Below are positions 1 through 64,000 of a stretch of 64,000 nt of DNA, piece by piece (position 1 is the stretch's first letter; the number at the start of each line of letters is the position of its first letter). Source of the DNA: Chloroflexota bacterium (GTDB lineage: Bacteria > Chloroflexota > Dehalococcoidia > Tepidiformales > Tepidiformaceae); contig JAPPBY010000035.1 of assembly GCA_026702615.1 (NCBI GenBank), positions 1 through 64,000 on the forward strand, written 5' to 3'. The notes under the pieces were generated by a model, which worked only from the letters and a program-made list of their open reading frames with translations, was not told where the DNA came from and made no database searches. The translations under genes were made by a program, and so were the position numbers.

Positions 1-378
1 GCCGTCCTCCTCCCCGTCGACCCCGACGCCAGCGCCCGCGGCTTGCGCGCCCGCTTCCGGGAGCTCGGTCACGAAGTCGCCGTCATCATCTCCGACACCT
101 TCGGCCGCCCCTGGCGCGAGGCCCAGGTCGACGTCGCCATCGGCATCGCCGGGATCAACCCCGTCATCAGCTACATCGGCGAGCATGACCCTCACGGCCA
201 CGAGTTCCTCGTCCAGGCTGTCTGCCGAGCGGACGAGCTCGCCAGCGCCGGCGAGCTCGTGAAGGGCAATCTCAGCCGCGTGCCCGTCGCCCTCATCCGC
301 GGCTATCCCTGGGAGCCCGACGACACGGCCTCGATGACCGACATCATCCGCGAGGCCGAGCGCGACCTCTTCCGCTGA
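1..378 (+). CDS. cofE: Coenzyme F420-0:L-glutamate ligase, C-terminal part (5' end outside window)
   Basis: The frame is open from base 1 to the TGA at 376-378, so the start lies upstream; 125 codons remain. The segment ISDTFGRPWREAQVDVAIG followed by the GNLSRVPVALIRGY region is typical of the C-terminal half of CofE (FbiB N-terminal type), a cytosolic GTP-dependent enzyme that adds glutamate to F420-0. This implies that the organism makes the deazaflavin cofactor F420. The dut start follows 8 bp after the stop, so the two genes are probably co-transcribed, though no functional link between them is known. Whether the protein carries the extra nitroreductase-like domain of actinobacterial FbiB can be answered only for the C-terminus: the protein ends right after the ligase domain, so it is CofE-like rather than FbiB-like. 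Confidence 0.85.
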   Translation, partial: AVLLPVDPDASARGLRARFRELGHEVAVIISDTFGRPWREAQVDVAIGIAGINPVISYIGEHDPHGHEFLVQAVCRADELASAGELVKGNLSRVPVALIRGYPWEPDDTASMTDIIREAERDLFR

Positions 379-386
379 GCCCGCCG

Positions 387-818
387 ATGGACGAGATCGG
401 GGTCAAGGTGCTGCGCGACGGAGCGCGGCTGCCCCAAAAGGCCAGCGAGCACGCCTCCGGCTACGACCTCTACGCCTGCCTCCCCGACGGCCCGGTCGAG
501 GTTGGGAACTTTCCCGTGCGCATCCCCACCGGACTCGCCTTCGCCGTACCCCCCGGGCTCGACGCGCAGATCCGTCCCCGGAGTGGCCTTGCCAGCCGGG
601 GGGTACTGTCGACTCTCGGAACCCTCGACGCCGACTACCGCGGCGAGCTCTTCCTGAGCCTCTACACGCTCACCCCAGAGGTCAGGCACGTCGTGGAGCA
701 CGGCGATCGTGTCGCCCAGCTCATCATCACGCGCCTGACCAATGTCGAGTTCGCCCTCCGCGACGAGCTCCCTGAGACCGAGCGCGGCGCCGGCGGCCAC
801 GGCAGCACCGGCCGCTGA
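387..818 (+). CDS. dut: dUTP diphosphatase
   Basis: A 143-residue trimeric dUTPase, which hydrolyses dUTP to dUMP and PPi, keeping uracil out of DNA and supplying dUMP for thymidylate synthesis. All five family motifs are visible in order: ASGYDLYA (motif 1), RPRSGLA (motif 2), GTLDADYRGEL (motif 3, with the catalytic Asp), GDRVAQLII (motif 4) and the glycine-rich C-terminal arm TERGAGGHGSTG (motif 5), which closes over the active site. Length is normal for the family. ATG at 387 is chosen because it fits the N-terminal strand and lies just after the cofE stop. Confidence 0.93.
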   Translation: MDEIGVKVLRDGARLPQKASEHASGYDLYACLPDGPVEVGNFPVRIPTGLAFAVPPGLDAQIRPRSGLASRGVLSTLGTLDADYRGELFLSLYTLTPEVRHVVEHGDRVAQLIITRLTNVEFALRDELPETERGAGGHGSTGR

Positions 819-888
819 CACGCGCCGTTGGCCGTAGGCCGCGCGTGTCCTACCGTATGCCTTCACGCCTTCCCCCGGGGACGCACCC

Positions 889-1233
889 ATGTCGTACGAA
901 CTCGATGCCCTGACCGACGCCACGCCCCGCGACGACCTGCCCGACTTCGGCAGCGGCGACACCGTGCGCGTCCACGCCAAGGTCGTCGAGGGCAACAAGG
1001 AGCGCATCCAGGTCTTCGCGGGCGTCGTCATCCGCAAGCGGCGCAAGGGCATGGCCTCGAACTTCACCGTCCGCAAGATCGCCAGCGGTGTCGGCGTCGA
1101 GCGCACCTTCCCCCTCTACAGCCCCCGCCTCGACAAGATCGAGGTCGTGCGCCGCGGCAAGGTCCGCCGTAAGAACCTCTCCTATCTCCGCGGCCTCACC
1201 GGTCGAGCGGCCCGCATCAAGGAACGCCGCTAG
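889..1233 (+). CDS. rplS: 50S ribosomal protein L19
   Basis: A 114-residue L19, a protein at the 30S-50S interface. Recognisable segments are [20 protein letters not shown], the [10 protein letters not shown] strand, the [22 protein letters not shown] core and the basic tail [16 protein letters not shown]. The usual neighbours (trmD, rimM, rpsP) are not adjacent; it sits alone between dut and a secreted protein. A TACCGT box at 851-856 and a GGGGA 5-9 nt before the ATG could be its own promoter and ribosome binding site. Confidence 0.95.
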
Positions 1234-1275
1234 CCTTTCGGCCGTCCGGCTGGGGAAATTCCCTGGCCACTGCGC

Positions 1276-1281
1276 TAGGCT
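1276..1281 (+). promoter_or_regulatory. Candidate -10 box of a leaderless promoter
   Basis: TAGGCT ends 6 nt before the ATG at 1288, with no Shine-Dalgarno sequence between. Transcription would start at or next to the start codon. No clear -35 box is visible. Confidence 0.4.
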
Positions 1282-1287
1282 CCCGCA

Positions 1288-2361
1288 ATGGTTCGCCTGT
1301 ATATCTTGCTCGCCGTCCTCGTCGCGACTCCAGCGTTGGCTGCCGTATCCGTAGTCAGCGCTGACGAAGAGACTGAGAACTCGGGTTTCGTCAGCGTCGA
1401 TGTGCGCGTGTGGCAGGACGTCAGGGACGATCACGCCCTCTACATCAGCGCTCGTGCTGCTGGCGACTCCTGGCGCACGCTCGGAACAATTCCCCTCCCT
1501 CTCGACGATGGTCATAGTGCTAGCGGACGCCTTCGCTATGGCGACATCAGCGTTGCGGTGCTTGCGGTGGACCGGTTCGCCGGCGTCGATGTTCGAGTCT
1601 GGCAGGACGTCAACTATGGCAATGCCATCTACATCGGCGCCCGCCTGGCTGGGGTCCCGTGGGATACGCTCGGGACGATCCCTCTCCCGCTCGCTGATGG
1701 CCACAGTAGCAGCGGACGCTTCCGCTATGGAGACGTCACGCTCTCCGTCCCCTGGCTCGTCAGCATCGAAGGCACGGTGACTGACCTCGAAGGAAGGCCC
1801 CGGGAAGGGATTGCCCTGGAGGCCTTTCCGGCCAGCACTTCGAACTTTCGTGTCGGACACGGAGCCGCCCGAAGCACGACAGGCAACGATGGGAGTTTCT
1901 CGTTCTCTGTTCCCGCGGACTCGTACTACCTGGGGCTGGTGGGCACCGGAGCCCGCTTCCCGTCGTACTGGGGGAGTGAAGGGCAGTTCGCGGAGGTTCC
2001 CGAGAGCTTAAGGCCACTTGACGTGGGTGCCGACATCACAGGACTTGTGCTCACATACGGGGTGATCAGCGGCTCGGTTCGTGGCATCTGGCAGGTGTCA
2101 GAGGACTTGCATGTCCGGCTCGGGGAACCGGCCAGAAACACGGGCTATTTCGAACCGCTCCGGGGCGCATTCGCGTACATCCGTGCCCCCGGTACCTACC
2201 TGTTGACGATTGTCTGCCATGTCACCGACACGCTCGGCTGGTATGGCGGTGAAACCGGCTTCGTGACGGAACGCGCCGGTGCCACTCCCATTGCTCTTGA
2301 AGCCGCTGACGTCGTCGGTCTCGTCATCGACCTCCCTGAGGACCGGCCGTCCTGTCTCTAG
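1288..2361 (+). CDS. Secreted protein with two RVWQDV repeats and a carboxypeptidase-regulatory-like domain
   Basis: A 357-residue predicted exported protein of unknown function. Residues 1-25 form a signal peptide (hydrophobic LLAVLVATPALAA). Two ~54-residue repeats follow at about 37-90 and 100-155, each with RVWQDV, then [IL]YI[SG]AR, then TLGTIPLPL, then a ...GR[LF]RYGD[IV] end. Residues ~158-230 resemble the CarboxypepD_reg/CnaB beta-sandwich (IEGTVTDLEGRP ... DGSFSFSVPA). The rest, to the Cys near the end, looks like a further beta domain. The same repeat pair occurs in the propeller protein at 33764-36157. Codon use is less GC-biased than in rplS. The gene converges on fakA with 7 bp between stops. 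A surface or envelope role is inference. Confidence 0.7.
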   Translation: MVRLYILLAVLVATPALAAVSVVSADEETENSGFVSVDVRVWQDVRDDHALYISARAAGDSWRTLGTIPLPLDDGHSASGRLRYGDISVAVLAVDRFAGVDVRVWQDVNYGNAIYIGARLAGVPWDTLGTIPLPLADGHSSSGRFRYGDVTLSVPWLVSIEGTVTDLEGRPREGIALEAFPASTSNFRVGHGAARSTTGNDGSFSFSVPADSYYLGLVGTGARFPSYWGSEGQFAEVPESLRPLDVGADITGLVLTYGVISGSVRGIWQVSEDLHVRLGEPARNTGYFEPLRGAFAYIRAPGTYLLTIVCHVTDTLGWYGGETGFVTERAGATPIALEAADVVGLVIDLPEDRPSCL

Positions 2362-2368
2362 CTGCCCC

Positions 2369-3964
2369 CTAAGCCTCCACCGCCGCCACCAGCTCATACA
2401 GCGGCTGGCCGCCCTCCACCACCTCCACCTCGACGTCCTCGAACGCTGCCTCGATGCGCTCCCCGAGCTCGTCCCGCGAGCCTTCGAACCCCTCCCCCAC
2501 GTAGACCGTCACGATGGCGGCTTCCTCCGCCTCCGCCTCCCACAGCCCCGCCAGTAGCCCCTCCACCGGGTCGTCGGTCGCTCCGATGAGCGTCCCGTCT
2601 ACGAGCGTGATTGCCTCCCCTTCTTGCACGTCCACCCCGTCCGCCGTGCGATCCGCCGCCGCGCGCGTCACCTCGACAGAGTGCGTCGCTTCGAGAGCCT
2701 CCGCCAGCGCCTCCTTGTTCTCCTCGGGCGTCGAGAGGGCGTTGAAGGCGATCGCCGCCGCCGCGCCCTGTCCCAGCGAGATCGAGGGCGCCACGTGGAG
2801 GTTGCAGCGCGCCAGCTCGACCGCCTGCTCCGCCGCCGGAATCGCGTTCTTGTGGTTCGGAAGCACGATCACGTCCGCCGGCCCAAGCGCGTCTGCCGCC
2901 TGCGCGATGTCGCCCGCCGCGGGCTTCACGATCGCCTCCAGGCGGTGAACGCTTGCGCCCAGGCTGCCGAACACCTCGTCGAACCCTGCGCTGCTGCTCA
3001 ACGCCAGCAGCCCCACCTTCAGCCCCTCGCCGCTCCCCTCCTCCCGGAAGCGCACGTGCTGCGCGCTCATGTCCTCGAACTTCGGCCGCGTCAGCTCCCC
3101 AAACGTCCCCGCCTCCTCCAGCAGCCGCTCCGGCTCGTTCGTGTGCACGTGGACCCGCAGAGCCTGCTCGTCCCCCACGATCACCACCGACCCGAACCCC
3201 TCGCCCTCCGTGTGTCGCCGTAACCCCTCGACGTCAACCTCTCGCTCGCCCGAGACCAGCACGAACTCCGTGCAGTACCCGAACCCGTCATCGATGTGTC
3301 CGGGCAGCATCGCCAGCGGCTTGTCCGGGATCGCGACCGGCGGCGGGAGCTCGCCCCGCAGCGCCGCCACCAGGCCCCGCAGCACGACGCAGACCCCCTC
3401 GCCCCCCGCGTCCGTGACTCCTGCCTCCCGCAGTGCCGGGAGCTGGTCGATGGTTTCCTCCTCTGCCCGTTCGGCCTCCCCCAGCGCCGCCTCCAGCACC
3501 GCCAGCACCCCCTCGCCCGACCGCTCCTCCGCCCCCGTTGCCGCCGCTCGCAGGACCGTGAGCATCGTGCCCTCCACCGGCTCCGAGACGGCCGTGTAGG
3601 CCGCCGCCGCCGCCGCTTTCAGCCCCTCGGCGAGCGCCTCGCCAGCCAGCTCCTCCACCTCTCCGACGCCCTTCGCCAGCCCGAGCAGGGACTGCGACAG
3701 GATCACCCCCGAGTTCCCCCGTCCGCCGTAGAGCGCTCCCCGCGCGAACGTCGCCAGCACCTGCCCCGCCGCCAGGGGTTCCTCCAGCGCGAGCATGTGA
3801 TCGCACGCCTCGCGCAGCGTGGCCGCCATGTTCGAACCCGTGTCGCCATCCGGCACCGGGTAGACGTTGATGGCGTCGACGGCCTTGGCCGACGCGGTCA
3901 GGTAGTCCGATGCCGACGTGATCGCGGCACGCAGCTCGGTCCCGCTCAGCGTGTCGACGCTCAT
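2369..3964 (-). CDS. fakA: DhaL/DAK2-domain kinase, fatty acid kinase FakA-like (YloV family)
   Basis: 531 residues when started at the ATG at 3964 (MSVDTLSG); an upstream in-frame start is possible, but the ATG has a GGGAGG box upstream and matches the family N-terminus. The N-terminal DhaL (DAK2) domain has the nucleotide/Mg site INVYPVPDGDTGSNM and the RGNSGVILSQ loop; a middle domain and a C-terminal DegV/EDD-like half follow. In Firmicutes this architecture is FakA, which phosphorylates fatty acids held by a FakB (DegV) partner to feed acyl-phosphate into phospholipid synthesis. A DegV-family protein at 4990-5832, two genes away, is a natural partner. The pairing is inference from family and proximity. 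Divergent from rpmB. Confidence 0.85.
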   Translation of the reverse strand: MSVDTLSGTELRAAITSASDYLTASAKAVDAINVYPVPDGDTGSNMAATLREACDHMLALEEPLAAGQVLATFARGALYGGRGNSGVILSQSLLGLAKGVGEVEELAGEALAEGLKAAAAAAYTAVSEPVEGTMLTVLRAAATGAEERSGEGVLAVLEAALGEAERAEEETIDQLPALREAGVTDAGGEGVCVVLRGLVAALRGELPPPVAIPDKPLAMLPGHIDDGFGYCTEFVLVSGEREVDVEGLRRHTEGEGFGSVVIVGDEQALRVHVHTNEPERLLEEAGTFGELTRPKFEDMSAQHVRFREEGSGEGLKVGLLALSSSAGFDEVFGSLGASVHRLEAIVKPAAGDIAQAADALGPADVIVLPNHKNAIPAAEQAVELARCNLHVAPSISLGQGAAAAIAFNALSTPEENKEALAEALEATHSVEVTRAAADRTADGVDVQEGEAITLVDGTLIGATDDPVEGLLAGLWEAEAEEAAIVTVYVGEGFEGSRDELGERIEAAFEDVEVEVVEGGQPLYELVAAVEA

Positions 3965-4011
3965 GCCCCCGCCTCCCACAACGCCCGATGGCTGGTAGCC
4001 GAAACCGGTGC

Positions 4012-4017
4012 TAGCAT
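4012..4017 (+). promoter_or_regulatory. Candidate -10 box for rpmB
   Basis: TAGCAT lies 30 nt upstream of the rpmB ATG in the divergent fakA-rpmB spacer. A GAGGGAGCAGCCC segment between box and start includes a possible GGGAG ribosome binding site. No convincing -35 box. Confidence 0.35.
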
Positions 4018-4047
4018 CGGCCTTCAGCCTTTCGAGGGAGCAGCCCA

Positions 4048-4260
4048 ATGGCCAGCGGCGCCTGCGACACCTGCGACAAGAAGACCACCTTCGGTCGCCA
4101 TATCCGCCACCGCCACGGCGGACGCTGGGAGCGCAAGGCGCCCTCGAAGCCGCGAATGCTCCGCCCCAACGTGAACAAGCAGCGGGTCTTCATCGATGGT
4201 TCCTGGAAGCGCCTGAACATCTGCGCCCGCTGCCTCCGCACGCTCTCCAAGAGCGCCTAG
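4048..4260 (+). CDS. rpmB: 50S ribosomal protein L28, zinc-binding form
   Basis: A 70-residue L28 of the large subunit. It has two CxxC pairs, CDTC near residue 6 and CARC near residue 58, so it is the zinc-ribbon (C+) form. Family segments FGRHIRHRHGGRW, RPNVNKQRVF and KRLNICARCLRTLSK are present. The stop codon overlaps the convergent rpe stop by 3 bp. Confidence 0.95.
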   Translation: MASGACDTCDKKTTFGRHIRHRHGGRWERKAPSKPRMLRPNVNKQRVFIDGSWKRLNICARCLRTLSKSA

Positions 4261-4925
4261 CTCCCGGCGGCCAGCGCCGCCCGCAGCGACGCAAGGTTCT
4301 CCGCCACGCTCGCCCGATCGTTGTAGACGCTGCTCCCGCAGACGAGCGCGTCGGCGCCCGCCGCCGCGCAGGTGGCCGCGTTCTCGACCTTCACGCCCCC
4401 GTCGATCTCGATGCGCGCGCCGTGACCCCCTTCGTCGAGCAGCGAGCGCAGGCGGGACACCTTCTCCAGCTGCGCGGGCATGAGCGTCTGCCCGCCCCAG
4501 CCGGGGTTGATCGTCATCACCATCACCTGGTCGGCGTCCGGGAGGGACTCCTCAATCGCCGCCAGTGGCGTGCCCGGGTTCAGGCAGACGCCCGCTTCGG
4601 CGCCGCCCTTGTGGATGAGGTCGAGCACGCGGTTGATGTGGCTGGTCGCCTCCACGTGCACGTTCACGGTCTGTGCTGCCTCCGTGTAGAACCCCACCTG
4701 CCGCTCCGGCTCGGACACCATCAGGTGGATGTCGAACGGAAGCGACGTGACCTTCCGCAGCGCGTCCACCACCACGTGGCCGAAGGTGATGTTTGGCACG
4801 AAGCGCCCGTCCATCACGTCCAGGTGGAGCAGGTCCGCCCCGCCTTCCTCCGCCGCCCGCACTTCGTCCGCGAGCCGCCCGAAGTCCGCCGTCAGGATCG
4901 AGGGAGCGAGTTTCACCGTGCGCAT
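4257..4925 (-). CDS. rpe: Ribulose-phosphate 3-epimerase
   Basis: 222 residues. Interconverts ribulose-5-phosphate and xylulose-5-phosphate in the pentose phosphate pathway. Family signatures: APSILTADFGRL, the metal-site strand LLHLDVMDGRFVPNITFG, FDIHLMVSEP, MTINPGWGGQ and the phosphate-binding EIDGGV plus GADALVCGSSVY. It is a single-domain TIM barrel of normal length. A TACAAT box ends 6 nt before the ATG, so the transcript is probably leaderless. The adjacent DegV gene starts on the opposite strand 65 bp away. Confidence 0.94.
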   Translation of the reverse strand: MRTVKLAPSILTADFGRLADEVRAAEEGGADLLHLDVMDGRFVPNITFGHVVVDALRKVTSLPFDIHLMVSEPERQVGFYTEAAQTVNVHVEATSHINRVLDLIHKGGAEAGVCLNPGTPLAAIEESLPDADQVMVMTINPGWGGQTLMPAQLEKVSRLRSLLDEGGHGARIEIDGGVKVENAATCAAAGADALVCGSSVYNDRASVAENLASLRAALAAGS

Positions 4926-4931
4926 GGCTGG

Positions 4932-4937
4932 ATTGTA
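4932..4937 (-). promoter_or_regulatory. Candidate -10 box of a leaderless rpe promoter
   Basis: TACAAT on the minus strand, 6 nt before the rpe ATG at 4925, without room for a Shine-Dalgarno sequence. Confidence 0.45.
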
Positions 4938-4958
4938 TGCGCTCGGCAGCGCCCGCCG

Positions 4959-4964
4959 TATACT
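4959..4964 (+). promoter_or_regulatory. Candidate -10 box for the degV-recG pair
   Basis: TATACT, close to the sigma-70 -10 consensus, 25 nt before the ATG at 4990. A GTAGGGGG ribosome binding site lies between. A TTGTAT at 4933-4938 could be a -35 box but with a long 20-bp spacer. Confidence 0.45.
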
Positions 4965-4989
4965 TCACGTGCGTAGGGGGTTGATCCTT

Positions 4990-5832
4990 ATGCCCGTACA
5001 GGTCGTTACCGATTCCACCAGCGATATCAGCCCTCCGGAAGCCGAGGAGCTCGGCGTCAGGGTCGTTCCCGCCCTTGTGGCGTTCGGCGACGATGTCTAC
5101 CGCGACCGCGTCGATATCACCCCCTCCGAGTTCTACGAACGCCTGACGACCGCGCGCGAGTTCCCCAAGACGAGCCAGCCCAGCGTCGAGGCCTTCGCGA
5201 GCGTCTACCGCGAGGTCGCCGCCGAGGGGAACGACATCGCCTCCATCCACGTCTCCTCCAAGCTCTCTGGCACGCTCAACTCCGCCTCCATCGCCAGCGA
5301 GACGAGCGAGCTGGAGACACGCATCGAGCTCCTCGATTCCTACACCGCTGGCGTCGGGCTGCGCGCGGTGGTCGAGGCCGCCGCTGAGCGCGCCCGCGAA
5401 GGCGCGCCGCTCGAGGAAGTGACCGCCGCTGCCCGCAGCGTGATGGACCGCGCCCGGGTCGTCGTTACCCTCGATACCCTCGAGTACCTGCAGAAGGGCG
5501 GCCGCATCGGCCGCGCCGGCGCCCTCGTCGGTACCGCCCTCCGCATCAAGCCGCTCATCCACATCGATGGCGGCGAGGTCGCCCCCTTCGACCGCGTCCG
5601 CACGCGCTCCAAGGCCCTGAAGCGTCTGGAGGAGGTCACGCTGGAGGACAAGACCCTGGAGCGGCTCTTCGTCATCTATTCGGACAACGACGCCAGCGCC
5701 AGGCAGCTCGTTGAGGACGTGACGCCGCAGCTCCCGCACACCCGCATCCAGGTGATCCAGACAGGACCCACCGTCGGCGCCTATCTCGGTCCCAACGCCC
5801 TCGGCATCTGCACGGTGCGGCGGAGCCCGTAG
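4990..5832 (+). CDS. DegV family fatty-acid-binding protein (FakB-like)
   Basis: 280 residues, the usual DegV length. The N-terminal Rossmann-like domain carries VVTDSTSDI, and the fatty-acid pocket is marked by VSSKLSGTLNSA. The second domain has TLEYLQKGGRIGRAGA and a C-terminal GPTVGAYLGPNALGI. DegV proteins bind a single fatty acid; with a DhaL kinase (FakA) they form the fatty acid kinase that activates exogenous acyl chains. FakA is encoded nearby at 2369-3964. The ATG at 4990 is preceded by AGGGGG; the frame is open further upstream but homology starts at MPVQVVTD. The recG TTG start follows 2 bp after the stop. Confidence 0.88.
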   Translation: MPVQVVTDSTSDISPPEAEELGVRVVPALVAFGDDVYRDRVDITPSEFYERLTTAREFPKTSQPSVEAFASVYREVAAEGNDIASIHVSSKLSGTLNSASIASETSELETRIELLDSYTAGVGLRAVVEAAAERAREGAPLEEVTAAARSVMDRARVVVTLDTLEYLQKGGRIGRAGALVGTALRIKPLIHIDGGEVAPFDRVRTRSKALKRLEEVTLEDKTLERLFVIYSDNDASARQLVEDVTPQLPHTRIQVIQTGPTVGAYLGPNALGICTVRRSP

Positions 5833-5834
5833 GG

Positions 5835-8267
5835 TTGGCCGCCACCCCTTCTCCACCCTCCCCCGCGACCGAGCTTTCCCGTCTCCGGGCCGTCTTCGAG
5901 CGCGAGCTTGAGCAGGGCGCTGCGAACAGCGAGATCACCGGCGGCCTCGACCCGCTGCTCATTCGCATGGTCGATAACGGCGTCATCGCCCGCGGCCATC
6001 CCCTCTACGAACGCATCCGCGGCCTTCAGCGCGGCGGCGGCTACCGCGGCCTGACCGAGGAAGGCCGCCGCAAGTGGCTGGAACGCGCCATCCCCGCCGC
6101 CGGTCCCGACGCTGGCGATGATGTCCCGGCGCCCGCCGCGAGCGGGCGGAACCGTCCCCTCGCCCCCGAAGATCCAGTGACCCGCCTGCCCGGCATCGGC
6201 AAGAGCGCCGCTGAGCGCTTCGAGAAGCTCAGCGTGACGACCGCCGGCGACGCCGCCCTCTTCTTCCCCCGCCGCTTCCGCGACTTCACCGATGTTCGCC
6301 GCATCTCCGACCTTGAGCCCGACGGCCTCCCCAAGACCGTCGTCGGCACGATCCTCAAGTCCGGCCAGCTCCGCTACGGCAGGCGCGTGCGTGGCAGCGA
6401 GGCCATCATCACCGACGGCTCCGGCTCCCTCCGCCTCGTCTGGTTCAACATGCCCTGGGTGCATCGGGGGTTGAAGGAGGGCGAGGAGTTCGCCGTCTCC
6501 GGCACCGTCACCGTCTACCGGGGGCGCATGCAGATGGCGAACCCGCCCGAGTACGAGCCTTTCGACTCGAACCTCATGCGCCCCGGCCGCCTCCTCCCCA
6601 TCTACCCCGGCACCCGGGGACTCGGTCAGCGCACGATCCGCCGCGCCGTTGGCCACGCCGTCGAGCAGCTGGCCGACCGCCTCCCCGACCCCTTCCCCGG
6701 CTGGCTCGCGAAGGAGGAAGGCCTTGAGCCCTTCGGCGACTGCGTCAGCGCCTACCACACTCCGGAGACACTGCGTGACGTTGAAACCACCCGCCAGCGC
6801 CTCGCCCTCGGCGAGTTCCTCGCCATCCAGGTGGCCGTGCTCCAGCGGCGAGCCGTCTGGCAGCACGATCAGCACGCCCCCGAGCTCGAGTTCGGCGCCC
6901 ATCTCGACGGCTACCTCGATTCTCTTCCCTTCCGCCTGACCAACCCGCAGCGCCGCGCCCTCGACGAGATCCTCGCCGATATCGGGAACACGGCCCCCAT
7001 GCTGCGGCTGCTCCAGGGCGATGTCGGCAGCGGCAAGACCGTCGTCGCCTTTGCCGCCATGCTCGCCGCCGTCGCCGCCGGACGGCAGGCGGCGCTCATG
7101 GCCCCGACCGAGATCCTGGCCGAGCAGCACTACCGCTCCCTCGTGGCCCTGCTCGGCGGCGGCGAGTCCGCATTCGAGGGCATGTTCGCGCCCGACTGGC
7201 TCGACCAGCGCCCCCTCCGCGCCGCCCTGTTGACCGGCTCCCGCACCGCCGCCGAAAAGAAGCGCGTTCGCGAGGCCGCCGCGCACGGCGGTGCCGACAT
7301 CGTGATCGGCACCCACGCCATCATCGAGGAGGCGGTCGAGCTCCCCCGCCTCGCCCTCGCCGTCGTCGACGAGCAGCACCGGTTCGGTGTAGACCAGCGC
7401 GCCCGCCTTCGCCAGAAGGGCGCCAACCCCCACCTCCTCGTCATGACCGCCACCCCCATCCCCCGCACCCTCGCCCTGACCGTCTACGGCGACCTCGAAG
7501 TCTCGACCATCGACGAGCTCCCTCCGGGGCGGCTTCCTGTCAAAACGACTTGGATCAAACCCGAGGATCGTGAACTAGCGTACGAATCGCTTCGCGCGCG
7601 CCTCGACGCTGAGGAGCAGGCGTTCGTCATTTGCCCCCTTGTCGATGAGTCCGAGGTGCTCGATGTGCGTTCCGCCGAGGAGGAGTTCGAGCGGCTGCGG
7701 AGCGGCCCCCTCGCTGCCTACCGCCTCGACCTCCTGCACGGGCGCATGTCCGGCCGCCAGAAGGACGAGGTTATGGGCCGCTTCGGTTCCGGCGAGACCG
7801 ACGTGCTCGTCTCGACCAGCGTCGTCGAGGTCGGTATCGACGTCCCCAACGCAACCACGATCGTCATCGAGGGCGCCGAGCGCTTCGGCCTCAGCCAGCT
7901 CCACCAGTTCCGCGGCCGCGTCGGGCGCTCCGATCGCCAGGGCTACTGCCTCCTCTTCAGCAGCGACGAGGATCCCAACCCGGATGCGCAGAACCGCCTC
8001 CGCGCGATGGAACGCACGACCGATGGCTTCGAGCTCGCCGAGGTCGACCTGGAGATGCGCGGCGAGGGCGAGGCCTGGGGCATGGCCCAGAGCGGCGGCA
8101 ACGGCATGCTTCGCGTCGCCCGCGTTACCGACCGCGACCTGCTGACGGATGCGCGCGAGATGGCGCGCCGCATCCTCGCCCGCGACCCTCTCCTGCAGAA
8201 GCCCGAGCACCGCGGCATCGCCATGAACGCCAGGCCCTTCCTCGAAACCGCCACCGAGGCCAACTGA
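5835..8267 (+). CDS. recG: ATP-dependent DNA helicase RecG
   Basis: 810 residues. A monomeric helicase/translocase that remodels stalled forks and Holliday junctions. The start appears to be the TTG at 5835, which gives a ~110-residue N-terminal extension before the wedge region (LPGIGKSAAERFEKL, OB-fold ITDGSGSLRLVWFNMPW). Helicase motifs: QGDVGSGKT (I), MAPTEILAEQH (Ia), VVDEQHRFG (DEQH, II), TATPIPRTLA (III), GIDVPNATTIVI (V) and QFRGRVGRSDRQGYCLL (VI). The N-terminal extension resembles those in RecG of Chloroflexota and cyanobacteria, but its exact start is uncertain. Confidence 0.95.
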   Translation: MAATPSPPSPATELSRLRAVFERELEQGAANSEITGGLDPLLIRMVDNGVIARGHPLYERIRGLQRGGGYRGLTEEGRRKWLERAIPAAGPDAGDDVPAPAASGRNRPLAPEDPVTRLPGIGKSAAERFEKLSVTTAGDAALFFPRRFRDFTDVRRISDLEPDGLPKTVVGTILKSGQLRYGRRVRGSEAIITDGSGSLRLVWFNMPWVHRGLKEGEEFAVSGTVTVYRGRMQMANPPEYEPFDSNLMRPGRLLPIYPGTRGLGQRTIRRAVGHAVEQLADRLPDPFPGWLAKEEGLEPFGDCVSAYHTPETLRDVETTRQRLALGEFLAIQVAVLQRRAVWQHDQHAPELEFGAHLDGYLDSLPFRLTNPQRRALDEILADIGNTAPMLRLLQGDVGSGKTVVAFAAMLAAVAAGRQAALMAPTEILAEQHYRSLVALLGGGESAFEGMFAPDWLDQRPLRAALLTGSRTAAEKKRVREAAAHGGADIVIGTHAIIEEAVELPRLALAVVDEQHRFGVDQRARLRQKGANPHLLVMTATPIPRTLALTVYGDLEVSTIDELPPGRLPVKTTWIKPEDRELAYESLRARLDAEEQAFVICPLVDESEVLDVRSAEEEFERLRSGPLAAYRLDLLHGRMSGRQKDEVMGRFGSGETDVLVSTSVVEVGIDVPNATTIVIEGAERFGLSQLHQFRGRVGRSDRQGYCLLFSSDEDPNPDAQNRLRAMERTTDGFELAEVDLEMRGEGEAWGMAQSGGNGMLRVARVTDRDLLTDAREMARRILARDPLLQKPEHRGIAMNARPFLETATEAN

Positions 8268-8271
8268 GCCG

Positions 8272-9036
8272 CTAGGTCGGACGCCCCTCCTTGAAGGCAG
8301 CCGTCAGCCGGGCCTTGTCCTCCGGCGGCAGGTACTTCACCGCCTCCCGGAAGGTCACCCCCGAGGCCCGACCGGTCCGCGGCGCCAGCCACTCAACCAC
8401 CAGCTCCGGACGCTTCTTGCTGACCTCGCGCAGCACCCACCCGATCACCTTGCGGATGAAGAACTCACGCTCGTCCAGCATGGCGTCGGCGAAGCCCGCG
8501 AACCGCTCGAAGTCGCCGCCGCCCCGCCGCAGCGCGGGCAGCAGGGCCAGCATCGCCTGGCGCCGCACCCAGAAGTCCTCGTCCTCCGCCCAGCGGTCAA
8601 GCGTGGAAACCAGCTCCGGGTAGCGCTCGACCAGCGGCCCGAGCACGCTGATCGAGAGGGTGTCGAGCAGCGCCCACGTCTGCGCCTCGCGCACGAACCG
8701 CTCCAGCGTCTGCAGGTCCCCGGCTTCGAGCAGTTCGATGTGCACCCGCAGTGCGTCGATGGCCGCCAGCCGCAGGTCGTAGACGCCCGCGTCCCACAAC
8801 CTTTCGGCCAGCGCGACCAGCTCGCGGCGGTCCGCTATGGGGTGCGCCCGCAAAGCCGCCTTCGTCGTGCTGCGAACGACGGGCACCCGAACTCCAAGGT
8901 ACTCCAGCTTGATCGCCGGCCCGGGGGGATCGGGGATGTGCTTCTCACGGTCGGCCTGCTGCCCGAGCCCGACTCGGGCGTTGCCCTGTGCTCGCAGCTC
9001 CCGCTCGATCTCTGCCGCAATCTCCGCGATCGACAT
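8272..9036 (-). CDS. AlkD-like DNA alkylation repair protein (HEAT-repeat glycosylase family)
   Basis: 254 residues made of helical HEAT-like repeats. The C-terminal block WAEDEDFWVRRQAMLALLPAL ... FFIRKVIGWVLREVSKKRPE is the family signature of AlkC/AlkD-like DNA glycosylases, which remove bulky alkylated bases without base flipping. The W-D-FWVRR stretch contributes to the DNA-binding groove. It converges on recG with 4 bp between stops. A second, shorter family member lies at 51193-51870. The substrate cannot be told from the sequence. Confidence 0.82.
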   Translation of the reverse strand: MSIAEIAAEIERELRAQGNARVGLGQQADREKHIPDPPGPAIKLEYLGVRVPVVRSTTKAALRAHPIADRRELVALAERLWDAGVYDLRLAAIDALRVHIELLEAGDLQTLERFVREAQTWALLDTLSISVLGPLVERYPELVSTLDRWAEDEDFWVRRQAMLALLPALRRGGGDFERFAGFADAMLDEREFFIRKVIGWVLREVSKKRPELVVEWLAPRTGRASGVTFREAVKYLPPEDKARLTAAFKEGRPT

Positions 9037-9085
9037 GCTCTTTACCTGCCCTTCCGGGGCGTACGCGGCCTGCCCGTCGCTGCGC

Positions 9086-9091
9086 TACCAT
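9086..9091 (+). promoter_or_regulatory. Candidate -10 box of a leaderless promoter
   Basis: TACCAT ends 7 nt before the ATG at 9099 with no ribosome binding site between. Confidence 0.4.
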
Positions 9092-9098
9092 CGGAACC

Positions 9099-10196
9099 AT
9101 GAAGGTTTTTGGAGCCGTCGAACAGGACGGTCACGAGCGCGTTCTCTTCGCCCAGGATGCCGAGTCGGGGCTGAAGGCCATCATCGCCGTGCACTCTACC
9201 GTTCTCGGGCCGGCGCTCGGAGGCACGCGTTTCTACCCGTACGAGTGCGAGGAGGATGCCCTCGCCGATGCGCTCCGCCTCTCCCGCGCCATGACCCGCA
9301 AGAACGCCGCCGCCGGGCTCGACCACGGCGGTGGGAAGGGCGTCATCATCGGCGATCCCCGCACCTGCAAGTCCGAGCGCCTGCTGCGCGCCTACGGCCG
9401 TGCCGTCGAGTCCCTTGGCGGCGCCTACGTCACTGCCGAGGACGTGGGGACGACCATCGCCGACATGGAGGTGATCGCCCGCGAGACCGGCTACGTCACC
9501 GGCGCGTCCTCCGACACGGGTGGCTCCGGCGACCCCTCCCCCGTCACCGCCCGCGGGTTGATGGCCGCCATGCGCGGCACGGCACGCTTCCTCTGGGGCG
9601 CAACCGACCTCTCGGGCCGGCACGTCGCCATCCAGGGTGTCGGCAAGGTCGGAGGTGCCTTCGCCAGGCTCCTCGCCGCGCGTGGTGCCCACCTCACCAT
9701 CGCCGATGTCAACGAGAAGGCGCTGAAGGCCCTTGCCCACGAAATCGGGGCCGAGATCGCCGGTCCCGACACGATCCATGCAACCGAGTGCGACGTCTTC
9801 GCGCCCTGCGCCCTCGGCGGCGCGCTCAACCCCGAGACCATCCCCGACCTGCGGTGCGCGGCTATCGTCGGCAGCGCCAACAACCAGCTCGCCGAAGACG
9901 AACTCGCAACCGACCTCGCGGCCCGCGACATCCTCTACGTCCCCGACTTCATCGTGAATGCCGGCGGCGTCATCAACCTCGCCGAGGAGGTCGGCCACGA
10001 GTACCGCCTGGAGCGCGCCAACCGCCGCGTCGATGGCATCGAAGCGACCGTCATGGAGCTGCTTGAGCGGGCCCACGAGAGCGGCGGCACGCCCCTCGAT
10101 GAGGCGATCGCCCTGGCCGACCGGCGCATTCGCGAAGTGGGCGGTTTGCACGCCCGCGTCTCCCGGCCGCCCCGCACCGGCTCGGGAGCCCGCTAA
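9099..10196 (+). CDS. Leucine/valine dehydrogenase-type amino acid dehydrogenase
   Basis: 365 residues of the Glu/Leu/Phe/Val dehydrogenase family, which reversibly deaminates an amino acid to a 2-oxoacid with NAD. The N-terminal substrate domain has GPALGGTRFYPY and the catalytic lysines in MTRKNAAAGLDHGGGKGVI. The dinucleotide domain has the GVGKVGGAFARLLAARGA glycine-rich loop. Length and the short N-terminus fit leucine/valine/phenylalanine dehydrogenases rather than the ~420-residue glutamate enzymes. A branched-chain 2-oxoacid dehydrogenase operon at 22.6-25.8 kb would take the product further, which favours leucine/valine as substrate; this is inference. Confidence 0.85.
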   Translation: MKVFGAVEQDGHERVLFAQDAESGLKAIIAVHSTVLGPALGGTRFYPYECEEDALADALRLSRAMTRKNAAAGLDHGGGKGVIIGDPRTCKSERLLRAYGRAVESLGGAYVTAEDVGTTIADMEVIARETGYVTGASSDTGGSGDPSPVTARGLMAAMRGTARFLWGATDLSGRHVAIQGVGKVGGAFARLLAARGAHLTIADVNEKALKALAHEIGAEIAGPDTIHATECDVFAPCALGGALNPETIPDLRCAAIVGSANNQLAEDELATDLAARDILYVPDFIVNAGGVINLAEEVGHEYRLERANRRVDGIEATVMELLERAHESGGTPLDEAIALADRRIREVGGLHARVSRPPRTGSGAR

Positions 10197-10208
10197 CCGC
10201 ACGTCTGC

Positions 10209-10214
10209 TATAGT
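10209..10214 (+). promoter_or_regulatory. Candidate -10 box of the nusA-infB operon promoter
   Basis: TATAGT about 60 nt upstream of nusA. Transcription from about 10221 would include the terminator hairpin at 10238-10263 in the leader. A -35 box is not clear. Confidence 0.45.
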
Positions 10215-10237
10215 GATGAAGGCCAATCCCTTGGGAG

Positions 10238-10263
10238 AGGTGGGCGAGTTGCCCGCCTTTTTT
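10238..10263 (+). terminator. Intrinsic terminator/attenuator in the nusA leader
   Basis: Eight-base-pair stem AGGTGGGC / GCCCGCCT (one G-T wobble) with loop GAGTT, running into six T residues at 10258-10263, 11 nt before the nusA ATG. It fits a Rho-independent terminator placed between promoter and coding region, so it probably controls read-through into the operon. A leader hairpin of this kind is known upstream of rimP in other bacteria, but rimP is absent here. Confidence 0.75.
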
Positions 10264-10274
10264 GTTGAACAAAG

Positions 10275-11810
10275 ATGAAGAACGATTTTCTGCTTGCGAT
10301 CAGCCAGCTGGCCGCGGAGAAGAACCTCGCCCGTGAGGTAATCTTCCAGGCGGTTGAGGCTGCGCTTGCCTCCGCCTACCGCCGCGATGGCGAGGAAGGC
10401 CCCGAGGTGCACGTCCGCATCTCCGGTGAGACGGGCGATATCAGCGCCTTCATTCAGAAGACCGTCGTCCGCAAGGTCGAGGATACGAACCTCGAGATGG
10501 ACCTTGAGGAAGCCAGCCGCTACAAGCCCGACGCCCGCATCGACGATGTCCTCGAATTCGAGGTGAAGCCGCCTGAGAACGCGGGGCGCATCGCCGCCCA
10601 GACGGCCAAGCAGGTCGTCCTCCAGCGCCTCCGAGAAGCTGAGCGGGGCGCCATCTACGAGGAGTACGCGGATAAGCAGGGCGAGGTCCTGCTCGCCACC
10701 GTTCAGCGCGTTGAGTCCCGTCAGGCCACCGTCGAGATCGGCCGCGGCACCGAGGCCCTGTTGCCCGGCAGCGAAATGGTCCGCAACGAGCACCTCCGCG
10801 CCGGCCAGCGCGTCAAGGTGCTCCTGCTCGAGGTGAACGACGAGATCAAGGGCCCCCAGGTCATCGTCAGCCGTGGCCACCGCCTCCTGCTCCGCCGCCT
10901 GCTTGAGGTCGAGGTGCCCGAGATCGCGCAGGGCCGCGTCGAGGTCAAGGCCATCGCCCGCGAGGGCGGCCACCGCAGCAAGGTCGCCGTCCACGGACGC
11001 GCCGCCAGCGTCGACCCCATCGGCGCCTGCGTCGGCATGCGCGGCTCCCGCATCCAGAACGTGGTCAACGAGCTCGGCGGTGAGCGCGTCGACATCATCA
11101 AGTGGGATCCCGACCCGGTGAGCTTCGTCACCAACGCGCTGAGCCCGGCGCAGGTCGTTGATGTTCAGCTCGACGAGGATTCCCGCGAGGCCGTCATCGT
11201 CGTTCCCGACTCGATGCTCTCCCTCGCCATCGGCAAGGAGGGGCAGAACGCCCGCCTCGCCGCCAAGCTCTCTGGCTACCGCATCAGCATCCGCAGCCAG
11301 ACGGGGACCGAGCGCGAGACGGAAGGAGCGACGATTACCGAGGCGCCCGCCGCCTTCGATGCCTTCCCGCCCGGCACCGAACCCGACCTCGACATCCTCC
11401 AGCTTCCCGACGAGCCGCTGCCTCCGATCGAAATCGAGGTGCCGCGTCCGGCCGCTGCCGTGCCCGTCGCGACGCCTGCCGTCGCTGAAGAGGCGGCCGC
11501 GGCCGCCGCGAGCGCCGAGGAGGACCTCGCCTTCCCCGCCGCTCTCGCCGAGATGGAGATTCCCGACGAAGAGACGCGCGAGGCCGAGGACTACGGCGAG
11601 GAGGAGTTCGACGACGAGGAGGGCGAGGAGTACCAGGTGCCGACGCTCGTCGTGCCGGAGGAACGCCCCACCGCCATCCGCTTCGCAGAGGACGTGCTTC
11701 CCGCCCGCGAGGAAGACGACCAGCCCAAGCGCCGCCGCCGTCGCGGACCGCGCGTCGAAGAAGAAGACGAGTTCGAAGACGACATCGATTATTCCGGCCG
11801 GATCCACTGA
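10275..11810 (+). CDS. nusA: Transcription termination/antitermination factor NusA
   Basis: 511 residues. Binds RNA polymerase and nascent RNA to modulate pausing, termination and antitermination. Order: N-terminal polymerase-binding domain (~1-130), S1 domain (GEVLLATVQRVESRQATVEI), KH1 (VGMRGSRIQNVVNELGGERV) and KH2 (SLAIGKEGQNARLAAKLSG), then from ~360 a low-complexity acidic tail ending in a KRRRRRG basic patch and DEFEDDIDYSG. The acidic tail replaces the AR repeats of the E. coli protein. First gene of nusA-rnpM-infB-rbfA-truB; rimP, which usually precedes nusA, is missing. The start lies directly behind a terminator hairpin. Confidence 0.95.
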   Translation: MKNDFLLAISQLAAEKNLAREVIFQAVEAALASAYRRDGEEGPEVHVRISGETGDISAFIQKTVVRKVEDTNLEMDLEEASRYKPDARIDDVLEFEVKPPENAGRIAAQTAKQVVLQRLREAERGAIYEEYADKQGEVLLATVQRVESRQATVEIGRGTEALLPGSEMVRNEHLRAGQRVKVLLLEVNDEIKGPQVIVSRGHRLLLRRLLEVEVPEIAQGRVEVKAIAREGGHRSKVAVHGRAASVDPIGACVGMRGSRIQNVVNELGGERVDIIKWDPDPVSFVTNALSPAQVVDVQLDEDSREAVIVVPDSMLSLAIGKEGQNARLAAKLSGYRISIRSQTGTERETEGATITEAPAAFDAFPPGTEPDLDILQLPDEPLPPIEIEVPRPAAAVPVATPAVAEEAAAAAASAEEDLAFPAALAEMEIPDEETREAEDYGEEEFDDEEGEEYQVPTLVVPEERPTAIRFAEDVLPAREEDDQPKRRRRRGPRVEEEDEFEDDIDYSGRIH

Positions 11811-11818
11811 GGCCCGCC

Positions 11819-12115
11819 ATGCCAGTCGCCCGCCGTGAGCCGCAGCGCACCTGCATCGCCTGCCGCGAAGTCGCCGGCAAGCGGAGCCTCGTGCGCCTCG
11901 TGCGCTCCCCCGAGGGCGCCGTCGCCGTGGAGTCGCCCGGCGAACGCCTCGCCGGAAGGGGCGCGTACCTCTGCCAACGCCGTTCCTGTTGGGAGCGCGC
12001 CCTTGGAGGCGCTACCATAGGCAATGCCCTGCGAGCGTCCCCGAATTCCGGCGATCTCGAGGGCCTACGGCGGTACTTCGAGACCATTCCCAACACAGGC
12101 GCGGAGGAAGCATGA
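11819..12115 (+). CDS. rnpM: YlxR/RnpM family RNA-binding protein
   Basis: 98 residues of the YlxR (DUF448) family. The signature RTCIACREVAGKRSLVRLVR and the later GRGAYLCQRRSCWERAL pair are present. The B. subtilis member (RnpM) binds and modulates RNase P RNA. The position between nusA and infB is the conserved one. The stop TGA overlaps the infB ATG (ATGA), so translation is probably coupled. Confidence 0.9.
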   Translation: MPVARREPQRTCIACREVAGKRSLVRLVRSPEGAVAVESPGERLAGRGAYLCQRRSCWERALGGATIGNALRASPNSGDLEGLRRYFETIPNTGAEEA

Positions 12116-13890
12116 CAGCACGACAGTCGTCCGGTCCGCGCACCGTCACCCTCCCCGAGGCGATCACCGTCAAGGGGCTCAGCGAGCGCCTTGGCATCTC
12201 CCCCATTGAGGCGATCAAGCGCCTCATGACGCATGGCGTCATGGCCGCCATGAACGACACCATCGACTACGAGACCGCCGCGATCGTCTCGTCCGAACTC
12301 GGCATCGCGCCCTCCCCGGAGGCCGCCGCTGCCGCCGTCGCCACCGCGGTCCGTGAGGACGAGGAGGGTGAAGAAGGCGACGAAGCTGGCGCCCCCCGTC
12401 CCCCGGTCGTGACCATCCTCGGCCACGTCGACCACGGCAAGACGAGCCTGCTCGACGCCATCCGCGAGACGAACGTCGTCGCCGGTGAGGCGGGTGGCAT
12501 CACCCAGCACATCGGCGCCTACCAGATCGAGCGCGGCGGCAACCCCATCACCTTCATCGACACACCGGGCCATGCGGCCTTCACCGCCATGCGCGCCCGC
12601 GGCGCCCAGATCACCGACGTCGCCGTCGTGGTCGTGGCCGCCGACGACGGCGTCATGCCCCAGACCATCGAGGCCATCAACCACGTTCGAGCCGCCGACG
12701 TGCCCATGATCATCGCCATCAACAAGACCGATCTCCCCGCCGCCGATGCCGACCGCGTCAAGCAGCAGCTCACCGAGCAGAGCGTCGTCGTTGAGGACTA
12801 CGGTGGCGATGTCCTGGCCGTTCCCGTTTCCGCAACCACGGGCGCCGGCCTCGGTGACCTGCTCGAATCCATCGATCTCGTCTCGGAGATTCAGGAGCTC
12901 AAGGCCAACGCCGACCGCCTCGCGACGGGCACGGTCATCGAAGCCGAGCTCGATTCCCGCCGCGGCCCCCTCGCCACCATCCTCGTCCGTAACGGCACCC
13001 TGCGGCAGGGCGACGCCCTCGTCAGCGGCCTCATCAGCGGCAAGGTGAAGGCGATGTTCGACGAGCGCGGCGAGCGCCTCAAGGAGGCCGGCCCCGCGCG
13101 CCCAGTACGCATCATGGGGCTTGAGGATGTGCCTGCCGCCGGCGATGCCATCGAGGTGGTCGAGAACGAGCGCGCCGCCCGCCGCATCGTCGAGCAAACC
13201 CGCCGCGAGGCCGAGGGCGCGTCCGGCGCCCGCCACGGCCACGTCACCCTCGACACCCTCTTCCACGAGGTCAGCGCCGGCAACGTCAAGGAGCTCCTCC
13301 TCATCCTCAAGACCGACGTGCGCGGCAGTGCCGAGGCCATCCGCAGCTCACTCCAGGTGCTCGGCACCGGCGAGGTGAAGGTCAAGGTCATCCACACCTC
13401 GACCGGCCCGGTAAGCGAGTCCGATGTCATGCTCGCCGGCGCTTCGGGCGCGATCATCCTCGCCTTCAACGTGCGCACCGAGCCGTCCGCCGCCAGCCAG
13501 GCCGAGATCAACGGCGTCGAAATCCGCTCCTACGAGGTCATCTACCAGCTCCTTGAGAGCGTCGAGCAGGCGCTCGAGGGCCTTTACGAGCCGGTCTACG
13601 AGCGCGTCGTCGACGGCACCGCCGAAGTCCGGCAGCTCTTCCGCTCCAGCCGCGTCGGCCAGATCGCTGGCTCCTACGTCACCGAAGGAACGCTTCTCCG
13701 GGGCGACCGGGTCCGGGTCCTCCGTAACGGCGACGAGGTCGCCGACACCAGCTGCGGCGGCCTGCGCCGCTTCCAGGACGATGTGCGGGAGGTGCAGCAG
13801 GGCTTCGAGTGCGGCATCGTCCTCGAACGCTTCGATGCCTTCGAAGAGGGCGATGTCCTGGAGTTCTACCACCAGCAGCGCGTGAACTAG
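12112..13890 (+). CDS. infB: Translation initiation factor IF-2
   Basis: 592 residues when started at the ATG at 12112, which overlaps the rnpM stop. This is a short IF-2, with an IF2_N module ([22 protein letters not shown]), a brief acidic linker, then the GTPase: G1 [10 protein letters not shown]3 DTPGHAAF, G4 NKTD. Domains II-III and the C-terminal fMet-tRNA-binding C2 domain ([18 protein letters not shown]) follow. It delivers initiator tRNA to the 30S subunit and promotes subunit joining. The long repetitive N-terminus of enterobacterial IF-2 is absent, as in many deep-branching groups. Confidence 0.96.
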
Positions 13891-13911
13891 CGCGGCCCGG
13901 GTGGAATCGCC

Positions 13912-14280
13912 ATGAGCCGGCGCACGAGCCGTGTCAGCGAGCTGCTCCGCGAGGAGATCAGCGACCTCGTCCAGCGCGACCTCAAGGATCCGCGCCTCGA
14001 AGGCGCGCTCCTGAGCATCACCGAGGTTGAGGTCAGCGGCGACCTCCGTAATGCGGCCGTCTTTGTCTCCCACCTCGGAAGCGCCGAAGAGCGCGACGAG
14101 GCCCTTGCCGGCCTTCAGAGCGCCGCCTCCTACCTCGAGCGCGAACTGCGCCGCCGTCTTCGCATGCGCCGCACCCCATCCCTCACCTTCCGGTTCGACC
14201 CCTCCATCGAGCGCGGCGCCCGCCTCGCATCCACCATTGCCGACCTCGCCCGCGACCGCGGACCCGACCCCGAGCAATGA
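13912..14280 (+). CDS. rbfA: Ribosome-binding factor A
   Basis: 122 residues with a KH-type fold, which binds the 30S subunit during late 16S rRNA maturation. Signature segments: RVSELLREEISDLVQRDLKDPR, SITEVEVSGDLRNAAVFVS and the RMRRTPSLTFRFDPSIERG tail region. It is 21 bp after infB; its stop overlaps the truB start by 4 bp (ATGA). Confidence 0.93.
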   Translation: MSRRTSRVSELLREEISDLVQRDLKDPRLEGALLSITEVEVSGDLRNAAVFVSHLGSAEERDEALAGLQSAASYLERELRRRLRMRRTPSLTFRFDPSIERGARLASTIADLARDRGPDPEQ

Positions 14281-15191
14281 GCAGACGCCGCAAGGGTGAC
14301 TCCGGTCTCACCGGTGTGCTCCTCATCGACAAGGAGCCCGGCTGGACCAGCCACGACGTCGTCGCCCGCTCGCGACGCCTGACCGGCCAGCGCCGCATCG
14401 GCCACACGGGCGCCCTCGACCCGATGGCGACGGGACTGCTGGTGCTCTGCCTTGGGCGCGCCACCCGTCTCGTCGAGTACATGATGGCGAGCGAGAAGGC
14501 GTATCAGGGCGAGATCGCCCTCGGCCAGGAGACCGACACCGACGATGCCGAGGGCAAGCCCACAGCCAGCGGCGAGGTGCCCGCGGGCGACCTCGACCTC
14601 GACGCCATCGCGCGCCGGTTCACCGGCGAGATCATGCAGACGCCCCCCGCCTACAGCGCCGTCAAGGTCGAGGGCCGCCGCGCGTACGCGCTCGCCCGCG
14701 AAGGCGAGACGCCCGAGCTGCGGCCCCGCCCCGTGCGCGTGACCTCGCTCAGCCTCGAGCGCCCCGCCCCCGACCGGCTGCGTGTCGACGTGCATTGCGG
14801 CCCCGGCATGTATGTCCGCAGCCTCGCCCGCGACATCGGTCGCGCCATCGGCTGCGGCGCGCATCTCGCCAGCCTCCGGCGCACCGGCAGCGGTCCCTTC
14901 GCAGTTCGCGACGCCGTGCCCGTCGAGGCGCTCGGGGCCTTCGCCGGGGCGGGAAAGCTCGACGAGGTCGTGCGGCCTGCCGACGAGGGCGTCGCCGAGA
15001 GCGCTGCCGCCATCCTCACCGCCAGCCACGCGGAGCAGCTCCGCAGCGGCCAGCTCGCCTGGACGCGTGGCGGCTTCCTGCGTCCCGCCACCCTCGCGCG
15101 CCTCTACGGCGCCGATGGCTCCTTCGTCGGTGTTGGCGAGGTAGACGAGCCCGGCCGCGTGCGCGCTCTGAAGGTCGTCGCCGGCGCCTAG
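14277..15191 (+). CDS. truB: tRNA pseudouridine-55 synthase
   Basis: 304 residues. Makes the conserved pseudouridine in the T-loop of tRNA. The catalytic Asp lies in HTGALDPMATGLL; other family segments are GVLLIDKEPGWTSHDVV, KAYQGEIALGQETDTDD, QTPPAYSAVKVEGRRAYALAR (split over the active-site loop) and the VHCGPGMYVRSLARDIG helix, with a C-terminal PUA-like tail. Last gene of the nusA operon; its stop overlaps the convergent hisN stop. Confidence 0.95.
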   Translation: MSRRRKGDSGLTGVLLIDKEPGWTSHDVVARSRRLTGQRRIGHTGALDPMATGLLVLCLGRATRLVEYMMASEKAYQGEIALGQETDTDDAEGKPTASGEVPAGDLDLDAIARRFTGEIMQTPPAYSAVKVEGRRAYALAREGETPELRPRPVRVTSLSLERPAPDRLRVDVHCGPGMYVRSLARDIGRAIGCGAHLASLRRTGSGPFAVRDAVPVEALGAFAGAGKLDEVVRPADEGVAESAAAILTASHAEQLRSGQLAWTRGGFLRPATLARLYGADGSFVGVGEVDEPGRVRALKVVAGA

Positions 15192-15967
15192 CCTGCGTCT
15201 TCTCCTGCGGTCAACACCGCGAGCAGCGCCTCGTGGATGTGCCCGTTCGTCGCGATCGCGTCCTCGCCCGCCCCATCGGCCCCATCCCACGTCGTGAGCC
15301 GCCCCCCCGCCTCCTCCAACAGCACCGCGAAGGGCGCGATGTCCCACGGGTTTACCCTGGGGTCGATCATCGCCTCCGCCCGCCCCGCGATGACCGCCAG
15401 GTAGCCGTAGCAGTCGCCCCACGAGCGCACCAGCCCGGCCTCCCGCGCCAGCTTGGCGAATCCCGCCGGCGTCCGCAGTTGCAGGCTCGCCGATGAGGTT
15501 GTCAGCACCGTGGCCCCGCCCAGCGAAGCGTTGTCGCTCACGCGCGTTGGCTCGCCGTTCAGAAACGCGCCCCCGCCCCGGCTGGCCCAGGCCGTCTCGC
15601 CCACGGCGGGACAGGCCACCACCCCCACGACGGGCTCGCCGTCTCGCTCCAGCGCCACCAGCGTCCCGAAGAGGGGCACGCGATGGATGAAGCTCTTCGT
15701 TCCGTCAATCGGGTCGATAACCCAGCGGTGGCGCCCGTCGCCCGGTGACTCCCCCTGCTCCTCCCCGAGCACCCCGAAATCGGGCGTTTCCCGCGCGAAC
15801 AGCTCGCGCATCGCCTCCTCCGCCCTCCGATCTGCCTCCGTCACCGGCGTCCCGTCCGCCTTCAACTCGACCGTGAGGCGCTGCTCGTAGAGGGGCATCA
15901 CGATGTCCCCCGCGAGTGCAGCCGCCCTCCGCGCGATGCCCGTGAGCTCCTCCAGTTCGCGGTCCAT
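15188..15967 (-). CDS. hisN: Inositol-monophosphatase-family phosphatase, probable histidinol-phosphatase
   Basis: 259 residues. The Mg-binding motifs of the IMPase superfamily are GEEQGE, WVIDPIDGTKSF and the C-terminal PWDIAPFAVLLEEAGG. The WGDCYGYLAVIAGRAEAMID segment preceding PWD is typical of HisN-type histidinol-phosphate phosphatases rather than SuhB. Several his genes lie at 36-39 kb, and no other HisB-type phosphatase is in the window, which supports a role in histidine synthesis; a general phosphatase remains possible. A TAGACT -10 box 6 nt before the ATG suggests a leaderless transcript. Confidence 0.8.
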   Translation of the reverse strand: MDRELEELTGIARRAAALAGDIVMPLYEQRLTVELKADGTPVTEADRRAEEAMRELFARETPDFGVLGEEQGESPGDGRHRWVIDPIDGTKSFIHRVPLFGTLVALERDGEPVVGVVACPAVGETAWASRGGGAFLNGEPTRVSDNASLGGATVLTTSSASLQLRTPAGFAKLAREAGLVRSWGDCYGYLAVIAGRAEAMIDPRVNPWDIAPFAVLLEEAGGRLTTWDGADGAGEDAIATNGHIHEALLAVLTAGEDAG

Positions 15968-15973
15968 CGGGCG

Positions 15974-15979
15974 AGTCTA
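15974..15979 (-). promoter_or_regulatory. Candidate -10 box of a leaderless hisN promoter
   Basis: TAGACT on the minus strand, 6 nt before the ATG at 15967, no Shine-Dalgarno sequence. Confidence 0.45.
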
Positions 15980-16040
15980 GCGCGTGCCTTCCCCTCCGGC
16001 CCGCTCCGGTCCGGTAAGCGCGCCGTTACCGCTCGTCGCC

Positions 16041-16046
16041 TACACT
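16041..16046 (+). promoter_or_regulatory. Candidate -10 box of the pdhABC operon
   Basis: TACACT; transcription would begin near 16053. That excludes the in-frame ATG at 16049 and favours the GTG at 16079, which has a GAAGG box 7 nt upstream. Confidence 0.4.
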
Positions 16047-16078
16047 GAATGGCTAGTGGTTTTGATGAAGGTGCAAAC

Positions 16079-17092
16079 GTGAGCGTTGGACAGGCCATTC
16101 CCACCATGGTGGGAGAGCCCCCTGACGATGAACTGCAGCAGCGCTTTCTCTACGAGATGCTGCTCATCCGGCGCTTCGAAGAGAAGTGCGCCGAGATGTA
16201 CACGCGCGGCAAGATCCGTGGCTTCCTCCACCTCTACACCGGCGAGGAGGCCTGCGCCGTCGGCGCCATCAGCGCCCTCCGCGACGACGACAAGATCGTC
16301 ACGCACTACCGCGACCACGGCCACGCCCTCGCTCGCGGCGTCGAACCCAACCGCATCATGGCCGAGCTCTTCGCCCGCGTCGGCGGCACGAACGAGGGCC
16401 GCGGCGGCTCCATGCACATCTTCGACGTCAGCAAGAACTTCCTCGGTGGCTACGCCATCGTCGCCGGGCACATGCCCATCGCTGTCGGGCTGGGGCTCGC
16501 TGCCAACCTGAGCCACGAGGACTGGGCCGCACTCTGCATCTTCGGCGACGGAGGTGTGGGGGAAGGCGAGTTCCACGAGGCTCTCAACCTCGCCGCCATC
16601 TGGAAGCTCCCCGTCGTCTGGTTCTGCGAGAACAACGGCTACGGCATGGGCGTCCCCTTCGACGACTCGCTCGCGAACGACGTCTACAAGATCGCCGCGG
16701 CCTACCAGATGCCCAGCGTCCGCATCGACGGCATGGACGTGCTCGAGGTCTACTCCGCCACTCAGCTCGCCCTCGCCCACGTTCGCGAGGGCAACGGCCC
16801 CTATTTCATCGAAGCGCTTACGTACCGCTACCGTGGCCACTCCATGGCCGATCCCGAGCTCTACCGCACGAAGGCGGAGGTCGAGGAGTACCGCAAGCGC
16901 GACGCGATCGAGCGCCTCAAGCGCTCGATGATCGCCGACGGTCTCATCGACGAGCCCACCTACCAGGCGCTCGTCGCCCAGGTGGGTGCCGAGGTCGACG
17001 AGGCCGTCGCCTTCGCCGACGCCAGCCCTGAGCCCGGCCTCCACACCCTCTACGACCACATCACCAAGGAGTACGAGGGGGAATCCGGATGA
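16079..17092 (+). CDS. pdhA: Pyruvate dehydrogenase-type E1 component, alpha subunit
   Basis: About 337 residues from GTG 16079 (an ATG at 16049 is in frame but lies upstream of the likely transcription start). E1-alpha of a thiamine-diphosphate 2-oxoacid dehydrogenase: TPP/Mg motif GDGGVGEGEFHEALNLAA...NN, the regulatory-loop region YRYRGHSMADPELYRTKAE, and RGGSMHIFD, which is typical of pyruvate and acetoin dehydrogenases. With E1-beta it decarboxylates the 2-oxoacid and transfers the acyl group to E2 lipoate. It overlaps pdhB by 4 bp. The substrate is inferred as pyruvate; acetoin is possible. Confidence 0.87.
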   Translation: MSVGQAIPTMVGEPPDDELQQRFLYEMLLIRRFEEKCAEMYTRGKIRGFLHLYTGEEACAVGAISALRDDDKIVTHYRDHGHALARGVEPNRIMAELFARVGGTNEGRGGSMHIFDVSKNFLGGYAIVAGHMPIAVGLGLAANLSHEDWAALCIFGDGGVGEGEFHEALNLAAIWKLPVVWFCENNGYGMGVPFDDSLANDVYKIAAAYQMPSVRIDGMDVLEVYSATQLALAHVREGNGPYFIEALTYRYRGHSMADPELYRTKAEVEEYRKRDAIERLKRSMIADGLIDEPTYQALVAQVGAEVDEAVAFADASPEPGLHTLYDHITKEYEGESG

Positions 17093-18066
17093 CGGAGATG
17101 CGCATGCGCGACGCCATCCGCGAGGCGATGCGGGAGGAGATGCTCCGCGACGCGCGCGTCTTCCTCATGGGCGAGGACATCGGCGCCTACGGCGGCTCCT
17201 ATGCCTGCACCCGTGGACTGCTCGATGAGTTCGGCCCCGAGCGCGTCCGCGACACACCCATCTCCGAATCCGGCATCGTGGGCGCGGGTGTGGGGGCCGC
17301 CCTCGCGGGTTTCATCCCCATGGTCGAGATCATGACCATCAACTTCAGCCTCGTCGCCCTCGACCAGATCGTGAACAATGCCTCCAAGCTCCACTACATG
17401 AGCGGCGGCCAGGTGAACGTACCCCTTGTCCTGCGCATGGCCAGCGGCGGCGGCAGCCAGCTCGGCGCCACCCACAGCCACAGCCTCGAGGGCATGTTCG
17501 CCCACTTCCCCGGACTCACCGTCGTCTGTCCCGCCTTCCCGGGCGACGCCAAGGGCCTGCTCAAGCGCTCGTTCCGCGAGCCCAACCCGGTCGTCTTCAT
17601 TGAGCACACGGCCCTCTACGGCGCCCGTGGCGAGGTTCCCGACGACCCCGACCACCTCGTCGAGTTCGGCCAGGCCGCGACCGTTCGCTCCGGTAAGGAC
17701 GTCACGCTCGTCGGCTATAGCGGCAGCGTGCACCAGTGCTACCGCGCCGCCGACATGCTCGCCGAGGAGCACGGCCTCACCGCCGACGTCATAGACCTGC
17801 GCACCATCCGCCCGCTCGACATGTCGTCCGTCATCCGCTCCGTTCGGCGCACGAACCGCGCCGTCGTCGTCGAGGACGACTGGAAGTTCGGTGGCTTCGC
17901 GGGAGAGATCGCCGCCCAGATCATGGAGCGCGCCTTCGACTGGCTCGACGCCCCCGTCGCGCGGGTCGCCGGCAAGGACGTGCCCATGCCCTACAACCGC
18001 AATCTCGAATACGCCGCCCTGCCCTCCGAAGAGGATGTGGTCGAGGCGGTCCTCTCGATGCTCTAA
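17089..18066 (+). CDS. pdhB: Pyruvate dehydrogenase-type E1 component, beta subunit
   Basis: 325 residues. Transketolase-like pyrimidine-binding domain (MGEDIGAYGGSYACTRGLL, TPISESGIVGAGVGAAL, VEIMTINFSLVALDQIVN) followed by the transketolase C-terminal domain (ATVRSGKDVTLVGYSGSV ... VVVEDDWKFGGFAGEIAA). Forms the alpha2beta2 E1 with PdhA. The start overlaps the pdhA stop (ATGA), indicating coupled translation; the E2 gene follows 10 bp downstream. Confidence 0.9.
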   Translation: MTEMRMRDAIREAMREEMLRDARVFLMGEDIGAYGGSYACTRGLLDEFGPERVRDTPISESGIVGAGVGAALAGFIPMVEIMTINFSLVALDQIVNNASKLHYMSGGQVNVPLVLRMASGGGSQLGATHSHSLEGMFAHFPGLTVVCPAFPGDAKGLLKRSFREPNPVVFIEHTALYGARGEVPDDPDHLVEFGQAATVRSGKDVTLVGYSGSVHQCYRAADMLAEEHGLTADVIDLRTIRPLDMSSVIRSVRRTNRAVVVEDDWKFGGFAGEIAAQIMERAFDWLDAPVARVAGKDVPMPYNRNLEYAALPSEEDVVEAVLSML

Positions 18067-18076
18067 GGAGGCGCGC

Positions 18077-19297
18077 ATGGCTATCGAAGTGGTGATGCCG
18101 CAGATGGGCGCCGACATGACGGAGGGCACCCTCGTCCGCTGGCTCAAGAATCCCGGCGACTCCGTCGCGCGAGGCGATGTCATCGCCGAGATCGAGACAG
18201 ACAAGGCGACGGTGGAGCTTGAGGCCTTCGACGCCGGCGTCCTCCGCCAGGTCGTCGCGGCAGAAGGGGATGTCGTTCCTGTCGGCGAGGTCATCGCCCT
18301 CCTCGGCGATGCGGACGAGGAGATGCCCGAGGTCGAGCGCCGCGCGCCCTCCGAGAAGCCCAACCCCCGCGCCGTTGCCGCCCCCACCGCCGATGGCACC
18401 GGCGGGGACCTCGATGCCCGCCGTGTCCGCGTCTCCCCCGTCGCCCGCCGGATTGCCGACGATGCCGGCATCGACCTGGCCGAAGTCACCGGGTCTGGCC
18501 CCGACGGCCGCATCCTCCGCCGCGACGTGGAGGAGGCCATCGCCGTCCGTGACCACCACGCGCCGGCGGGAGTCCCGACCGTCGAACCGGAGCTCCCGCC
18601 CCCACCGCCGCCTCCCGCCCGCGTCGAGCCGCTCTCCCGCATGCGCTCCGCCATCGCGCGCAACATGACCGACGCCAAGCAGCAACAGCCCCACTACTAC
18701 CTGACCGTCGATGTCGACATGACCGAGGCGATGGCCTTCCGCCGCCACGTCAATCTGGTCCTCCATGGCCCCCAGCGCGTGAGCGTGAACGACCTTCTCG
18801 TGCGCGCCTGTGCGGTCGCCCTTGCGGGCCATCCGAAGTTCAACGCCTCCCTCACCGACGAGGGGATCCAGTACCACGAGCAAGTCGACATCAACATCGG
18901 CGTTGCCCTTGATGAGGGCCTCATCGCCCCCGCCCTCCTCGATGTGGCCGCCAGGCCCCTCCCCGAGATCGCCGAGGAGTCGAAGGCGTTGGTGGAGCGC
19001 GCCCGTGCCGGCAAGCTCCGGGCCGAGGAGTACTCGAGCGGCACCTTCACCATCACGAACCTCGGCGCCTACGGCATCGATGTCCTCGTCGGCATCATCA
19101 ATGCCGGGCAGGCCGCCATCCTTGGGGCCGGGTCCGTCACCGAGCGTCCCGCTGTCGTCGACGGCGAGATCGCCGTCCGCCAGCTGATGACGCTCGCCCT
19201 CAGCGCCGACCACCGCGTCACCGACGGCGCCGAAGGCGCTCGCTTCCTGAAGGAAATCCAGACCGTCCTGGAGAACCCGACGCGCCTGTCGGTCTAG
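18077..19297 (+). CDS. pdhC: Dihydrolipoamide acyltransferase (E2) of the pyruvate dehydrogenase-type complex
   Basis: 406 residues, started at the ATG at 18077 behind a perfect AAGGAGG at 18065-18071. One lipoyl domain (lysine in EIETDKATVELEAF), a Pro/Ala-rich linker, a peripheral-subunit-binding domain (RVSPVARRIADDAGIDLAEV), a second linker (PPPPPPPARVEP) and the acyltransferase domain with the catalytic ALSADHRVTDGAEGARFL. The E2 core transfers the acyl group to CoA. No lipoamide dehydrogenase (E3) gene is near; it must be encoded elsewhere and may serve both complexes. Confidence 0.92.
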   Translation: MAIEVVMPQMGADMTEGTLVRWLKNPGDSVARGDVIAEIETDKATVELEAFDAGVLRQVVAAEGDVVPVGEVIALLGDADEEMPEVERRAPSEKPNPRAVAAPTADGTGGDLDARRVRVSPVARRIADDAGIDLAEVTGSGPDGRILRRDVEEAIAVRDHHAPAGVPTVEPELPPPPPPPARVEPLSRMRSAIARNMTDAKQQQPHYYLTVDVDMTEAMAFRRHVNLVLHGPQRVSVNDLLVRACAVALAGHPKFNASLTDEGIQYHEQVDINIGVALDEGLIAPALLDVAARPLPEIAEESKALVERARAGKLRAEEYSSGTFTITNLGAYGIDVLVGIINAGQAAILGAGSVTERPAVVDGEIAVRQLMTLALSADHRVTDGAEGARFLKEIQTVLENPTRLSV

Positions 19298-19323
19298 GCA
19301 GGCTCTTCGTCGGTCCGCTGTGA

Positions 19324-19557
19324 CTAGAGCCGCGTGAGCACCGCGATGATCGCTACTCCCGCAACGATCATTCCGCCCAACCTCATAGTGACTCGCAACT
19401 CCAGCGCCTGCAGCGCGGCTTCCAGCCGCGAGATGTCGGTCTTCGTTGCGACATTACTGTGGGACTCGCCGGACATGGTTGAGAGAGCCTCGACCTGTTG
19501 CTCGCTGAAGCCTGCGTTGGTCAGCTCCGTGAATGCCCGGTGAGACATTTGTGACAT
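19324..19557 (-). CDS. Small coiled-coil protein with one C-terminal membrane segment
   Basis: 77 residues, function unknown. The N-terminal half could bind a partner; residues ~38-55 (TDISRLEAALQALELRV) form a short amphipathic or coiled-coil helix, followed by one transmembrane segment (LGGMIVAGVAIIAVLTRL) that ends the protein. The arrangement resembles small CCDC90/DUF1640-like proteins but no family is certain. A TAGAAT box 6 nt before the ATG supports a real, leaderless gene. It lies between pdhC (convergent) and the GNAT gene. Confidence 0.6.
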   Translation of the reverse strand: MSQMSHRAFTELTNAGFSEQQVEALSTMSGESHSNVATKTDISRLEAALQALELRVTMRLGGMIVAGVAIIAVLTRL

Positions 19558-19563
19558 GCAGAT

Positions 19564-19569
19564 ATTCTA
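19564..19569 (-). promoter_or_regulatory. Candidate -10 box of a leaderless promoter
   Basis: TAGAAT on the minus strand ends 6 nt before the ATG at 19557. Confidence 0.45.
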
Positions 19570-19589
19570 ACCGGTAGTTGGGGGTCACG

Positions 19590-20144
19590 CTACCCCAACA
19601 TCTTCCCCATCACGTAGAACGGGGCGCCCCCCGGCGTGAACGTCATCTCCGTGATGATTTCGAACCCGAGACGACCGTAGAGCTCGTGCGCCCGGCTATC
19701 CGTGCGCGTGCTCAGGACGCACGTCTTCTCCGGCCGCCCGTCCAGGAGCGCCTCCACGAGGAGCGCCCCGATACCCCGGCTCTGGAAGTCCGGGTGTACG
19801 GCTATCTCGACCAGTTCGTAGGCATTCCCCAGCCAGCGCTTGCGTGCTCTCCGGTCCAGCTCCCTCGCCACCGCGTCCCGCCACCACTGCCCCCTCTGGC
19901 TGCGGTACCCGTACGTCATCCCCACCACCCCATGCGCGGGGACGCCCGGCTCCTCTGGCTCACCGAGCGCGATGAACCCCCGGAAGCCCTGACGGTCGCG
20001 GTGGAGACGCCGCAACCGGTAGCGAATCTCCTCGCCCCGGTCCGGGTCGCTGTAAGGGGGCGGTGCGAACGCCTCCGCATAGACGGCGATGGCCCCCTCG
20101 AACAGGGGGCCACCTTCCGGAAACGGGTCGATGCGCCAGCTCAT
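19590..20144 (-). CDS. GNAT family N-acetyltransferase
   Basis: 184 residues. The acetyl-CoA-binding motif A is clear: VEIAVHPDFQSRGIGALLVEALL, followed by the SRAHELYGRLGFEI region of motif B. The N-terminal part (EGGPLFEGAIAVYAEAF) is the usual GNAT helix alpha-1. The substrate is unknown. Its start overlaps the stop of the AAA+ ATPase gene by 4 bp, so the two are made from one mRNA, which suggests related use although no known pathway joins them. Confidence 0.82.
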   Translation of the reverse strand: MSWRIDPFPEGGPLFEGAIAVYAEAFAPPPYSDPDRGEEIRYRLRRLHRDRQGFRGFIALGEPEEPGVPAHGVVGMTYGYRSQRGQWWRDAVARELDRRARKRWLGNAYELVEIAVHPDFQSRGIGALLVEALLDGRPEKTCVLSTRTDSRAHELYGRLGFEIITEMTFTPGGAPFYVMGKMLG

Positions 20145-21538
20145 CCCCGATACTGGATCTTCGCCCCGACGCGGTCCTTGTTCAGCCGCTTGTTCAGGTG
20201 CAGCCCCTCAAGGATGAACTCGGTGCCGGCGGCTACCTCGCCGGGCGAACCGGCCTCGACGATCTGGAGCGCCTCGTCCAGCCCCTCGATGGTGTTCAGC
20301 AGCCCCTTGTAGTCCTCGCTCGAGGTCATCTCGCCGACCTCGACCGAGATGCCCGCCTTGAACCGCGCCACGATCGGCTCCAGGTCCGCGAGGTTGTAGA
20401 GCCGGTTGAACACGGCCACGACCGCGCCCTGGATCAGCTTCTCGATGATCTGGTCCTCGCGGCCGTCCTCGATCGTTTCCAGCTCCACCTTGCCGCTCAG
20501 CGTAGGCACGACGAATGGCAGGTCGCTCACGCGCGGGACGGCCTCCTCCTCCCCGTTCACGATCGCCCGCCGCAGCGAGTTCGCGAGCATGCTCTCGTAG
20601 TTCGCGATGCTTGCCCGCACGCTTACGCCCGAGCGCTGGTTCACGTCGGGACTGCGCCGCGCGAGCCGCGTGATCTCCGCGATGATCTCCTTCATGTAGG
20701 CGGGTACCGACACGCTGAAGTCCGCCGGGACGGGGTGGTGCTCCGCCTCGACGATGTCGATCTCGTGCTCGATGCGCTGCGGGTAGTGCGTCCGCACCTG
20801 TGCCCCGTAGCGGTCCTTGAGCGGCGTGATGATGCGTCCGCGGTTCGTGTAGTCCTCGGGGTTCGCGCTCGCCACCACGAACACGTCCAGCGGCAGCCGC
20901 ACGCGGTAGCCCCGGATCTGGACGTCGCGCTCCTCCATGATGTTGAGAAGGCCCACCTGGATGCGCTCGGCAAGGTCGGGCAGCTCGTTGATGCAGAAGA
21001 TGCCGTGGTTCGTGCGCGGCACGAGCCCGTAGTGAATCGTGAGCTCGTCTGAGAGGTAACGCCCTTCCGCGACCTTGATCGGGTCCACCTCGCCGATGAG
21101 GTCGGCGATCGTGATGTCTGGTGTCGCCAGCTTCTCGCCGTAGCGCTGGCTCCGTTCAAGCCAGACCAGGGGCGCGTCGTCGCCCTGCTGGGCGAGGATC
21201 TGCCGGCCCTGCGTCGTAATCGGGTCGAACGGATCCTCGGGGATCTCGCAGTCGGCCAGCACCGGGTAGGCGTCATCGAGCAGGGCCGTCAGCGAGCGGA
21301 TGATGCGCGACTTCGCCTGTCCACGCTCGCCCAGGAAGATGATGTCCTGGCCCGCCAGGATCGCGTTCACGATGTGCGGGATCACCGTCTCGTCATAGCC
21401 GTACACGCCGGGGAACAGCTCCTCCCCGGAGCGAATCCGCGCAATCAGGTTCTTGCGCATCTCCTCGCGCACGGGCATGGGGCGATAGCCCGACTCTCGC
21501 AACTCACCGACGGTCCTTGGACGCTCGACTGTACTCAC
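20141..21538 (-). CDS. AAA+ ATPase of the MoxR / magnesium-chelatase subunit I type
   Basis: 465 residues from a GTG start preceded by GGAGGAG. Walker A is FLGERGQAKSRIIRSL, Walker B-like IFCINELPDL, with sensor and arginine-finger region VFVVASANPEDYTNRGRIITPLKDRYG, and a C-terminal helical domain. Such ATPases usually remodel proteins or insert metals together with a von Willebrand A-domain partner; no VWA gene is adjacent, only the coupled GNAT gene. Chlorophyll synthesis is not indicated by anything else here. Function is therefore open. Confidence 0.8.
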   Translation of the reverse strand: MSTVERPRTVGELRESGYRPMPVREEMRKNLIARIRSGEELFPGVYGYDETVIPHIVNAILAGQDIIFLGERGQAKSRIIRSLTALLDDAYPVLADCEIPEDPFDPITTQGRQILAQQGDDAPLVWLERSQRYGEKLATPDITIADLIGEVDPIKVAEGRYLSDELTIHYGLVPRTNHGIFCINELPDLAERIQVGLLNIMEERDVQIRGYRVRLPLDVFVVASANPEDYTNRGRIITPLKDRYGAQVRTHYPQRIEHEIDIVEAEHHPVPADFSVSVPAYMKEIIAEITRLARRSPDVNQRSGVSVRASIANYESMLANSLRRAIVNGEEEAVPRVSDLPFVVPTLSGKVELETIEDGREDQIIEKLIQGAVVAVFNRLYNLADLEPIVARFKAGISVEVGEMTSSEDYKGLLNTIEGLDEALQIVEAGSPGEVAAGTEFILEGLHLNKRLNKDRVGAKIQYRG

Positions 21539-21723
21539 TCGCTCGCGCTCCTCCGGGCAGCGGCCACATGCTCCAACACGACAACGACGAAAGGAAGCCG
21601 CCGCGCCGCCCGGGTCCGCCGCGTGTCGCGGCTCTCAGACTCACCCGGAACGGTATCCCTACCCTGGACCGCACATGATAGGGCGTCGCCCGCCTGTCAA
21701 CCACGGGCCGCCCGATGCCCCAG

Positions 21724-22437
21724 TTACGCTCCCGTGAAGAGGTCCAGCTGCTCCCCCGTCTCTGACGTCAGCTCCTCGATCAGATCGGGTCCATCGTTGC
21801 GGACACCGTTCACCCGCTGCGAGACCGGCCGCACCACCAGGTAGTCCTCCGGCGCGGGCCCCAGCATCGCCTTCAATTCCTCCGGCTCCCGCTCGCCCCC
21901 GAAGATCCACTCGTCGATGCGGTCCTCCGGCAAGATCACCGGCATGCGGTCGTGGACACGGGACGCGAGTTCGTTCGGCGGGCAGGTCAGGATGGTGAAG
22001 GTCGCCTCCCAGCTCTCGGGCGTGGGCCGCCACCACTCGTACAGCCCTGCGAACGCCAGCAGCTCCCCGTTCGGACGGTGGAACCAGAACGGCTGGCGGT
22101 TCTCCTTCGTCCCCACCCACTCGTAGTAGCCGTCCGCGGGCACGATGCACCGACGCTTGAGGAATGCCTCCCGGTAGAGCGGCCGCGTCTCGACGCCCTC
22201 GATTCGGGCGTTGATGCCCCGCGCCGCCTGCTTCCGGTCCTTCGACCCGTACTTCACGAGCCCCCACCGCGCCGGCAGCAGCTCCCGGTCCTCCCGCCGC
22301 ATCCGCACCACCAGGTGTTCGTCCGTCGGCGCGATGTTGAAACGCGCCTGGATCGCCGGCAGCTCCCCCGATTCGACCCCGAACGCCTCCGCCACCGCGC
22401 CCACGTCGTCCACCGTCATCGTGAACCGCCCGCACAT
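21724..22437 (-). CDS. yedK: SRAP-domain abasic-site-processing protein (YedK/HMCES family)
   Basis: 237 residues. Cys2 directly after Met1 (MCGRFTM) is the catalytic residue that forms a thiazolidine crosslink with abasic sites in single-stranded DNA. Other conserved elements are FNIAPT, the INARIEG Asn and Glu, CIVPADGYYEW and the HDRMPVIL histidine. Single domain of usual length. A TATGCT box ends 6 nt before the ATG, suggesting a leaderless transcript, which would also keep Cys2 exactly at the N-terminus. Confidence 0.93.
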   Translation of the reverse strand: MCGRFTMTVDDVGAVAEAFGVESGELPAIQARFNIAPTDEHLVVRMRREDRELLPARWGLVKYGSKDRKQAARGINARIEGVETRPLYREAFLKRRCIVPADGYYEWVGTKENRQPFWFHRPNGELLAFAGLYEWWRPTPESWEATFTILTCPPNELASRVHDRMPVILPEDRIDEWIFGGEREPEELKAMLGPAPEDYLVVRPVSQRVNGVRNDGPDLIEELTSETGEQLDLFTGA

Positions 22438-22443
22438 GCCCCA

Positions 22444-22449
22444 AGCATA
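22444..22449 (-). promoter_or_regulatory. Candidate -10 box of a leaderless promoter
   Basis: TATGCT on the minus strand ends 6 nt before the ATG at 22437. Confidence 0.45.
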
Positions 22450-22539
22450 GGGGAAGGGGTGGGGCTACGACTTCGCCTCACCGATGCGGAGTCCGCCCGA
22501 CTCCCGCAGCCGCCAACAGCCCCATTACCCCACCCCTGC

Positions 22540-22545
22540 TAGCAT
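22540..22545 (+). promoter_or_regulatory. Candidate -10 box of the branched-chain dehydrogenase operon
   Basis: TAGCAT, 24 nt before the ATG at 22570, with GGAAGGA at 22552-22558 as ribosome binding site. Confidence 0.35.
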
Positions 22546-22569
22546 TAATTCGGAAGGAATCCACGCCGA

Positions 22570-23601
22570 ATGACCGCCAGCCAGACCCGGGTCCCACGCT
22601 CCAGCGAGATGCTCGACGACTACCTCCTCAGCGAGGAGCAACTCGAGTCCATGTACCGCTACATGCTGCTTTCGCGGCGGCTCGAAGAGCGCATGATGAC
22701 CCTCAACCGCCAGGGTCGGGCCGATTTCGTGATTGCCGGCGCTGGGCAGGAGGCCGCGCAGGTGGGGGCAGGCATGGCCCTCAAGGCCGGGGTCGACTAC
22801 GCCGCCCCCTACTACCGCGACCTCGGCGTCATGCTCGTCCTCGGTATGAGCGCCCGTGAGGCCATGCTCAACGCCCTCGGCAAGCTCGACGACCCCAACT
22901 CCTTCGGCCGCCAGATGCCCTCGCACTGGGGCAGCGCAAGGCGACGCGTGCTGACCCAGTCCAGCGTCGTGGCGACCCAGCTCGTGCACGCCGTCGGCGT
23001 CGCCCTCGGGGCGAAGATGCGCAACGACCCCATCGTCGCTTTTGCCAGCTGCGGCGAGGGCAGCACCAGCCGCGGCGACTTCCACGAGGCGCTCAACTTC
23101 GCCGCTATCCACAAGCTCCCGGTCATCTTCTTCGTAGAGAACAACGGCTATGCCATCTCGGAGCGAACCGAGAAGGAGATGCCCGTACCCCACGTCGCCG
23201 ACCGCGCCTCTGCCTACGGCATCCAGAGCGCCGTCGTCGACGGCCTCGACGCTATCGCCGTCTACCAGACCGTGCGCCCCGCCGTGGATCAGGCGCGGCG
23301 CGGCGCCGGGCCGTTCCTCATCGAGGCTAAGTGCTTCCGCATGTGGGCGCACTCCAGCGACGACGACCACCGGCGCTACCGCCCCCGCGAGGAGCTGGAG
23401 AACTGGGCCAGCCGCGATCCCATCGCCCTGTTCCGTACGCGCGTCGAGGAGGACTGCCTCTTCCCGCCCGAGGACCTCGACGCCATCGAGTCGGGCGTCG
23501 AGGTCGAGGTGCGCGCTGCTGCCAAATGGGCCCTCGACCAGCCGGACCCCACGCCTGAGGACATGTACGGCTTCATCTACAGGGAGGGCGACGATGGCTG
23601 A
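22570..23601 (+). CDS. bkdA: Branched-chain 2-oxoacid dehydrogenase-type E1 alpha subunit
   Basis: 343 residues. TPP-binding E1-alpha: the motif region ASCGEGSTSRGDFHEALNFAA...ENNGYAIS has GEGST in place of the GDGG of pyruvate enzymes, and GRQMPSHWGS is typical of branched-chain enzymes. Late segment MWAHSSDDDHRRYR corresponds to the phosphorylation-loop region of the family (HSTSDD in animals). It would act on the 2-oxoacids produced by the leucine-dehydrogenase-type enzyme at 9.1 kb. Overlaps bkdB by 8 bp. Confidence 0.87.
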   Translation: MTASQTRVPRSSEMLDDYLLSEEQLESMYRYMLLSRRLEERMMTLNRQGRADFVIAGAGQEAAQVGAGMALKAGVDYAAPYYRDLGVMLVLGMSAREAMLNALGKLDDPNSFGRQMPSHWGSARRRVLTQSSVVATQLVHAVGVALGAKMRNDPIVAFASCGEGSTSRGDFHEALNFAAIHKLPVIFFVENNGYAISERTEKEMPVPHVADRASAYGIQSAVVDGLDAIAVYQTVRPAVDQARRGAGPFLIEAKCFRMWAHSSDDDHRRYRPREELENWASRDPIALFRTRVEEDCLFPPEDLDAIESGVEVEVRAAAKWALDQPDPTPEDMYGFIYREGDDG

Positions 23602-24571
23602 GGTCAGCGTCATCGAGGCCGTCCACGAGACCCTCGATGAGGTGCTCGCCGCCGACGAGCGCGTGTTCCTGCTCGGCGAAGACCTTGAGGCCGGGGGCGT
23701 CTTCCGCGCCACCGATGGCCTTTCCGCGAAGTACCCGGGGCGCGTCCTCGATGCGCCGCTCGCCGAGTCCTCCATCATCGGCATCACCATCGGGGCGGCC
23801 CACTACGGCCAGCGACCGATCGCCGAGATCCAGTTCGCCGACTTCATCCATGCCGGCTTCGACCAGCTCTGCAGCGAGGCCTCCCGCTGGTCCTGGCGCA
23901 CCCGCGGCGAGCAGTACCTGCCGATGGTCGTGCGCACGCCCTGGGGCGGCGGCGTCCACGGCGGCCAGCACCACTCGCAGAGCATCGAGGCGTACTACGC
24001 GCACATGCCCGGCATCAAGGTCGTTGCGCCCTCGTTCCCGGCCGACTACCGCTCGCTCCTGAAGGCCGCCATCGCCGACCCCAACCCCGTCCTCTTCCTC
24101 GAGCACAAGCGCACCTACCGGCTGATCCGCCAGGAGGTCGAAGGCGCTCCCGCCGAGGACCGTATCGGCAAGTCGCGCATCACCCGCCATGGCGACGACC
24201 TCACCGTGTTCGCCTACGGGCTCATGCTCCACGAATCGCTCGCCGCCGCCGAGGAGCTCGCTGGCGAAGGCATCGAGTGCACGGTTGTGGACCTGCTCAC
24301 GCTCAACCCCCTCGACCGGGAGACGATCCTCGAAGCGGCCCGCGCCACCGGCAAGGTGCTCATCGTCCACGAGGACACCCTCACCGGCGGCCTTGGCGGC
24401 GAGCTCGCCGGCATCATCGCGGAGCACGCCTTCGAGGACCTCGATGCGCCTATCCGCCGCCTCGCCGGTCCCGATGTCCCCCCCATGCCCTTCCACGAGG
24501 TGATGGAGTCGGCCTTTATGCCCGACCGCACGAAGATTGCCGCTGCTGCGCGCGACCTGGCGGCCTACTGA
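23594..24571 (+). CDS. bkdB: Branched-chain 2-oxoacid dehydrogenase-type E1 beta subunit
   Basis: 325 residues, ATG at 23594 inside the end of bkdA. Domain order as in PdhB: FLLGEDLEAGGVFRATDGL, APLAESSIIGITIGAA, EIQFADFIHAGFDQL, VVRTPWGGGVHGGQHHSQ, then a C-terminal transketolase domain with DLLTLNPLDRETI and HEDTLTGGLGGELAGII. The GQHHSQS...P segment is characteristic of branched-chain E1-beta. The E2 gene starts in the stop codon (TGATG). Confidence 0.89.
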   Translation: MAEVSVIEAVHETLDEVLAADERVFLLGEDLEAGGVFRATDGLSAKYPGRVLDAPLAESSIIGITIGAAHYGQRPIAEIQFADFIHAGFDQLCSEASRWSWRTRGEQYLPMVVRTPWGGGVHGGQHHSQSIEAYYAHMPGIKVVAPSFPADYRSLLKAAIADPNPVLFLEHKRTYRLIRQEVEGAPAEDRIGKSRITRHGDDLTVFAYGLMLHESLAAAEELAGEGIECTVVDLLTLNPLDRETILEAARATGKVLIVHEDTLTGGLGGELAGIIAEHAFEDLDAPIRRLAGPDVPPMPFHEVMESAFMPDRTKIAAAARDLAAY

Positions 24572-25809
24572 TGGCCACCGTCACCATGCCGCAGCTTGGC
24601 GAGAGCGTGACCGAGGGCACGGTGCTCCAGTGGCTGAAGCAGCCCGGCGACGCCGTCGCCCTCGACGAGCCCCTCTGCGAGATCGAGACCGAGAAGGTCG
24701 CAGCCGAGCTCCCCTCCCCCTTCGAGGGCACCCTTGGCGAAATACTCGTGCCCGAGGGCGAGACCGTCGACGTCGACGCTCCCCTCTGCACCATCGAAGA
24801 GGTAGCAGCCTCCGCCCCGGAGCCGGCCCCCGCCGCCGTCGCCGAGCCGGCCGGACGCGAAACGGTGCCCGCCGCCCCCGTCGCCGATAACAACCGCGCC
24901 GGCGTCTACTCCCCGGTTGTCCAGCGGCTCGCCGCCAAGCACGACATCGACCTCGCCGCCATCGCCGGCAGCGGTCGTGGCGGCCGCGTGACTCGCAAGG
25001 ACGTGCAGGCCCTCATCGACGAGCGTGAGCGCGAAGCCGCCGCCGCGGATGGCATACCCCCGGCCGCCGCACCCCTCCCCCTCCCCGAAGGCGAGGTCGT
25101 GCCCACCCCCGAGGTGGCGACCGTCGCCGCCTCCGACGCCTACGACGTCGTCCCCCTCTCCCCCACGCGCCGCAAGATCGGCGAGAACATGGCGCGTTCC
25201 TCGGCGGAGGCGCCCCAGGCCTGGATGATGGTCGAGGCCGACGTCAGCGGACTCGTCGATCTCCGCTCCCGCGAACGCGAGCGCTTCGCCGGCGTCGACC
25301 TCACCTACCTGCCCTACTTCGCTTCCACCGTCGCCCACACGCTTACCGACTTCCCCGAGCTGAACGCCCGCTGGCACGGTGACGAGCTCCGCCGCTACCG
25401 CCGCGTCAACCTCGGCATCGCCATCGCCACCGAGCGGGGTCTCGTCGTCCCCGTCGTCCCCAACGCTCGCGACCTGAGCGTCGCCGGCCTTGCGCGCCGC
25501 ATCGACGACCTCGTCGCCCGCGCCCACGCCGGCAAGCTCCGCATCGAGGACATGGAGGCCGGCACCTTCACAGTGAACAACACGGGCGCCTTCGGCTCGA
25601 TCGCCTCGAACCCGATCGTGAACCACCCGCAGATTGGCATCGTCACGATGGAGCGCGTTGTTCGCCGCCCCGTGGTCGTTGAAGGCGACGCCATCGCCAT
25701 CCGCTCGATGATGAATATCGCGCTCAGCTTCGACCACCGCGCGCTCGACGGCGCGGAGGTGGGCGCCTTCCTCGCCGCCCTCAAGGAACGCCTGGAGGCG
25801 TTGGGCTAG
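24571..25809 (+). CDS. bkdC: Dihydrolipoamide acyltransferase (E2) of the branched-chain complex
   Basis: 412 residues. N-terminal lipoyl domain (PQLGESVTEGTVLQWLK, lipoylated Lys in EIETEKVAAELPSP), Ala/Pro linker, E3/E1-binding domain (YSPVVQRLAAKHDIDLAAI), second linker, and acyltransferase domain (LSPTRRKIGENM ... SFDHRALDGAEVGAFL with the catalytic His and Asp). Translationally coupled to bkdB by a 1-nt overlap. Its stop overlaps the convergent stop of the secreted-protein gene at 25806. There is again no E3 gene. Confidence 0.91.
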   Translation: MATVTMPQLGESVTEGTVLQWLKQPGDAVALDEPLCEIETEKVAAELPSPFEGTLGEILVPEGETVDVDAPLCTIEEVAASAPEPAPAAVAEPAGRETVPAAPVADNNRAGVYSPVVQRLAAKHDIDLAAIAGSGRGGRVTRKDVQALIDEREREAAAADGIPPAAAPLPLPEGEVVPTPEVATVAASDAYDVVPLSPTRRKIGENMARSSAEAPQAWMMVEADVSGLVDLRSRERERFAGVDLTYLPYFASTVAHTLTDFPELNARWHGDELRRYRRVNLGIAIATERGLVVPVVPNARDLSVAGLARRIDDLVARAHAGKLRIEDMEAGTFTVNNTGAFGSIASNPIVNHPQIGIVTMERVVRRPVVVEGDAIAIRSMMNIALSFDHRALDGAEVGAFLAALKERLEALG

Positions 25810-26429
25810 GGCCGTCGGCGCAAGGCCATCCGCCCCAGACCAGCAAGGAAAACCGCAGCCCCTGCCGCCACAGCGACGGTCCAACCATCCCTTGCGGGTG
25901 CTCCCCGCGATGTGCCCGTGCCGGTGTCCGCAGGCATGGGGGGCTCTTCCTCTCCCGGTCTCGGACCGACCCATCCGGGTACCGGGGGCTGGCCGGGGCC
26001 CAGGTAGTCGATGTCTTCCACCGAATTCTCCACGGAAGTCGCAAAGCCGAGGGTCATCAACAAGACTCGTGAGTCCCCGTACTGCCCGTTCCTATCAGGG
26101 TGGGGGACGTTGGCGCCGTAAATGAGGTACTCAACACCTGCCTCGAAGAAATTCCCGCAGTCGTTGGAAATATCACCCACCCACCGCGTCTCGTAGCGTG
26201 CACCCTTCCATACTCTCGTGACTCTGAACTCCACTAGAAAGAGAGATGGATTCCACTCCAAGGCCTCGAAGCGGACCAATCTTCCGGCGAAGACCGCTTC
26301 CGCCCTTTCAAGTGACTCCTGGACGGAAAGGTGTTCGGCTATGCACGCCGACGCGCGCTCTGCCGTCAACATGAGCGAGAGACCGACGAACAGCGCGATG
26401 GCCATCAAGCCAGGCGCCCAAGACTTCAC
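25806..26429 (-). CDS. Exported, membrane-anchored protein with a TIMP/NTR-like domain
   Basis: 207 residues from GTG. Signal peptide at 1-29 (MAIALFVGLSLMLTAERASA) directly before Cys29. Residues ~29-110 look like the NTR/TIMP-like fold found in bacterial surface proteins: CIAEH, RAEAVFAGRLVRFE, FRVTRVWKG, a second Cys in NDCGNFFEAGVEYLIYG. A Pro-rich stretch follows, then a C-terminal hydrophobic segment (VAVAAGAAVFLAGLGRMAL) ending in RRRP, so it is anchored to the membrane at the C-terminus; no sortase LPxTG motif is seen. The domain assignment rests on pattern only. Codon use is less GC-rich than in the neighbours. Confidence 0.65.
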   Translation of the reverse strand: MKSWAPGLMAIALFVGLSLMLTAERASACIAEHLSVQESLERAEAVFAGRLVRFEALEWNPSLFLVEFRVTRVWKGARYETRWVGDISNDCGNFFEAGVEYLIYGANVPHPDRNGQYGDSRVLLMTLGFATSVENSVEDIDYLGPGQPPVPGWVGPRPGEEEPPMPADTGTGTSRGAPARDGWTVAVAAGAAVFLAGLGRMALRRRP

Positions 26430-26436
26430 GGCGTCG

Positions 26437-26442
26437 AGCCTA
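26437..26442 (-). promoter_or_regulatory. Candidate -10 box of a leaderless promoter
   Basis: TAGGCT on the minus strand ends 7 nt before the GTG at 26429. Confidence 0.4.
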
Positions 26443-26451
26443 GCACGGGCC

Positions 26452-27321
26452 CTAGTCCAGCCAGCGGTGTGGACGCGAGCGCAGCTCGGTCAGCCCCAGT
26501 TCGTCACACATCGCGAGCCACGGCTCGCGCGGGACCCCCAGCCACTCCAGGTCCGCGAACGCCTGCGGTATCGGTGCGTCCCGGCGGAGCGTGGCCAGCT
26601 CCTTGAACAGCGCAGCATCTTCCTGCCCCTCCCGCAGCGACCTCGCCAACCGCCCCGCCCCGCGCGGCTGCACCGCCCAGTCCCCGTGGGCCTCCGGGAT
26701 CGCCTCCAGGTGGACGTAGTGTCCGAGCACCGTCGCCGTCGATTTCGCCCCCCATCCCGGCAGCCCCGGGAACCCATCCGCCGCGTCGCCGACTAGCGCC
26801 AGGTAGTCGGGAATCGACTCCGGGCCGACACCGAACTTCTCGCGCACGCCCTCGGCGTTCGTGGTCACGCCCTTCCTGCGGTCCAGCATGACCACGTGGT
26901 CGCCGTCGACGCATTGCGCCAGGTCCTTGTCCGGCGAGGCGAGGATCACCTGTTCGGCTTCGTCCGCGAAACGTGCCACCCCCGAGGCCATCCCGTCGTC
27001 CGCCTCGAACTCCCGCATCCGCCAGACCGTTACGCCCAGCGCCTCCAGCACGTCCTCCGCCAACGGGAACTGCGCCAGCAGGTCCTCGGGCACGCCCGCG
27101 TCCGTCTTGTAGCCCTCGTACAGCTCGTTCCGGAACGAGTGCACGACCGTATCCGTCGCCGCTGCGATCGCCAGGGGCGTTTGCTCGCGCAGGAGCGCCA
27201 GTGTGCTCGCCGCGATGCCGGCAACCGCGCCTACCTGCCGCCCGTCCGGCGCGGTCCGCGGCGGCGCGCCGAAGTAGGCGCGGAACAGCTCGTACGTCGC
27301 GTCGAGCAGGACGAGCCGCAC
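26452..27321 (-). CDS. 5'-3' exonuclease (FEN/PolA N-terminal family)
   Basis: 289 residues from the GTG at 27321, where homology starts (VRLVLLDATYELFRAYFG); the open frame upstream has no family similarity and would overlap the neighbouring gene. Acidic metal-binding residues appear in LLDATYELFRAYFG, EFEADDGMASG and LASPDKDLAQCV; the H3TH DNA-binding motif is in PDYLALVGDAADGFPGLPGWG. Stand-alone homolog of the DNA polymerase I 5'-nuclease, likely removing RNA primers or flaps. It follows the SnoaL-like gene by 14 bp, so probably same mRNA. Confidence 0.85.
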   Translation of the reverse strand: MRLVLLDATYELFRAYFGAPPRTAPDGRQVGAVAGIAASTLALLREQTPLAIAAATDTVVHSFRNELYEGYKTDAGVPEDLLAQFPLAEDVLEALGVTVWRMREFEADDGMASGVARFADEAEQVILASPDKDLAQCVDGDHVVMLDRRKGVTTNAEGVREKFGVGPESIPDYLALVGDAADGFPGLPGWGAKSTATVLGHYVHLEAIPEAHGDWAVQPRGAGRLARSLREGQEDAALFKELATLRRDAPIPQAFADLEWLGVPREPWLAMCDELGLTELRSRPHRWLD

Positions 27322-27335
27322 GGCTCCGCCCCCTT

Positions 27336-27851
27336 TTACCGCTGGAAGACGATGTCGTCCGTCGAGTGCTGCCCCTGCGTGAACGCGGGCGCTCCCGGCC
27401 ACGTCTCCGTCACAGGGTCGTAGCGCGTGTAGTCGTGTACGACCGTTCGCCGCAGGATGCGCCACTCGCCGTCGCGCCGCTCGAAGCGGTCGACGTAGCG
27501 CCCGCCCCAGAGGAAGTCCACATCGACCTTGCCCTCGCCGCTCGGGATGCGATGCCGCGCGAGGCAGTACGACTCACACCAGGCGAAGTCGCCCTCGATG
27601 TCGATGATCACGTTCCCCACGCGGTGCTGGGTGAATCGATAGGCGCCAAGACCGTTCGGAGCGTTCGCCGCGAACGCCTCGGGCGTGGTCTCGTCGCCGT
27701 AGCGAAGCACGGCATCGGGATGGAAGCAGCTCTTGAGGAGCTCCTGGTCGATGCGATCGATGGCGCGTGCGTACAGCATGAGCACGCGCGTGATGTCGCG
27801 CTCCGCGATGAGGGTGTCGAGTGTGGTTGGGCTGGCAGTCTCCGTGGCCAT
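27336..27851 (-). CDS. SnoaL-like / NTF2-fold protein
   Basis: 171 residues of the nuclear-transport-factor-2 superfamily, SnoaL_4 type: DITRVLMLYARAIDRIDQELLKSCFHPDAVL, GEWRILRRTVVHDYTR. Members are small cone-shaped proteins, some acting as dehydratases, isomerases or ring-hydroxylating-oxygenase-like subunits; the reaction here cannot be told. The Tyr/Asp and His residues typical of active members (YARAIDR, FHPDA) are present. A TAGAAT box 30 nt upstream and a GGGAGG site precede the ATG. Confidence 0.78.
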   Translation of the reverse strand: MATETASPTTLDTLIAERDITRVLMLYARAIDRIDQELLKSCFHPDAVLRYGDETTPEAFAANAPNGLGAYRFTQHRVGNVIIDIEGDFAWCESYCLARHRIPSGEGKVDVDFLWGGRYVDRFERRDGEWRILRRTVVHDYTRYDPVTETWPGAPAFTQGQHSTDDIVFQR

Positions 27852-27903
27852 GGGGCGCCTCCCGCTGCGAAGGTGGCGTGATTCTAGCCCCCGCCCGCGG
27901 AAG

Positions 27904-29253
27904 TTACGCCAGCCGCTCCTGGAAGGTCAGGCGCCGGACCAGGGGCCATCGCTTGTACCAGATGGGACCGGTCGGGTGCTGGGGCGGACCTGCCATCGCG
28001 AAGAAGATGGTGCCGAGTCCGGCGATGACGGCCAGCACGGTGAAGCCGCGCTCGTAGTCGCCGAACGCATCCGCCATCGCGCCCGCGATGATCGGCCCCG
28101 ACATCATCCCGAACATCACGATCAGCGACGAGAAGCCCATGATCTTGCCGAAGTCCCGGCGGCCGAAGTAGTCCGCCCGCAGGGCCTGCTGCATCGGTCC
28201 GCGGGTTCCCCACGCAATGCCGTTGATCACGGCGAACAGCACGATCATCCAGAACCCAGCCGAATAGGTGACCAGCAACAACGCGACCACATGCCCGACC
28301 ATGCAGCCTGCCAGCATCAACCGCTTGTTCAGCCGGTCTCCGAGATAGCCGCCCCCGATCTGCCCCACGAGTTGAAAGGCCGTCATCAGGAGCACGATCA
28401 AGCTCGAGATGAAGGCCGAGTACCCGAGATTCTCGAGGTGCAGCACGAGGTGGACCATGAAGGCCCCGATGATGAGGACTGCTGCCCCGTGTCCGATCGA
28501 GATGAACCAGAAGCTCGGACTGCGCAGCGCCTCTCCTGTCGTGAAGTCCTCGTTGGCGGGGATCACGACTGGGCCGCCCGCCCGCCCCGGTCGTGCGGGC
28601 GCTTCCGGGACCGGCTCCCCGTCGATCGTCTCGCCCCGATCCTCGGGCCGGTGGTGGATGAAACTCGCGACGATCTGTCCCACGATCAAAATCACGATTC
28701 CGGCCACCAGGGATGTGGCTCGCCAGCCGAACTCGTCCATGGCGAGCACCACCAGGAAGACGAGCAGGCCTCCCACCGAGAAGCCCGCCGACATCAACCC
28801 CAGCGCCATCGATCGCTTCCGCTCGAACCAGTTGACGACGGCCACGACCAGCGTCACGAAGCCGGCCATGCTCGCCCCAACCGCGATCAGGAAATAGGTC
28901 AGGAAGAACGTCGTGACCGAGTCGACGAAGCTGAAGAGTATGAACCCGATCCCCGTGGTCGCGATCCCGATGCGGATCATGATCCGTGGGCCGAAGCGGT
29001 CGATCGCCCACCCCTGGATCGGTCCCAACACCCCGCTCTCGATGCGCGTCATCGCAAACGCAAGCGAAAAGGTCGTCTTGCTCCACTTGAACTCCTCTTC
29101 CAGGCGCTCAACATAAAAGCCAAACGCGTGGAACATGAAGAGCCCGAGCACCGTCTGGATCACGAAGCCGCCGGCGACCATCCACCAGCCGTAGAAGACT
29201 CGTTCCCGGAGAGCAGAGGCCTGTTGTTGAAGGGGCGTGAGCAGGAGGCGCAC
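27904..29253 (-). CDS. MFS transporter, monocarboxylate/OxlT-like
   Basis: About 450 residues with twelve predicted membrane helices and a central hydrophilic loop (HHRPEDRGETIDGEP). The N-terminal YGWWMVAGGFVIQ, the motif-A-like WAIDRFGPRIMIRIG and the second-half GGYLGDRLNKRLML fit the oxalate:formate/monocarboxylate branch of the major facilitator superfamily. Start taken as GTG 29253, next to GGAG and 8 nt after a TATCTT box; an in-frame GTG at 29334 would add a non-conserved hydrophilic leader. Substrate unknown. Confidence 0.82.
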   Translation of the reverse strand: MRLLLTPLQQQASALRERVFYGWWMVAGGFVIQTVLGLFMFHAFGFYVERLEEEFKWSKTTFSLAFAMTRIESGVLGPIQGWAIDRFGPRIMIRIGIATTGIGFILFSFVDSVTTFFLTYFLIAVGASMAGFVTLVVAVVNWFERKRSMALGLMSAGFSVGGLLVFLVVLAMDEFGWRATSLVAGIVILIVGQIVASFIHHRPEDRGETIDGEPVPEAPARPGRAGGPVVIPANEDFTTGEALRSPSFWFISIGHGAAVLIIGAFMVHLVLHLENLGYSAFISSLIVLLMTAFQLVGQIGGGYLGDRLNKRLMLAGCMVGHVVALLLVTYSAGFWMIVLFAVINGIAWGTRGPMQQALRADYFGRRDFGKIMGFSSLIVMFGMMSGPIIAGAMADAFGDYERGFTVLAVIAGLGTIFFAMAGPPQHPTGPIWYKRWPLVRRLTFQERLA

Positions 29254-29395
29254 CGCTCCACAAGATAAGCGCTGTTCGCCCTTGCCGCCGGAGCGTGGTT
29301 GGCCTGGCGTGACCGGGACTGTGGGCGCGGTCACGGCGTGACGCGGGTGGGGCTGGCAGAATCACCCGGCCCATACCTGGACAGGTGATCGTCAT

Positions 29396-30769
29396 ATGCC
29401 GCGCCCCTTGCGAACCCTTGCGCTCTTGCTCGTCGTCCCGCTCGTCCTGCTTCCGGCGGCGGCGTGCGGCGACGACGACGACGGCCCCGTCCAGACACCC
29501 GAGCCAACGCCAGAGGCGACCGAAGCTCCCGGCCCCACCGAGCCGCCCGCGACCGCCACTCCCGCCCCCACGGAGCCGCCGGCGACTGAGCCTCCCGCTA
29601 CACCCGACGAAGCCGAGGCAACGCCCACCGCGACCGAAGCTCCGCCCGAGCGGGTTGCCCTCCACGTCGGCCTGCTTGTCCCAGAGACGGGGGCCGTCGG
29701 ACCCCTCGCGGCCCCTGCCATCGAGGCTATGAAGCTCGCGGTGGACGACATCAACGCTGCCGGCGGGAACGTCACGACCACGATCGCCGACACCGCCACC
29801 AACCCCGCCACCGGACGCGAGGCCGCCGCCCGCCTCTTGGGTGAGGGCGCCGATGTCATCGTCGGCCCCGCCACCTCCGCCGTCACCCAGGCCGTGATCC
29901 AGGCCCTCTTCGATGAGCGCGTGCCGCAATGCACGCCCTCGGCGCAGTCCCCTGCGTTCAGCACGCAGGAAAATGCCGCCTACTTCTTCCGCACGGTGCC
30001 GCCCGCCCACGCCGTCGCGCCCATCATGGCTCGCGTCGTTGCCGAGGACGGCGGCACACGTGTCGCCATCGTCGGCCGCGCCGACGACTACGGCACGCCC
30101 ATCAGCGGGCTCGTCGCCCAGCTCCTGACCGAGTTGGGGGCCGAGGCGGCGGTCGTTCTCTACGATCCCGGTTCCACCACCTTCGACTCCCAGGTCGCTA
30201 CTGTCGCCGCCTACGGGCCCGACGCCATCATCAACATCGGCTTCTTCTTCGATGGCACCAGCATCGTCCACGGCCTCATCGAGGCGGGCTTCGGGCCCGA
30301 GATCCAGTACGGCGGCGACGCCCTCTTCCACCCCTTCCTCTGGCAGCTCGTCGACCCGAACGACCCCACCGTCCTCGACGGCATGAAGTTCATCGGCGTC
30401 GCCGGGAGCGACGAGTTCAACAAGCGCATCTCCGACGTGACCGACGGCAACGTCAACTTCGCCGCCCAGTCCTACGACTGCGTCGTTCTCCTGGCCCTCG
30501 CTGCCGAGGTTGCCGGCAGCACGGATGGCGACGCCATCATGGCGGCCATCAATGGCCTCACCCACGGCGGGACGGAGTGCTACTCCTACGAGGAGTGCCT
30601 TGCCCTCATCGACGCCGGTGAGGACATCGACTACGTCGGCGTCAGCGGCCCCATCAACTTCACCCCGAACGGCGACCCGACGACCGGCTCCTACGCCGTC
30701 TTCCAGTTCCAGGGCGGCCAGATCACCGTGCTTCAGGCGTACGAGGTCGACCTGACCCAGCTCCAGTAG
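29396..30769 (+). CDS. ABC transporter solute-binding lipoprotein, type I periplasmic fold (LivJ/amide-binding family)
   Basis: 457 residues. Lipoprotein signal with Cys at position 24 (LLPAAACGDDDD), then an ~60-residue low-complexity linker rich in Thr, Pro, Glu and Ala that would span the envelope. The ligand-binding domain starts near 86: HVGLLVPETGAVGPLAAPAIEA, DVIVGPATSAVTQAV, RVAIVGRADDYGTPI. This is the branched-chain amino acid/amide-binding type. No permease or ATPase gene is adjacent, so it is an orphan binding protein or serves a transporter elsewhere. Confidence 0.85.
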   Translation: MPRPLRTLALLLVVPLVLLPAAACGDDDDGPVQTPEPTPEATEAPGPTEPPATATPAPTEPPATEPPATPDEAEATPTATEAPPERVALHVGLLVPETGAVGPLAAPAIEAMKLAVDDINAAGGNVTTTIADTATNPATGREAAARLLGEGADVIVGPATSAVTQAVIQALFDERVPQCTPSAQSPAFSTQENAAYFFRTVPPAHAVAPIMARVVAEDGGTRVAIVGRADDYGTPISGLVAQLLTELGAEAAVVLYDPGSTTFDSQVATVAAYGPDAIINIGFFFDGTSIVHGLIEAGFGPEIQYGGDALFHPFLWQLVDPNDPTVLDGMKFIGVAGSDEFNKRISDVTDGNVNFAAQSYDCVVLLALAAEVAGSTDGDAIMAAINGLTHGGTECYSYEECLALIDAGEDIDYVGVSGPINFTPNGDPTTGSYAVFQFQGGQITVLQAYEVDLTQLQ

Positions 30770-30800
30770 CCACGGCGGCGATCGGTTAGGGGGCCACTGC

Positions 30801-30806
30801 TAGAAT
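30801..30806 (+). promoter_or_regulatory. Candidate -10 box of uvrA
   Basis: TAGAAT ends 9 nt before the uvrA ATG; the transcript would have a leader of at most a few bases. Confidence 0.4.
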
Positions 30807-30815
30807 CGAAGGTGC

Positions 30816-33763
<2,948 letters not shown>

Positions 33764-33767
<4 letters not shown>

Positions 33768-36157
33768 TCCGGTGTCTCGTCGCCGAATGTGACTTTCAGG
33801 ATTTCGACGCCTGCGTTAGCGGAATTATCGGTGTTGATCAGGAGAGCGCCTTCAGCGCTGACGGCTGGTGGCCCGTGCATGGAGACTTTTAGTCCGCCGA
33901 AGTCGGAGGCGCCCTCATAGACGATCGACGCTGAGCCATCCGGGCTTATTCGGACGATCCGTCGGTAGGCTGGGGTCCACGCGTAGACCGTACCGTCGGG
34001 TGCGGCGGCCAGGTCAATGGCCTGCATGGACAAGAGCCCTCCGTAGAGCCCCTGCCGTCCCTCCCACAGCGTGGAGGCAAGACCGTCGGCGTCGATCTGC
34101 GTGATCGCGACGGTTCCCGCCTCCCAGTCCGGGTTGACGACGTACGTGGTGTCGTTTGCGAAGGCGAGCCCCCTGAAGTCACCCCTCAGGACAGTCGTAA
34201 ACGTTCCGTCCGGCGAGATGCGATGGATGCCCCCACTGGAGATGAGGAGGTTGCCCTGGCTGTCGACGGCGATGTCGCCACTCGTATAGGCACGCACGTT
34301 GGCGATGGTCGCAACGGAGCAGTCAGGCGCGTGCGGTGTTGTGGTGGGGGCCCATGTGATCCGGCGGATGCGGTAGTGCGATGTCCTCTCAACAACCCAG
34401 ATTGAGCCTTTCCCACCTGCGGCCACTCCCCTAATCCGCTCGAACTGAGCTGACTCGCAGGGGCCGTCCTGGTAGCCCCCGCCGTTGCCGCCAACGATCG
34501 TGACCTCTGGGGATCCGGTGGAGTCGTCCGGCACGATGCGTGCGATCGCGTTGCGGTTCCGGACCGATGCGACGATCGCGTGCCCCGGGCCCGCCGTCAT
34601 GTTGTTCAGCCTCATATCCGGGATACTGGCGACGACGTGGGTCTGGAAGCGCTCCAACCGTGGTGTGGCCTCCACCTCCGCGAGTGGCGGTCGTGCGCTT
34701 GAGCCCGACTGCGCCAGATCGACCCGCCGTAGAAGGGTGCCGTTCCGATCAATCACCACGAGCGCACTCTCGTTGTCTGTGAGCACGAGATCTCCCGGGA
34801 GGTTGAATAACGCCTCCTCGGGAGGGCCGTCGGCATAGCCGGCCTCGCCGGTACCGGCAACGGCCCGAACATTGCCATCGCGCGTCAGCTCGACTATCTG
34901 GTTCTGGCCCGTGTTCGCGATGTAGATGGACGAGCCATCTCCTGTCACCGCGATCCCGTTGGAGGCCGTCAGTACTCCTCCATGGCTCAGGTGCTCGCTC
35001 CGGAACACCGTGCTGACGACGCCGCTCTCCGTGATCATGCGTACGGCGATGCCAAGATCGGAGGTCACAGACCACCCATGGCGCTCCAGGATGTAGACAT
35101 TCCCGTCATCATCAACGTCAATCGCCAACATGTGTCCGAACAGCGCTTGATCCCCAGGGCCATCCCTGAGACCAGAGCCGCTATAGGCAGACCCCGCGAT
35201 CGTTGTGATCTCTCCCTCTTTGGTCAGCGACAAACGCCTGACTCTCTGGTGGTCGATCATGAAGATGTCGCCGTAGTCGTCGATCACGAGCGCTGTGACA
35301 AGACTCAACCGCGTCTCGAGTGAGGGGCCGTCGCCATCGTCCAGCGGTGCTGGGCCGTGGGTTGCGGACCCGCCGCCAGCTACCGTGCTGACCGTCCCTT
35401 CCGGTGTGATCTTGCGGATCAGGCGGCCACGGGCAGCGGCTACATAGATCGTGCCGTCGGGTGCGACATCCATGCCGGTCACATCCAGCGACCTGGTGTC
35501 CAAGCCTGCGACGGCGTGCGTGGCCGGGGCGCCGGTTGGCGATATCCGAACAATCTCCCCTCCACCTGCCACGATCACACTTCCGTCGTGGTCGGCAGCC
35601 ACACTCACGCGCCTGGCCCCCCCGGCCTGTCCAAAATCCGCGAGTGTTGTCACTGCCACTCTGGGCAGGGGAACCGCAAGCGTGATGTTGCCGTAGCGGT
35701 ACTGTCTGTTGCTGCTGAGACCATCATCCAGCGGCAAGGAGATGGTCCCGAGGGTGCGCCATGACCCATGTGAGCCGCGGGCGCTGATCCAGATGTTCCG
35801 GACGTCTTGCACATCCTGCCAGACTCGAATTTCGACGGTTGCCGGCCGGCTCCGGTCCCCCGCTGCGACGTCCAGGTCGATGTCTCCGTAGCGGTACCGC
35901 CCTCCGCTGCTGAAGCCGTCGTCGAGTGGTAAGGCGATGGTTCCGAGTGTTCGCCACGAGCCACCCTGAGGACGCGCGCTGACCAGGACCTCCCTTCCAT
36001 CCTCTACGCTTTGCCAGACTCGTATCTCCACCCCGACGGTGTAATGGCCAGCTTCGGTCGCTTCAGCGCCCCCCGCTGCGGGCAATCCCACAAGGAGGGC
36101 CATGCCCAGGATGGCCAATCTCCCCACTATCGACTCGCACTGCCGCACGCCGACCAT
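33764..36157 (-). CDS. Secreted beta-propeller (NHL/SMP-30-like) protein with two RVWQDV repeats
   Basis: 797 residues from the ATG at 36157 (an in-frame TTG at 36181 is less likely). A signal peptide ([20 protein letters not shown]) is followed by two ~55-residue repeats at about 43-97 and 107-163 (RVWQSV/RVWQDV, [IV]x[IV][21 protein letters not shown][DN]I), the same as in the protein at 1288-2361. The remainder consists of ~45-residue units such as [37 protein letters not shown] and [18 protein letters not shown], i.e. NHL or SMP-30-like blades of one or two propellers. Probably extracytoplasmic; function unknown. Codon use is less GC-biased than in uvrA and the his genes. Confidence 0.75.
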
Positions 36158-36238
36158 TCTACCAAAGGGTGACGAACGCAACAGATGCGAAGCGATCCGC
36201 CTGGAGGTCCGCGTCGCCAGCCGAGACGGTGTCGGGGG

Positions 36239-36988
36239 CTAGCGCCGCACCCGGTAGCGCAGGTAGACCTCGTCCGTCTCCGCATTCGCGTGCGCCGATA
36301 GCAGTTCCAGCCGCTTCGCCTCGCCCCGCGTGAAGGCGCGCTCCCCCGCGACCGCCGTCAGCGTGTCTGCCCCGCTCACCACCACCGGCCCCACCGTGAT
36401 GAACGTCTCGTCGATGGCGTCGAGGGCGTACAGCGCTGCGTAGACAGTCGGGCCTCCCTCGACGAGGAGGACCTCGGCGTCGAGCTCGTGGCGCATGTGG
36501 CGCAGCATCCCCTCGAACTCACGCCCCTCCGCAAGCGTGACGACGGTGCGACCCGTGCCCGCGATCGCGGCATGGCGACCGTCCGGCGCCGCCTCCGAGA
36601 GGTAGACCACCGCCGGGAAGTCTCGCGCCGTGAAGAACGGTCGCTCCAGGGGCAGGTCACCCCCGCGACTCAAGACCGCCGCGATCGGCGTCCGTGCCTT
36701 CCCCCGTTCGAGGCGGATGGCCTCCAGCGCCTCGTCTCCCAACCGCGACGACGTGCCGCTTGCGCGCAGCGTCCCCGCCCCGTTCAGGACCACGTCCGCG
36801 TTCACCCGCAGCTCGCGCATCAGCCGCTGGTCCACCGCCGATCCGATGCCCTGCTCCGTGCCTTCGATCACGCTCTTGCCGTCCGCCGACATGACGGTGT
36901 TGGCGATGACGTATGGGCGGTCGGCGGGTGGCGCTGGCAGATCGAGCGCCGTGTAGTCGGGTTTGCCTGGAGACCAGGCGTCGCTCAT
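36239..36988 (-). CDS. RibD C-terminal-domain reductase (pyrimidine reductase/DHFR-like fold)
   Basis: 249 residues, a stand-alone RibD_C domain. Family elements: PYVIANTVMSADGKSV, the VLNGAGTLRASG NADPH-binding region, EVLLVEGGPTVYAALYALDAIDETFITVGPVV. In RibD this domain reduces the ribosyl group of the pyrimidine intermediate of riboflavin synthesis; stand-alone forms include archaeal/actinobacterial riboflavin reductases and other NADPH reductases. No rib genes are near. Its ATG overlaps the hisI stop by 4 bp, so it is expressed with the his genes, possibly only for transcriptional convenience. Confidence 0.8.
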   Translation of the reverse strand: MSDAWSPGKPDYTALDLPAPPADRPYVIANTVMSADGKSVIEGTEQGIGSAVDQRLMRELRVNADVVLNGAGTLRASGTSSRLGDEALEAIRLERGKARTPIAAVLSRGGDLPLERPFFTARDFPAVVYLSEAAPDGRHAAIAGTGRTVVTLAEGREFEGMLRHMRHELDAEVLLVEGGPTVYAALYALDAIDETFITVGPVVVSGADTLTAVAGERAFTRGEAKRLELLSAHANAETDEVYLRYRVRR

Positions 36989-37311
36989 GGCAAATCGTGC
37001 TCGGGGTCGACCTCGCGGTAGTAGCAGGTGACGTTGTTCGTGTGGCAGGTCGGCCCCTCGGGCCGCGCCATCACGAGCAGCGAGTTGTCCTCGCAGTTCT
37101 TGTGCATGCTCACGAAGTTGAGGTAGTTCCCGCTGGTCGCGCCCTTCTCCCAGAGTTCATCCCGGCTCCGGCTCCAGAACGTGACGTGCCCGGTCGCGAA
37201 GGTGTGATCCAGCGACTCCCGGTTCATCCAGCCCAGCATCAGCACCTGGTGCGTTTCCGCATCCTGGACGATGGCGGGGATGCGGTCGTGTTCGTCGAAG
37301 CTGAGGGGCAT
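36985..37311 (-). CDS. hisI: Phosphoribosyl-AMP cyclohydrolase
   Basis: 108 residues, a stand-alone HisI without fused HisE. Opens the adenine ring of PR-AMP in the third step of histidine synthesis. Motifs: LMLGWMNRESL, TFWSRSRDELWEKGATSGN, the metal ligand Cys in HKNCEDN and the zinc-binding EGPTCHT...TCYY. Lies 60 bp after hisF and overlaps the downstream RibD_C gene. No hisE is present in the window. Confidence 0.94.
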   Translation of the reverse strand: MPLSFDEHDRIPAIVQDAETHQVLMLGWMNRESLDHTFATGHVTFWSRSRDELWEKGATSGNYLNFVSMHKNCEDNSLLVMARPEGPTCHTNNVTCYYREVDPEHDLP

Positions 37312-37371
37312 TGGGCTCTCCGGAGTGGCGTGGCTCTGTGCCTTCGAGGATACCCGAGGGAGCCGCTGCGC

Positions 37372-38142
37372 TCAGTCGCGCGCGGCCACCGGACGCATCG
37401 CGATGCCCTGCCCGGACAGCGCTTCCTTGACCTCGCGGATGGAGTACGTCCCGAAGTGGAAGATGCTCGCTGCCAGCACCGCGTCCGCCTTCCCCTCCGT
37501 CAGCGCCTCCGCCATGTGGTCTGGACCGCCCGCCCCACCGGAGGCGATGACGGGCACGTTCACGGCTTCGCTCATCGCCCGCAGCATGGCGATGTCGTAC
37601 CCGCTCTGGTGGCCGTCGGTGTCCATGCTCGTCACGAGCAGCTCGCCCGCACCCCGCTCCACCACCTCCCGCGCCCAGGCGATCGCGTCGATACCCGTGG
37701 GCGTGCGACCCCCGTGCGTGTAGACCTCCCACCCCTCGCCCACCCCCTTCGCGTCGATCGCCACCACGATGCACTGGCTCCCGAAGCGGTAGGCGCCCTC
37801 GTTCACGAGGTCGGGGTTGTTCACCGCCGCCGTGTTGATGCTGACCTTGTCCGCCCCCAGCTCCAGCATCGTCTTCATGTCGACCGTCGTGCGGATGCCC
37901 CCGCCGACCGTGAAGGGGATGAACACCTGGTCGGCCGTCGCCGACACCATGTCGTAGACCGTGGCCCGGTTGTCCGAGGAGGCGGTGATGTCGAGGAACA
38001 CGAGCTCGTCCGCGCCCTCGGCGTCGTACAGCTTCGCCAGCTCGACGGGATCGCCCGCGTCGCGCAGCTCGACAAACGAGACGCCCTTCACCACCCGCCC
38101 TCGGTCCACGTCGAAGCAGGGGATGATGCGCTTCGTCAGCAC
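37372..38142 (-). CDS. hisF: Imidazole glycerol phosphate synthase, cyclase subunit
   Basis: 256 residues from the GTG at 38142 (family N-terminus [19 protein letters not shown]). A half-barrel-repeat TIM barrel; catalytic Asp residues lie in CFDVDRG and in [13 protein letters not shown]. Phosphate sites [10 protein letters not shown] and IASGGAGG are present. Works with HisH to form imidazole glycerol phosphate and AICAR. Its start lies inside the hisA end (7-bp overlap). Confidence 0.95.
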
Positions 38143-38861
38143 GTCGCCACCGCCTCCAGCGCCTCCGCCAGCGTGAAGCGGCGTTCGTAGAGCGCTTTCC
38201 CCACGATTGCGCCCTCGCAACCCGTCTCCGCGAGTGCCCGCAGGTCGTCGGTGGTCGTCACCCCGCCCGACGCCACCACCGGCACCGGCAGTGCTGCCGC
38301 GAACTCCGTCGCCAGCTTCGCGTTCGGGCCCTCGAGCGCGCCGTCACGGGCGATGTCGGTCACCATGATCCGGGGAGTGCCCCGCTCCACCATCTCCCGC
38401 GCCAGCGTCAGCGCGTCCGTCCCCGACCCCTCGCGCCAGCCTTCCGTCAGCGCCTCCCCTGCGCGCGTGTCGATTGCGACCACGAGCATCCCGGGGAAGC
38501 GCTCGACCACCTCGTTCACGAGGCCCGGGTTGCGGACGGCGGCGCTTCCGAGCTGGATGCGCTTCGCCCCCCGCTCCACCGCCCCCTCGACGTCCTCGAT
38601 CGTCCGCAGGCCCCCCGACACCTCCACCGGAATCGCGACGGCCTCGCAGATGGCCGCGACCTCCGCCCGGTTCACCGGCCTTCCCTCGCGCGCGCCGTCG
38701 AGGTCGACGACGTGCAGCCGCTGTGCGCCCTGCGCCTCCCAGTCGCGCGCGACCTCGGCCGGGTCGTCGGCATAGGCCGTCTCCTGGTCGTAGTCGCCCT
38801 GCAGCAGGCGCACGCAGCGCCCCCCGCGGATATCGATTGCCGGGATCACTTCGAAGCTCAC
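38136..38861 (-). CDS. hisA: Phosphoribosylformimino-5-aminoimidazole carboxamide ribotide isomerase
   Basis: 241 residues from the GTG at 38861, which overlaps the hisH stop. HisA TIM barrel: [21 protein letters not shown] with the catalytic Asp, [35 protein letters not shown] and the second catalytic Asp in [14 protein letters not shown]. Because the sequence has the HisA-specific features and no trpF is nearby, a dual-function PriA role cannot be excluded but is not indicated. Confidence 0.94.
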
Positions 38862-39490
38862 GCTGCCTCGCGTACCCACTCGGCGAAGTTCGCGTAGATC
38901 GCCAGACCCGCCTCGCCGCTCTTCTCGGGGTGGAACTGCGTCGCGACCATGTTCTCCCGGGCCAGCACGCTCGGGAAGGTCAGCCCGTACGTCGTCTCCC
39001 CCAGCGCCAGGTCGGGGTCGGCCGGGTCCGGGTAGAAGCTGTGCACGAAGTAGAAGTACGACCCGCTCGCGATGCCCGAAGTGATGCGGTGCTCGCGCAG
39101 CCACCTCACCTGGTTCCAGCCCATGTGCGGCACCTTCAGGTGGTCGAAACCGAAGTGCCTCACGTTCCCCGGCAGCAGACCCAGGCACTCCTGCCCGCCG
39201 CCCTCATCGGAGTGCTCGAGCAGGGCCTGCAGCCCCATGCACACGCCCAGGAACGGTCGTCCCGAGGCGACGTACTCGCGGAGCGGCTCGGTCAGGTCGC
39301 GCTCCCCGAGCTTCGCCATCGTGTCCGAGGCCGCTCCCACACCCGGCAGGATGACGCCGTCCGCTCGCGCCAGGTCTGCCCAATCGGCCGTGATAGTTGC
39401 ATCGACGCCGACGTGCGCGAGCGCCCGCTCGACGCTGCGCAGGTTGCCCGCGTCGTAGTCCACCACGACAAGGAAGGGGTTGGCGGCCAT
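38858..39490 (-). CDS. hisH: Imidazole glycerol phosphate synthase, glutaminase subunit
   Basis: 210 residues, class I glutamine amidotransferase. Catalytic triad: Cys in FLGVCMGLQALLE, His and Glu in TQFHPEKSG; PGVGAASDTMAKL forms the oxyanion region. Supplies ammonia to HisF. First gene of hisH-hisA-hisF-hisI-ribD_C, all tightly packed. A CACACT sequence ending 6 nt before the ATG could be a weak -10 box. Confidence 0.94.
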   Translation of the reverse strand: MAANPFLVVVDYDAGNLRSVERALAHVGVDATITADWADLARADGVILPGVGAASDTMAKLGERDLTEPLREYVASGRPFLGVCMGLQALLEHSDEGGGQECLGLLPGNVRHFGFDHLKVPHMGWNQVRWLREHRITSGIASGSYFYFVHSFYPDPADPDLALGETTYGLTFPSVLARENMVATQFHPEKSGEAGLAIYANFAEWVREAA

Positions 39491-39492
39491 GA

Positions 39493-41892
<2,400 letters not shown>

Positions 41893-41926
41893 CCCGAAGC
41901 CCCCAACCCGCGACAATGGCGCGGCG

Positions 41927-42739
41927 ATGAGCGACGCCGGGCCCCGGGACACTTACACGCACGGCCACCACGCATCCGTCGTGTCCCAGCACAGTCGCCG
42001 TACCGCCGAGGAGGCGGCAGCCTTCCTTATCCCGAGACTGCGCCCCGGGATGCGCCTGCTCGACGTGGGCTGCGGCCCCGGCTCGATCACCGCAGGGCTC
42101 GTGAAATACGTGGAGCCCGGCGAGGTCGTCGGCATCGATGCCGAGCCCGGGGTTCTCGAGACCGCGCGCGAGATGGTGGGCGACACTCCAAACCTCAGCT
42201 TCGAGGAAGGCAGCGTCTACGCCCTCCCCTACGAGGATGACTCGTTCGACGTCGCCTATGCCCATCAGCTCATGCAGCACCTCGCCGACCCCGCCGCCGC
42301 CCTCCGCGAGATGCGCCGCGTCGTGCGCCCCGGCGGTTTCGTCGCCGCCCGCGACTCCGACTACCAGACCATGATCTGCCACCCCCGCACCGAGGGCATC
42401 GAGGAGTGGCGAGCCCTCTACACCGAGGTCGTCCGCCGCAACGGCGCCGACGCCAACGCCGGCCGCCGCATCCCCTCCTGGTTCGCCCGCGCCGGCCTCG
42501 ACCAGGTCGACGTCACGACCACCGTGGCGATGATGCGTGACCCCGCCGAGGTGCTGAACTGGGGCGATTCCTGGGCCGAGCGCGTGACCACATCCGCCCT
42601 CGCCGAGCAGGCGCTCGCCTACGGCCTCGCCACCCGCGACGACCTTGAGCGGATCGCCGGCGCCTGGCGCGCCTGGGCGCGCCACGACGAGGCGCTCTTT
42701 CTCTTTGTCCACGTCGAGGGGCTGGCCGCTGTTTCCTGA
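41927..42739 (+). CDS. SAM-dependent class I methyltransferase
   Basis: About 270 residues from the ATG at 41927. SAM-binding motif I LLDVGCGPGSITAGL, the acidic residue in VVGIDAEPG, motif in DSFDVAYAHQLMQHLADP and RVVRPGGFVAARDSD. This is the UbiE/Methyltransf_11-like fold. The substrate is unknown; the N-terminal TYTHGHHASVVSQHSRRTAEE is common to a group of uncharacterised small-molecule methyltransferases. It stands between ligA and mreB with no obvious partner. Confidence 0.83.
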   Translation: MSDAGPRDTYTHGHHASVVSQHSRRTAEEAAAFLIPRLRPGMRLLDVGCGPGSITAGLVKYVEPGEVVGIDAEPGVLETAREMVGDTPNLSFEEGSVYALPYEDDSFDVAYAHQLMQHLADPAAALREMRRVVRPGGFVAARDSDYQTMICHPRTEGIEEWRALYTEVVRRNGADANAGRRIPSWFARAGLDQVDVTTTVAMMRDPAEVLNWGDSWAERVTTSALAEQALAYGLATRDDLERIAGAWRAWARHDEALFLFVHVEGLAAVS

Positions 42740-42775
42740 CCCTGCCTCGCTGCCGGTGCGCTGGCCCCGCTGCCC

Positions 42776-42781
42776 TATACT
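42776..42781 (+). promoter_or_regulatory. Candidate -10 box of the mreBCD-mrdA-rodA operon
   Basis: TATACT about 58 nt upstream of the mreB TTG start, a near-consensus -10 sequence in otherwise GC-rich DNA. Confidence 0.45.
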
Positions 42782-42839
42782 GAACTCAGGCTCTTAACTC
42801 GCGAACGCAGGTCTGGCCTGCAGCAGGACCGGTCCCCCT

Positions 42840-43901
42840 TTGGCAAATCTCGGCCCCTTCTCGCGCCTCTTCGGTTTCCTGTCCCACGACATCGCTATCG
42901 ACCTGGGGACGGCGAACACGCTCGTCATGGTCCGGGGGCGGGGCATCGTCATCATCGAGCCCTCGATCGTCGCCATCGACCGCACCTCCAAGCGCATTCT
43001 CGCCATCGGCGAGGAGGCGCAGCGCATGGTCGGCCGGACCCCCGCCAACATCGTCGCCGTCCGCCCCCTGCGCGACGGCGTCATCTCCGACTTCGAGGTC
43101 ACGGAACGGATGCTCAGCTACTTCATCCGCGCCGTTCAGGACCGTTCCTTCCTCGCCCAGCCCCGCGTCGTCATCGGCATTCCCAGCGGCGTCACGGAGG
43201 TTGAGAAGCGCGCCGTTCACGACGCCGCTCTCAGTGCGGGCGCCCGCTCCTGCTTCCTCATTGAGGAGCCCCTCGCCGCCGCCATCGGCTCCGGCCTTCC
43301 CGTCATGGAGGCGTCCGGGTGCATGGTCGTCGACATCGGTGGCGGCACCACTGAAGTCGCCGTCATCTCCCTCGGCGGCATGGTCGTCAGCCGCTCCATC
43401 CGCGTCGCTGGCGACGAGATGGACCGCAGCATCGTCGCCTATGCCCGCCAGGTGCATAACCTCCTCATCGGGGAGCGCACCGCCGAGGAGGTGAAGAAAC
43501 TCGCGGGCTCCGCTTCGCCGCTCGACACCGAGGAGTCCGTGACCCTCCGTGGCCGCGACCAGGCGACGGGCCTTCCCAAGGCCGTCGATGTCAGCACCAT
43601 CGAGCTGCGCGATGCCCTCGCCGGTTCGGTCGGCCAGATCGTCGAGTCAGTCCGGTCCTCCATCGAGGTCACGCCGCCCGAGCTCGTCAGCGACCTCATG
43701 GCGCACGGCATCGCTCTCGCCGGGGGTGGCGCGCTGCTCCGGGGCCTCGACCGCCGTATCAGCCAGGAGACCCGCTTTCCCGTCTACGTCTCCGAGGATC
43801 CCCTGCTCTGCGTGGTCCGCGGCGCCGGCGCGATTTTCGACGAGATCGAAGCGAGCAGCACGGTCGAGCAGCAGTTCGACTCGGGAAGGGCGCGGCGGTA
43901 G
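42840..43901 (+). CDS. mreB: Rod shape-determining protein MreB
   Basis: 353 residues, bacterial actin. Phosphate-1 loop AIDLGTANTLVMVRGRGIV, phosphate-2 VVDIGGGTTEVAVISLGG, adenosine motif GIALAGGGALLRGLD. Polymerises along the inner membrane and guides the elongasome. The start is probably the TTG at 42840, since family homology begins at FGFLSHDIAIDLG and no ATG lies upstream. First gene of mreB-mreC-mreD-mrdA-rodA, so the cell is probably rod-shaped or filamentous with peptidoglycan. Confidence 0.95.
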   Translation: MANLGPFSRLFGFLSHDIAIDLGTANTLVMVRGRGIVIIEPSIVAIDRTSKRILAIGEEAQRMVGRTPANIVAVRPLRDGVISDFEVTERMLSYFIRAVQDRSFLAQPRVVIGIPSGVTEVEKRAVHDAALSAGARSCFLIEEPLAAAIGSGLPVMEASGCMVVDIGGGTTEVAVISLGGMVVSRSIRVAGDEMDRSIVAYARQVHNLLIGERTAEEVKKLAGSASPLDTEESVTLRGRDQATGLPKAVDVSTIELRDALAGSVGQIVESVRSSIEVTPPELVSDLMAHGIALAGGGALLRGLDRRISQETRFPVYVSEDPLLCVVRGAGAIFDEIEASSTVEQQFDSGRARR

Positions 43902-43919
43902 CCTCGAAACGGTCGCCGC

Positions 43920-44744
43920 ATGCTGATCTTCAGTCGGTACAGCTACTGGGTCGGGGCCATGGTCGCCCTTGCTGTTCTGCTGGCGGTCGTGGGGCGCGCC
44001 GGCCTGCTCGATCCCGTCCAGGATGTCTTCCTGCGGGCTACTGGCCCCCTCGAGGAAGGAACCTCTTCGGTCTTCAGTCCCGTCGCCAGCTTCTTCAGCG
44101 ATGTTGGCAGCATCGACCGGCTGCAGGAGGAAAACCGCCGCCTCCTCAGTGAGAACGAGACCCTGCGCAACCAGAACGCCGCCCTGCGCGCCGACAGCCT
44201 TCGACTCGCCGAGCTCGAGGAGGCCCTGGGCGTCGTCACGGCCGACCCTTCCGCCGAGCGGCTCGCGGCGGGAGTCCTCAGCCGCATCCAGGGCCCGCTC
44301 ACGCGCGAGCTTCGCATCGATCGAGGGACCAACCACGGCGTGGTCGAGGGCAATCCCGTCCTTTCCGTGCAGGGAACGCTCATCGGGACGGTGACCGAAG
44401 CCCTGCCGTCGAGCTCGTTCGTGCGTCTCCTCACCGATAGCCGCAGCAGCGTCGCCGCCCAGGTCCGGGGAAGCCCTGCCGACGGTATCGCCAAGGGGAA
44501 TGGCGGCGCCCTCAACTTCGAGCTGGTGGAGGGCGACGTGAACATCGGCGACACGATCGTCACCTCCGGCCTCGGGGGGACCTATCCGCCGGACATCCCG
44601 ATCGGCGAGGTGACCGACATCCTCGGCGACACGCAGGATCCCTTCCCCACCGTCCGCCTCCAGACCACGGTCCGTATCTCCACAACCCGCACCGTCCTCG
44701 TCATGACCAGCTTCACGCCGGCCCGCTTCCAGGTGGACGAGTGA
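43920..44744 (+). CDS. mreC: Rod shape-determining protein MreC
   Basis: 274 residues. N-terminal membrane helix (GAMVALAVLLAVVGRAGLL), coiled coil at ~60-105 (IDRLQEENRRLLSENETLR), then the two beta-barrel periplasmic domains (GVLSRIQGPLTRELRIDRG, GTLIGTVTEALPSSSFVRLL, GDTIVTSGLGGTYPPDIPIG). Scaffold that links MreB to PBP2. It overlaps mreD at the stop codon. Confidence 0.9.
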   Translation: MLIFSRYSYWVGAMVALAVLLAVVGRAGLLDPVQDVFLRATGPLEEGTSSVFSPVASFFSDVGSIDRLQEENRRLLSENETLRNQNAALRADSLRLAELEEALGVVTADPSAERLAAGVLSRIQGPLTRELRIDRGTNHGVVEGNPVLSVQGTLIGTVTEALPSSSFVRLLTDSRSSVAAQVRGSPADGIAKGNGGALNFELVEGDVNIGDTIVTSGLGGTYPPDIPIGEVTDILGDTQDPFPTVRLQTTVRISTTRTVLVMTSFTPARFQVDE

Positions 44745-45265
44745 TGCGCATGCTGCTGACGGTCGTCCTTTTGCTGGCGACCATGCTCGCTCAGGTCGCG
44801 ATCGCGCCGCTCTTCCCTTTCCTCGGCGCCGTCGTCGAGTTGCCGGTCGTCGTGCTGCTGCTGCTGGCCGTGTTCGCCGGCCCCCACGCCGTCATGATCG
44901 GCCTCCCCATCCTCGTCCTCTTCCTCGGCTTTTCCACGAATGTTGCGTTCGAGTGGCTCGTGGTCGCCTACCTGCCCCTCCTGCCCTGCGCCGCCTGGAT
45001 TCAGCGCCACCGGGAAATCCCCCAGACCCCGTACGCCCTCGTGCTCGTCATGGTGATCGCCGCCGGAATCTGGGCGCGGGCTGTCTTGTCGGTCGTGGCC
45101 ATGACGTCCGGCGCAAGCCTGGCCGTCGGCCCCCTCGTGACCGACATCCTCCTCACCGGCGTCGTGCTTGATGCGGCCGTCGTGTCGGTCGTCTACGCCC
45201 TCTGCCGGTGGGTCGGCTGGCCGGTGCGCTCCCTCGATCTGGAGCAGGCAGGGTTTGAGCCGTGA
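44744..45265 (+). CDS. mreD: Rod shape-determining protein MreD
   Basis: About 173 residues, nearly all hydrophobic, with five predicted membrane helices (LLTVVLLLATMLAQVAIAPL, LPVVVLLLLAVFAGPHAV, VLVMVIAAGIWARAVLSVVA and others). Identification rests on membrane character and position between mreC and mrdA, plus length. The start is ATG 44744 inside the mreC stop, or the GTG directly before it. The GTG of mrdA overlaps its stop. Confidence 0.82.
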   Translation: MRMLLTVVLLLATMLAQVAIAPLFPFLGAVVELPVVVLLLLAVFAGPHAVMIGLPILVLFLGFSTNVAFEWLVVAYLPLLPCAAWIQRHREIPQTPYALVLVMVIAAGIWARAVLSVVAMTSGASLAVGPLVTDILLTGVVLDAAVVSVVYALCRWVGWPVRSLDLEQAGFEP

Positions 45266-47169
45266 GCGCCATCGGCGACCGCCGCGTCGACCCCGGGCTG
45301 AGCCGCAACCGCCCCCACGGCAACGTGGGCGTCCTGCGCATCGCCGTCGTCGTCCTCTTCCTTGTCCTTGGCGCCCGCCTCGTCCAGATGCAGCTCGTCG
45401 ACGGCGCCGATTACGCCGAGCGCTCGGACCTCAACCGCATCATCGTCGAGAGCGTTTCCCCCACCCGCGGCCTCATCTTCGACCGCAACGGGCAGCCCCT
45501 CGTGCAGAACAGCGGCTCCTTCACCGCGCTCATCACCCCCGGCTTCCTCCCCGACGACCCCGGAAGCCGCTACCGCCTCTACCTGTACCTCGAGGACCTG
45601 CTCGGCATCCCCGCCCTCCAGATCGAGGAAGCCGTTACCGCCGCGGAGGAGCGCGGCCAGCGCGACCTTCCCCTCCCCATCGCCCGCGCCCTCGACCGGG
45701 AGACTGCGCTCATGCTCGAGCAGGTCGCGGCCGACCTCCCCGGCGTCACCCTCTCCGTCGAGCCGCGGCGCGTCTATCCCGGTGGTCCCGAGTTCAGCCA
45801 CATCCTCGGGTATGTCGGCCCCCAGTCCCCCGACGAGTGGCGCGTGCTCCAGGAAGACGGCTACGCCTACAACGAGGTCGTCGGCAAGGTCGGCGTCGAG
45901 GCCCGCTACGAGGCCGCCCTGCGCGGGACCCCGGGCACGTCCATTACCGAGGTCGACGCCCAGGGCGAACTCATTACCACTATCGAACGCACGGACCCGG
46001 AGGGGGGCCGCGGCATCCTCCTCTCCATCGACTCCGACCTGCAGCGTTACGTGTACGAGCTCCTTATCAACACGATGGGCGAAGCCACCACCGCCGCCGC
46101 CGTCGTCATGAGCCCGGTCACCGGCGAGATCTACGCCATCGTGTCGGTCCCCACCTACGACAACAACATCTTCTCCCTGCCCGATCCGGCCGAGGAGTAC
46201 CAGGCCCTCCTGGACGACCCCCGCATCCCCCTCCTCCACCAGGCCCTCAGTCCCATCGCCCCCGGCTCGACGTTCAAGATCATCACCGCCGCCGCTGCCC
46301 TCCAGGAGGGCAACGTCACGCGCTACACGCGGCGCGACGTCGATAGCAGCGTGCTCGAGTTCATTGGCGAAGACGGTCAGCCCTACTACTTCTACGACTG
46401 GCGCGTCCATGGCGACATCGACCTCGTCGAGGCCATCTCCTGGTCGTCCAACATCTACTTCTACATGGCCTCCTGCGGGATTCCCCAGGAGGGAATCGCG
46501 GGACTCGGGTCTAACACCGAGCAGTCGGCCATCGTCCTCGGCTACTACGCCCGCAGCTTCGGCCTCGGCCAGGTCACCGGTCTCGATATCGCCAGCACGG
46601 AGTCACCCGGCGTCATTCCCAGCCCCGAGTGGAAGCGCCGCGTCCGCAGCGGTCCCCTCTTCAACCCCGAGGACCGCGACTGGTATCTCGCCGACACCTG
46701 CTTCATGGGCATTGGCCAGGGCGATGTCACGGCCACGCCCCTGCAGATCGCCGTCGCCACTGCCGCCATCGCCAACGGCGGCTACCTCCTTGAGCCCTAT
46801 GTGACGCGGCAGATTCTCGGCTCCGATGGAACGCTCCTCTCGACCACCGAGCCGTCGCGGGAGCGCGTTCCGGTCGACGAGGAGCACCTCGCCGTCATCC
46901 GCCAGGGGATGCGCCAGTCCGTCATCGATGGCGCCGCCCGCCTCGCGGCCCTTCCTGACACCCTCGTCGCCGGCAAGACCGGGACCGCCGAGTTCGTCGA
47001 CCCCGAGGACGGTGAGACCAAGGACCGCGCCTGGTTCACCGGCTTCGCCCCGTACCACAATCCCCAGGTCGTCGTGACTGTCTTCTACGACCTCGGCGTG
47101 GGCGGCACCAAGGCCGCGCCCACCGCTGCCGACATCATGGGCTACTTCCTGGAGAACGTTGAACCATGA
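45262..47169 (+). CDS. mrdA: Penicillin-binding protein 2 (elongasome transpeptidase)
   Basis: 635 residues. One N-terminal membrane anchor (VGVLRIAVVVLFLVLGARL), a pedestal/dimerisation domain (SPTRGLIFDRNGQPLVQN), and the transpeptidase domain with SxxK in APGSTFKIITA, SxN in WSSNIYFYMAS and KTG in AGKTGTAEF. It crosslinks peptidoglycan during cell elongation with RodA. Overlaps both mreD and rodA by 4 bp. Confidence 0.94.
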   Translation: MSAIGDRRVDPGLSRNRPHGNVGVLRIAVVVLFLVLGARLVQMQLVDGADYAERSDLNRIIVESVSPTRGLIFDRNGQPLVQNSGSFTALITPGFLPDDPGSRYRLYLYLEDLLGIPALQIEEAVTAAEERGQRDLPLPIARALDRETALMLEQVAADLPGVTLSVEPRRVYPGGPEFSHILGYVGPQSPDEWRVLQEDGYAYNEVVGKVGVEARYEAALRGTPGTSITEVDAQGELITTIERTDPEGGRGILLSIDSDLQRYVYELLINTMGEATTAAAVVMSPVTGEIYAIVSVPTYDNNIFSLPDPAEEYQALLDDPRIPLLHQALSPIAPGSTFKIITAAAALQEGNVTRYTRRDVDSSVLEFIGEDGQPYYFYDWRVHGDIDLVEAISWSSNIYFYMASCGIPQEGIAGLGSNTEQSAIVLGYYARSFGLGQVTGLDIASTESPGVIPSPEWKRRVRSGPLFNPEDRDWYLADTCFMGIGQGDVTATPLQIAVATAAIANGGYLLEPYVTRQILGSDGTLLSTTEPSRERVPVDEEHLAVIRQGMRQSVIDGAARLAALPDTLVAGKTGTAEFVDPEDGETKDRAWFTGFAPYHNPQVVVTVFYDLGVGGTKAAPTAADIMGYFLENVEP

Positions 47170-48302
47170 GCCGTTTCGGGGTCGAAGGGTCACTCCGCGC
47201 ATGGGACCGCTTCGATGCGATCCTTGCCCTGACCGCGCTCGCGCTCGTCGGTTACGGCCTCGTGCTCATCTACAGCGGCAGCCTCGGGTCCTACGACGGC
47301 CCCACCGCCAGCCTCGAGAATCCTGTCGTCCGGCAGGGCCTCTTCGCCCTCATCGCCATCGGCGCGATGTTCATCATCTCCCGCTTCGATTACCACGTGC
47401 TCCTGCACTACGCCTGGTGGCTCTACGGCGCCTCCATCCTCCTCCTGCTCGTCCTCATCCCCATCGGCCAGACGGACTTCGGCTCGACGCGCTGGTTCGC
47501 CCTTGGCCCCATCCAGTTCCAGCCCTCCGAGTTCGCCAAGATCGCCACCATCCTCCTGCTCGCCCGCTTCCTCAGCGAGCAGGGCGGCGATGCCCGGGAC
47601 CTGCGCGTGCTCGGCGGCTCGCTTGCCATCACCGCGCCCGTCCTGCTACTTGTCTTCATCCAGCCCGACCTCGGTACGACCATCATCTTCGCGGCCATCT
47701 GGCTCGGGATGGTCGTGGTCGCCGGCATCCAGCGGCGCCACATGCTCTTCTTCGGCGCCGTCTTCCTCGCCGTCCTCCCCTTCCTGTGGACCTTCACCGT
47801 GGCCGACTACCAGATCGAACGCATCTCCGTGCTCTTCGATGCGGAGGAGGACCCGCTCGATGCCGGCTACAACCCCATCCAGTCACAGATCGCCGTCGGC
47901 TCGGGACAGCTCCTCGGAAAGGGCCTCACAAACGGGGAACAGACCCAGCTCGACTTCCTCAAGGTCAAGACCAAGGACTTCATCTTCAGCGTCCTCGGAG
48001 AGGAGCTCGGCTTCGTCGGCGCGATGGCCCTCTTTGCGCTCTTCATCCTCTTATTGATGCGAGGGATACGCGCTGCCCAGATCGCGGGCGACATTCCCGG
48101 CCAGCTCATAGCCGCGGGCATCGTGATCACGATCCTCATGCAGGCCTACATCAACATCGCCGTCAACCTCAGCATCTTCCCCGTCACCGGCCTCCCCCTG
48201 CCCTTCGTAAGCCAGGGCGGAAGCTCCCTCCTCACCCTCTTCCTCGGCCTCGGCATCATCCAGAGCATCGTCATGCGCCACCGCGCCTACCGACAGTTCT
48301 GA
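47166..48302 (+). CDS. rodA: Peptidoglycan glycosyltransferase RodA (SEDS family)
   Basis: 378 residues with about ten membrane helices. SEDS signatures: TDFGSTRWFALGPIQFQPSE, FIQPDLGTT, the essential-Asp region QPDLG, and the C-terminal FPVTGLPLPFVSQGGSS. Polymerises lipid II into glycan strands as partner of PBP2. Last gene of the rod-shape operon; 42 bp separate its stop from the convergent P450 gene, with no evident terminator hairpin. Confidence 0.94.
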   Translation: MSRFGVEGSLRAWDRFDAILALTALALVGYGLVLIYSGSLGSYDGPTASLENPVVRQGLFALIAIGAMFIISRFDYHVLLHYAWWLYGASILLLLVLIPIGQTDFGSTRWFALGPIQFQPSEFAKIATILLLARFLSEQGGDARDLRVLGGSLAITAPVLLLVFIQPDLGTTIIFAAIWLGMVVVAGIQRRHMLFFGAVFLAVLPFLWTFTVADYQIERISVLFDAEEDPLDAGYNPIQSQIAVGSGQLLGKGLTNGEQTQLDFLKVKTKDFIFSVLGEELGFVGAMALFALFILLLMRGIRAAQIAGDIPGQLIAAGIVITILMQAYINIAVNLSIFPVTGLPLPFVSQGGSSLLTLFLGLGIIQSIVMRHRAYRQF

Positions 48303-48344
48303 CTTTCTGGACCGGAAGCGGCAGTTCGGGGGCGACCGGGTCGT

Positions 48345-49670
48345 TCAGTTGGCCGCTGGCTCAAACGTCACGTTCAGCTCAAGAAGCCCGAACATCCGGC
48401 CGGGAAGGTGCTTGAAGGTGTTCTTCCCGTCCGCCAGCCCAATCGACTCGAAACGATCGAGCCAGGCGTTCACCGCGATGTTCTGCTCCAGCCGGGAGAG
48501 TCCCGCTCCCGGGCAGTTCCGGGGCCCCTGCGAGAACGTGAGGTGACGGCCAGGGTTGGGCCGAGCGAGGTCGATGCTGTCGGCCTGCGGGAACGTGTCC
48601 TCGTCCCTGTTTCCGGCGCCGTAGCGAACGTGCAGCAGGGAGCCTGCTGGAATCGTCACGTCCTGGAACTCGACATCTTGCGCGGCCAGGCGGCTTGAAC
48701 TGCCCTGGGTCGGGGCGTACACGCGCAGGGCCTCTTCCACAAAGAAGCGGACCTTGCTTCGGTCGCGCTTGAGCTCTGCCCAGATAGCGGGTGTCTGGGC
48801 GAGGAGGAGCCACTCCGACGTCAACGCGAACTGCGTCGTCTCGTTGCCGCCGATGTGCATCCCGAATGCAACGGACACGATCTCGCCGTCCGTCAGCTTG
48901 CGTCCCTCGTACTCCACCTGGGTCAGGAACGAGAGCATGTCGTTCCCGGGATTGCGCCGCTTCTCGTCCGCCTGCTCCTTGAGGTACTGCTGGAACTCCA
49001 CGAGGGCCTGCGCGTTCTCGACCTCCTCGGCGGGCGGGAGCTCATCCCTGTGGTTGATGAAGTAGACGAAGCGGCGGACCTGCGCTTCCTCGAATGCCTT
49101 GAGTCTTGGCATGTCCTCGAGCGGCAGCCCGAGGATCGTCGTGATCACGCGCTGCGGGAGCGGCTGTGCGAACTCCCGGACCAGCTCCGCCTCGGTTCGG
49201 CTGTCCCAGCCGTCGAGAAGCGTGTCGACCTGGGACTGGATCATGTCCGCGTGTTGCTCGGCGCCCACCGGGCCAACCCACGGATCGGTGAGCTGCAGGC
49301 GGTGTTGTTTGTGCGACTCGAGGTCGGGGCGTAGCGACTGCCGCGCATCGGCCGGCGTCCCGTAGCCCGTCTCGCGGAAGATCTCCGCGGCCTCGTCGCT
49401 CGCCTGCCTGAGATCAGACGGAGGGAACGTCTCGGGGTCCCGGATGATGCGGGAGATGTCGGCGTATTTGGTGATTACATAAGCGTCTGTGCCGGGCAGC
49501 TTGCCGCCTCCCGGAATTTTCAGGACCGGCGCCTGCTCGTGGAGCAGGGAGTACGCCTCGTACCAGTGCTCCTGTGATCCGGGGGCGAAGAGGTCGACGT
49601 CCTCCACCTGCACCGGGCACGCCATCTCGGCGTTCAACATCTTCAGGTCGTGTGCTGACTGTGTGGACAT
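48345..49670 (-). CDS. Cytochrome P450
   Basis: 441 residues, soluble bacterial P450. I-helix oxygen-activation motif GMHIGGNETTQ, K-helix EEALR (ExxR), and canonical haem loop FSQGPRNCPGAG with the cysteine ligand. The N-terminus has no membrane anchor. Upstream GGAGG precedes the ATG. It diverges from a second P450 gene at 49872 and is more distant in sequence from the three other P450s in the window than those are from each other. No ferredoxin or ferredoxin reductase gene is nearby; the substrate is unknown. Confidence 0.92.
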   Translation of the reverse strand: MSTQSAHDLKMLNAEMACPVQVEDVDLFAPGSQEHWYEAYSLLHEQAPVLKIPGGGKLPGTDAYVITKYADISRIIRDPETFPPSDLRQASDEAAEIFRETGYGTPADARQSLRPDLESHKQHRLQLTDPWVGPVGAEQHADMIQSQVDTLLDGWDSRTEAELVREFAQPLPQRVITTILGLPLEDMPRLKAFEEAQVRRFVYFINHRDELPPAEEVENAQALVEFQQYLKEQADEKRRNPGNDMLSFLTQVEYEGRKLTDGEIVSVAFGMHIGGNETTQFALTSEWLLLAQTPAIWAELKRDRSKVRFFVEEALRVYAPTQGSSSRLAAQDVEFQDVTIPAGSLLHVRYGAGNRDEDTFPQADSIDLARPNPGRHLTFSQGPRNCPGAGLSRLEQNIAVNAWLDRFESIGLADGKNTFKHLPGRMFGLLELNVTFEPAAN

Positions 49671-49747
49671 GGCGCAGGCCTCCCTCCGCCTGGTTCGCTG
49701 CCGCTCGGACAGGCTTTCCTGGTGGAACCGCTGTAGCCCATTCTATG

Positions 49748-49757
49748 CCCCTAGGGG
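49748..49757. promoter_or_regulatory. Perfect palindrome in the divergent P450 spacer
   Basis: CCCCTAGGGG, 10 bp, lying next to a minus-strand TAGAAT (49740-49745) that could be the -10 box of the P450 gene at 48345. It could be an operator shared by the divergent P450 genes; a short palindrome can also occur by chance. Confidence 0.25.
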
Positions 49758-49871
49758 AGTGCTACTGGACAGTCCTGACTTCCAGGCAGGAGGACAGCAG
49801 GCCAGGCTCGCCCGGCGCACTCCCGGATGGCGCACACTATGCGGAGAACCGGAGCCCGGACGGGGGACACC

Positions 49872-51131
49872 ATGTCGCTCACCACGCCCTCAACTGCGGA
49901 GTCGAAACCAGAAGACACCATCATCGATGCGAGTGAGTTCGACTCGCCCGGCTTTCTGCAAGACCCGCACCCGCTCTACCGACGGCTCCGGAAGCACCAC
50001 CCCGTCTACCACGACCGTCTGCACAACCAGTGGCACGTCACCCGGTACTGGGACCTCGTCGAGGTGTTCCGCGACGAGGAGGCCTTCGGCACCCGGCCCC
50101 ACAGCTACGAGACCGACGGAGTGCTCGGGCCGACGATGCTGAGCCTCGGCGGCGCCGAGCACGCGGCCCAGCGCAACCTCGTGAGTGACGCGCTGGTTGG
50201 CCGCAAGCTCGACGCCTTCACCCCTATCGTTCGAGATGTGGCCCGTTCGCTTGTCGAGGGCTTCGCCGACCGGCGCGAGGTCAACCTCACGCAGCAGTTC
50301 ACGAGCCAGCTCCCCATCCGCGTAATCATGGCGATGCTCGGCCTGCCCATGGAGGACTTTGCCCTGTTTCAGCGCTGGTACCGGCAGTTCATGATGGGGA
50401 TGGGCTGGGCCGACGACACCCGAGCCGTCGCGCTCGCGGCCCGCGCCGAGTACGAGGAATACATGACGCCCTTCCTCGAGGTGCGGCGCCGCACCCTCGG
50501 CGACGACCTGACCTCGCGGCTCATCCGCGAGGGTGTTCCCGACCCGGCGATCAAGACCTTTGTCTCGCTCCTGCTCTCAGGCGGCGGCGAAACGACGGAC
50601 AAGGCCATGGGCAACATGTGGTGGCACGTGCTCCAGGAGCCCGAGCTGGTCGCCCGCCTCGAGGCCGACCACTCCCTCCTGGATGCCTACTTCAGCGAGA
50701 CGATGCGCCACTCCCCACCCGTCCACCGCGAGGACCGAGGCGCCACGCGTGACGTCGAGCTTGCGGGCGTCGCGATTCCCTACGGGGCGGTCGTGCGGTG
50801 CTGGCTTGCCTCAGGCAACCGTGACGACACCGTCTTCGACGACCCCGATACCTTCGACCCGTTCCGCGGCGACCTCTACTCCGAACGGGACCTGCGTGCC
50901 GGCTACTTCCGGGACGGGCTCTTCGGCCACCTCGGCTTCGGTCTGGGCCGGCACTTCTGCATCGGCTACCAGCTCGCCCGGCGCGAGGCGGTTGTCGGGG
51001 CCCAGGAGCTGCTGCGGGTCATGAAGTCGCCGCGCCTCTCGAATGAACAGATGGATGTCATCAAGGCCCGTAAGCGCGACGGCAGCATCCGCTCGGTGGC
51101 GGACCTTCACATGGAGTTCGACCTGCGCTGA
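49872..51131 (+). CDS. Cytochrome P450
   Basis: About 419 residues from the ATG at 49872 (an in-frame ATG at 49827 is possible). I-helix LLSGGGETTDKA, ExxR in SETMRHSPP, canonical haem loop GFGLGRHFCIG with ligand C363. It is clearly related to the island P450s at 56489 and 57863 (shared DPxPLYxRLR, TQQFTSQLPIRVIMAMLGLP and RDGLFGHLGFG-type segments), but lies outside the repeat-bounded island. No redox partner is near. The AlkD-like gene starts 61 bp downstream. Confidence 0.92.
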   Translation: MSLTTPSTAESKPEDTIIDASEFDSPGFLQDPHPLYRRLRKHHPVYHDRLHNQWHVTRYWDLVEVFRDEEAFGTRPHSYETDGVLGPTMLSLGGAEHAAQRNLVSDALVGRKLDAFTPIVRDVARSLVEGFADRREVNLTQQFTSQLPIRVIMAMLGLPMEDFALFQRWYRQFMMGMGWADDTRAVALAARAEYEEYMTPFLEVRRRTLGDDLTSRLIREGVPDPAIKTFVSLLLSGGGETTDKAMGNMWWHVLQEPELVARLEADHSLLDAYFSETMRHSPPVHREDRGATRDVELAGVAIPYGAVVRCWLASGNRDDTVFDDPDTFDPFRGDLYSERDLRAGYFRDGLFGHLGFGLGRHFCIGYQLARREAVVGAQELLRVMKSPRLSNEQMDVIKARKRDGSIRSVADLHMEFDLR

Positions 51132-51192
51132 TTGCGGAAGCGACTATGAGCGGGAGAACGAACATGGCGAGCCGAGTGGAAGGGGCGATGGC

Positions 51193-51870
51193 ATGAGCCA
51201 CAGTTCGGAATCGGTACTGGCCTGGCTCCGGGAAAACAGCTCGGAAGATGCCCGCGAAGGGATGTTGCGCTACGGCATTCCCAACGAGCGTGCCTTCGGA
51301 CTCGCGATGCGCGACATGAAGACCTACGCGAAGCAGATCGGAAAGGACCATGACCTGGCGCTCACCCTGTGGGAGTCAGGTTGGTACGAGGCTCGAACGG
51401 TCGCCGTGTTTATCGCCGAGCCCTCCGCGACGACGAGCGCGCAGATGGACGCCTGGGCCGCCGACTTCGACAGCTGGGCGATCTGCGACACCGCCTGCTT
51501 TCACCTGTTCGATCGCACCCGTCACGCCTGGGGCAAGGTGCCGAAATGGGCCCGGGCGCGGGGCGAGTTCAAGAAGCGCGCCGCCTTCGCGCTGCTCTGG
51601 GGCCTCAGTGGCCACGACAAGGAAGCGGAGGACCAACGTTTCGTGGACGCCCTGAAATGGATCGAACACGGCGCGCAGGACGAACGGCTCTACGTGAAGA
51701 AGTCCGTGGACATGGCCCTGCGTGCGATCGGGAAACGGAACCGCACGCTGAACGACGCTGCCCGCGACGTCGCCGCCCAACTGGCGGCGGACCCGGCGCC
51801 GGCGCCCAGTTGGATCGGCCGCCACGCCCTCCGCGAACTGGAATCGGAGCGCGTCCAGTCGAAACTTTGA
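51193..51870 (+). CDS. AlkD-like DNA alkylation repair protein
   Basis: 225 residues from the ATG at 51193 (upstream in-frame sequence overlaps the P450 gene and is not conserved). HEAT-like helical repeats: LALTLWESGWYEARTVAVFIAEP, DSWAICDTACFHLFDRT, VPKWARARGEFKKRAAFALLWGLSGHD, RLYVKKSVDMALRAIGKRN. These match the DNA-alkylation-repair family (COG4912-like). A paralog of different length is at 8272-9036. The stop is 11 bp before the left 66-bp repeat, so this gene marks the insertion site of the island. Confidence 0.82.
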   Translation: MSHSSESVLAWLRENSSEDAREGMLRYGIPNERAFGLAMRDMKTYAKQIGKDHDLALTLWESGWYEARTVAVFIAEPSATTSAQMDAWAADFDSWAICDTACFHLFDRTRHAWGKVPKWARARGEFKKRAAFALLWGLSGHDKEAEDQRFVDALKWIEHGAQDERLYVKKSVDMALRAIGKRNRTLNDAARDVAAQLAADPAPAPSWIGRHALRELESERVQSKL

Positions 51871-51881
51871 GGGCGGAGGGT

Positions 51882-51947
51882 TGGCTGGCCAAAGGCGACT
51901 GTACTGCGAACCTTCGAACTGGCGGTTGGCCTGTAGGGAATCACCCC
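51882..51947 (+). repeat. Left 66-bp direct repeat (candidate attL)
   Basis: Identical to 61271-61336 except at 3 positions (51906, 51911, 51940). Read in frame, it encodes the same last 16 residues plus stop as the recombinase at the right end (GWPKATVLRTFELAVGL). It contains inverted ends GGCCAA ... TTGGCC about 45 bp apart, as expected for an attachment site of a serine recombinase. Confidence 0.8.
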
Positions 51948-52369
51948 CAGCCACTGTGCAACAGGGCCTGAAAGGGATTTCACCCTTGAAACCATGCTTG
52001 CGGAGCAGCTCCCCTGGCGCGGCACTGCAGGCTAGGGTGGCGAGTCGGGTGTGATGGTCTGCCGAAAAGACACCCCTGCACAGGGGAGCTGACACCGGTT
52101 TGACAACGGCGCTCGTGCGAAGTGGGGTGTGCTCGGCTCTTCGTGACACTCCCCTTCTGAGGTCGCTAGCTGCATCGGTCCCGCTATTCGCTCAGTTGCC
52201 TGCAGGGCTTCCTCGATCCAGGTCCGTTGCGATACTCCCCAACCCAACGATTCCGACTCGCGACGGGCGATGTCTCGTTGGGCGACCCGCCCCATCTGTG
52301 GAACGGCCGCGTACTAGGGCGATCGTCAAGGGGAACAGGGTGACACCCTGTACGGAACAAGAGGTTCGA
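51948..52369. other. Non-coding stretch between the left repeat and the transporter operon
   Basis: 422 bp without a convincing gene on either strand. Short open frames here have no family resemblance and atypical composition. It lies downstream of dppC, where the ATPase genes of such an operon would normally follow. A short AAGGG/CCCTT hairpin at 51972-51987 lacks a T-run. Confidence 0.5.
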
Positions 52370-53350
52370 CTAGAGGCCCGAGCCACGTTGCCTTGGATCG
52401 AGGACATCCCTCAGCCCGTCGCCGAGCAGATTGAATCCGAGCACCGCTAGCGTGATCGCCCCACCGGCGGCAAGGCTCATCATCGGCTTGCTGTCGAGGA
52501 ATGCCCGCCCGTCGGCGACCATCCCTCCCCAGCTCGGTCCGGGAACGCTCAGATTCAGGAAGGAGAGGCCGGCCTCAGCGAGGATGTTCGTCCCGATCGA
52601 GGCCGAGAAGATGACGATCATTGGGCCGACAACGTTGGGGGCTATGTGGCGCCCCATGATTCGGCCCTGCCCCGCCCCGATAGAGCGGGCGGCTTCGACG
52701 AACACTTCGGCACGCAGCACAAGTGTTGCGGAGCGGACGAGCCTCGTGACGGGCCCGACCCCGAGCACAGCCAGTGCCACGATCGTGAGTTGGGTACTGG
52801 GCTCTCCCGTCTGCACCAGCAGAAGAAGAAGGACAAGCGCCGGGATTGCGAGGAGCGCATCTATTATGCGCTGGATCGCAAGGTCGACGGTCCCTCCCAG
52901 ATAGCCGGATATGATGCCGATCACGGCTCCGATCATCGCAGCCACCGCCGATGCACTGACTCCTACCGTCACGGACAGTCGAGCGCCGTGAACCATCCGC
53001 GTAAGGAGATCCCTGCCAAACTCGTCGGTTCCCAGCGGATGCTCCCAACTCGGACCCGAGAGGAGCGCGAGTCGAGTCGGATTCGACGCCTGGAGGTTCG
53101 TCGGGTCTTCGTTGTCGGGGTCGTAGTGTGGATTTTCCTCGCTAAACACGTCGTCGTCCCCGTAGGGGGCGACGTACGGCCCGAACACCCCCACCACCAC
53201 GACGGCGGCGGCGAAGACGGCCCCGATGGTTGCCAGCTTCTTCCGCCTCGCGAACCACGCGAGACTGGTGAAGACCAGCATGACGGGCGATCGCCGCTCA
53301 GCGCCAAACTCATGCGCCAGTGGCTGGGGAGTCGGTTCAACTCGTCCCAT
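52370..53350 (-). CDS. ABC transporter permease, DppC/OppC type
   Basis: 326 residues. N-terminal OppC_N helix (IGAVFAAAVVVVGVFGPYVAP), then the inner-membrane permease domain with about five helices and the EAA loop EAARSIGAGQGRIMGRHIAPN. The family element HPLGTDEFGRDLLTRMVHGAR is present. It pairs with the DppB-type permease 2 bp upstream and the binding protein at 54439. No DppD/DppF ATPase gene follows; the gene stops 422 bp from the left repeat. Confidence 0.9.
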   Translation of the reverse strand: MGRVEPTPQPLAHEFGAERRSPVMLVFTSLAWFARRKKLATIGAVFAAAVVVVGVFGPYVAPYGDDDVFSEENPHYDPDNEDPTNLQASNPTRLALLSGPSWEHPLGTDEFGRDLLTRMVHGARLSVTVGVSASAVAAMIGAVIGIISGYLGGTVDLAIQRIIDALLAIPALVLLLLLVQTGEPSTQLTIVALAVLGVGPVTRLVRSATLVLRAEVFVEAARSIGAGQGRIMGRHIAPNVVGPMIVIFSASIGTNILAEAGLSFLNLSVPGPSWGGMVADGRAFLDSKPMMSLAAGGAITLAVLGFNLLGDGLRDVLDPRQRGSGL

Positions 53351-53352
53351 GT

Positions 53353-54339
53353 CTACTCTGCACCCCCGACACTGATCCTCGGATCGACCTGGAGATACAC
53401 GAGATCTACAAGGAGATTCACAACAACGACGCCCGTCGCCAACACGAGCGCCAGTCCTTGAACCACCGGGACGTCGCGGCTACGCAGCGAGACGATCATC
53501 ATCTGTCCCATCCCGGGGATGTTGAACATCGCCTCGAGGATCACGGAGCCACTGACCAGTGTCGCAAAGACGAAGCCAAGCACCGTCAACACAGGTATCA
53601 GGGCGTTTCGGAGGGCGTGGCGGAGGATGACAGTACGCGCCCTGAGCCCCTTGGCCTGCGCCGTCCGGACGTAGTCCTGGCGGAGGACATCCAGAAGTTG
53701 GGAGCGCAGCATTCGCATCACAAGCGCTCCGGACGACACTCCCCCGGCAACAGCCGGAATGATGAACAGCTGGAAGCTCGGCCAGGGATCTTCCCAGATG
53801 CCAGGGTTCCCCACGATGTTGAGTTCCAGAATGCCGTACTCAAGCACAACCAGTGTGCCGATCGTTGCGGTCCAGAAGGACGGCGCCGCGAGCGCGCCGA
53901 TCGCGAAGAGGCGAAGTACACCATCAAGGAGCGAGTCCTGCCGGATGGCCGAGATGATCCCGACCGGAAGGGCTACCAGCACTCCCACGATCATGCTCAT
54001 CGTTCCCAGTTGGATGGTGTAGGGGAGCGCGTGCCTGATCTCAGCAAGGACGGAGCGACCGGTGGCGAAGGATGTCCCCAGGTCATCTGTTACGAGGCTC
54101 CGGACATATTTCGCGTACTGGACGGGGATGCTGTCGTTCAGCCCCAGTCGCTCGCGCGCCTTCTCCAGTGCCTCTTCAGGAGATTCACCTGCAGCGGCGC
54201 CACCGCCGAAGTAGCGTTCGGACACTTGGGCGGCCGCGTAGTCTCCCGGGAGGATTCGGACCGTCACGAAGACGAACGTCATGACGAGCCAGATGACGGC
54301 GACGTTGAGGAGCACTCGCCGGATGACGTAGTTCGTCAA
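53353..54339 (-). CDS. ABC transporter permease, DppB/OppB type
   Basis: 328 residues with six membrane helices. N-terminal VIRRVLLNVAVIWLVMTFVF, the extracytoplasmic RERLGLNDSIPVQYAKYV segment, and EAA loop YVRTAQAKGLRARTVILRHAL followed by the GSVILEAMFNIPGMG element typical of DppB. Forms the translocation pore with the DppC-type protein. Lies 99 bp after the binding-protein gene and 2 bp before dppC. Confidence 0.9.
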   Translation of the reverse strand: MTNYVIRRVLLNVAVIWLVMTFVFVTVRILPGDYAAAQVSERYFGGGAAAGESPEEALEKARERLGLNDSIPVQYAKYVRSLVTDDLGTSFATGRSVLAEIRHALPYTIQLGTMSMIVGVLVALPVGIISAIRQDSLLDGVLRLFAIGALAAPSFWTATIGTLVVLEYGILELNIVGNPGIWEDPWPSFQLFIIPAVAGGVSSGALVMRMLRSQLLDVLRQDYVRTAQAKGLRARTVILRHALRNALIPVLTVLGFVFATLVSGSVILEAMFNIPGMGQMMIVSLRSRDVPVVQGLALVLATGVVVVNLLVDLVYLQVDPRISVGGAE

Positions 54340-54438
54340 GCGTTACCACCCGGAGAGCCATGCTGGCTCGTAGAAACCCCGCCCCCTCAGGCTCTCACCC
54401 GAACGGTGCGCGAAGGCGTGGGCGATGATGGAGCGTGA

Positions 54439-56283
54439 TCAGAGCGACTCGATTCCAGGCTTCCCCTGGAAAGTGGGATCACTCTGGTCGATCCAGGTTC
54501 CCTCCGCAAGATCCTTCGTCCAGTACCCTGTGAAGTTCGGGATCTCACGGTGCAGGTATGGCCACTTCATGTAGCGGTTGAGGCCACCCGCGATCGAGAA
54601 TTCACCGGCCCCCGCATCGCGGAGCGCGACCCGCTGGGCATCCCTCATGATCTCCTCGGCCTCCTCGCGCACAAGGGACCTGAACCCACGGGCGATCAAG
54701 TCTTCCATCTCCGAGTTGTTGTACTTCCCGAAGTTGATGCCACCATCCTTCTGGAAGTAGAGGGCGAACCTTGGGCGGGGATCCGGCTGATTCCAGGCCG
54801 CCAACGTCCCGAAGTGAATGGTGTAGTCATCACTGATGAGGTAGTTGAAGAGGCTCGCGCCCCCCTCTACGAACTGGGGCTTGAACTGATCGGTCCCAAG
54901 ATTCTTGTTCATCATCGTGATCATCCACTCGGCCGCCGCCTGGCCTGAGGGCACATTCTGGATGACGATGCCAATGTCCCCGAGGTCCGGGCCCCCGCCG
55001 GCCTCCCAGAGCGCCCGCGCGTCGGTGAGATCCTGGGTCTTGTCAGGCCGGAAGCCGGGGGTGGTCAGCAACTCGTCCTCGGGCAGTGCCCAACCCGTGT
55101 AGGCGAAGGGAATCGGCGGGTTTGGCCTACCCTCACCGGCGAACGCCTGCTGGATCACGAGCGGCCGGTCGATCGCAAGCTGGAACGCTTCGCGGATCTG
55201 CGGGATGGCGAATGGCCCCGCGTTGAAGTTGTAGAGGAAGGAGTGGTTGCCGTTCGGATCAGCCGTGTTGACCAGTTCGGCATCTGGATTGGCGCTGGCA
55301 ATCGTCTCCATCACCTGTTTGGGGAATGAGCGGAACAACCCCCCGAACATGTCGATCTGCTTCTGTTCGAATGCCGCTCTGAACGCATTGATGTCGTCCC
55401 CGATGTCAGTTCCGATCATCTGATCGACGAACTGAATTGGGTCACCCAGAGCCTTGCGAAAATGGTCCGGGTGGCGATCCAGCCGGAATTTCCGGTCCTG
55501 TTCGAAAGAGGTGACCATGTACGGCCCCGTCCCGACCATGTTTTCGCCTGAGAAGAAACCGGGGTTGTCTTCAATCGCCTTGGCGACATCCGGGTGCATG
55601 AACCCGTTCAACTGGTCGGCCATGGCGCTGAGCCAGGGACCATTGGGACCACTCAGTGTCAGATTCACCGTTCGATCGTCCGTGTACTCCGTATCCACGA
55701 TGTGTGAGTAGACGGAAGCGAACCGATGGAACGTCTCATCGACGGTGCCATCGCTGAGCATCCGTGAGCGATTCCGCTCGATGTTCCACTCGACCTGGTC
55801 CATGGTGAGTTCCGAGCCGTTGGCCGGGGCCTTGTTGTGCCACGTGATCCCGTCACGCAGCTTGAAGACGTAGGTGACCTCGTCTGGCTGCTCCGGAAGA
55901 CTCTCGGCCGCGTCGGGAATGATCGTGCCGGCGTTGACGCTGCCGAACACGACGAGGTTGCTGTAGATCTGATGGTCTGAGGTGACGCCGTTCACTTCGC
56001 GGTGAAGGTCGGGGTTGTTTGCCCATCGAGTGACCGCTTCGCTGTAGTAGCTGCCGTCCTTTGTGGCAGGCGCGGCCGTGACCGCCGGTGTAGGGGCCTC
56101 CGTGGCAGCTTCGGTGGCCGCCTCCGTGGCGACTGCATCGGCACTGCCAGTGTCGTCGTCGTCATCGTCGCCGCAGCCCGCGATCGCGAGCGCGCCGACA
56201 CCAACCGCCCCAGCGGCCGCTCCGCCCAGAACAGCGCGTCTCGATACGCGCTTTCGCCAATATCGGTTCCAATAGCCTTCCAT
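54439..56283 (-). CDS. ABC transporter solute-binding protein, family 5, Tat-exported lipoprotein
   Basis: 614 residues from the ATG at 56283, which is preceded by GGGAGG and by a TATACT box (56316-56321); the longer open frame upstream is not used. Twin-arginine signal RVSRRAVLGG, hydrophobic stretch, lipobox with Cys (LAIAGC) and an acidic DDDDDD run, then a low-complexity Ala/Thr/Glu linker. The domain is SBP_bac_5 (peptide/nickel type): YVFKLRDGITWHNKAPANG, MVGTGPYMVTSFEQDR, REAFQLAIDRPLVIQQAF. Such proteins bind peptides or other amphiphilic solutes; next to P450 genes, a hydrophobic substrate is possible (inference). Confidence 0.9.
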   Translation of the reverse strand: MEGYWNRYWRKRVSRRAVLGGAAAGAVGVGALAIAGCGDDDDDDTGSADAVATEAATEAATEAPTPAVTAAPATKDGSYYSEAVTRWANNPDLHREVNGVTSDHQIYSNLVVFGSVNAGTIIPDAAESLPEQPDEVTYVFKLRDGITWHNKAPANGSELTMDQVEWNIERNRSRMLSDGTVDETFHRFASVYSHIVDTEYTDDRTVNLTLSGPNGPWLSAMADQLNGFMHPDVAKAIEDNPGFFSGENMVGTGPYMVTSFEQDRKFRLDRHPDHFRKALGDPIQFVDQMIGTDIGDDINAFRAAFEQKQIDMFGGLFRSFPKQVMETIASANPDAELVNTADPNGNHSFLYNFNAGPFAIPQIREAFQLAIDRPLVIQQAFAGEGRPNPPIPFAYTGWALPEDELLTTPGFRPDKTQDLTDARALWEAGGGPDLGDIGIVIQNVPSGQAAAEWMITMMNKNLGTDQFKPQFVEGGASLFNYLISDDYTIHFGTLAAWNQPDPRPRFALYFQKDGGINFGKYNNSEMEDLIARGFRSLVREEAEEIMRDAQRVALRDAGAGEFSIAGGLNRYMKWPYLHREIPNFTGYWTKDLAEGTWIDQSDPTFQGKPGIESL

Positions 56284-56315
56284 GTCCGGGCCTCCCTTGA
56301 CCGCTTCCTGCACGG

Positions 56316-56321
56316 AGTATA
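56316..56321 (-). promoter_or_regulatory. Candidate -10 box of the transporter operon
   Basis: TATACT on the minus strand, 32 nt before the ATG at 56283, leaving room for the GGGAGG ribosome binding site. Lies in the 205-bp divergent spacer to the P450 gene at 56489. Confidence 0.45.
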
Positions 56322-56488
56322 TCCCTGCCTGCAATAGGTAAGTATGCTCTGGGGAAATCGCACGGCTTCGGGTGGCAGCCTGAGAGCAGCACTCGGTCTC
56401 GCGATAGACGTTGCCGGTTCCCTTGACAGGCGCTGCCAGGGGCCGTAAGGCAGAGCAGGCGAGCAGGAGCGATTGAAGCGAGGATGTC

Positions 56489-57814
56489 ATGACCGCTCCC
56501 TTTGAGGTCGAAGAGACCGGCGACCCATCGATCATCGAGCCGCATGAATTTCTGGGCGAGCAGTTCCGGGTCGATCCGTTCCCGCTCTACAAGCGTCTTC
56601 GCGACTACGAGCCCGTTTACCAGGATCGGTTCCAGAATCGCTGGATCATTTCCCGCTACGAGGACATCTGGGGCATCTACAAGAACAACGCCCAGTTCAC
56701 ACGCGCGATTTACGACCCGAACGGACACTTCAAGTTCGGCTCGGACACGCCCCTGGGCCAGTCGCTGAACGAACTTGGAGAAGGCCAGGACTACATCTGG
56801 CTGCGCGGGATCGTAGCGGGCGAGTTCGTGGGCAAGCCGCTTCTCGCTCGTATTCCGCTACTAGAGCGCGTCGCGAACCGGATTATCGAGGAATTCCTCG
56901 CCCAGGCGGCCGAGGATCGCAGGGCGGGGCGAACGCTCCATGGCGAGATCGAGCTGGTGAAACAGTTCAGTGCCCGCTTCCCCATCCGTGTCATCGCCGG
57001 ACTGCTCGGGCTCCCCGAGGAAGACAACGACTATTTCGAGTGGGTGTACGGACAGCTATTCGCTGCCCAGGGGTACGGTCGCGCCCACTTCCGCCGCGGC
57101 ATCAAGGCGCGTGACGAACTCTTCGCGTACCTGGATCCCCTTCTCGACGAGCGAATGACCAATCCCAGGGACGACCTCCTGTCACGGTTCTGCCATGCGA
57201 CCAAGGATGGGCGGACGATGAGCCGCGATCAGATGAAGGGGTACGTTGCCCTCATGCTCGCAGGGGGAGGCGACACCACGCACAAGGCCATCGATGCGAT
57301 GTGGTGGAACCTGCTGAACAACCAGGAGCAATTTGAAGCCGTAAAAGACGCCCCGGACCTGATGGACCGCGTATTCACCGAGATGTTGCGCTTCGACGGC
57401 TCCAACCACTGGCAACGCCGGCGGACGAAGATGGAGGTTGACCTCCGCGACAAGGTTCTCCCCATGGGAGCGACCGTGTGGCTGTTCCTCGGCGCTGGCA
57501 ATCATGATGAGCGCGTCTTCAAGGATCCCGAGACGTTCAACATCTTCCGCGACGACCTCTATTTCGGGAAGGAGCTGCGCTCGGGCTACTGGAAGGACGG
57601 CGTTGCCAGCCATCTGGGCTTTGGGCAGGAGACACACTTCTGCCTCGGCTACGCGCTCGCTCGTCAGGAGGCGGTGATCTCGTCCAAGATGTTGATGGCG
57701 GCCCTCAAGAATCCCCGCCTCAAGAATGTGCCCAACGAGGGAATCGTGTTTCCTCCTCCCGGTCGCGGTGGCGTACGCGGCGTCCAACACCTTGACATCG
57801 AATTCGATCTCTAG
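56489..57814 (+). CDS. Cytochrome P450 with altered haem loop (first of a tandem pair)
   Basis: 441 residues. I-helix LAGGGDTTHKA, ExxR in TEMLR, haem loop F-G-Q-E-T-H-F-C-L-G with ligand C385. The usual FxxGxxxCxG glycine at the fourth position is Glu (E381). The protein otherwise looks complete, with C-terminal NEGIVFPPPGRGGVRG and HLDIEFDL shared with the next gene. Codon use is less GC-biased than in the second copy. It diverges from the transporter operon and is followed 48 bp later by the paralog. Substrate and redox partner are unknown. Confidence 0.9.
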   Translation: MTAPFEVEETGDPSIIEPHEFLGEQFRVDPFPLYKRLRDYEPVYQDRFQNRWIISRYEDIWGIYKNNAQFTRAIYDPNGHFKFGSDTPLGQSLNELGEGQDYIWLRGIVAGEFVGKPLLARIPLLERVANRIIEEFLAQAAEDRRAGRTLHGEIELVKQFSARFPIRVIAGLLGLPEEDNDYFEWVYGQLFAAQGYGRAHFRRGIKARDELFAYLDPLLDERMTNPRDDLLSRFCHATKDGRTMSRDQMKGYVALMLAGGGDTTHKAIDAMWWNLLNNQEQFEAVKDAPDLMDRVFTEMLRFDGSNHWQRRRTKMEVDLRDKVLPMGATVWLFLGAGNHDERVFKDPETFNIFRDDLYFGKELRSGYWKDGVASHLGFGQETHFCLGYALARQEAVISSKMLMAALKNPRLKNVPNEGIVFPPPGRGGVRGVQHLDIEFDL

Positions 57815-57816
57815 GC

Positions 57817-57841
57817 GCGGCCCCTCAAGGCCTTCGGCCGC
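57817..57841 (+). other. Stem-loop between the tandem P450 genes
   Basis: GCGGCC ... GGCCGC inverted repeat around a 13-nt loop containing the palindrome AAGGCCTT, directly after the first P450 stop. There is no T-run, so it is not a standard terminator; it could stabilise or process the bicistronic mRNA. Confidence 0.3.
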
Positions 57842-57862
57842 TTACCCGAGGAGGTATACAAC

Positions 57863-59182
57863 GTGGCAGCTCCCATAAGAGAAGCACCCATCATCGAACC
57901 CGCCGAGTTCCTCACCGAGGACCACCGCCTCGACCCATTCCCCCTCTACCGCAAGATCCGGGACTGGGAACCCATCTACAAGGACGACCTCCAGAACCGG
58001 TTCTTCGTCAGCCGCTACGAGGACATCTGGGACGCCTACAAGCGGAGCCGCGACGGGGGCGACTTCACCCGCGCCGTCTACGACCCCGGGGGCAAGTTCG
58101 AGTTCGGCTCCGAGTCACCGCTGGGCCCGACCATCCTCGAGATGGGCGAGGGCGAGGACCATCGCTGGAACCGGGGCGTGGTCGCCGGCGAGTTCGTGGG
58201 CCGGCGCCTCTCGAAGTGGCTCCCGGTAATCGACGAGATCGCATCCGAGCTCATCGACGAGTTCTCCCTCGAGGCGGCGGAGAGCCTCGCCGACGACTTC
58301 TCGGGCCGCGGCGAAGTCGAATTGGTCTCGCAGTTCAGCCGCCGCTACCCCATCCGCGTCATCGCCGGACTGCTCGGCCTCCCCAGGGAGGACTACGACT
58401 ACTTCGAGGGCGTCTACTCCGTTCTCTTCTCCGGGATGAGCTACGGGCGCGCCTACTTCCGGGAGGCTTCCGGCGCACGGGACGAGCTGCACGACTACCT
58501 CGACCCGATCATCGCCCGGCGCCGGCGAGACCCCGGCAAGGATCTCATCTCGAAGTTCTGCCTCGCCGAGATGTCGGGGCGCAAGATGACGACCCACCAG
58601 ATCAAGGCGTTTATCACCCTTTTGCTCGTCGGTGGCGGCGACACCACCCATAAGGCCATCGACTCGATGTGGTGGAACCTGCTGAACAACTACGAGCAGT
58701 ACGAGGCTGTGCGCGAGCAGCCGGAGCTGATGGACCGCGTCTTCACGGAGATGCTTCGCTTCGACGGCCCCAACCACTACCAACCCCGTCGCACCACCCG
58801 CGAGACCGAGCTGGGTGGCCGCGTCATACCCATGGGGGCGACGATCGCGCTCTGTCTCGGGTCCGGCAACCGCGACGAACGGGTCTTCAAGGACCCCGAC
58901 ACCTTCAACATCTTCCGCGAGGATCTCTACTTCGGGAAGGAGCTCCGCACCGGCTACTGGAAGGACGGCGTTGCCAGCCACCTCGGCTTCGGCCAGGAGC
59001 GCCACCACTGCATGGGATACGCCATGGCCCGTCAGGAGGCGGTCATGGCTTCGAAGATGCTGCTCGATGTGTTGAAGAACCCGAGGCTCAAAGACGTGCC
59101 CAACGAGGGCATCGTCTTCCCACCGCCGGGCAAGGGAGGTGTGCGCGGCCCCCTCCACCTCGAGATCACCTTCGACGTGTGA
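57863..59182 (+). CDS. Cytochrome P450 with altered haem loop (second of a tandem pair)
   Basis: 439 residues from a GTG behind a strong GAGGAGGT site at 57848-57855. Clear paralog of the preceding gene along its whole length (VAGEFVG, RYPIRVIAGLLGLP, DSMWWNLLNN, DGVASHLGFGQE). I-helix LVGGGDTTHKA, ExxR in TEMLR, haem loop F-G-Q-E-R-H-H-C-M-G with C383 and again Glu (E379) for the conserved Gly. Third positions are strongly GC-biased, unlike the first copy, so the pair may be old or assembled from different sources. Confidence 0.9.
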   Translation: MAAPIREAPIIEPAEFLTEDHRLDPFPLYRKIRDWEPIYKDDLQNRFFVSRYEDIWDAYKRSRDGGDFTRAVYDPGGKFEFGSESPLGPTILEMGEGEDHRWNRGVVAGEFVGRRLSKWLPVIDEIASELIDEFSLEAAESLADDFSGRGEVELVSQFSRRYPIRVIAGLLGLPREDYDYFEGVYSVLFSGMSYGRAYFREASGARDELHDYLDPIIARRRRDPGKDLISKFCLAEMSGRKMTTHQIKAFITLLLVGGGDTTHKAIDSMWWNLLNNYEQYEAVREQPELMDRVFTEMLRFDGPNHYQPRRTTRETELGGRVIPMGATIALCLGSGNRDERVFKDPDTFNIFREDLYFGKELRTGYWKDGVASHLGFGQERHHCMGYAMARQEAVMASKMLLDVLKNPRLKDVPNEGIVFPPPGKGGVRGPLHLEITFDV

Positions 59183-59460
59183 CCTCGGGAGTCCCTCGTG
59201 GAGGTGAGTCGTGCGGAGGTTCTGAACGACTTGGAGTACTCGGAGTGCGGGCACATCACGCTAGTGAACTACCACCAGACCAGGGGCGGCGAGGCTAACC
59301 CGCCACTCACGCGTTCCTACCAGACCACTACTTCGGGCGCGACCGTAGACCATCCCCGGCGCACGGCAGTGTGTGCAGGGGGACACCCCGCCCTTCAGCC
59401 GCGCCATGCGCATGGCCGGCGGGTGCTTGACCACGGGCTCGACGGCGTCGGCTGGAACGT
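59183..59460. other. Spacer without a convincing gene
   Basis: 278 bp between the second P450 and the hydrolase gene. A GTG-started open frame of 88 codons (59198-59464) has no recognisable similarity and odd composition. Pieces of several frames look weakly protein-like, so decayed coding sequence is possible. Confidence 0.4.
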
Positions 59461-60150
59461 CTAGCCCTCGAGAATGAGGTGCGCTAACTCGTCGGGTGTG
59501 CTCAGCATCGGGTAGTGCCCCGTGTCGAGTTCGTGCCAGCGCGCGCCGAGTGCCTCAGCGCAGCGGCGCTGGTGTGCTTCGCCGGGAGCCGTCGACTGGC
59601 GGCAGTAGATCACGGACGCGTCCCACGGCTGATCCCAGAACGATGCGAGGACGACCGGTTCGTTGAACGCCGCGACGGGGTACAGCCCAAAGCGATCCGC
59701 GGCCCACGCTGCCAGCTCCGGCTCCATGCCCGCGCCCAGGGTGTTGAGCGCCCCGTCGCGCGAGAGGCCGACGGCCACGTCGGTGGTGATCGCCGGGGGC
59801 CGGTTCACGATGTCCGGGATCTTCTCGCCGTGGAGAAGGGCGAGCGCGTCGACGAACACCAGGCGCTGAATGCGCGCGCGGGCGAGCTCGGCGACCCTCG
59901 CCACAACCATGCCACCGGCTGAGGTGCCGACAAGCACGACCTCAGAGAGGTCCTCGTAGCGCAGCAGCTCCGCGATCTCTTCGGCGTGCGTCTCCGTAGT
60001 GATGCCGGGCCGCGCCTGCGCGGTGCGCTCGGCGCAACCGTCGAGCGAGGGCGCATACACACGATGGCCGGCGGCACGGAGCCGGGTCGCTACGGACGAC
60101 CAGATCCAGCCGCCCTGGTACACACCGTGGATCAGCACGAATGTCGCCAT
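59461..60150 (-). CDS. Alpha/beta hydrolase
   Basis: 229 residues of the esterase EstC / methylesterase-like branch. Oxyanion region FVLIHGVYQGGWIWSSV, nucleophile elbow VLVGTSAGGMV with the catalytic Ser, and catalytic His in LDTGHYPMLSTPDELA. The family includes esterases and hydroxynitrile lyases; the substrate cannot be told. It is in the island next to the P450s, and could act on a P450 product, but that is inference. Convergent with P450 and divergent from the recombinase remnant. Confidence 0.85.
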   Translation of the reverse strand: MATFVLIHGVYQGGWIWSSVATRLRAAGHRVYAPSLDGCAERTAQARPGITTETHAEEIAELLRYEDLSEVVLVGTSAGGMVVARVAELARARIQRLVFVDALALLHGEKIPDIVNRPPAITTDVAVGLSRDGALNTLGAGMEPELAAWAADRFGLYPVAAFNEPVVLASFWDQPWDASVIYCRQSTAPGEAHQRRCAEALGARWHELDTGHYPMLSTPDELAHLILEG

Positions 60151-60182
60151 GCTGTCGTCCCATGTACGGACCCCTCCGGTAG

Positions 60183-61325
60183 GTGGGGAGCCGCAGCAAG
60201 CGTAGTCTCCGCTCTGGGGTCGCTTCTGGGAAGCCGATGGGCCCCAGCCGACACAGCGCGATCTACGCGGCGGGCGCAGGGGGCGCTGGCAGCGGCAGTA
60301 GGCCGACGTGGCCGATTGGGCCCACCGCTGGCCAGCATGCCGTCGCCTTCAAGTCGATGCTCCGCCGGCGCGGTGTCCGCGTCGTCTCGATCACCGAGCA
60401 CGCCGACGACTCGCCCACGGGCAAGCTCATGGAAGCGATCATCGAGAGCGTCGACGAGTTCTACAGCGAGAACTTGGCGCAGGAGGTCATGTCGGGCGAG
60501 GAGTTCCGGCGAGTGCAGCGGGTGCTGCAAGCCAAGGCGCCGTCCAAGATACATCCCCGTCGCGCGACCAGCCCCTACCTGCTCAGCGGCCTGGCCAAGT
60601 GCCAGACGTGCCGGCGTGCGCTCACGGCGGCTGAGGCCAAGAGCGGCCGCTACACGTACTACGTGTGTCAGTCCCTCATCAAGCGGGGCCGGGGGAGCTG
60701 CGACACGCCGCGGCTGAACGCCAAGAACTTCGAGCGGCTCATCATCGAGCAGCTTCGCGAGCACATCCTCACAGAGAGCAACATCCGCGCACTGGTGCGG
60801 CTCGTCGACGAGGAGATGGACGGCGTGGCCCGCGAGCAGCGGATAAGGCTTGAGACGATTGAGGGAGAGCTGGCGGAGCTGCGCCGGCGCATGGACCGGC
60901 TGTGGTACGCCGTCGAGACCTCCGACCTGGAGATCAACGACATCCTTCCCCGTCTCAAGGAGCACCAGGAGCGGCAGGAGCGCCTCGAGACGGCTGCCGA
61001 CGAAGCGCGCAGGACGTTGTCAGAGCGGCGCGCGGTTCTCGACAGCGTGGACGCCATCGCCGCCTTTGCCGAGGAGATGAGCGACTTCCTGAGAACGAGC
61101 GAGCTGACCGAGTCCCGGACCTTCATCCGCTCCTTCGTGAAGGAGGTCGCCGTGAAGCCCGGAACGGCAACGATCCGCTACACGATCCCGCCCCCGCCTG
61201 ACAGTCCCATCGGCGGGGCGGATACGGCGGACATCAGCCTCTCGGACCCGATTATGCGTACTGAGCGAAGTGGCTGGCCAAAGGCGACTGTACTACGAAC
61301 GTTCGAACTGGCGGTTGGCCTGTAG
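60183..61325 (+). pseudogene. Serine recombinase remnant (catalytic N-terminus and an internal segment missing)
   Basis: The frame is open over 380 codons but only parts are recombinase. From about codon 55 it matches the end of the resolvase domain (FKSMLRRRGVRVVSITEHAD, GKLMEAIIESVDEFYSENLAQEV), then jumps directly to the segment before the zinc ribbon (EEFRRVQRVLQAKAPSKIHP, CQTCRRALTAAEA), omitting the ~120-residue recombinase domain. The zinc ribbon (CQTC ... CQSLIKRG ... C), a long coiled coil and the C-terminal FIRSFVKEVAVKPG part are intact. The N-terminal ~90 residues with the nucleophilic Ser are replaced by unrelated sequence. The protein cannot be an active recombinase. Its last codons lie in the right repeat. 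Confidence 0.8.
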
Positions 61326-61336
61326 GGAGTCACCCC
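61271..61336 (+). repeat. Right 66-bp direct repeat (candidate attR)
   Basis: Overlaps the last 17 codons and the stop of the recombinase remnant and 11 bp beyond. 63 of 66 bases match 51882-51947. It carries the perfect palindrome CGAACGTTCG at its centre (61297-61306) and the inverted ends GGCCAA / TTGGCC at 61276-61281 and 61315-61320. Confidence 0.8.
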
Positions 61337-61423
61337 TTAGGGCTGACGACGGTGAGCAAGGACGGGTTGTCCCTCTCGTATGGTGCGATGCGTCTGATGC
61401 GAGCCCGGAGGTGCCCACCCCAG

Positions 61424-61429
61424 TAGACT
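61424..61429 (+). promoter_or_regulatory. Candidate -10 box of the GHKL-nuclease gene
   Basis: TAGACT, 36 nt before the GTG at 61466, with GAAGGAGGTG at 61451-61460 as a very strong ribosome binding site. Confidence 0.4.
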
Positions 61430-61465
61430 GACTCGGCCTTGTCAGCGTCCGAAGGAGGTGCGCCA

Positions 61466-64000
61466 GTGGCCACCGACGACACGAGTGGTGAGAGCGCCTC
61501 GCCCCAAGCTGAGGTTCATCAGCCTTCTCCATACGTACATGCATTGCGTAAGGCGGGAGCCGTTGAAGGCGCGGTAAACGTCCAGATCGGCCCTCGCTTC
61601 TTGGAGCTATTCTCAGAGAACCTCTACTCGTCGCCCAACAAGGCCTTCGAGGAGCTCGTGTCCAACTCTTGGGATGCGGGAGCCTCCGTGGTGCATGTCA
61701 GCATCCCGGCATCTCTCACGGAACCCGGATCGGCGATATGGGTACTAGACAACGGCGAGTCGATGGACCTCGCCGGCTTGGAGCAGCTGTGGGCAGTGGC
61801 AAGTGCAGCCAAGAGGGACCGGATGGATCCACCTCGGCCACAGATCGGCAAGTTCGGGATCGGCAAACTCGCGACGTATATCCTCGCGAATGAGATCACC
61901 TACATCTGTCGCGCGGCCGACGGCATTACCCGTGCGGTGACAATGGACTACCTCGACATCGACGAGCGTGCGGAGTCCGACGATCCGTCCAAGCGACTTC
62001 AGATCGGCTCGCTCCCGCTCGAGGTGAGGCGCTACAGCGACGAGGAGGCTCGGGGGCTGCTAGCAGCCTTGCCTGACGGGGAGCACGTCCTCCGACTCGT
62101 CGACGATGGTATTCCCCTGCCTGAGGGCGCCACCGAAGTCGATGACGGCTTCGGTGGCGAGCCTGAGGACGCACCTTCGACGCCTGTTGGGACCTGGACC
62201 CTGGCGATCCTCACCAACCTGAAGGACAAGGGCACACGCATCCAGGCCCACCAAGTCCGCAGGATGCTGCGTGCAGCACTACCGCTCGGCGCCTCGATCT
62301 CGATCGGAGTCAACGGGGAGGCCGTTGAATCAACCAAGCTAGACATCCCCATTCATGAGCAGTGGGTTCTCGGTCCGGGGCTTACTATCGATGATCTCGA
62401 TGTCGACGCCGGCGATGAAGATGAATCGGTTCCCGTCGTCGAATGCGACGACCCGTATCGTCACGTTACGGTCGAGGGGATTCCAGGAGTCATCACCGGG
62501 ACAGTGCGACTCTATGCGCAGCGGATCTCTGGAGGCAAGAGTGAAGATCGCGCTCGGTCGGTAGGCTTCTTCGTGAACGTGCGGGGGCGGGTGATTGCGC
62601 TCGATGATCCGTACTTCGGGCTAGAGAACCTGAGCCACGGGGCGTGGGCACACTTCCGGTGCACGGTACGCGCGGACGGACTCGATGCTGTGCTCAACGT
62701 CGAGAGGGATACGTTGCGTGACGGTCCGGAGCTCCGTCGTTTTCGCGCCCTGCTTCGCGCCCTCTTCAACAAGGCGAGAAGTGCCTACCCGTCCCTGGTC
62801 TCGGCAGCCTGGCCAAACGCCGGGGAGTTGCTCGCTCGGCGATGGGACGCCTTCCCGCTACACGACCTGAGCGAAATGATAACCGAGCGACTGGGAACTC
62901 AGGTTGCCCTTCCCGACTTCGTTGATGTCTCCGACATTGGCGATGCGCACGCCTATCGTGAGCAGTGGCTGCTGGCGTCCAAGAGGCCTTCGGAACTCCT
63001 CACCGAGGTGCGTGACGAAGAAGCCGGCCCAGACGACTCAATGGCGATGTACCAGCTGAATAGCCGCAAACTCATCGTCAATGCCAACCACCCGTTCGTG
63101 CGGGAACACAGTGCGACCGCCGAGGAAAAGGAACTCGTCCGCGACCTCGCCTTGGTCGACTTCCTCGTCGCTACTCGGATGGTTCAGCAGGGAATCGAAG
63201 TTGGTGCTGTGGAAGAGGCCCATCAGTACCGCGACCAAGTGATGCGTATGTTGGCGCGTCTCCGACGCCGCACGGGCGCTCAGATCGCCCAGTTGCTCCT
63301 TGAGGCTACCGGGCATGCCCGTGGACTCGAGGTGATCGTCGGGGAGGCCTTGGACTACCTTGGGTTCGTGGTGACACCTATGGGTGGCCGAGGCGAACCC
63401 GAGGGTATCGCTCAGGCGGCTATCACCCCCCGAGCGGACGACTCACCCGGTACGTACTCGTTGACCTACGAAGCCAAGTCGACAACCCAGTCCTCCGGGA
63501 GGGTGTCTGCTGATGACGTAAATCCTGGAAGACTGAAGCGGCATCGCGAGAAGCACGCCGCGAATCACACCCTCGTAGTTGGCCCTGACTTTGCTGAGGG
63601 CGTCCTCACCGAAGAGTGCACGAAGTACCTTGTCACGCCGATGAGGGCTGCTGACTTGGCGACCTTGCTCATCCGCTCGGGCCGCAGGGGGATAATCCCG
63701 TTGACGAAGTTGCGGGAGATGTTTGAGCTTCACGACCCTGACGCGGTACACATGTGGGTGGAGCAGCTCTCGATCGACCGGCAGAGTCCCGACACCCTCA
63801 CGCTGGAGGAACTGTTGGAGGCGATCGAACGGCTTGGGTTCGAGGGCCCGGATACTATTCAGACCAGCACGTTGGCGTATGAGATCCGACGAACGCGCGA
63901 GTCAACCGATCGCCCTACCCGGGCCGAAGTGCAATCGGTCGCTCAAGGATTCAGCGTGCTCCTGCCGGGCCTGCTGGAAGTGCAAAAGGACGACATATAC
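61466..64000 (+). CDS. GHKL (MORC/MutL-like) ATPase fused to a PD-(D/E)xK nuclease-like domain, 3' end outside window
   Basis: The frame is open for 845 codons from the GTG at 61466 (GAAGGAGGTG upstream) to the window edge. GHKL ATP site: N-box FEELVSNSWDAGA (E63, N67, D70), VLDNGESMD (D95) and G-box GKFGIGKLATY (128-137), then TWTLAILTNLKDKG. An S5-like domain follows near 365-440 (VGFFVNVRGRVIALDDP, LNVERDTL). A restriction-endonuclease-like domain starts near 620: GEALDYLGFVVTP, E-P-E-G (644-647) and YEAKS (E669, K671). Bacterial MORC-like ATPases with nuclease domains are known from restriction-modification contexts. Third positions are much less GC-biased than in the core genes, which points to transfer. 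An anti-phage role is inference. Confidence 0.8.
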   Translation, partial: MATDDTSGESASPQAEVHQPSPYVHALRKAGAVEGAVNVQIGPRFLELFSENLYSSPNKAFEELVSNSWDAGASVVHVSIPASLTEPGSAIWVLDNGESMDLAGLEQLWAVASAAKRDRMDPPRPQIGKFGIGKLATYILANEITYICRAADGITRAVTMDYLDIDERAESDDPSKRLQIGSLPLEVRRYSDEEARGLLAALPDGEHVLRLVDDGIPLPEGATEVDDGFGGEPEDAPSTPVGTWTLAILTNLKDKGTRIQAHQVRRMLRAALPLGASISIGVNGEAVESTKLDIPIHEQWVLGPGLTIDDLDVDAGDEDESVPVVECDDPYRHVTVEGIPGVITGTVRLYAQRISGGKSEDRARSVGFFVNVRGRVIALDDPYFGLENLSHGAWAHFRCTVRADGLDAVLNVERDTLRDGPELRRFRALLRALFNKARSAYPSLVSAAWPNAGELLARRWDAFPLHDLSEMITERLGTQVALPDFVDVSDIGDAHAYREQWLLASKRPSELLTEVRDEEAGPDDSMAMYQLNSRKLIVNANHPFVREHSATAEEKELVRDLALVDFLVATRMVQQGIEVGAVEEAHQYRDQVMRMLARLRRRTGAQIAQLLLEATGHARGLEVIVGEALDYLGFVVTPMGGRGEPEGIAQAAITPRADDSPGTYSLTYEAKSTTQSSGRVSADDVNPGRLKRHREKHAANHTLVVGPDFAEGVLTEECTKYLVTPMRAADLATLLIRSGRRGIIPLTKLREMFELHDPDAVHMWVEQLSIDRQSPDTLTLEELLEAIERLGFEGPDTIQTSTLAYEIRRTRESTDRPTRAEVQSVAQGFSVLLPGLLEVQKDDIY

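Follow-up and report, generated by a model that had tools for sequence, protein, structure and literature searches.

The window analysed here, a stretch of 64,000 nucleotides, carries at its right end a gene whose product joins a GHKL ATPase to a predicted FokI/HindIII-type PD-(D/E)xK nuclease. As judged from its sequence and from structure models, this protein probably serves as the restriction enzyme in a type II-like restriction-modification (R-M) system of two genes (probability about 0.72), in which a methyltransferase encoded just past the window would mark self DNA. GHKL restriction enzymes are themselves already known; among them this type of nuclease is unreported as far as the literature searched shows, in which no GHKL protein was described as carrying a FokI/HindIII-type nuclease. 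The gene and the parts of its product are arranged as follows.

61452 to 61459, plus strand: Shine-Dalgarno sequence AAGGAGGT, read directly, 6 bases 5' of the GTG start
61466 to 64000, plus strand, open to a stop at contig base 64090: GHKL ATPase-FokI/HindIII-type nuclease gene
61574 to 62035, plus strand: GHKL (Hsp90/MORC/MutL-type) ATPase domain, residues 37-190 (Pfam HATPase_c_3, motifs and fold match)
62063 to 62815, plus strand: S5-like transducer region, residues about 200-450 (structural and profile match through residue 450, invariant columns)
63272 to 63700, plus strand: predicted FokI/HindIII-type PD-(D/E)xK nuclease domain, residues 603-745 (E622, E646, E669 and K671; models, VIA-align and HindIII profile)
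63791 to 64000, plus strand, continuing past the window: C-terminal helical tail, residues 776-874 (from the modelled secondary structure)

The frame runs from the GTG at 61466 to a stop ending at contig base 64090, with its last 30 codons (90 bases) beyond the window. The initial annotation had described a single protein of at least 845 residues behind a ribosome binding site: the frame is indeed open throughout its course in the window, it reaches 874 residues once the contig is followed past 64000, and the Shine-Dalgarno sequence lies ahead of the start codon. The different codon use attributed to the gene stands in part, as its GC3 of 0.72 is lower than the 0.86-0.90 of several neighbours, but other genes of the stretch have values of 0.75-0.79.

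The N-terminal part of the protein belongs to the GHKL superfamily. HATPase_c_3 matches it at E 4.5e-15, above the Pfam cut-off, and likewise matches 12 of 12 relatives. The motifs ExxxNxxDA, DxGxGM-like and GxFGIG stand at residues 63-71, 95-101 and 128-133, and every residue of the ATP site that had been read from the sequence (E63/N67/D70, D95-N-G97 and G128-K-F-G-I-G133) is where it was claimed to be. All 12 relatives in alignment A4 keep these motifs, save for E63/N67 in the row of a Corynebacterium pseudogene, which starts past an in-frame stop and hence lacks them, and K358 and R414 of the transducer are conserved across the alignment of relatives. The modelled fold of residues 40-450 matches MORC3 (Z 17.8), Hsp90 (Z about 17) and topoisomerase VI-B (Z 14.9), which together with MutL are ATP-dimerising machines. 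A PDB profile search found the ATPase part only, among the matches listed, and a PDB sequence search with the full-length protein gave nothing useful. Membership of the MORC family in the strict sense is not supported, as the strict MORC S5 motif GhXhhpXXRhl is missing at the S5 position in all 13 sequences, and the sole match to the strict pattern among them is a chance one near the C-terminus of another protein. The window protein has a relaxed MORC-like form, GFFVNVRGRVI, at residues 367-377, and an MzaB profile weakly matches the ATPase domains of three relatives.

Sequence and models together indicate that the C-terminal domain is a FokI/HindIII-type nuclease, an assignment based on structural and sequence matches in combination. 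Firstly, when residues 548-775 were modelled alone (pLDDT 79.4), VIA-align superposed residues 603-765 on FokI 403-579 with a Z of 15.0 (rmsd 2.5 A over 147 aa), with HindIII (Z 14.4), Nt.BspD6I (14.0) and the BspD6I small subunit (13.5) close behind and the next-best fold at Z 10.1; Foldseek alone ranks HindIII top, at E 5.8e-5. The full-length model is weak (pLDDT 64.5, pTM 0.42), and within it residues 603-765 match FokI at Z 14.8; the alignments behind the structure models were shallow, at 6 rows. Secondly, a search with the nuclease domain profile found HindIII (E 0.0015), the DAK motif of which aligned in register. Thirdly, hhalign placed FokI against the same profile at E 8e-4 with GG-PDG and DTK in register (FokI GG..KPDG...VDTK, family GG..[KEN]P[DE]G...[DE]AKS); this FokI sequence was entered by hand, and it outscores 2000 of its own shuffles against the profile, though weakly (9.3 bits).

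The late motifs noted before, E644-P-E646-G and Y668-E-A-K671-S, are both present. E622, [DE]646 and [DE]669-A-K671 are retained in 13 of 13 aligned sequences, in which A670 and K671 are invariant. Position 646 is E in the window's clade and also in L004, L027 and L035, and D elsewhere; E646 in place of D as the first acidic residue is less usual, and counts against the R-M reading. Pfam, structural and profile matches agree on a GHKL and transducer ATPase with a PD-(D/E)xK C-terminus, as first proposed. The fold expectations were likewise borne out for residues 40-450, which match MORC3 and Hsp90, and for the restriction-endonuclease-like C-terminus, but not for the Mrr-type nuclease that had been named: Mrr_cat matched one of 12 members at a non-significant E of 0.084 (Pfam), and the FokI/HindIII fold was found instead. 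The C-terminal helical tail, which matches no Pfam family in the window protein or 12 relatives, is possibly a DNA-binding element.

Some of the weaker fold matches are to modification-dependent enzymes (AspBHI Z 8.8, MspJI Z 8.0), as might be expected were the protein a type IV-like nuclease acting against foreign methylated DNA, with the methyltransferase serving some other role. These scores fall far under those of FokI and HindIII, and a matching methyltransferase alongside would make such a nuclease self-destructive unless their specificities differed, which renders this reading improbable.

The restriction reading draws further on what lies past base 64000, where the contig (92,548 bases) encodes a 393-aa DNA methyltransferase at 64150-65331 on the minus strand, convergent with the GHKL gene and 59 bases downstream of it. 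A putative restriction gene is hence linked to a DNA methyltransferase at the window locus, as in type II-like R-M systems. Motif I (LDPMCGSGT) stands near the N-terminus of the methyltransferase, and some 190 residues on comes TSPPY, which is usual in N4-cytosine methyltransferases; the PDB matches of this protein include both N4-cytosine and adenine enzymes. The initial annotation had the GHKL gene acting alone or leading an operon; with a convergent methyltransferase as its partner, it neither stands alone nor leads an operon at this locus.

The METHYLTRANSFERASE link recurs: a methyltransferase of one family adjoins the GHKL gene on the window contig and at nine relative loci (L004, L014, L015, L016, the second copy in L017, L018, L019, L027 and L035); the two genes mostly overlap or lie a few bases apart. 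The methyltransferase gene may be convergent, downstream or upstream, with the pair still together, and when seven whole genomes were tested with the methyltransferase profile, the linked copy gave the top match genome-wide in every one. That the pair persists despite rearrangement is the principal reason for proposing an R-M system, and together with the nuclease domain it favours the restriction-type role originally suggested for the gene. Counting against the pairing, the first copy in L017 is without a methyltransferase directly alongside, and L021 has Vsr-like and C5-methyltransferase-like genes, recognised by sequence motifs, in place of the family methyltransferase; L020 has a different TSPPY-type methyltransferase 2 bases downstream, which counts against pairing with a single family.

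Comparison with characterised enzymes sets the protein apart in its nuclease. The BbrUII/HgiDII type II enzymes (NCBIfam NF050001) resemble it in having a homologous GHKL and transducer part, aligned to residues 37-450 by profile-profile comparison (hhalign, probability 99.8, E 1.7e-28), and a C-terminal PD-(D/E)xK-like nuclease; NF050001 itself scores 59.5 bits against the window protein over the ATPase part only, short of its full-length cut-off of 550. The nuclease of the HgiDII family is Shedu (SduA_C)-like, at E 6.6e-11, and gives no alignment to FokI, whereas the reverse holds for the window family, and hhalign found no alignment between the nuclease parts of the two families. Hence one GHKL module has been joined to two nuclease lineages. 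FokI, HindIII and BspD6I share the nuclease fold and catalytic arrangement (Z 13.5-15.0), but are without the ATPase module that the window protein has, FokI having a separate DNA-reading domain and HindIII being a small stand-alone enzyme. Prokaryotic MORC/MzaB operons also tie GHKL ATPases to R-M genes (PMC2292703), but differ in that the window locus has no SF2 helicase partner except a separate type I hsdR, and in the strict MORC S5 motif, which is absent here.

The paraMORC3 proteins and VcSduA (Shedu type I-D) have a similar succession of GHKL domain, S5-like middle and C-terminal RE-fold with E-D-(E/D)xK-type residues (PMC2292703, PMC12137116). VcSduA directly restricts phages, for which both ATPase and nuclease residues are needed, and this 2025 work on a protein combining GHKL with DUF4263 has overtaken the earlier remark that few such proteins had been tested (PMC12137116). 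As VcSduA defends by itself (PMC12137116), and shares the overall plan of GHKL, middle domain and PD-(D/E)xK, the window protein might also be a GHKL-type Shedu/paraMORC3-like nuclease acting alone, with the methyltransferase as incidental defence-island cargo, in the way that type I R-M genes likewise lie nearby. This is unlikely, as VcSduA combines a DUF4263 (SduA_C) nuclease with solitary action, whereas the window family combines a FokI/HindIII-type nuclease with a linked methyltransferase. A Shedu-type nuclease found no support in the sequences, with no Pfam match to SduA_C in 12 relatives and hhalign probabilities below 2% against SduA_C proteins, while FokI and HindIII match well; furthermore, the methyltransferase linkage is kept across unrelated loci, often with overlapping genes.

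In the R-M system that we favour, FokI-type domains, which cut both strands as dimers only, would be joined to a module whose known relatives dimerise with ATP, and it is this combination that suggests ATP gating of nuclease pairing. We infer ATP-dependent dimerisation, site recognition, cleavage and protection by the methyltransferase. Binding of ATP by the GHKL domain would cause two subunits to dimerise through it, as in Hsp90, MORC, MutL and topoisomerase VI-B, and the transducer would close round DNA, with the nuclease domain, the C-terminal tail or both testing for an unmethylated site. The dimer would pair two FokI/HindIII-type domains, generating two active sites and a double-strand break, after which ATP hydrolysis would reset the clamp. 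ATP would in this scheme be a gate on nuclease dimerisation, and not fuel for DNA translocation. Looping roles have been proposed for MORC/paraMORC proteins in R-M systems by Iyer et al. (PMC2292703). Eukaryotic MORC chromatin proteins are believed to derive from nuclease-tied GHKL clamps. The chances seem evenly balanced that the family represents an undescribed R-M class in which an Hsp90/MORC-type clamp acts as an ATP switch pairing FokI/HindIII-type domains, as a natural ATP-gated FokI fusion with members in bacteria, in phages and on a haloarchaeal plasmid and with an origin separate from the Shedu-type GHKL enzymes. The apparent coupling of the GHKL module to the best-studied dimer-dependent nuclease type means that an ATP-driven dimerisation switch could be tested directly with a single protein and its methyltransferase, and a nuclease under ATP control might be developed from the family as a laboratory tool.

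The gene lies within an integrated mobile unit, to the left of which the window contains the following features.

51882 to 51947, plus strand: att-like direct repeat (66 bp) bounding the entire 30-kb island on the left (empty-site breakpoint 51887)
60183 to 61325, plus strand: serine recombinase remnant (Zn_ribbon_recom and partial Resolvase matches)
61271 to 61336, plus strand: att-like direct repeat (66 bp) bounding the GHKL unit on the left, 95% identical to 51882-51947

Two sister genomes (L072 and L073) have an empty site, in which base 51887 is joined directly to 81977-81979 with 94-95% identity to the window contig on both sides. The intervening 30.1 kb is therefore an insertion, beside a tRNA-Gln gene, and the proposal of a transferred gene at an integration site is upheld. 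A recombinase does neighbour the GHKL gene, as had been stated, but it is a decayed remnant. Relative to the intact copy (contig 80375-82126), which lies beside tRNA-Gln, tRNA-Leu and tRNA-Gly, it is 83-91% identical with two deletions, which have removed the catalytic part at the N-terminus and some 365 bp of the middle. The repeat divides the island into a 9.4-kb left unit (51887-61276), with P450 and oligopeptide-transport genes and the decayed recombinase at its end, and a 20.7-kb right unit, with the GHKL gene at its left end, type I R-M genes and the intact recombinase at its end. The island thus looks as if it arose by two integrations, one after the other, at a single site. Beyond the window, where partner genes had been anticipated, the methyltransferase is followed by hsdM, hsdS and hsdR of the type I system, and then by a Replic_Relax protein.

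The type I operon (L002:9173-12674) also encodes a protein of 225 aa that matches no family and probably has a membrane helix at its N-terminus, and, between hsdS and hsdR, a PIN_4-domain protein of 485 aa. A third copy of the 66-bp repeat, at 84%, occurs at G000:C8:29964-30019 and perhaps marks another island; some 5 kb away, at C8:24071-25213, lies a gene for a second member of the methyltransferase family. The P450 pair of the left unit is 93% identical to a copy elsewhere in sister genome G428 (C54).

Full-length relatives are rare, being found in five other genomes of 400 in the phylum (six with the window's own, about 1.5%) and in none of 37 other genomes of the order, with one further relative from a class-level search. 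Corynebacterium marambiense has a decayed copy (L004:8571-12634) with both genes damaged, the GHKL gene by an in-frame stop and frameshifts and the methyltransferase by being spread over several frames; it was used downstream of the stop only, unrepaired, and intact relatives occur at other loci. Four viral contigs carry relatives, plus a fifth identified via a second profile (IMG/VR), while the phage GenBank collection yielded no match. L019 and L035, whose phage derivation is supported by a nearby terminase and amidase/endolysin, carry the GHKL-methyltransferase pair, and L020 carries a close equivalent; L022 is incomplete, ending at the contig end. A haloarchaeal plasmid encodes a more distant relative, the C-terminus of which is matched by the nuclease profile (E 1e-21). 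L042 was rejected as a family member, being a distant GHKL protein with a C-terminus unlike the nuclease domain.

This patchy and rare occurrence, together with the usual pairing with a methyltransferase, the variable loci and the carriage by viral contigs and a plasmid, makes it highly improbable that the protein is a MutL-like ATPase-nuclease for repair or chromosome handling, borne on a mobile unit but not for defence. That alternative would fit the phage-borne L019 and L021, which lie near Vsr-type-endonuclease-like and C5-methyltransferase-like genes (sequence motifs), and the repair roles suggested by Iyer et al. for some standalone paraMORC3 proteins (PMC2292703).

Individual loci of the putative restriction family have further features. 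L017 has two GHKL-nuclease genes (6946-9450 and 14219-16720) about 5 kb apart, the first with an efflux transporter gene alongside. In L014, a 641-aa protein with weak P-loop ATPase matches (11201-13126, minus strand) overlaps the GHKL gene and is possibly a helicase-like third subunit. On the phage contig L019 (8820-11903), the GHKL-methyltransferase pair and the C5-methyltransferase-like and Vsr-like genes form a compact R-M cluster, which also encodes a protein of 513 aa with a weak match (E 0.004) to the nuclease profile.
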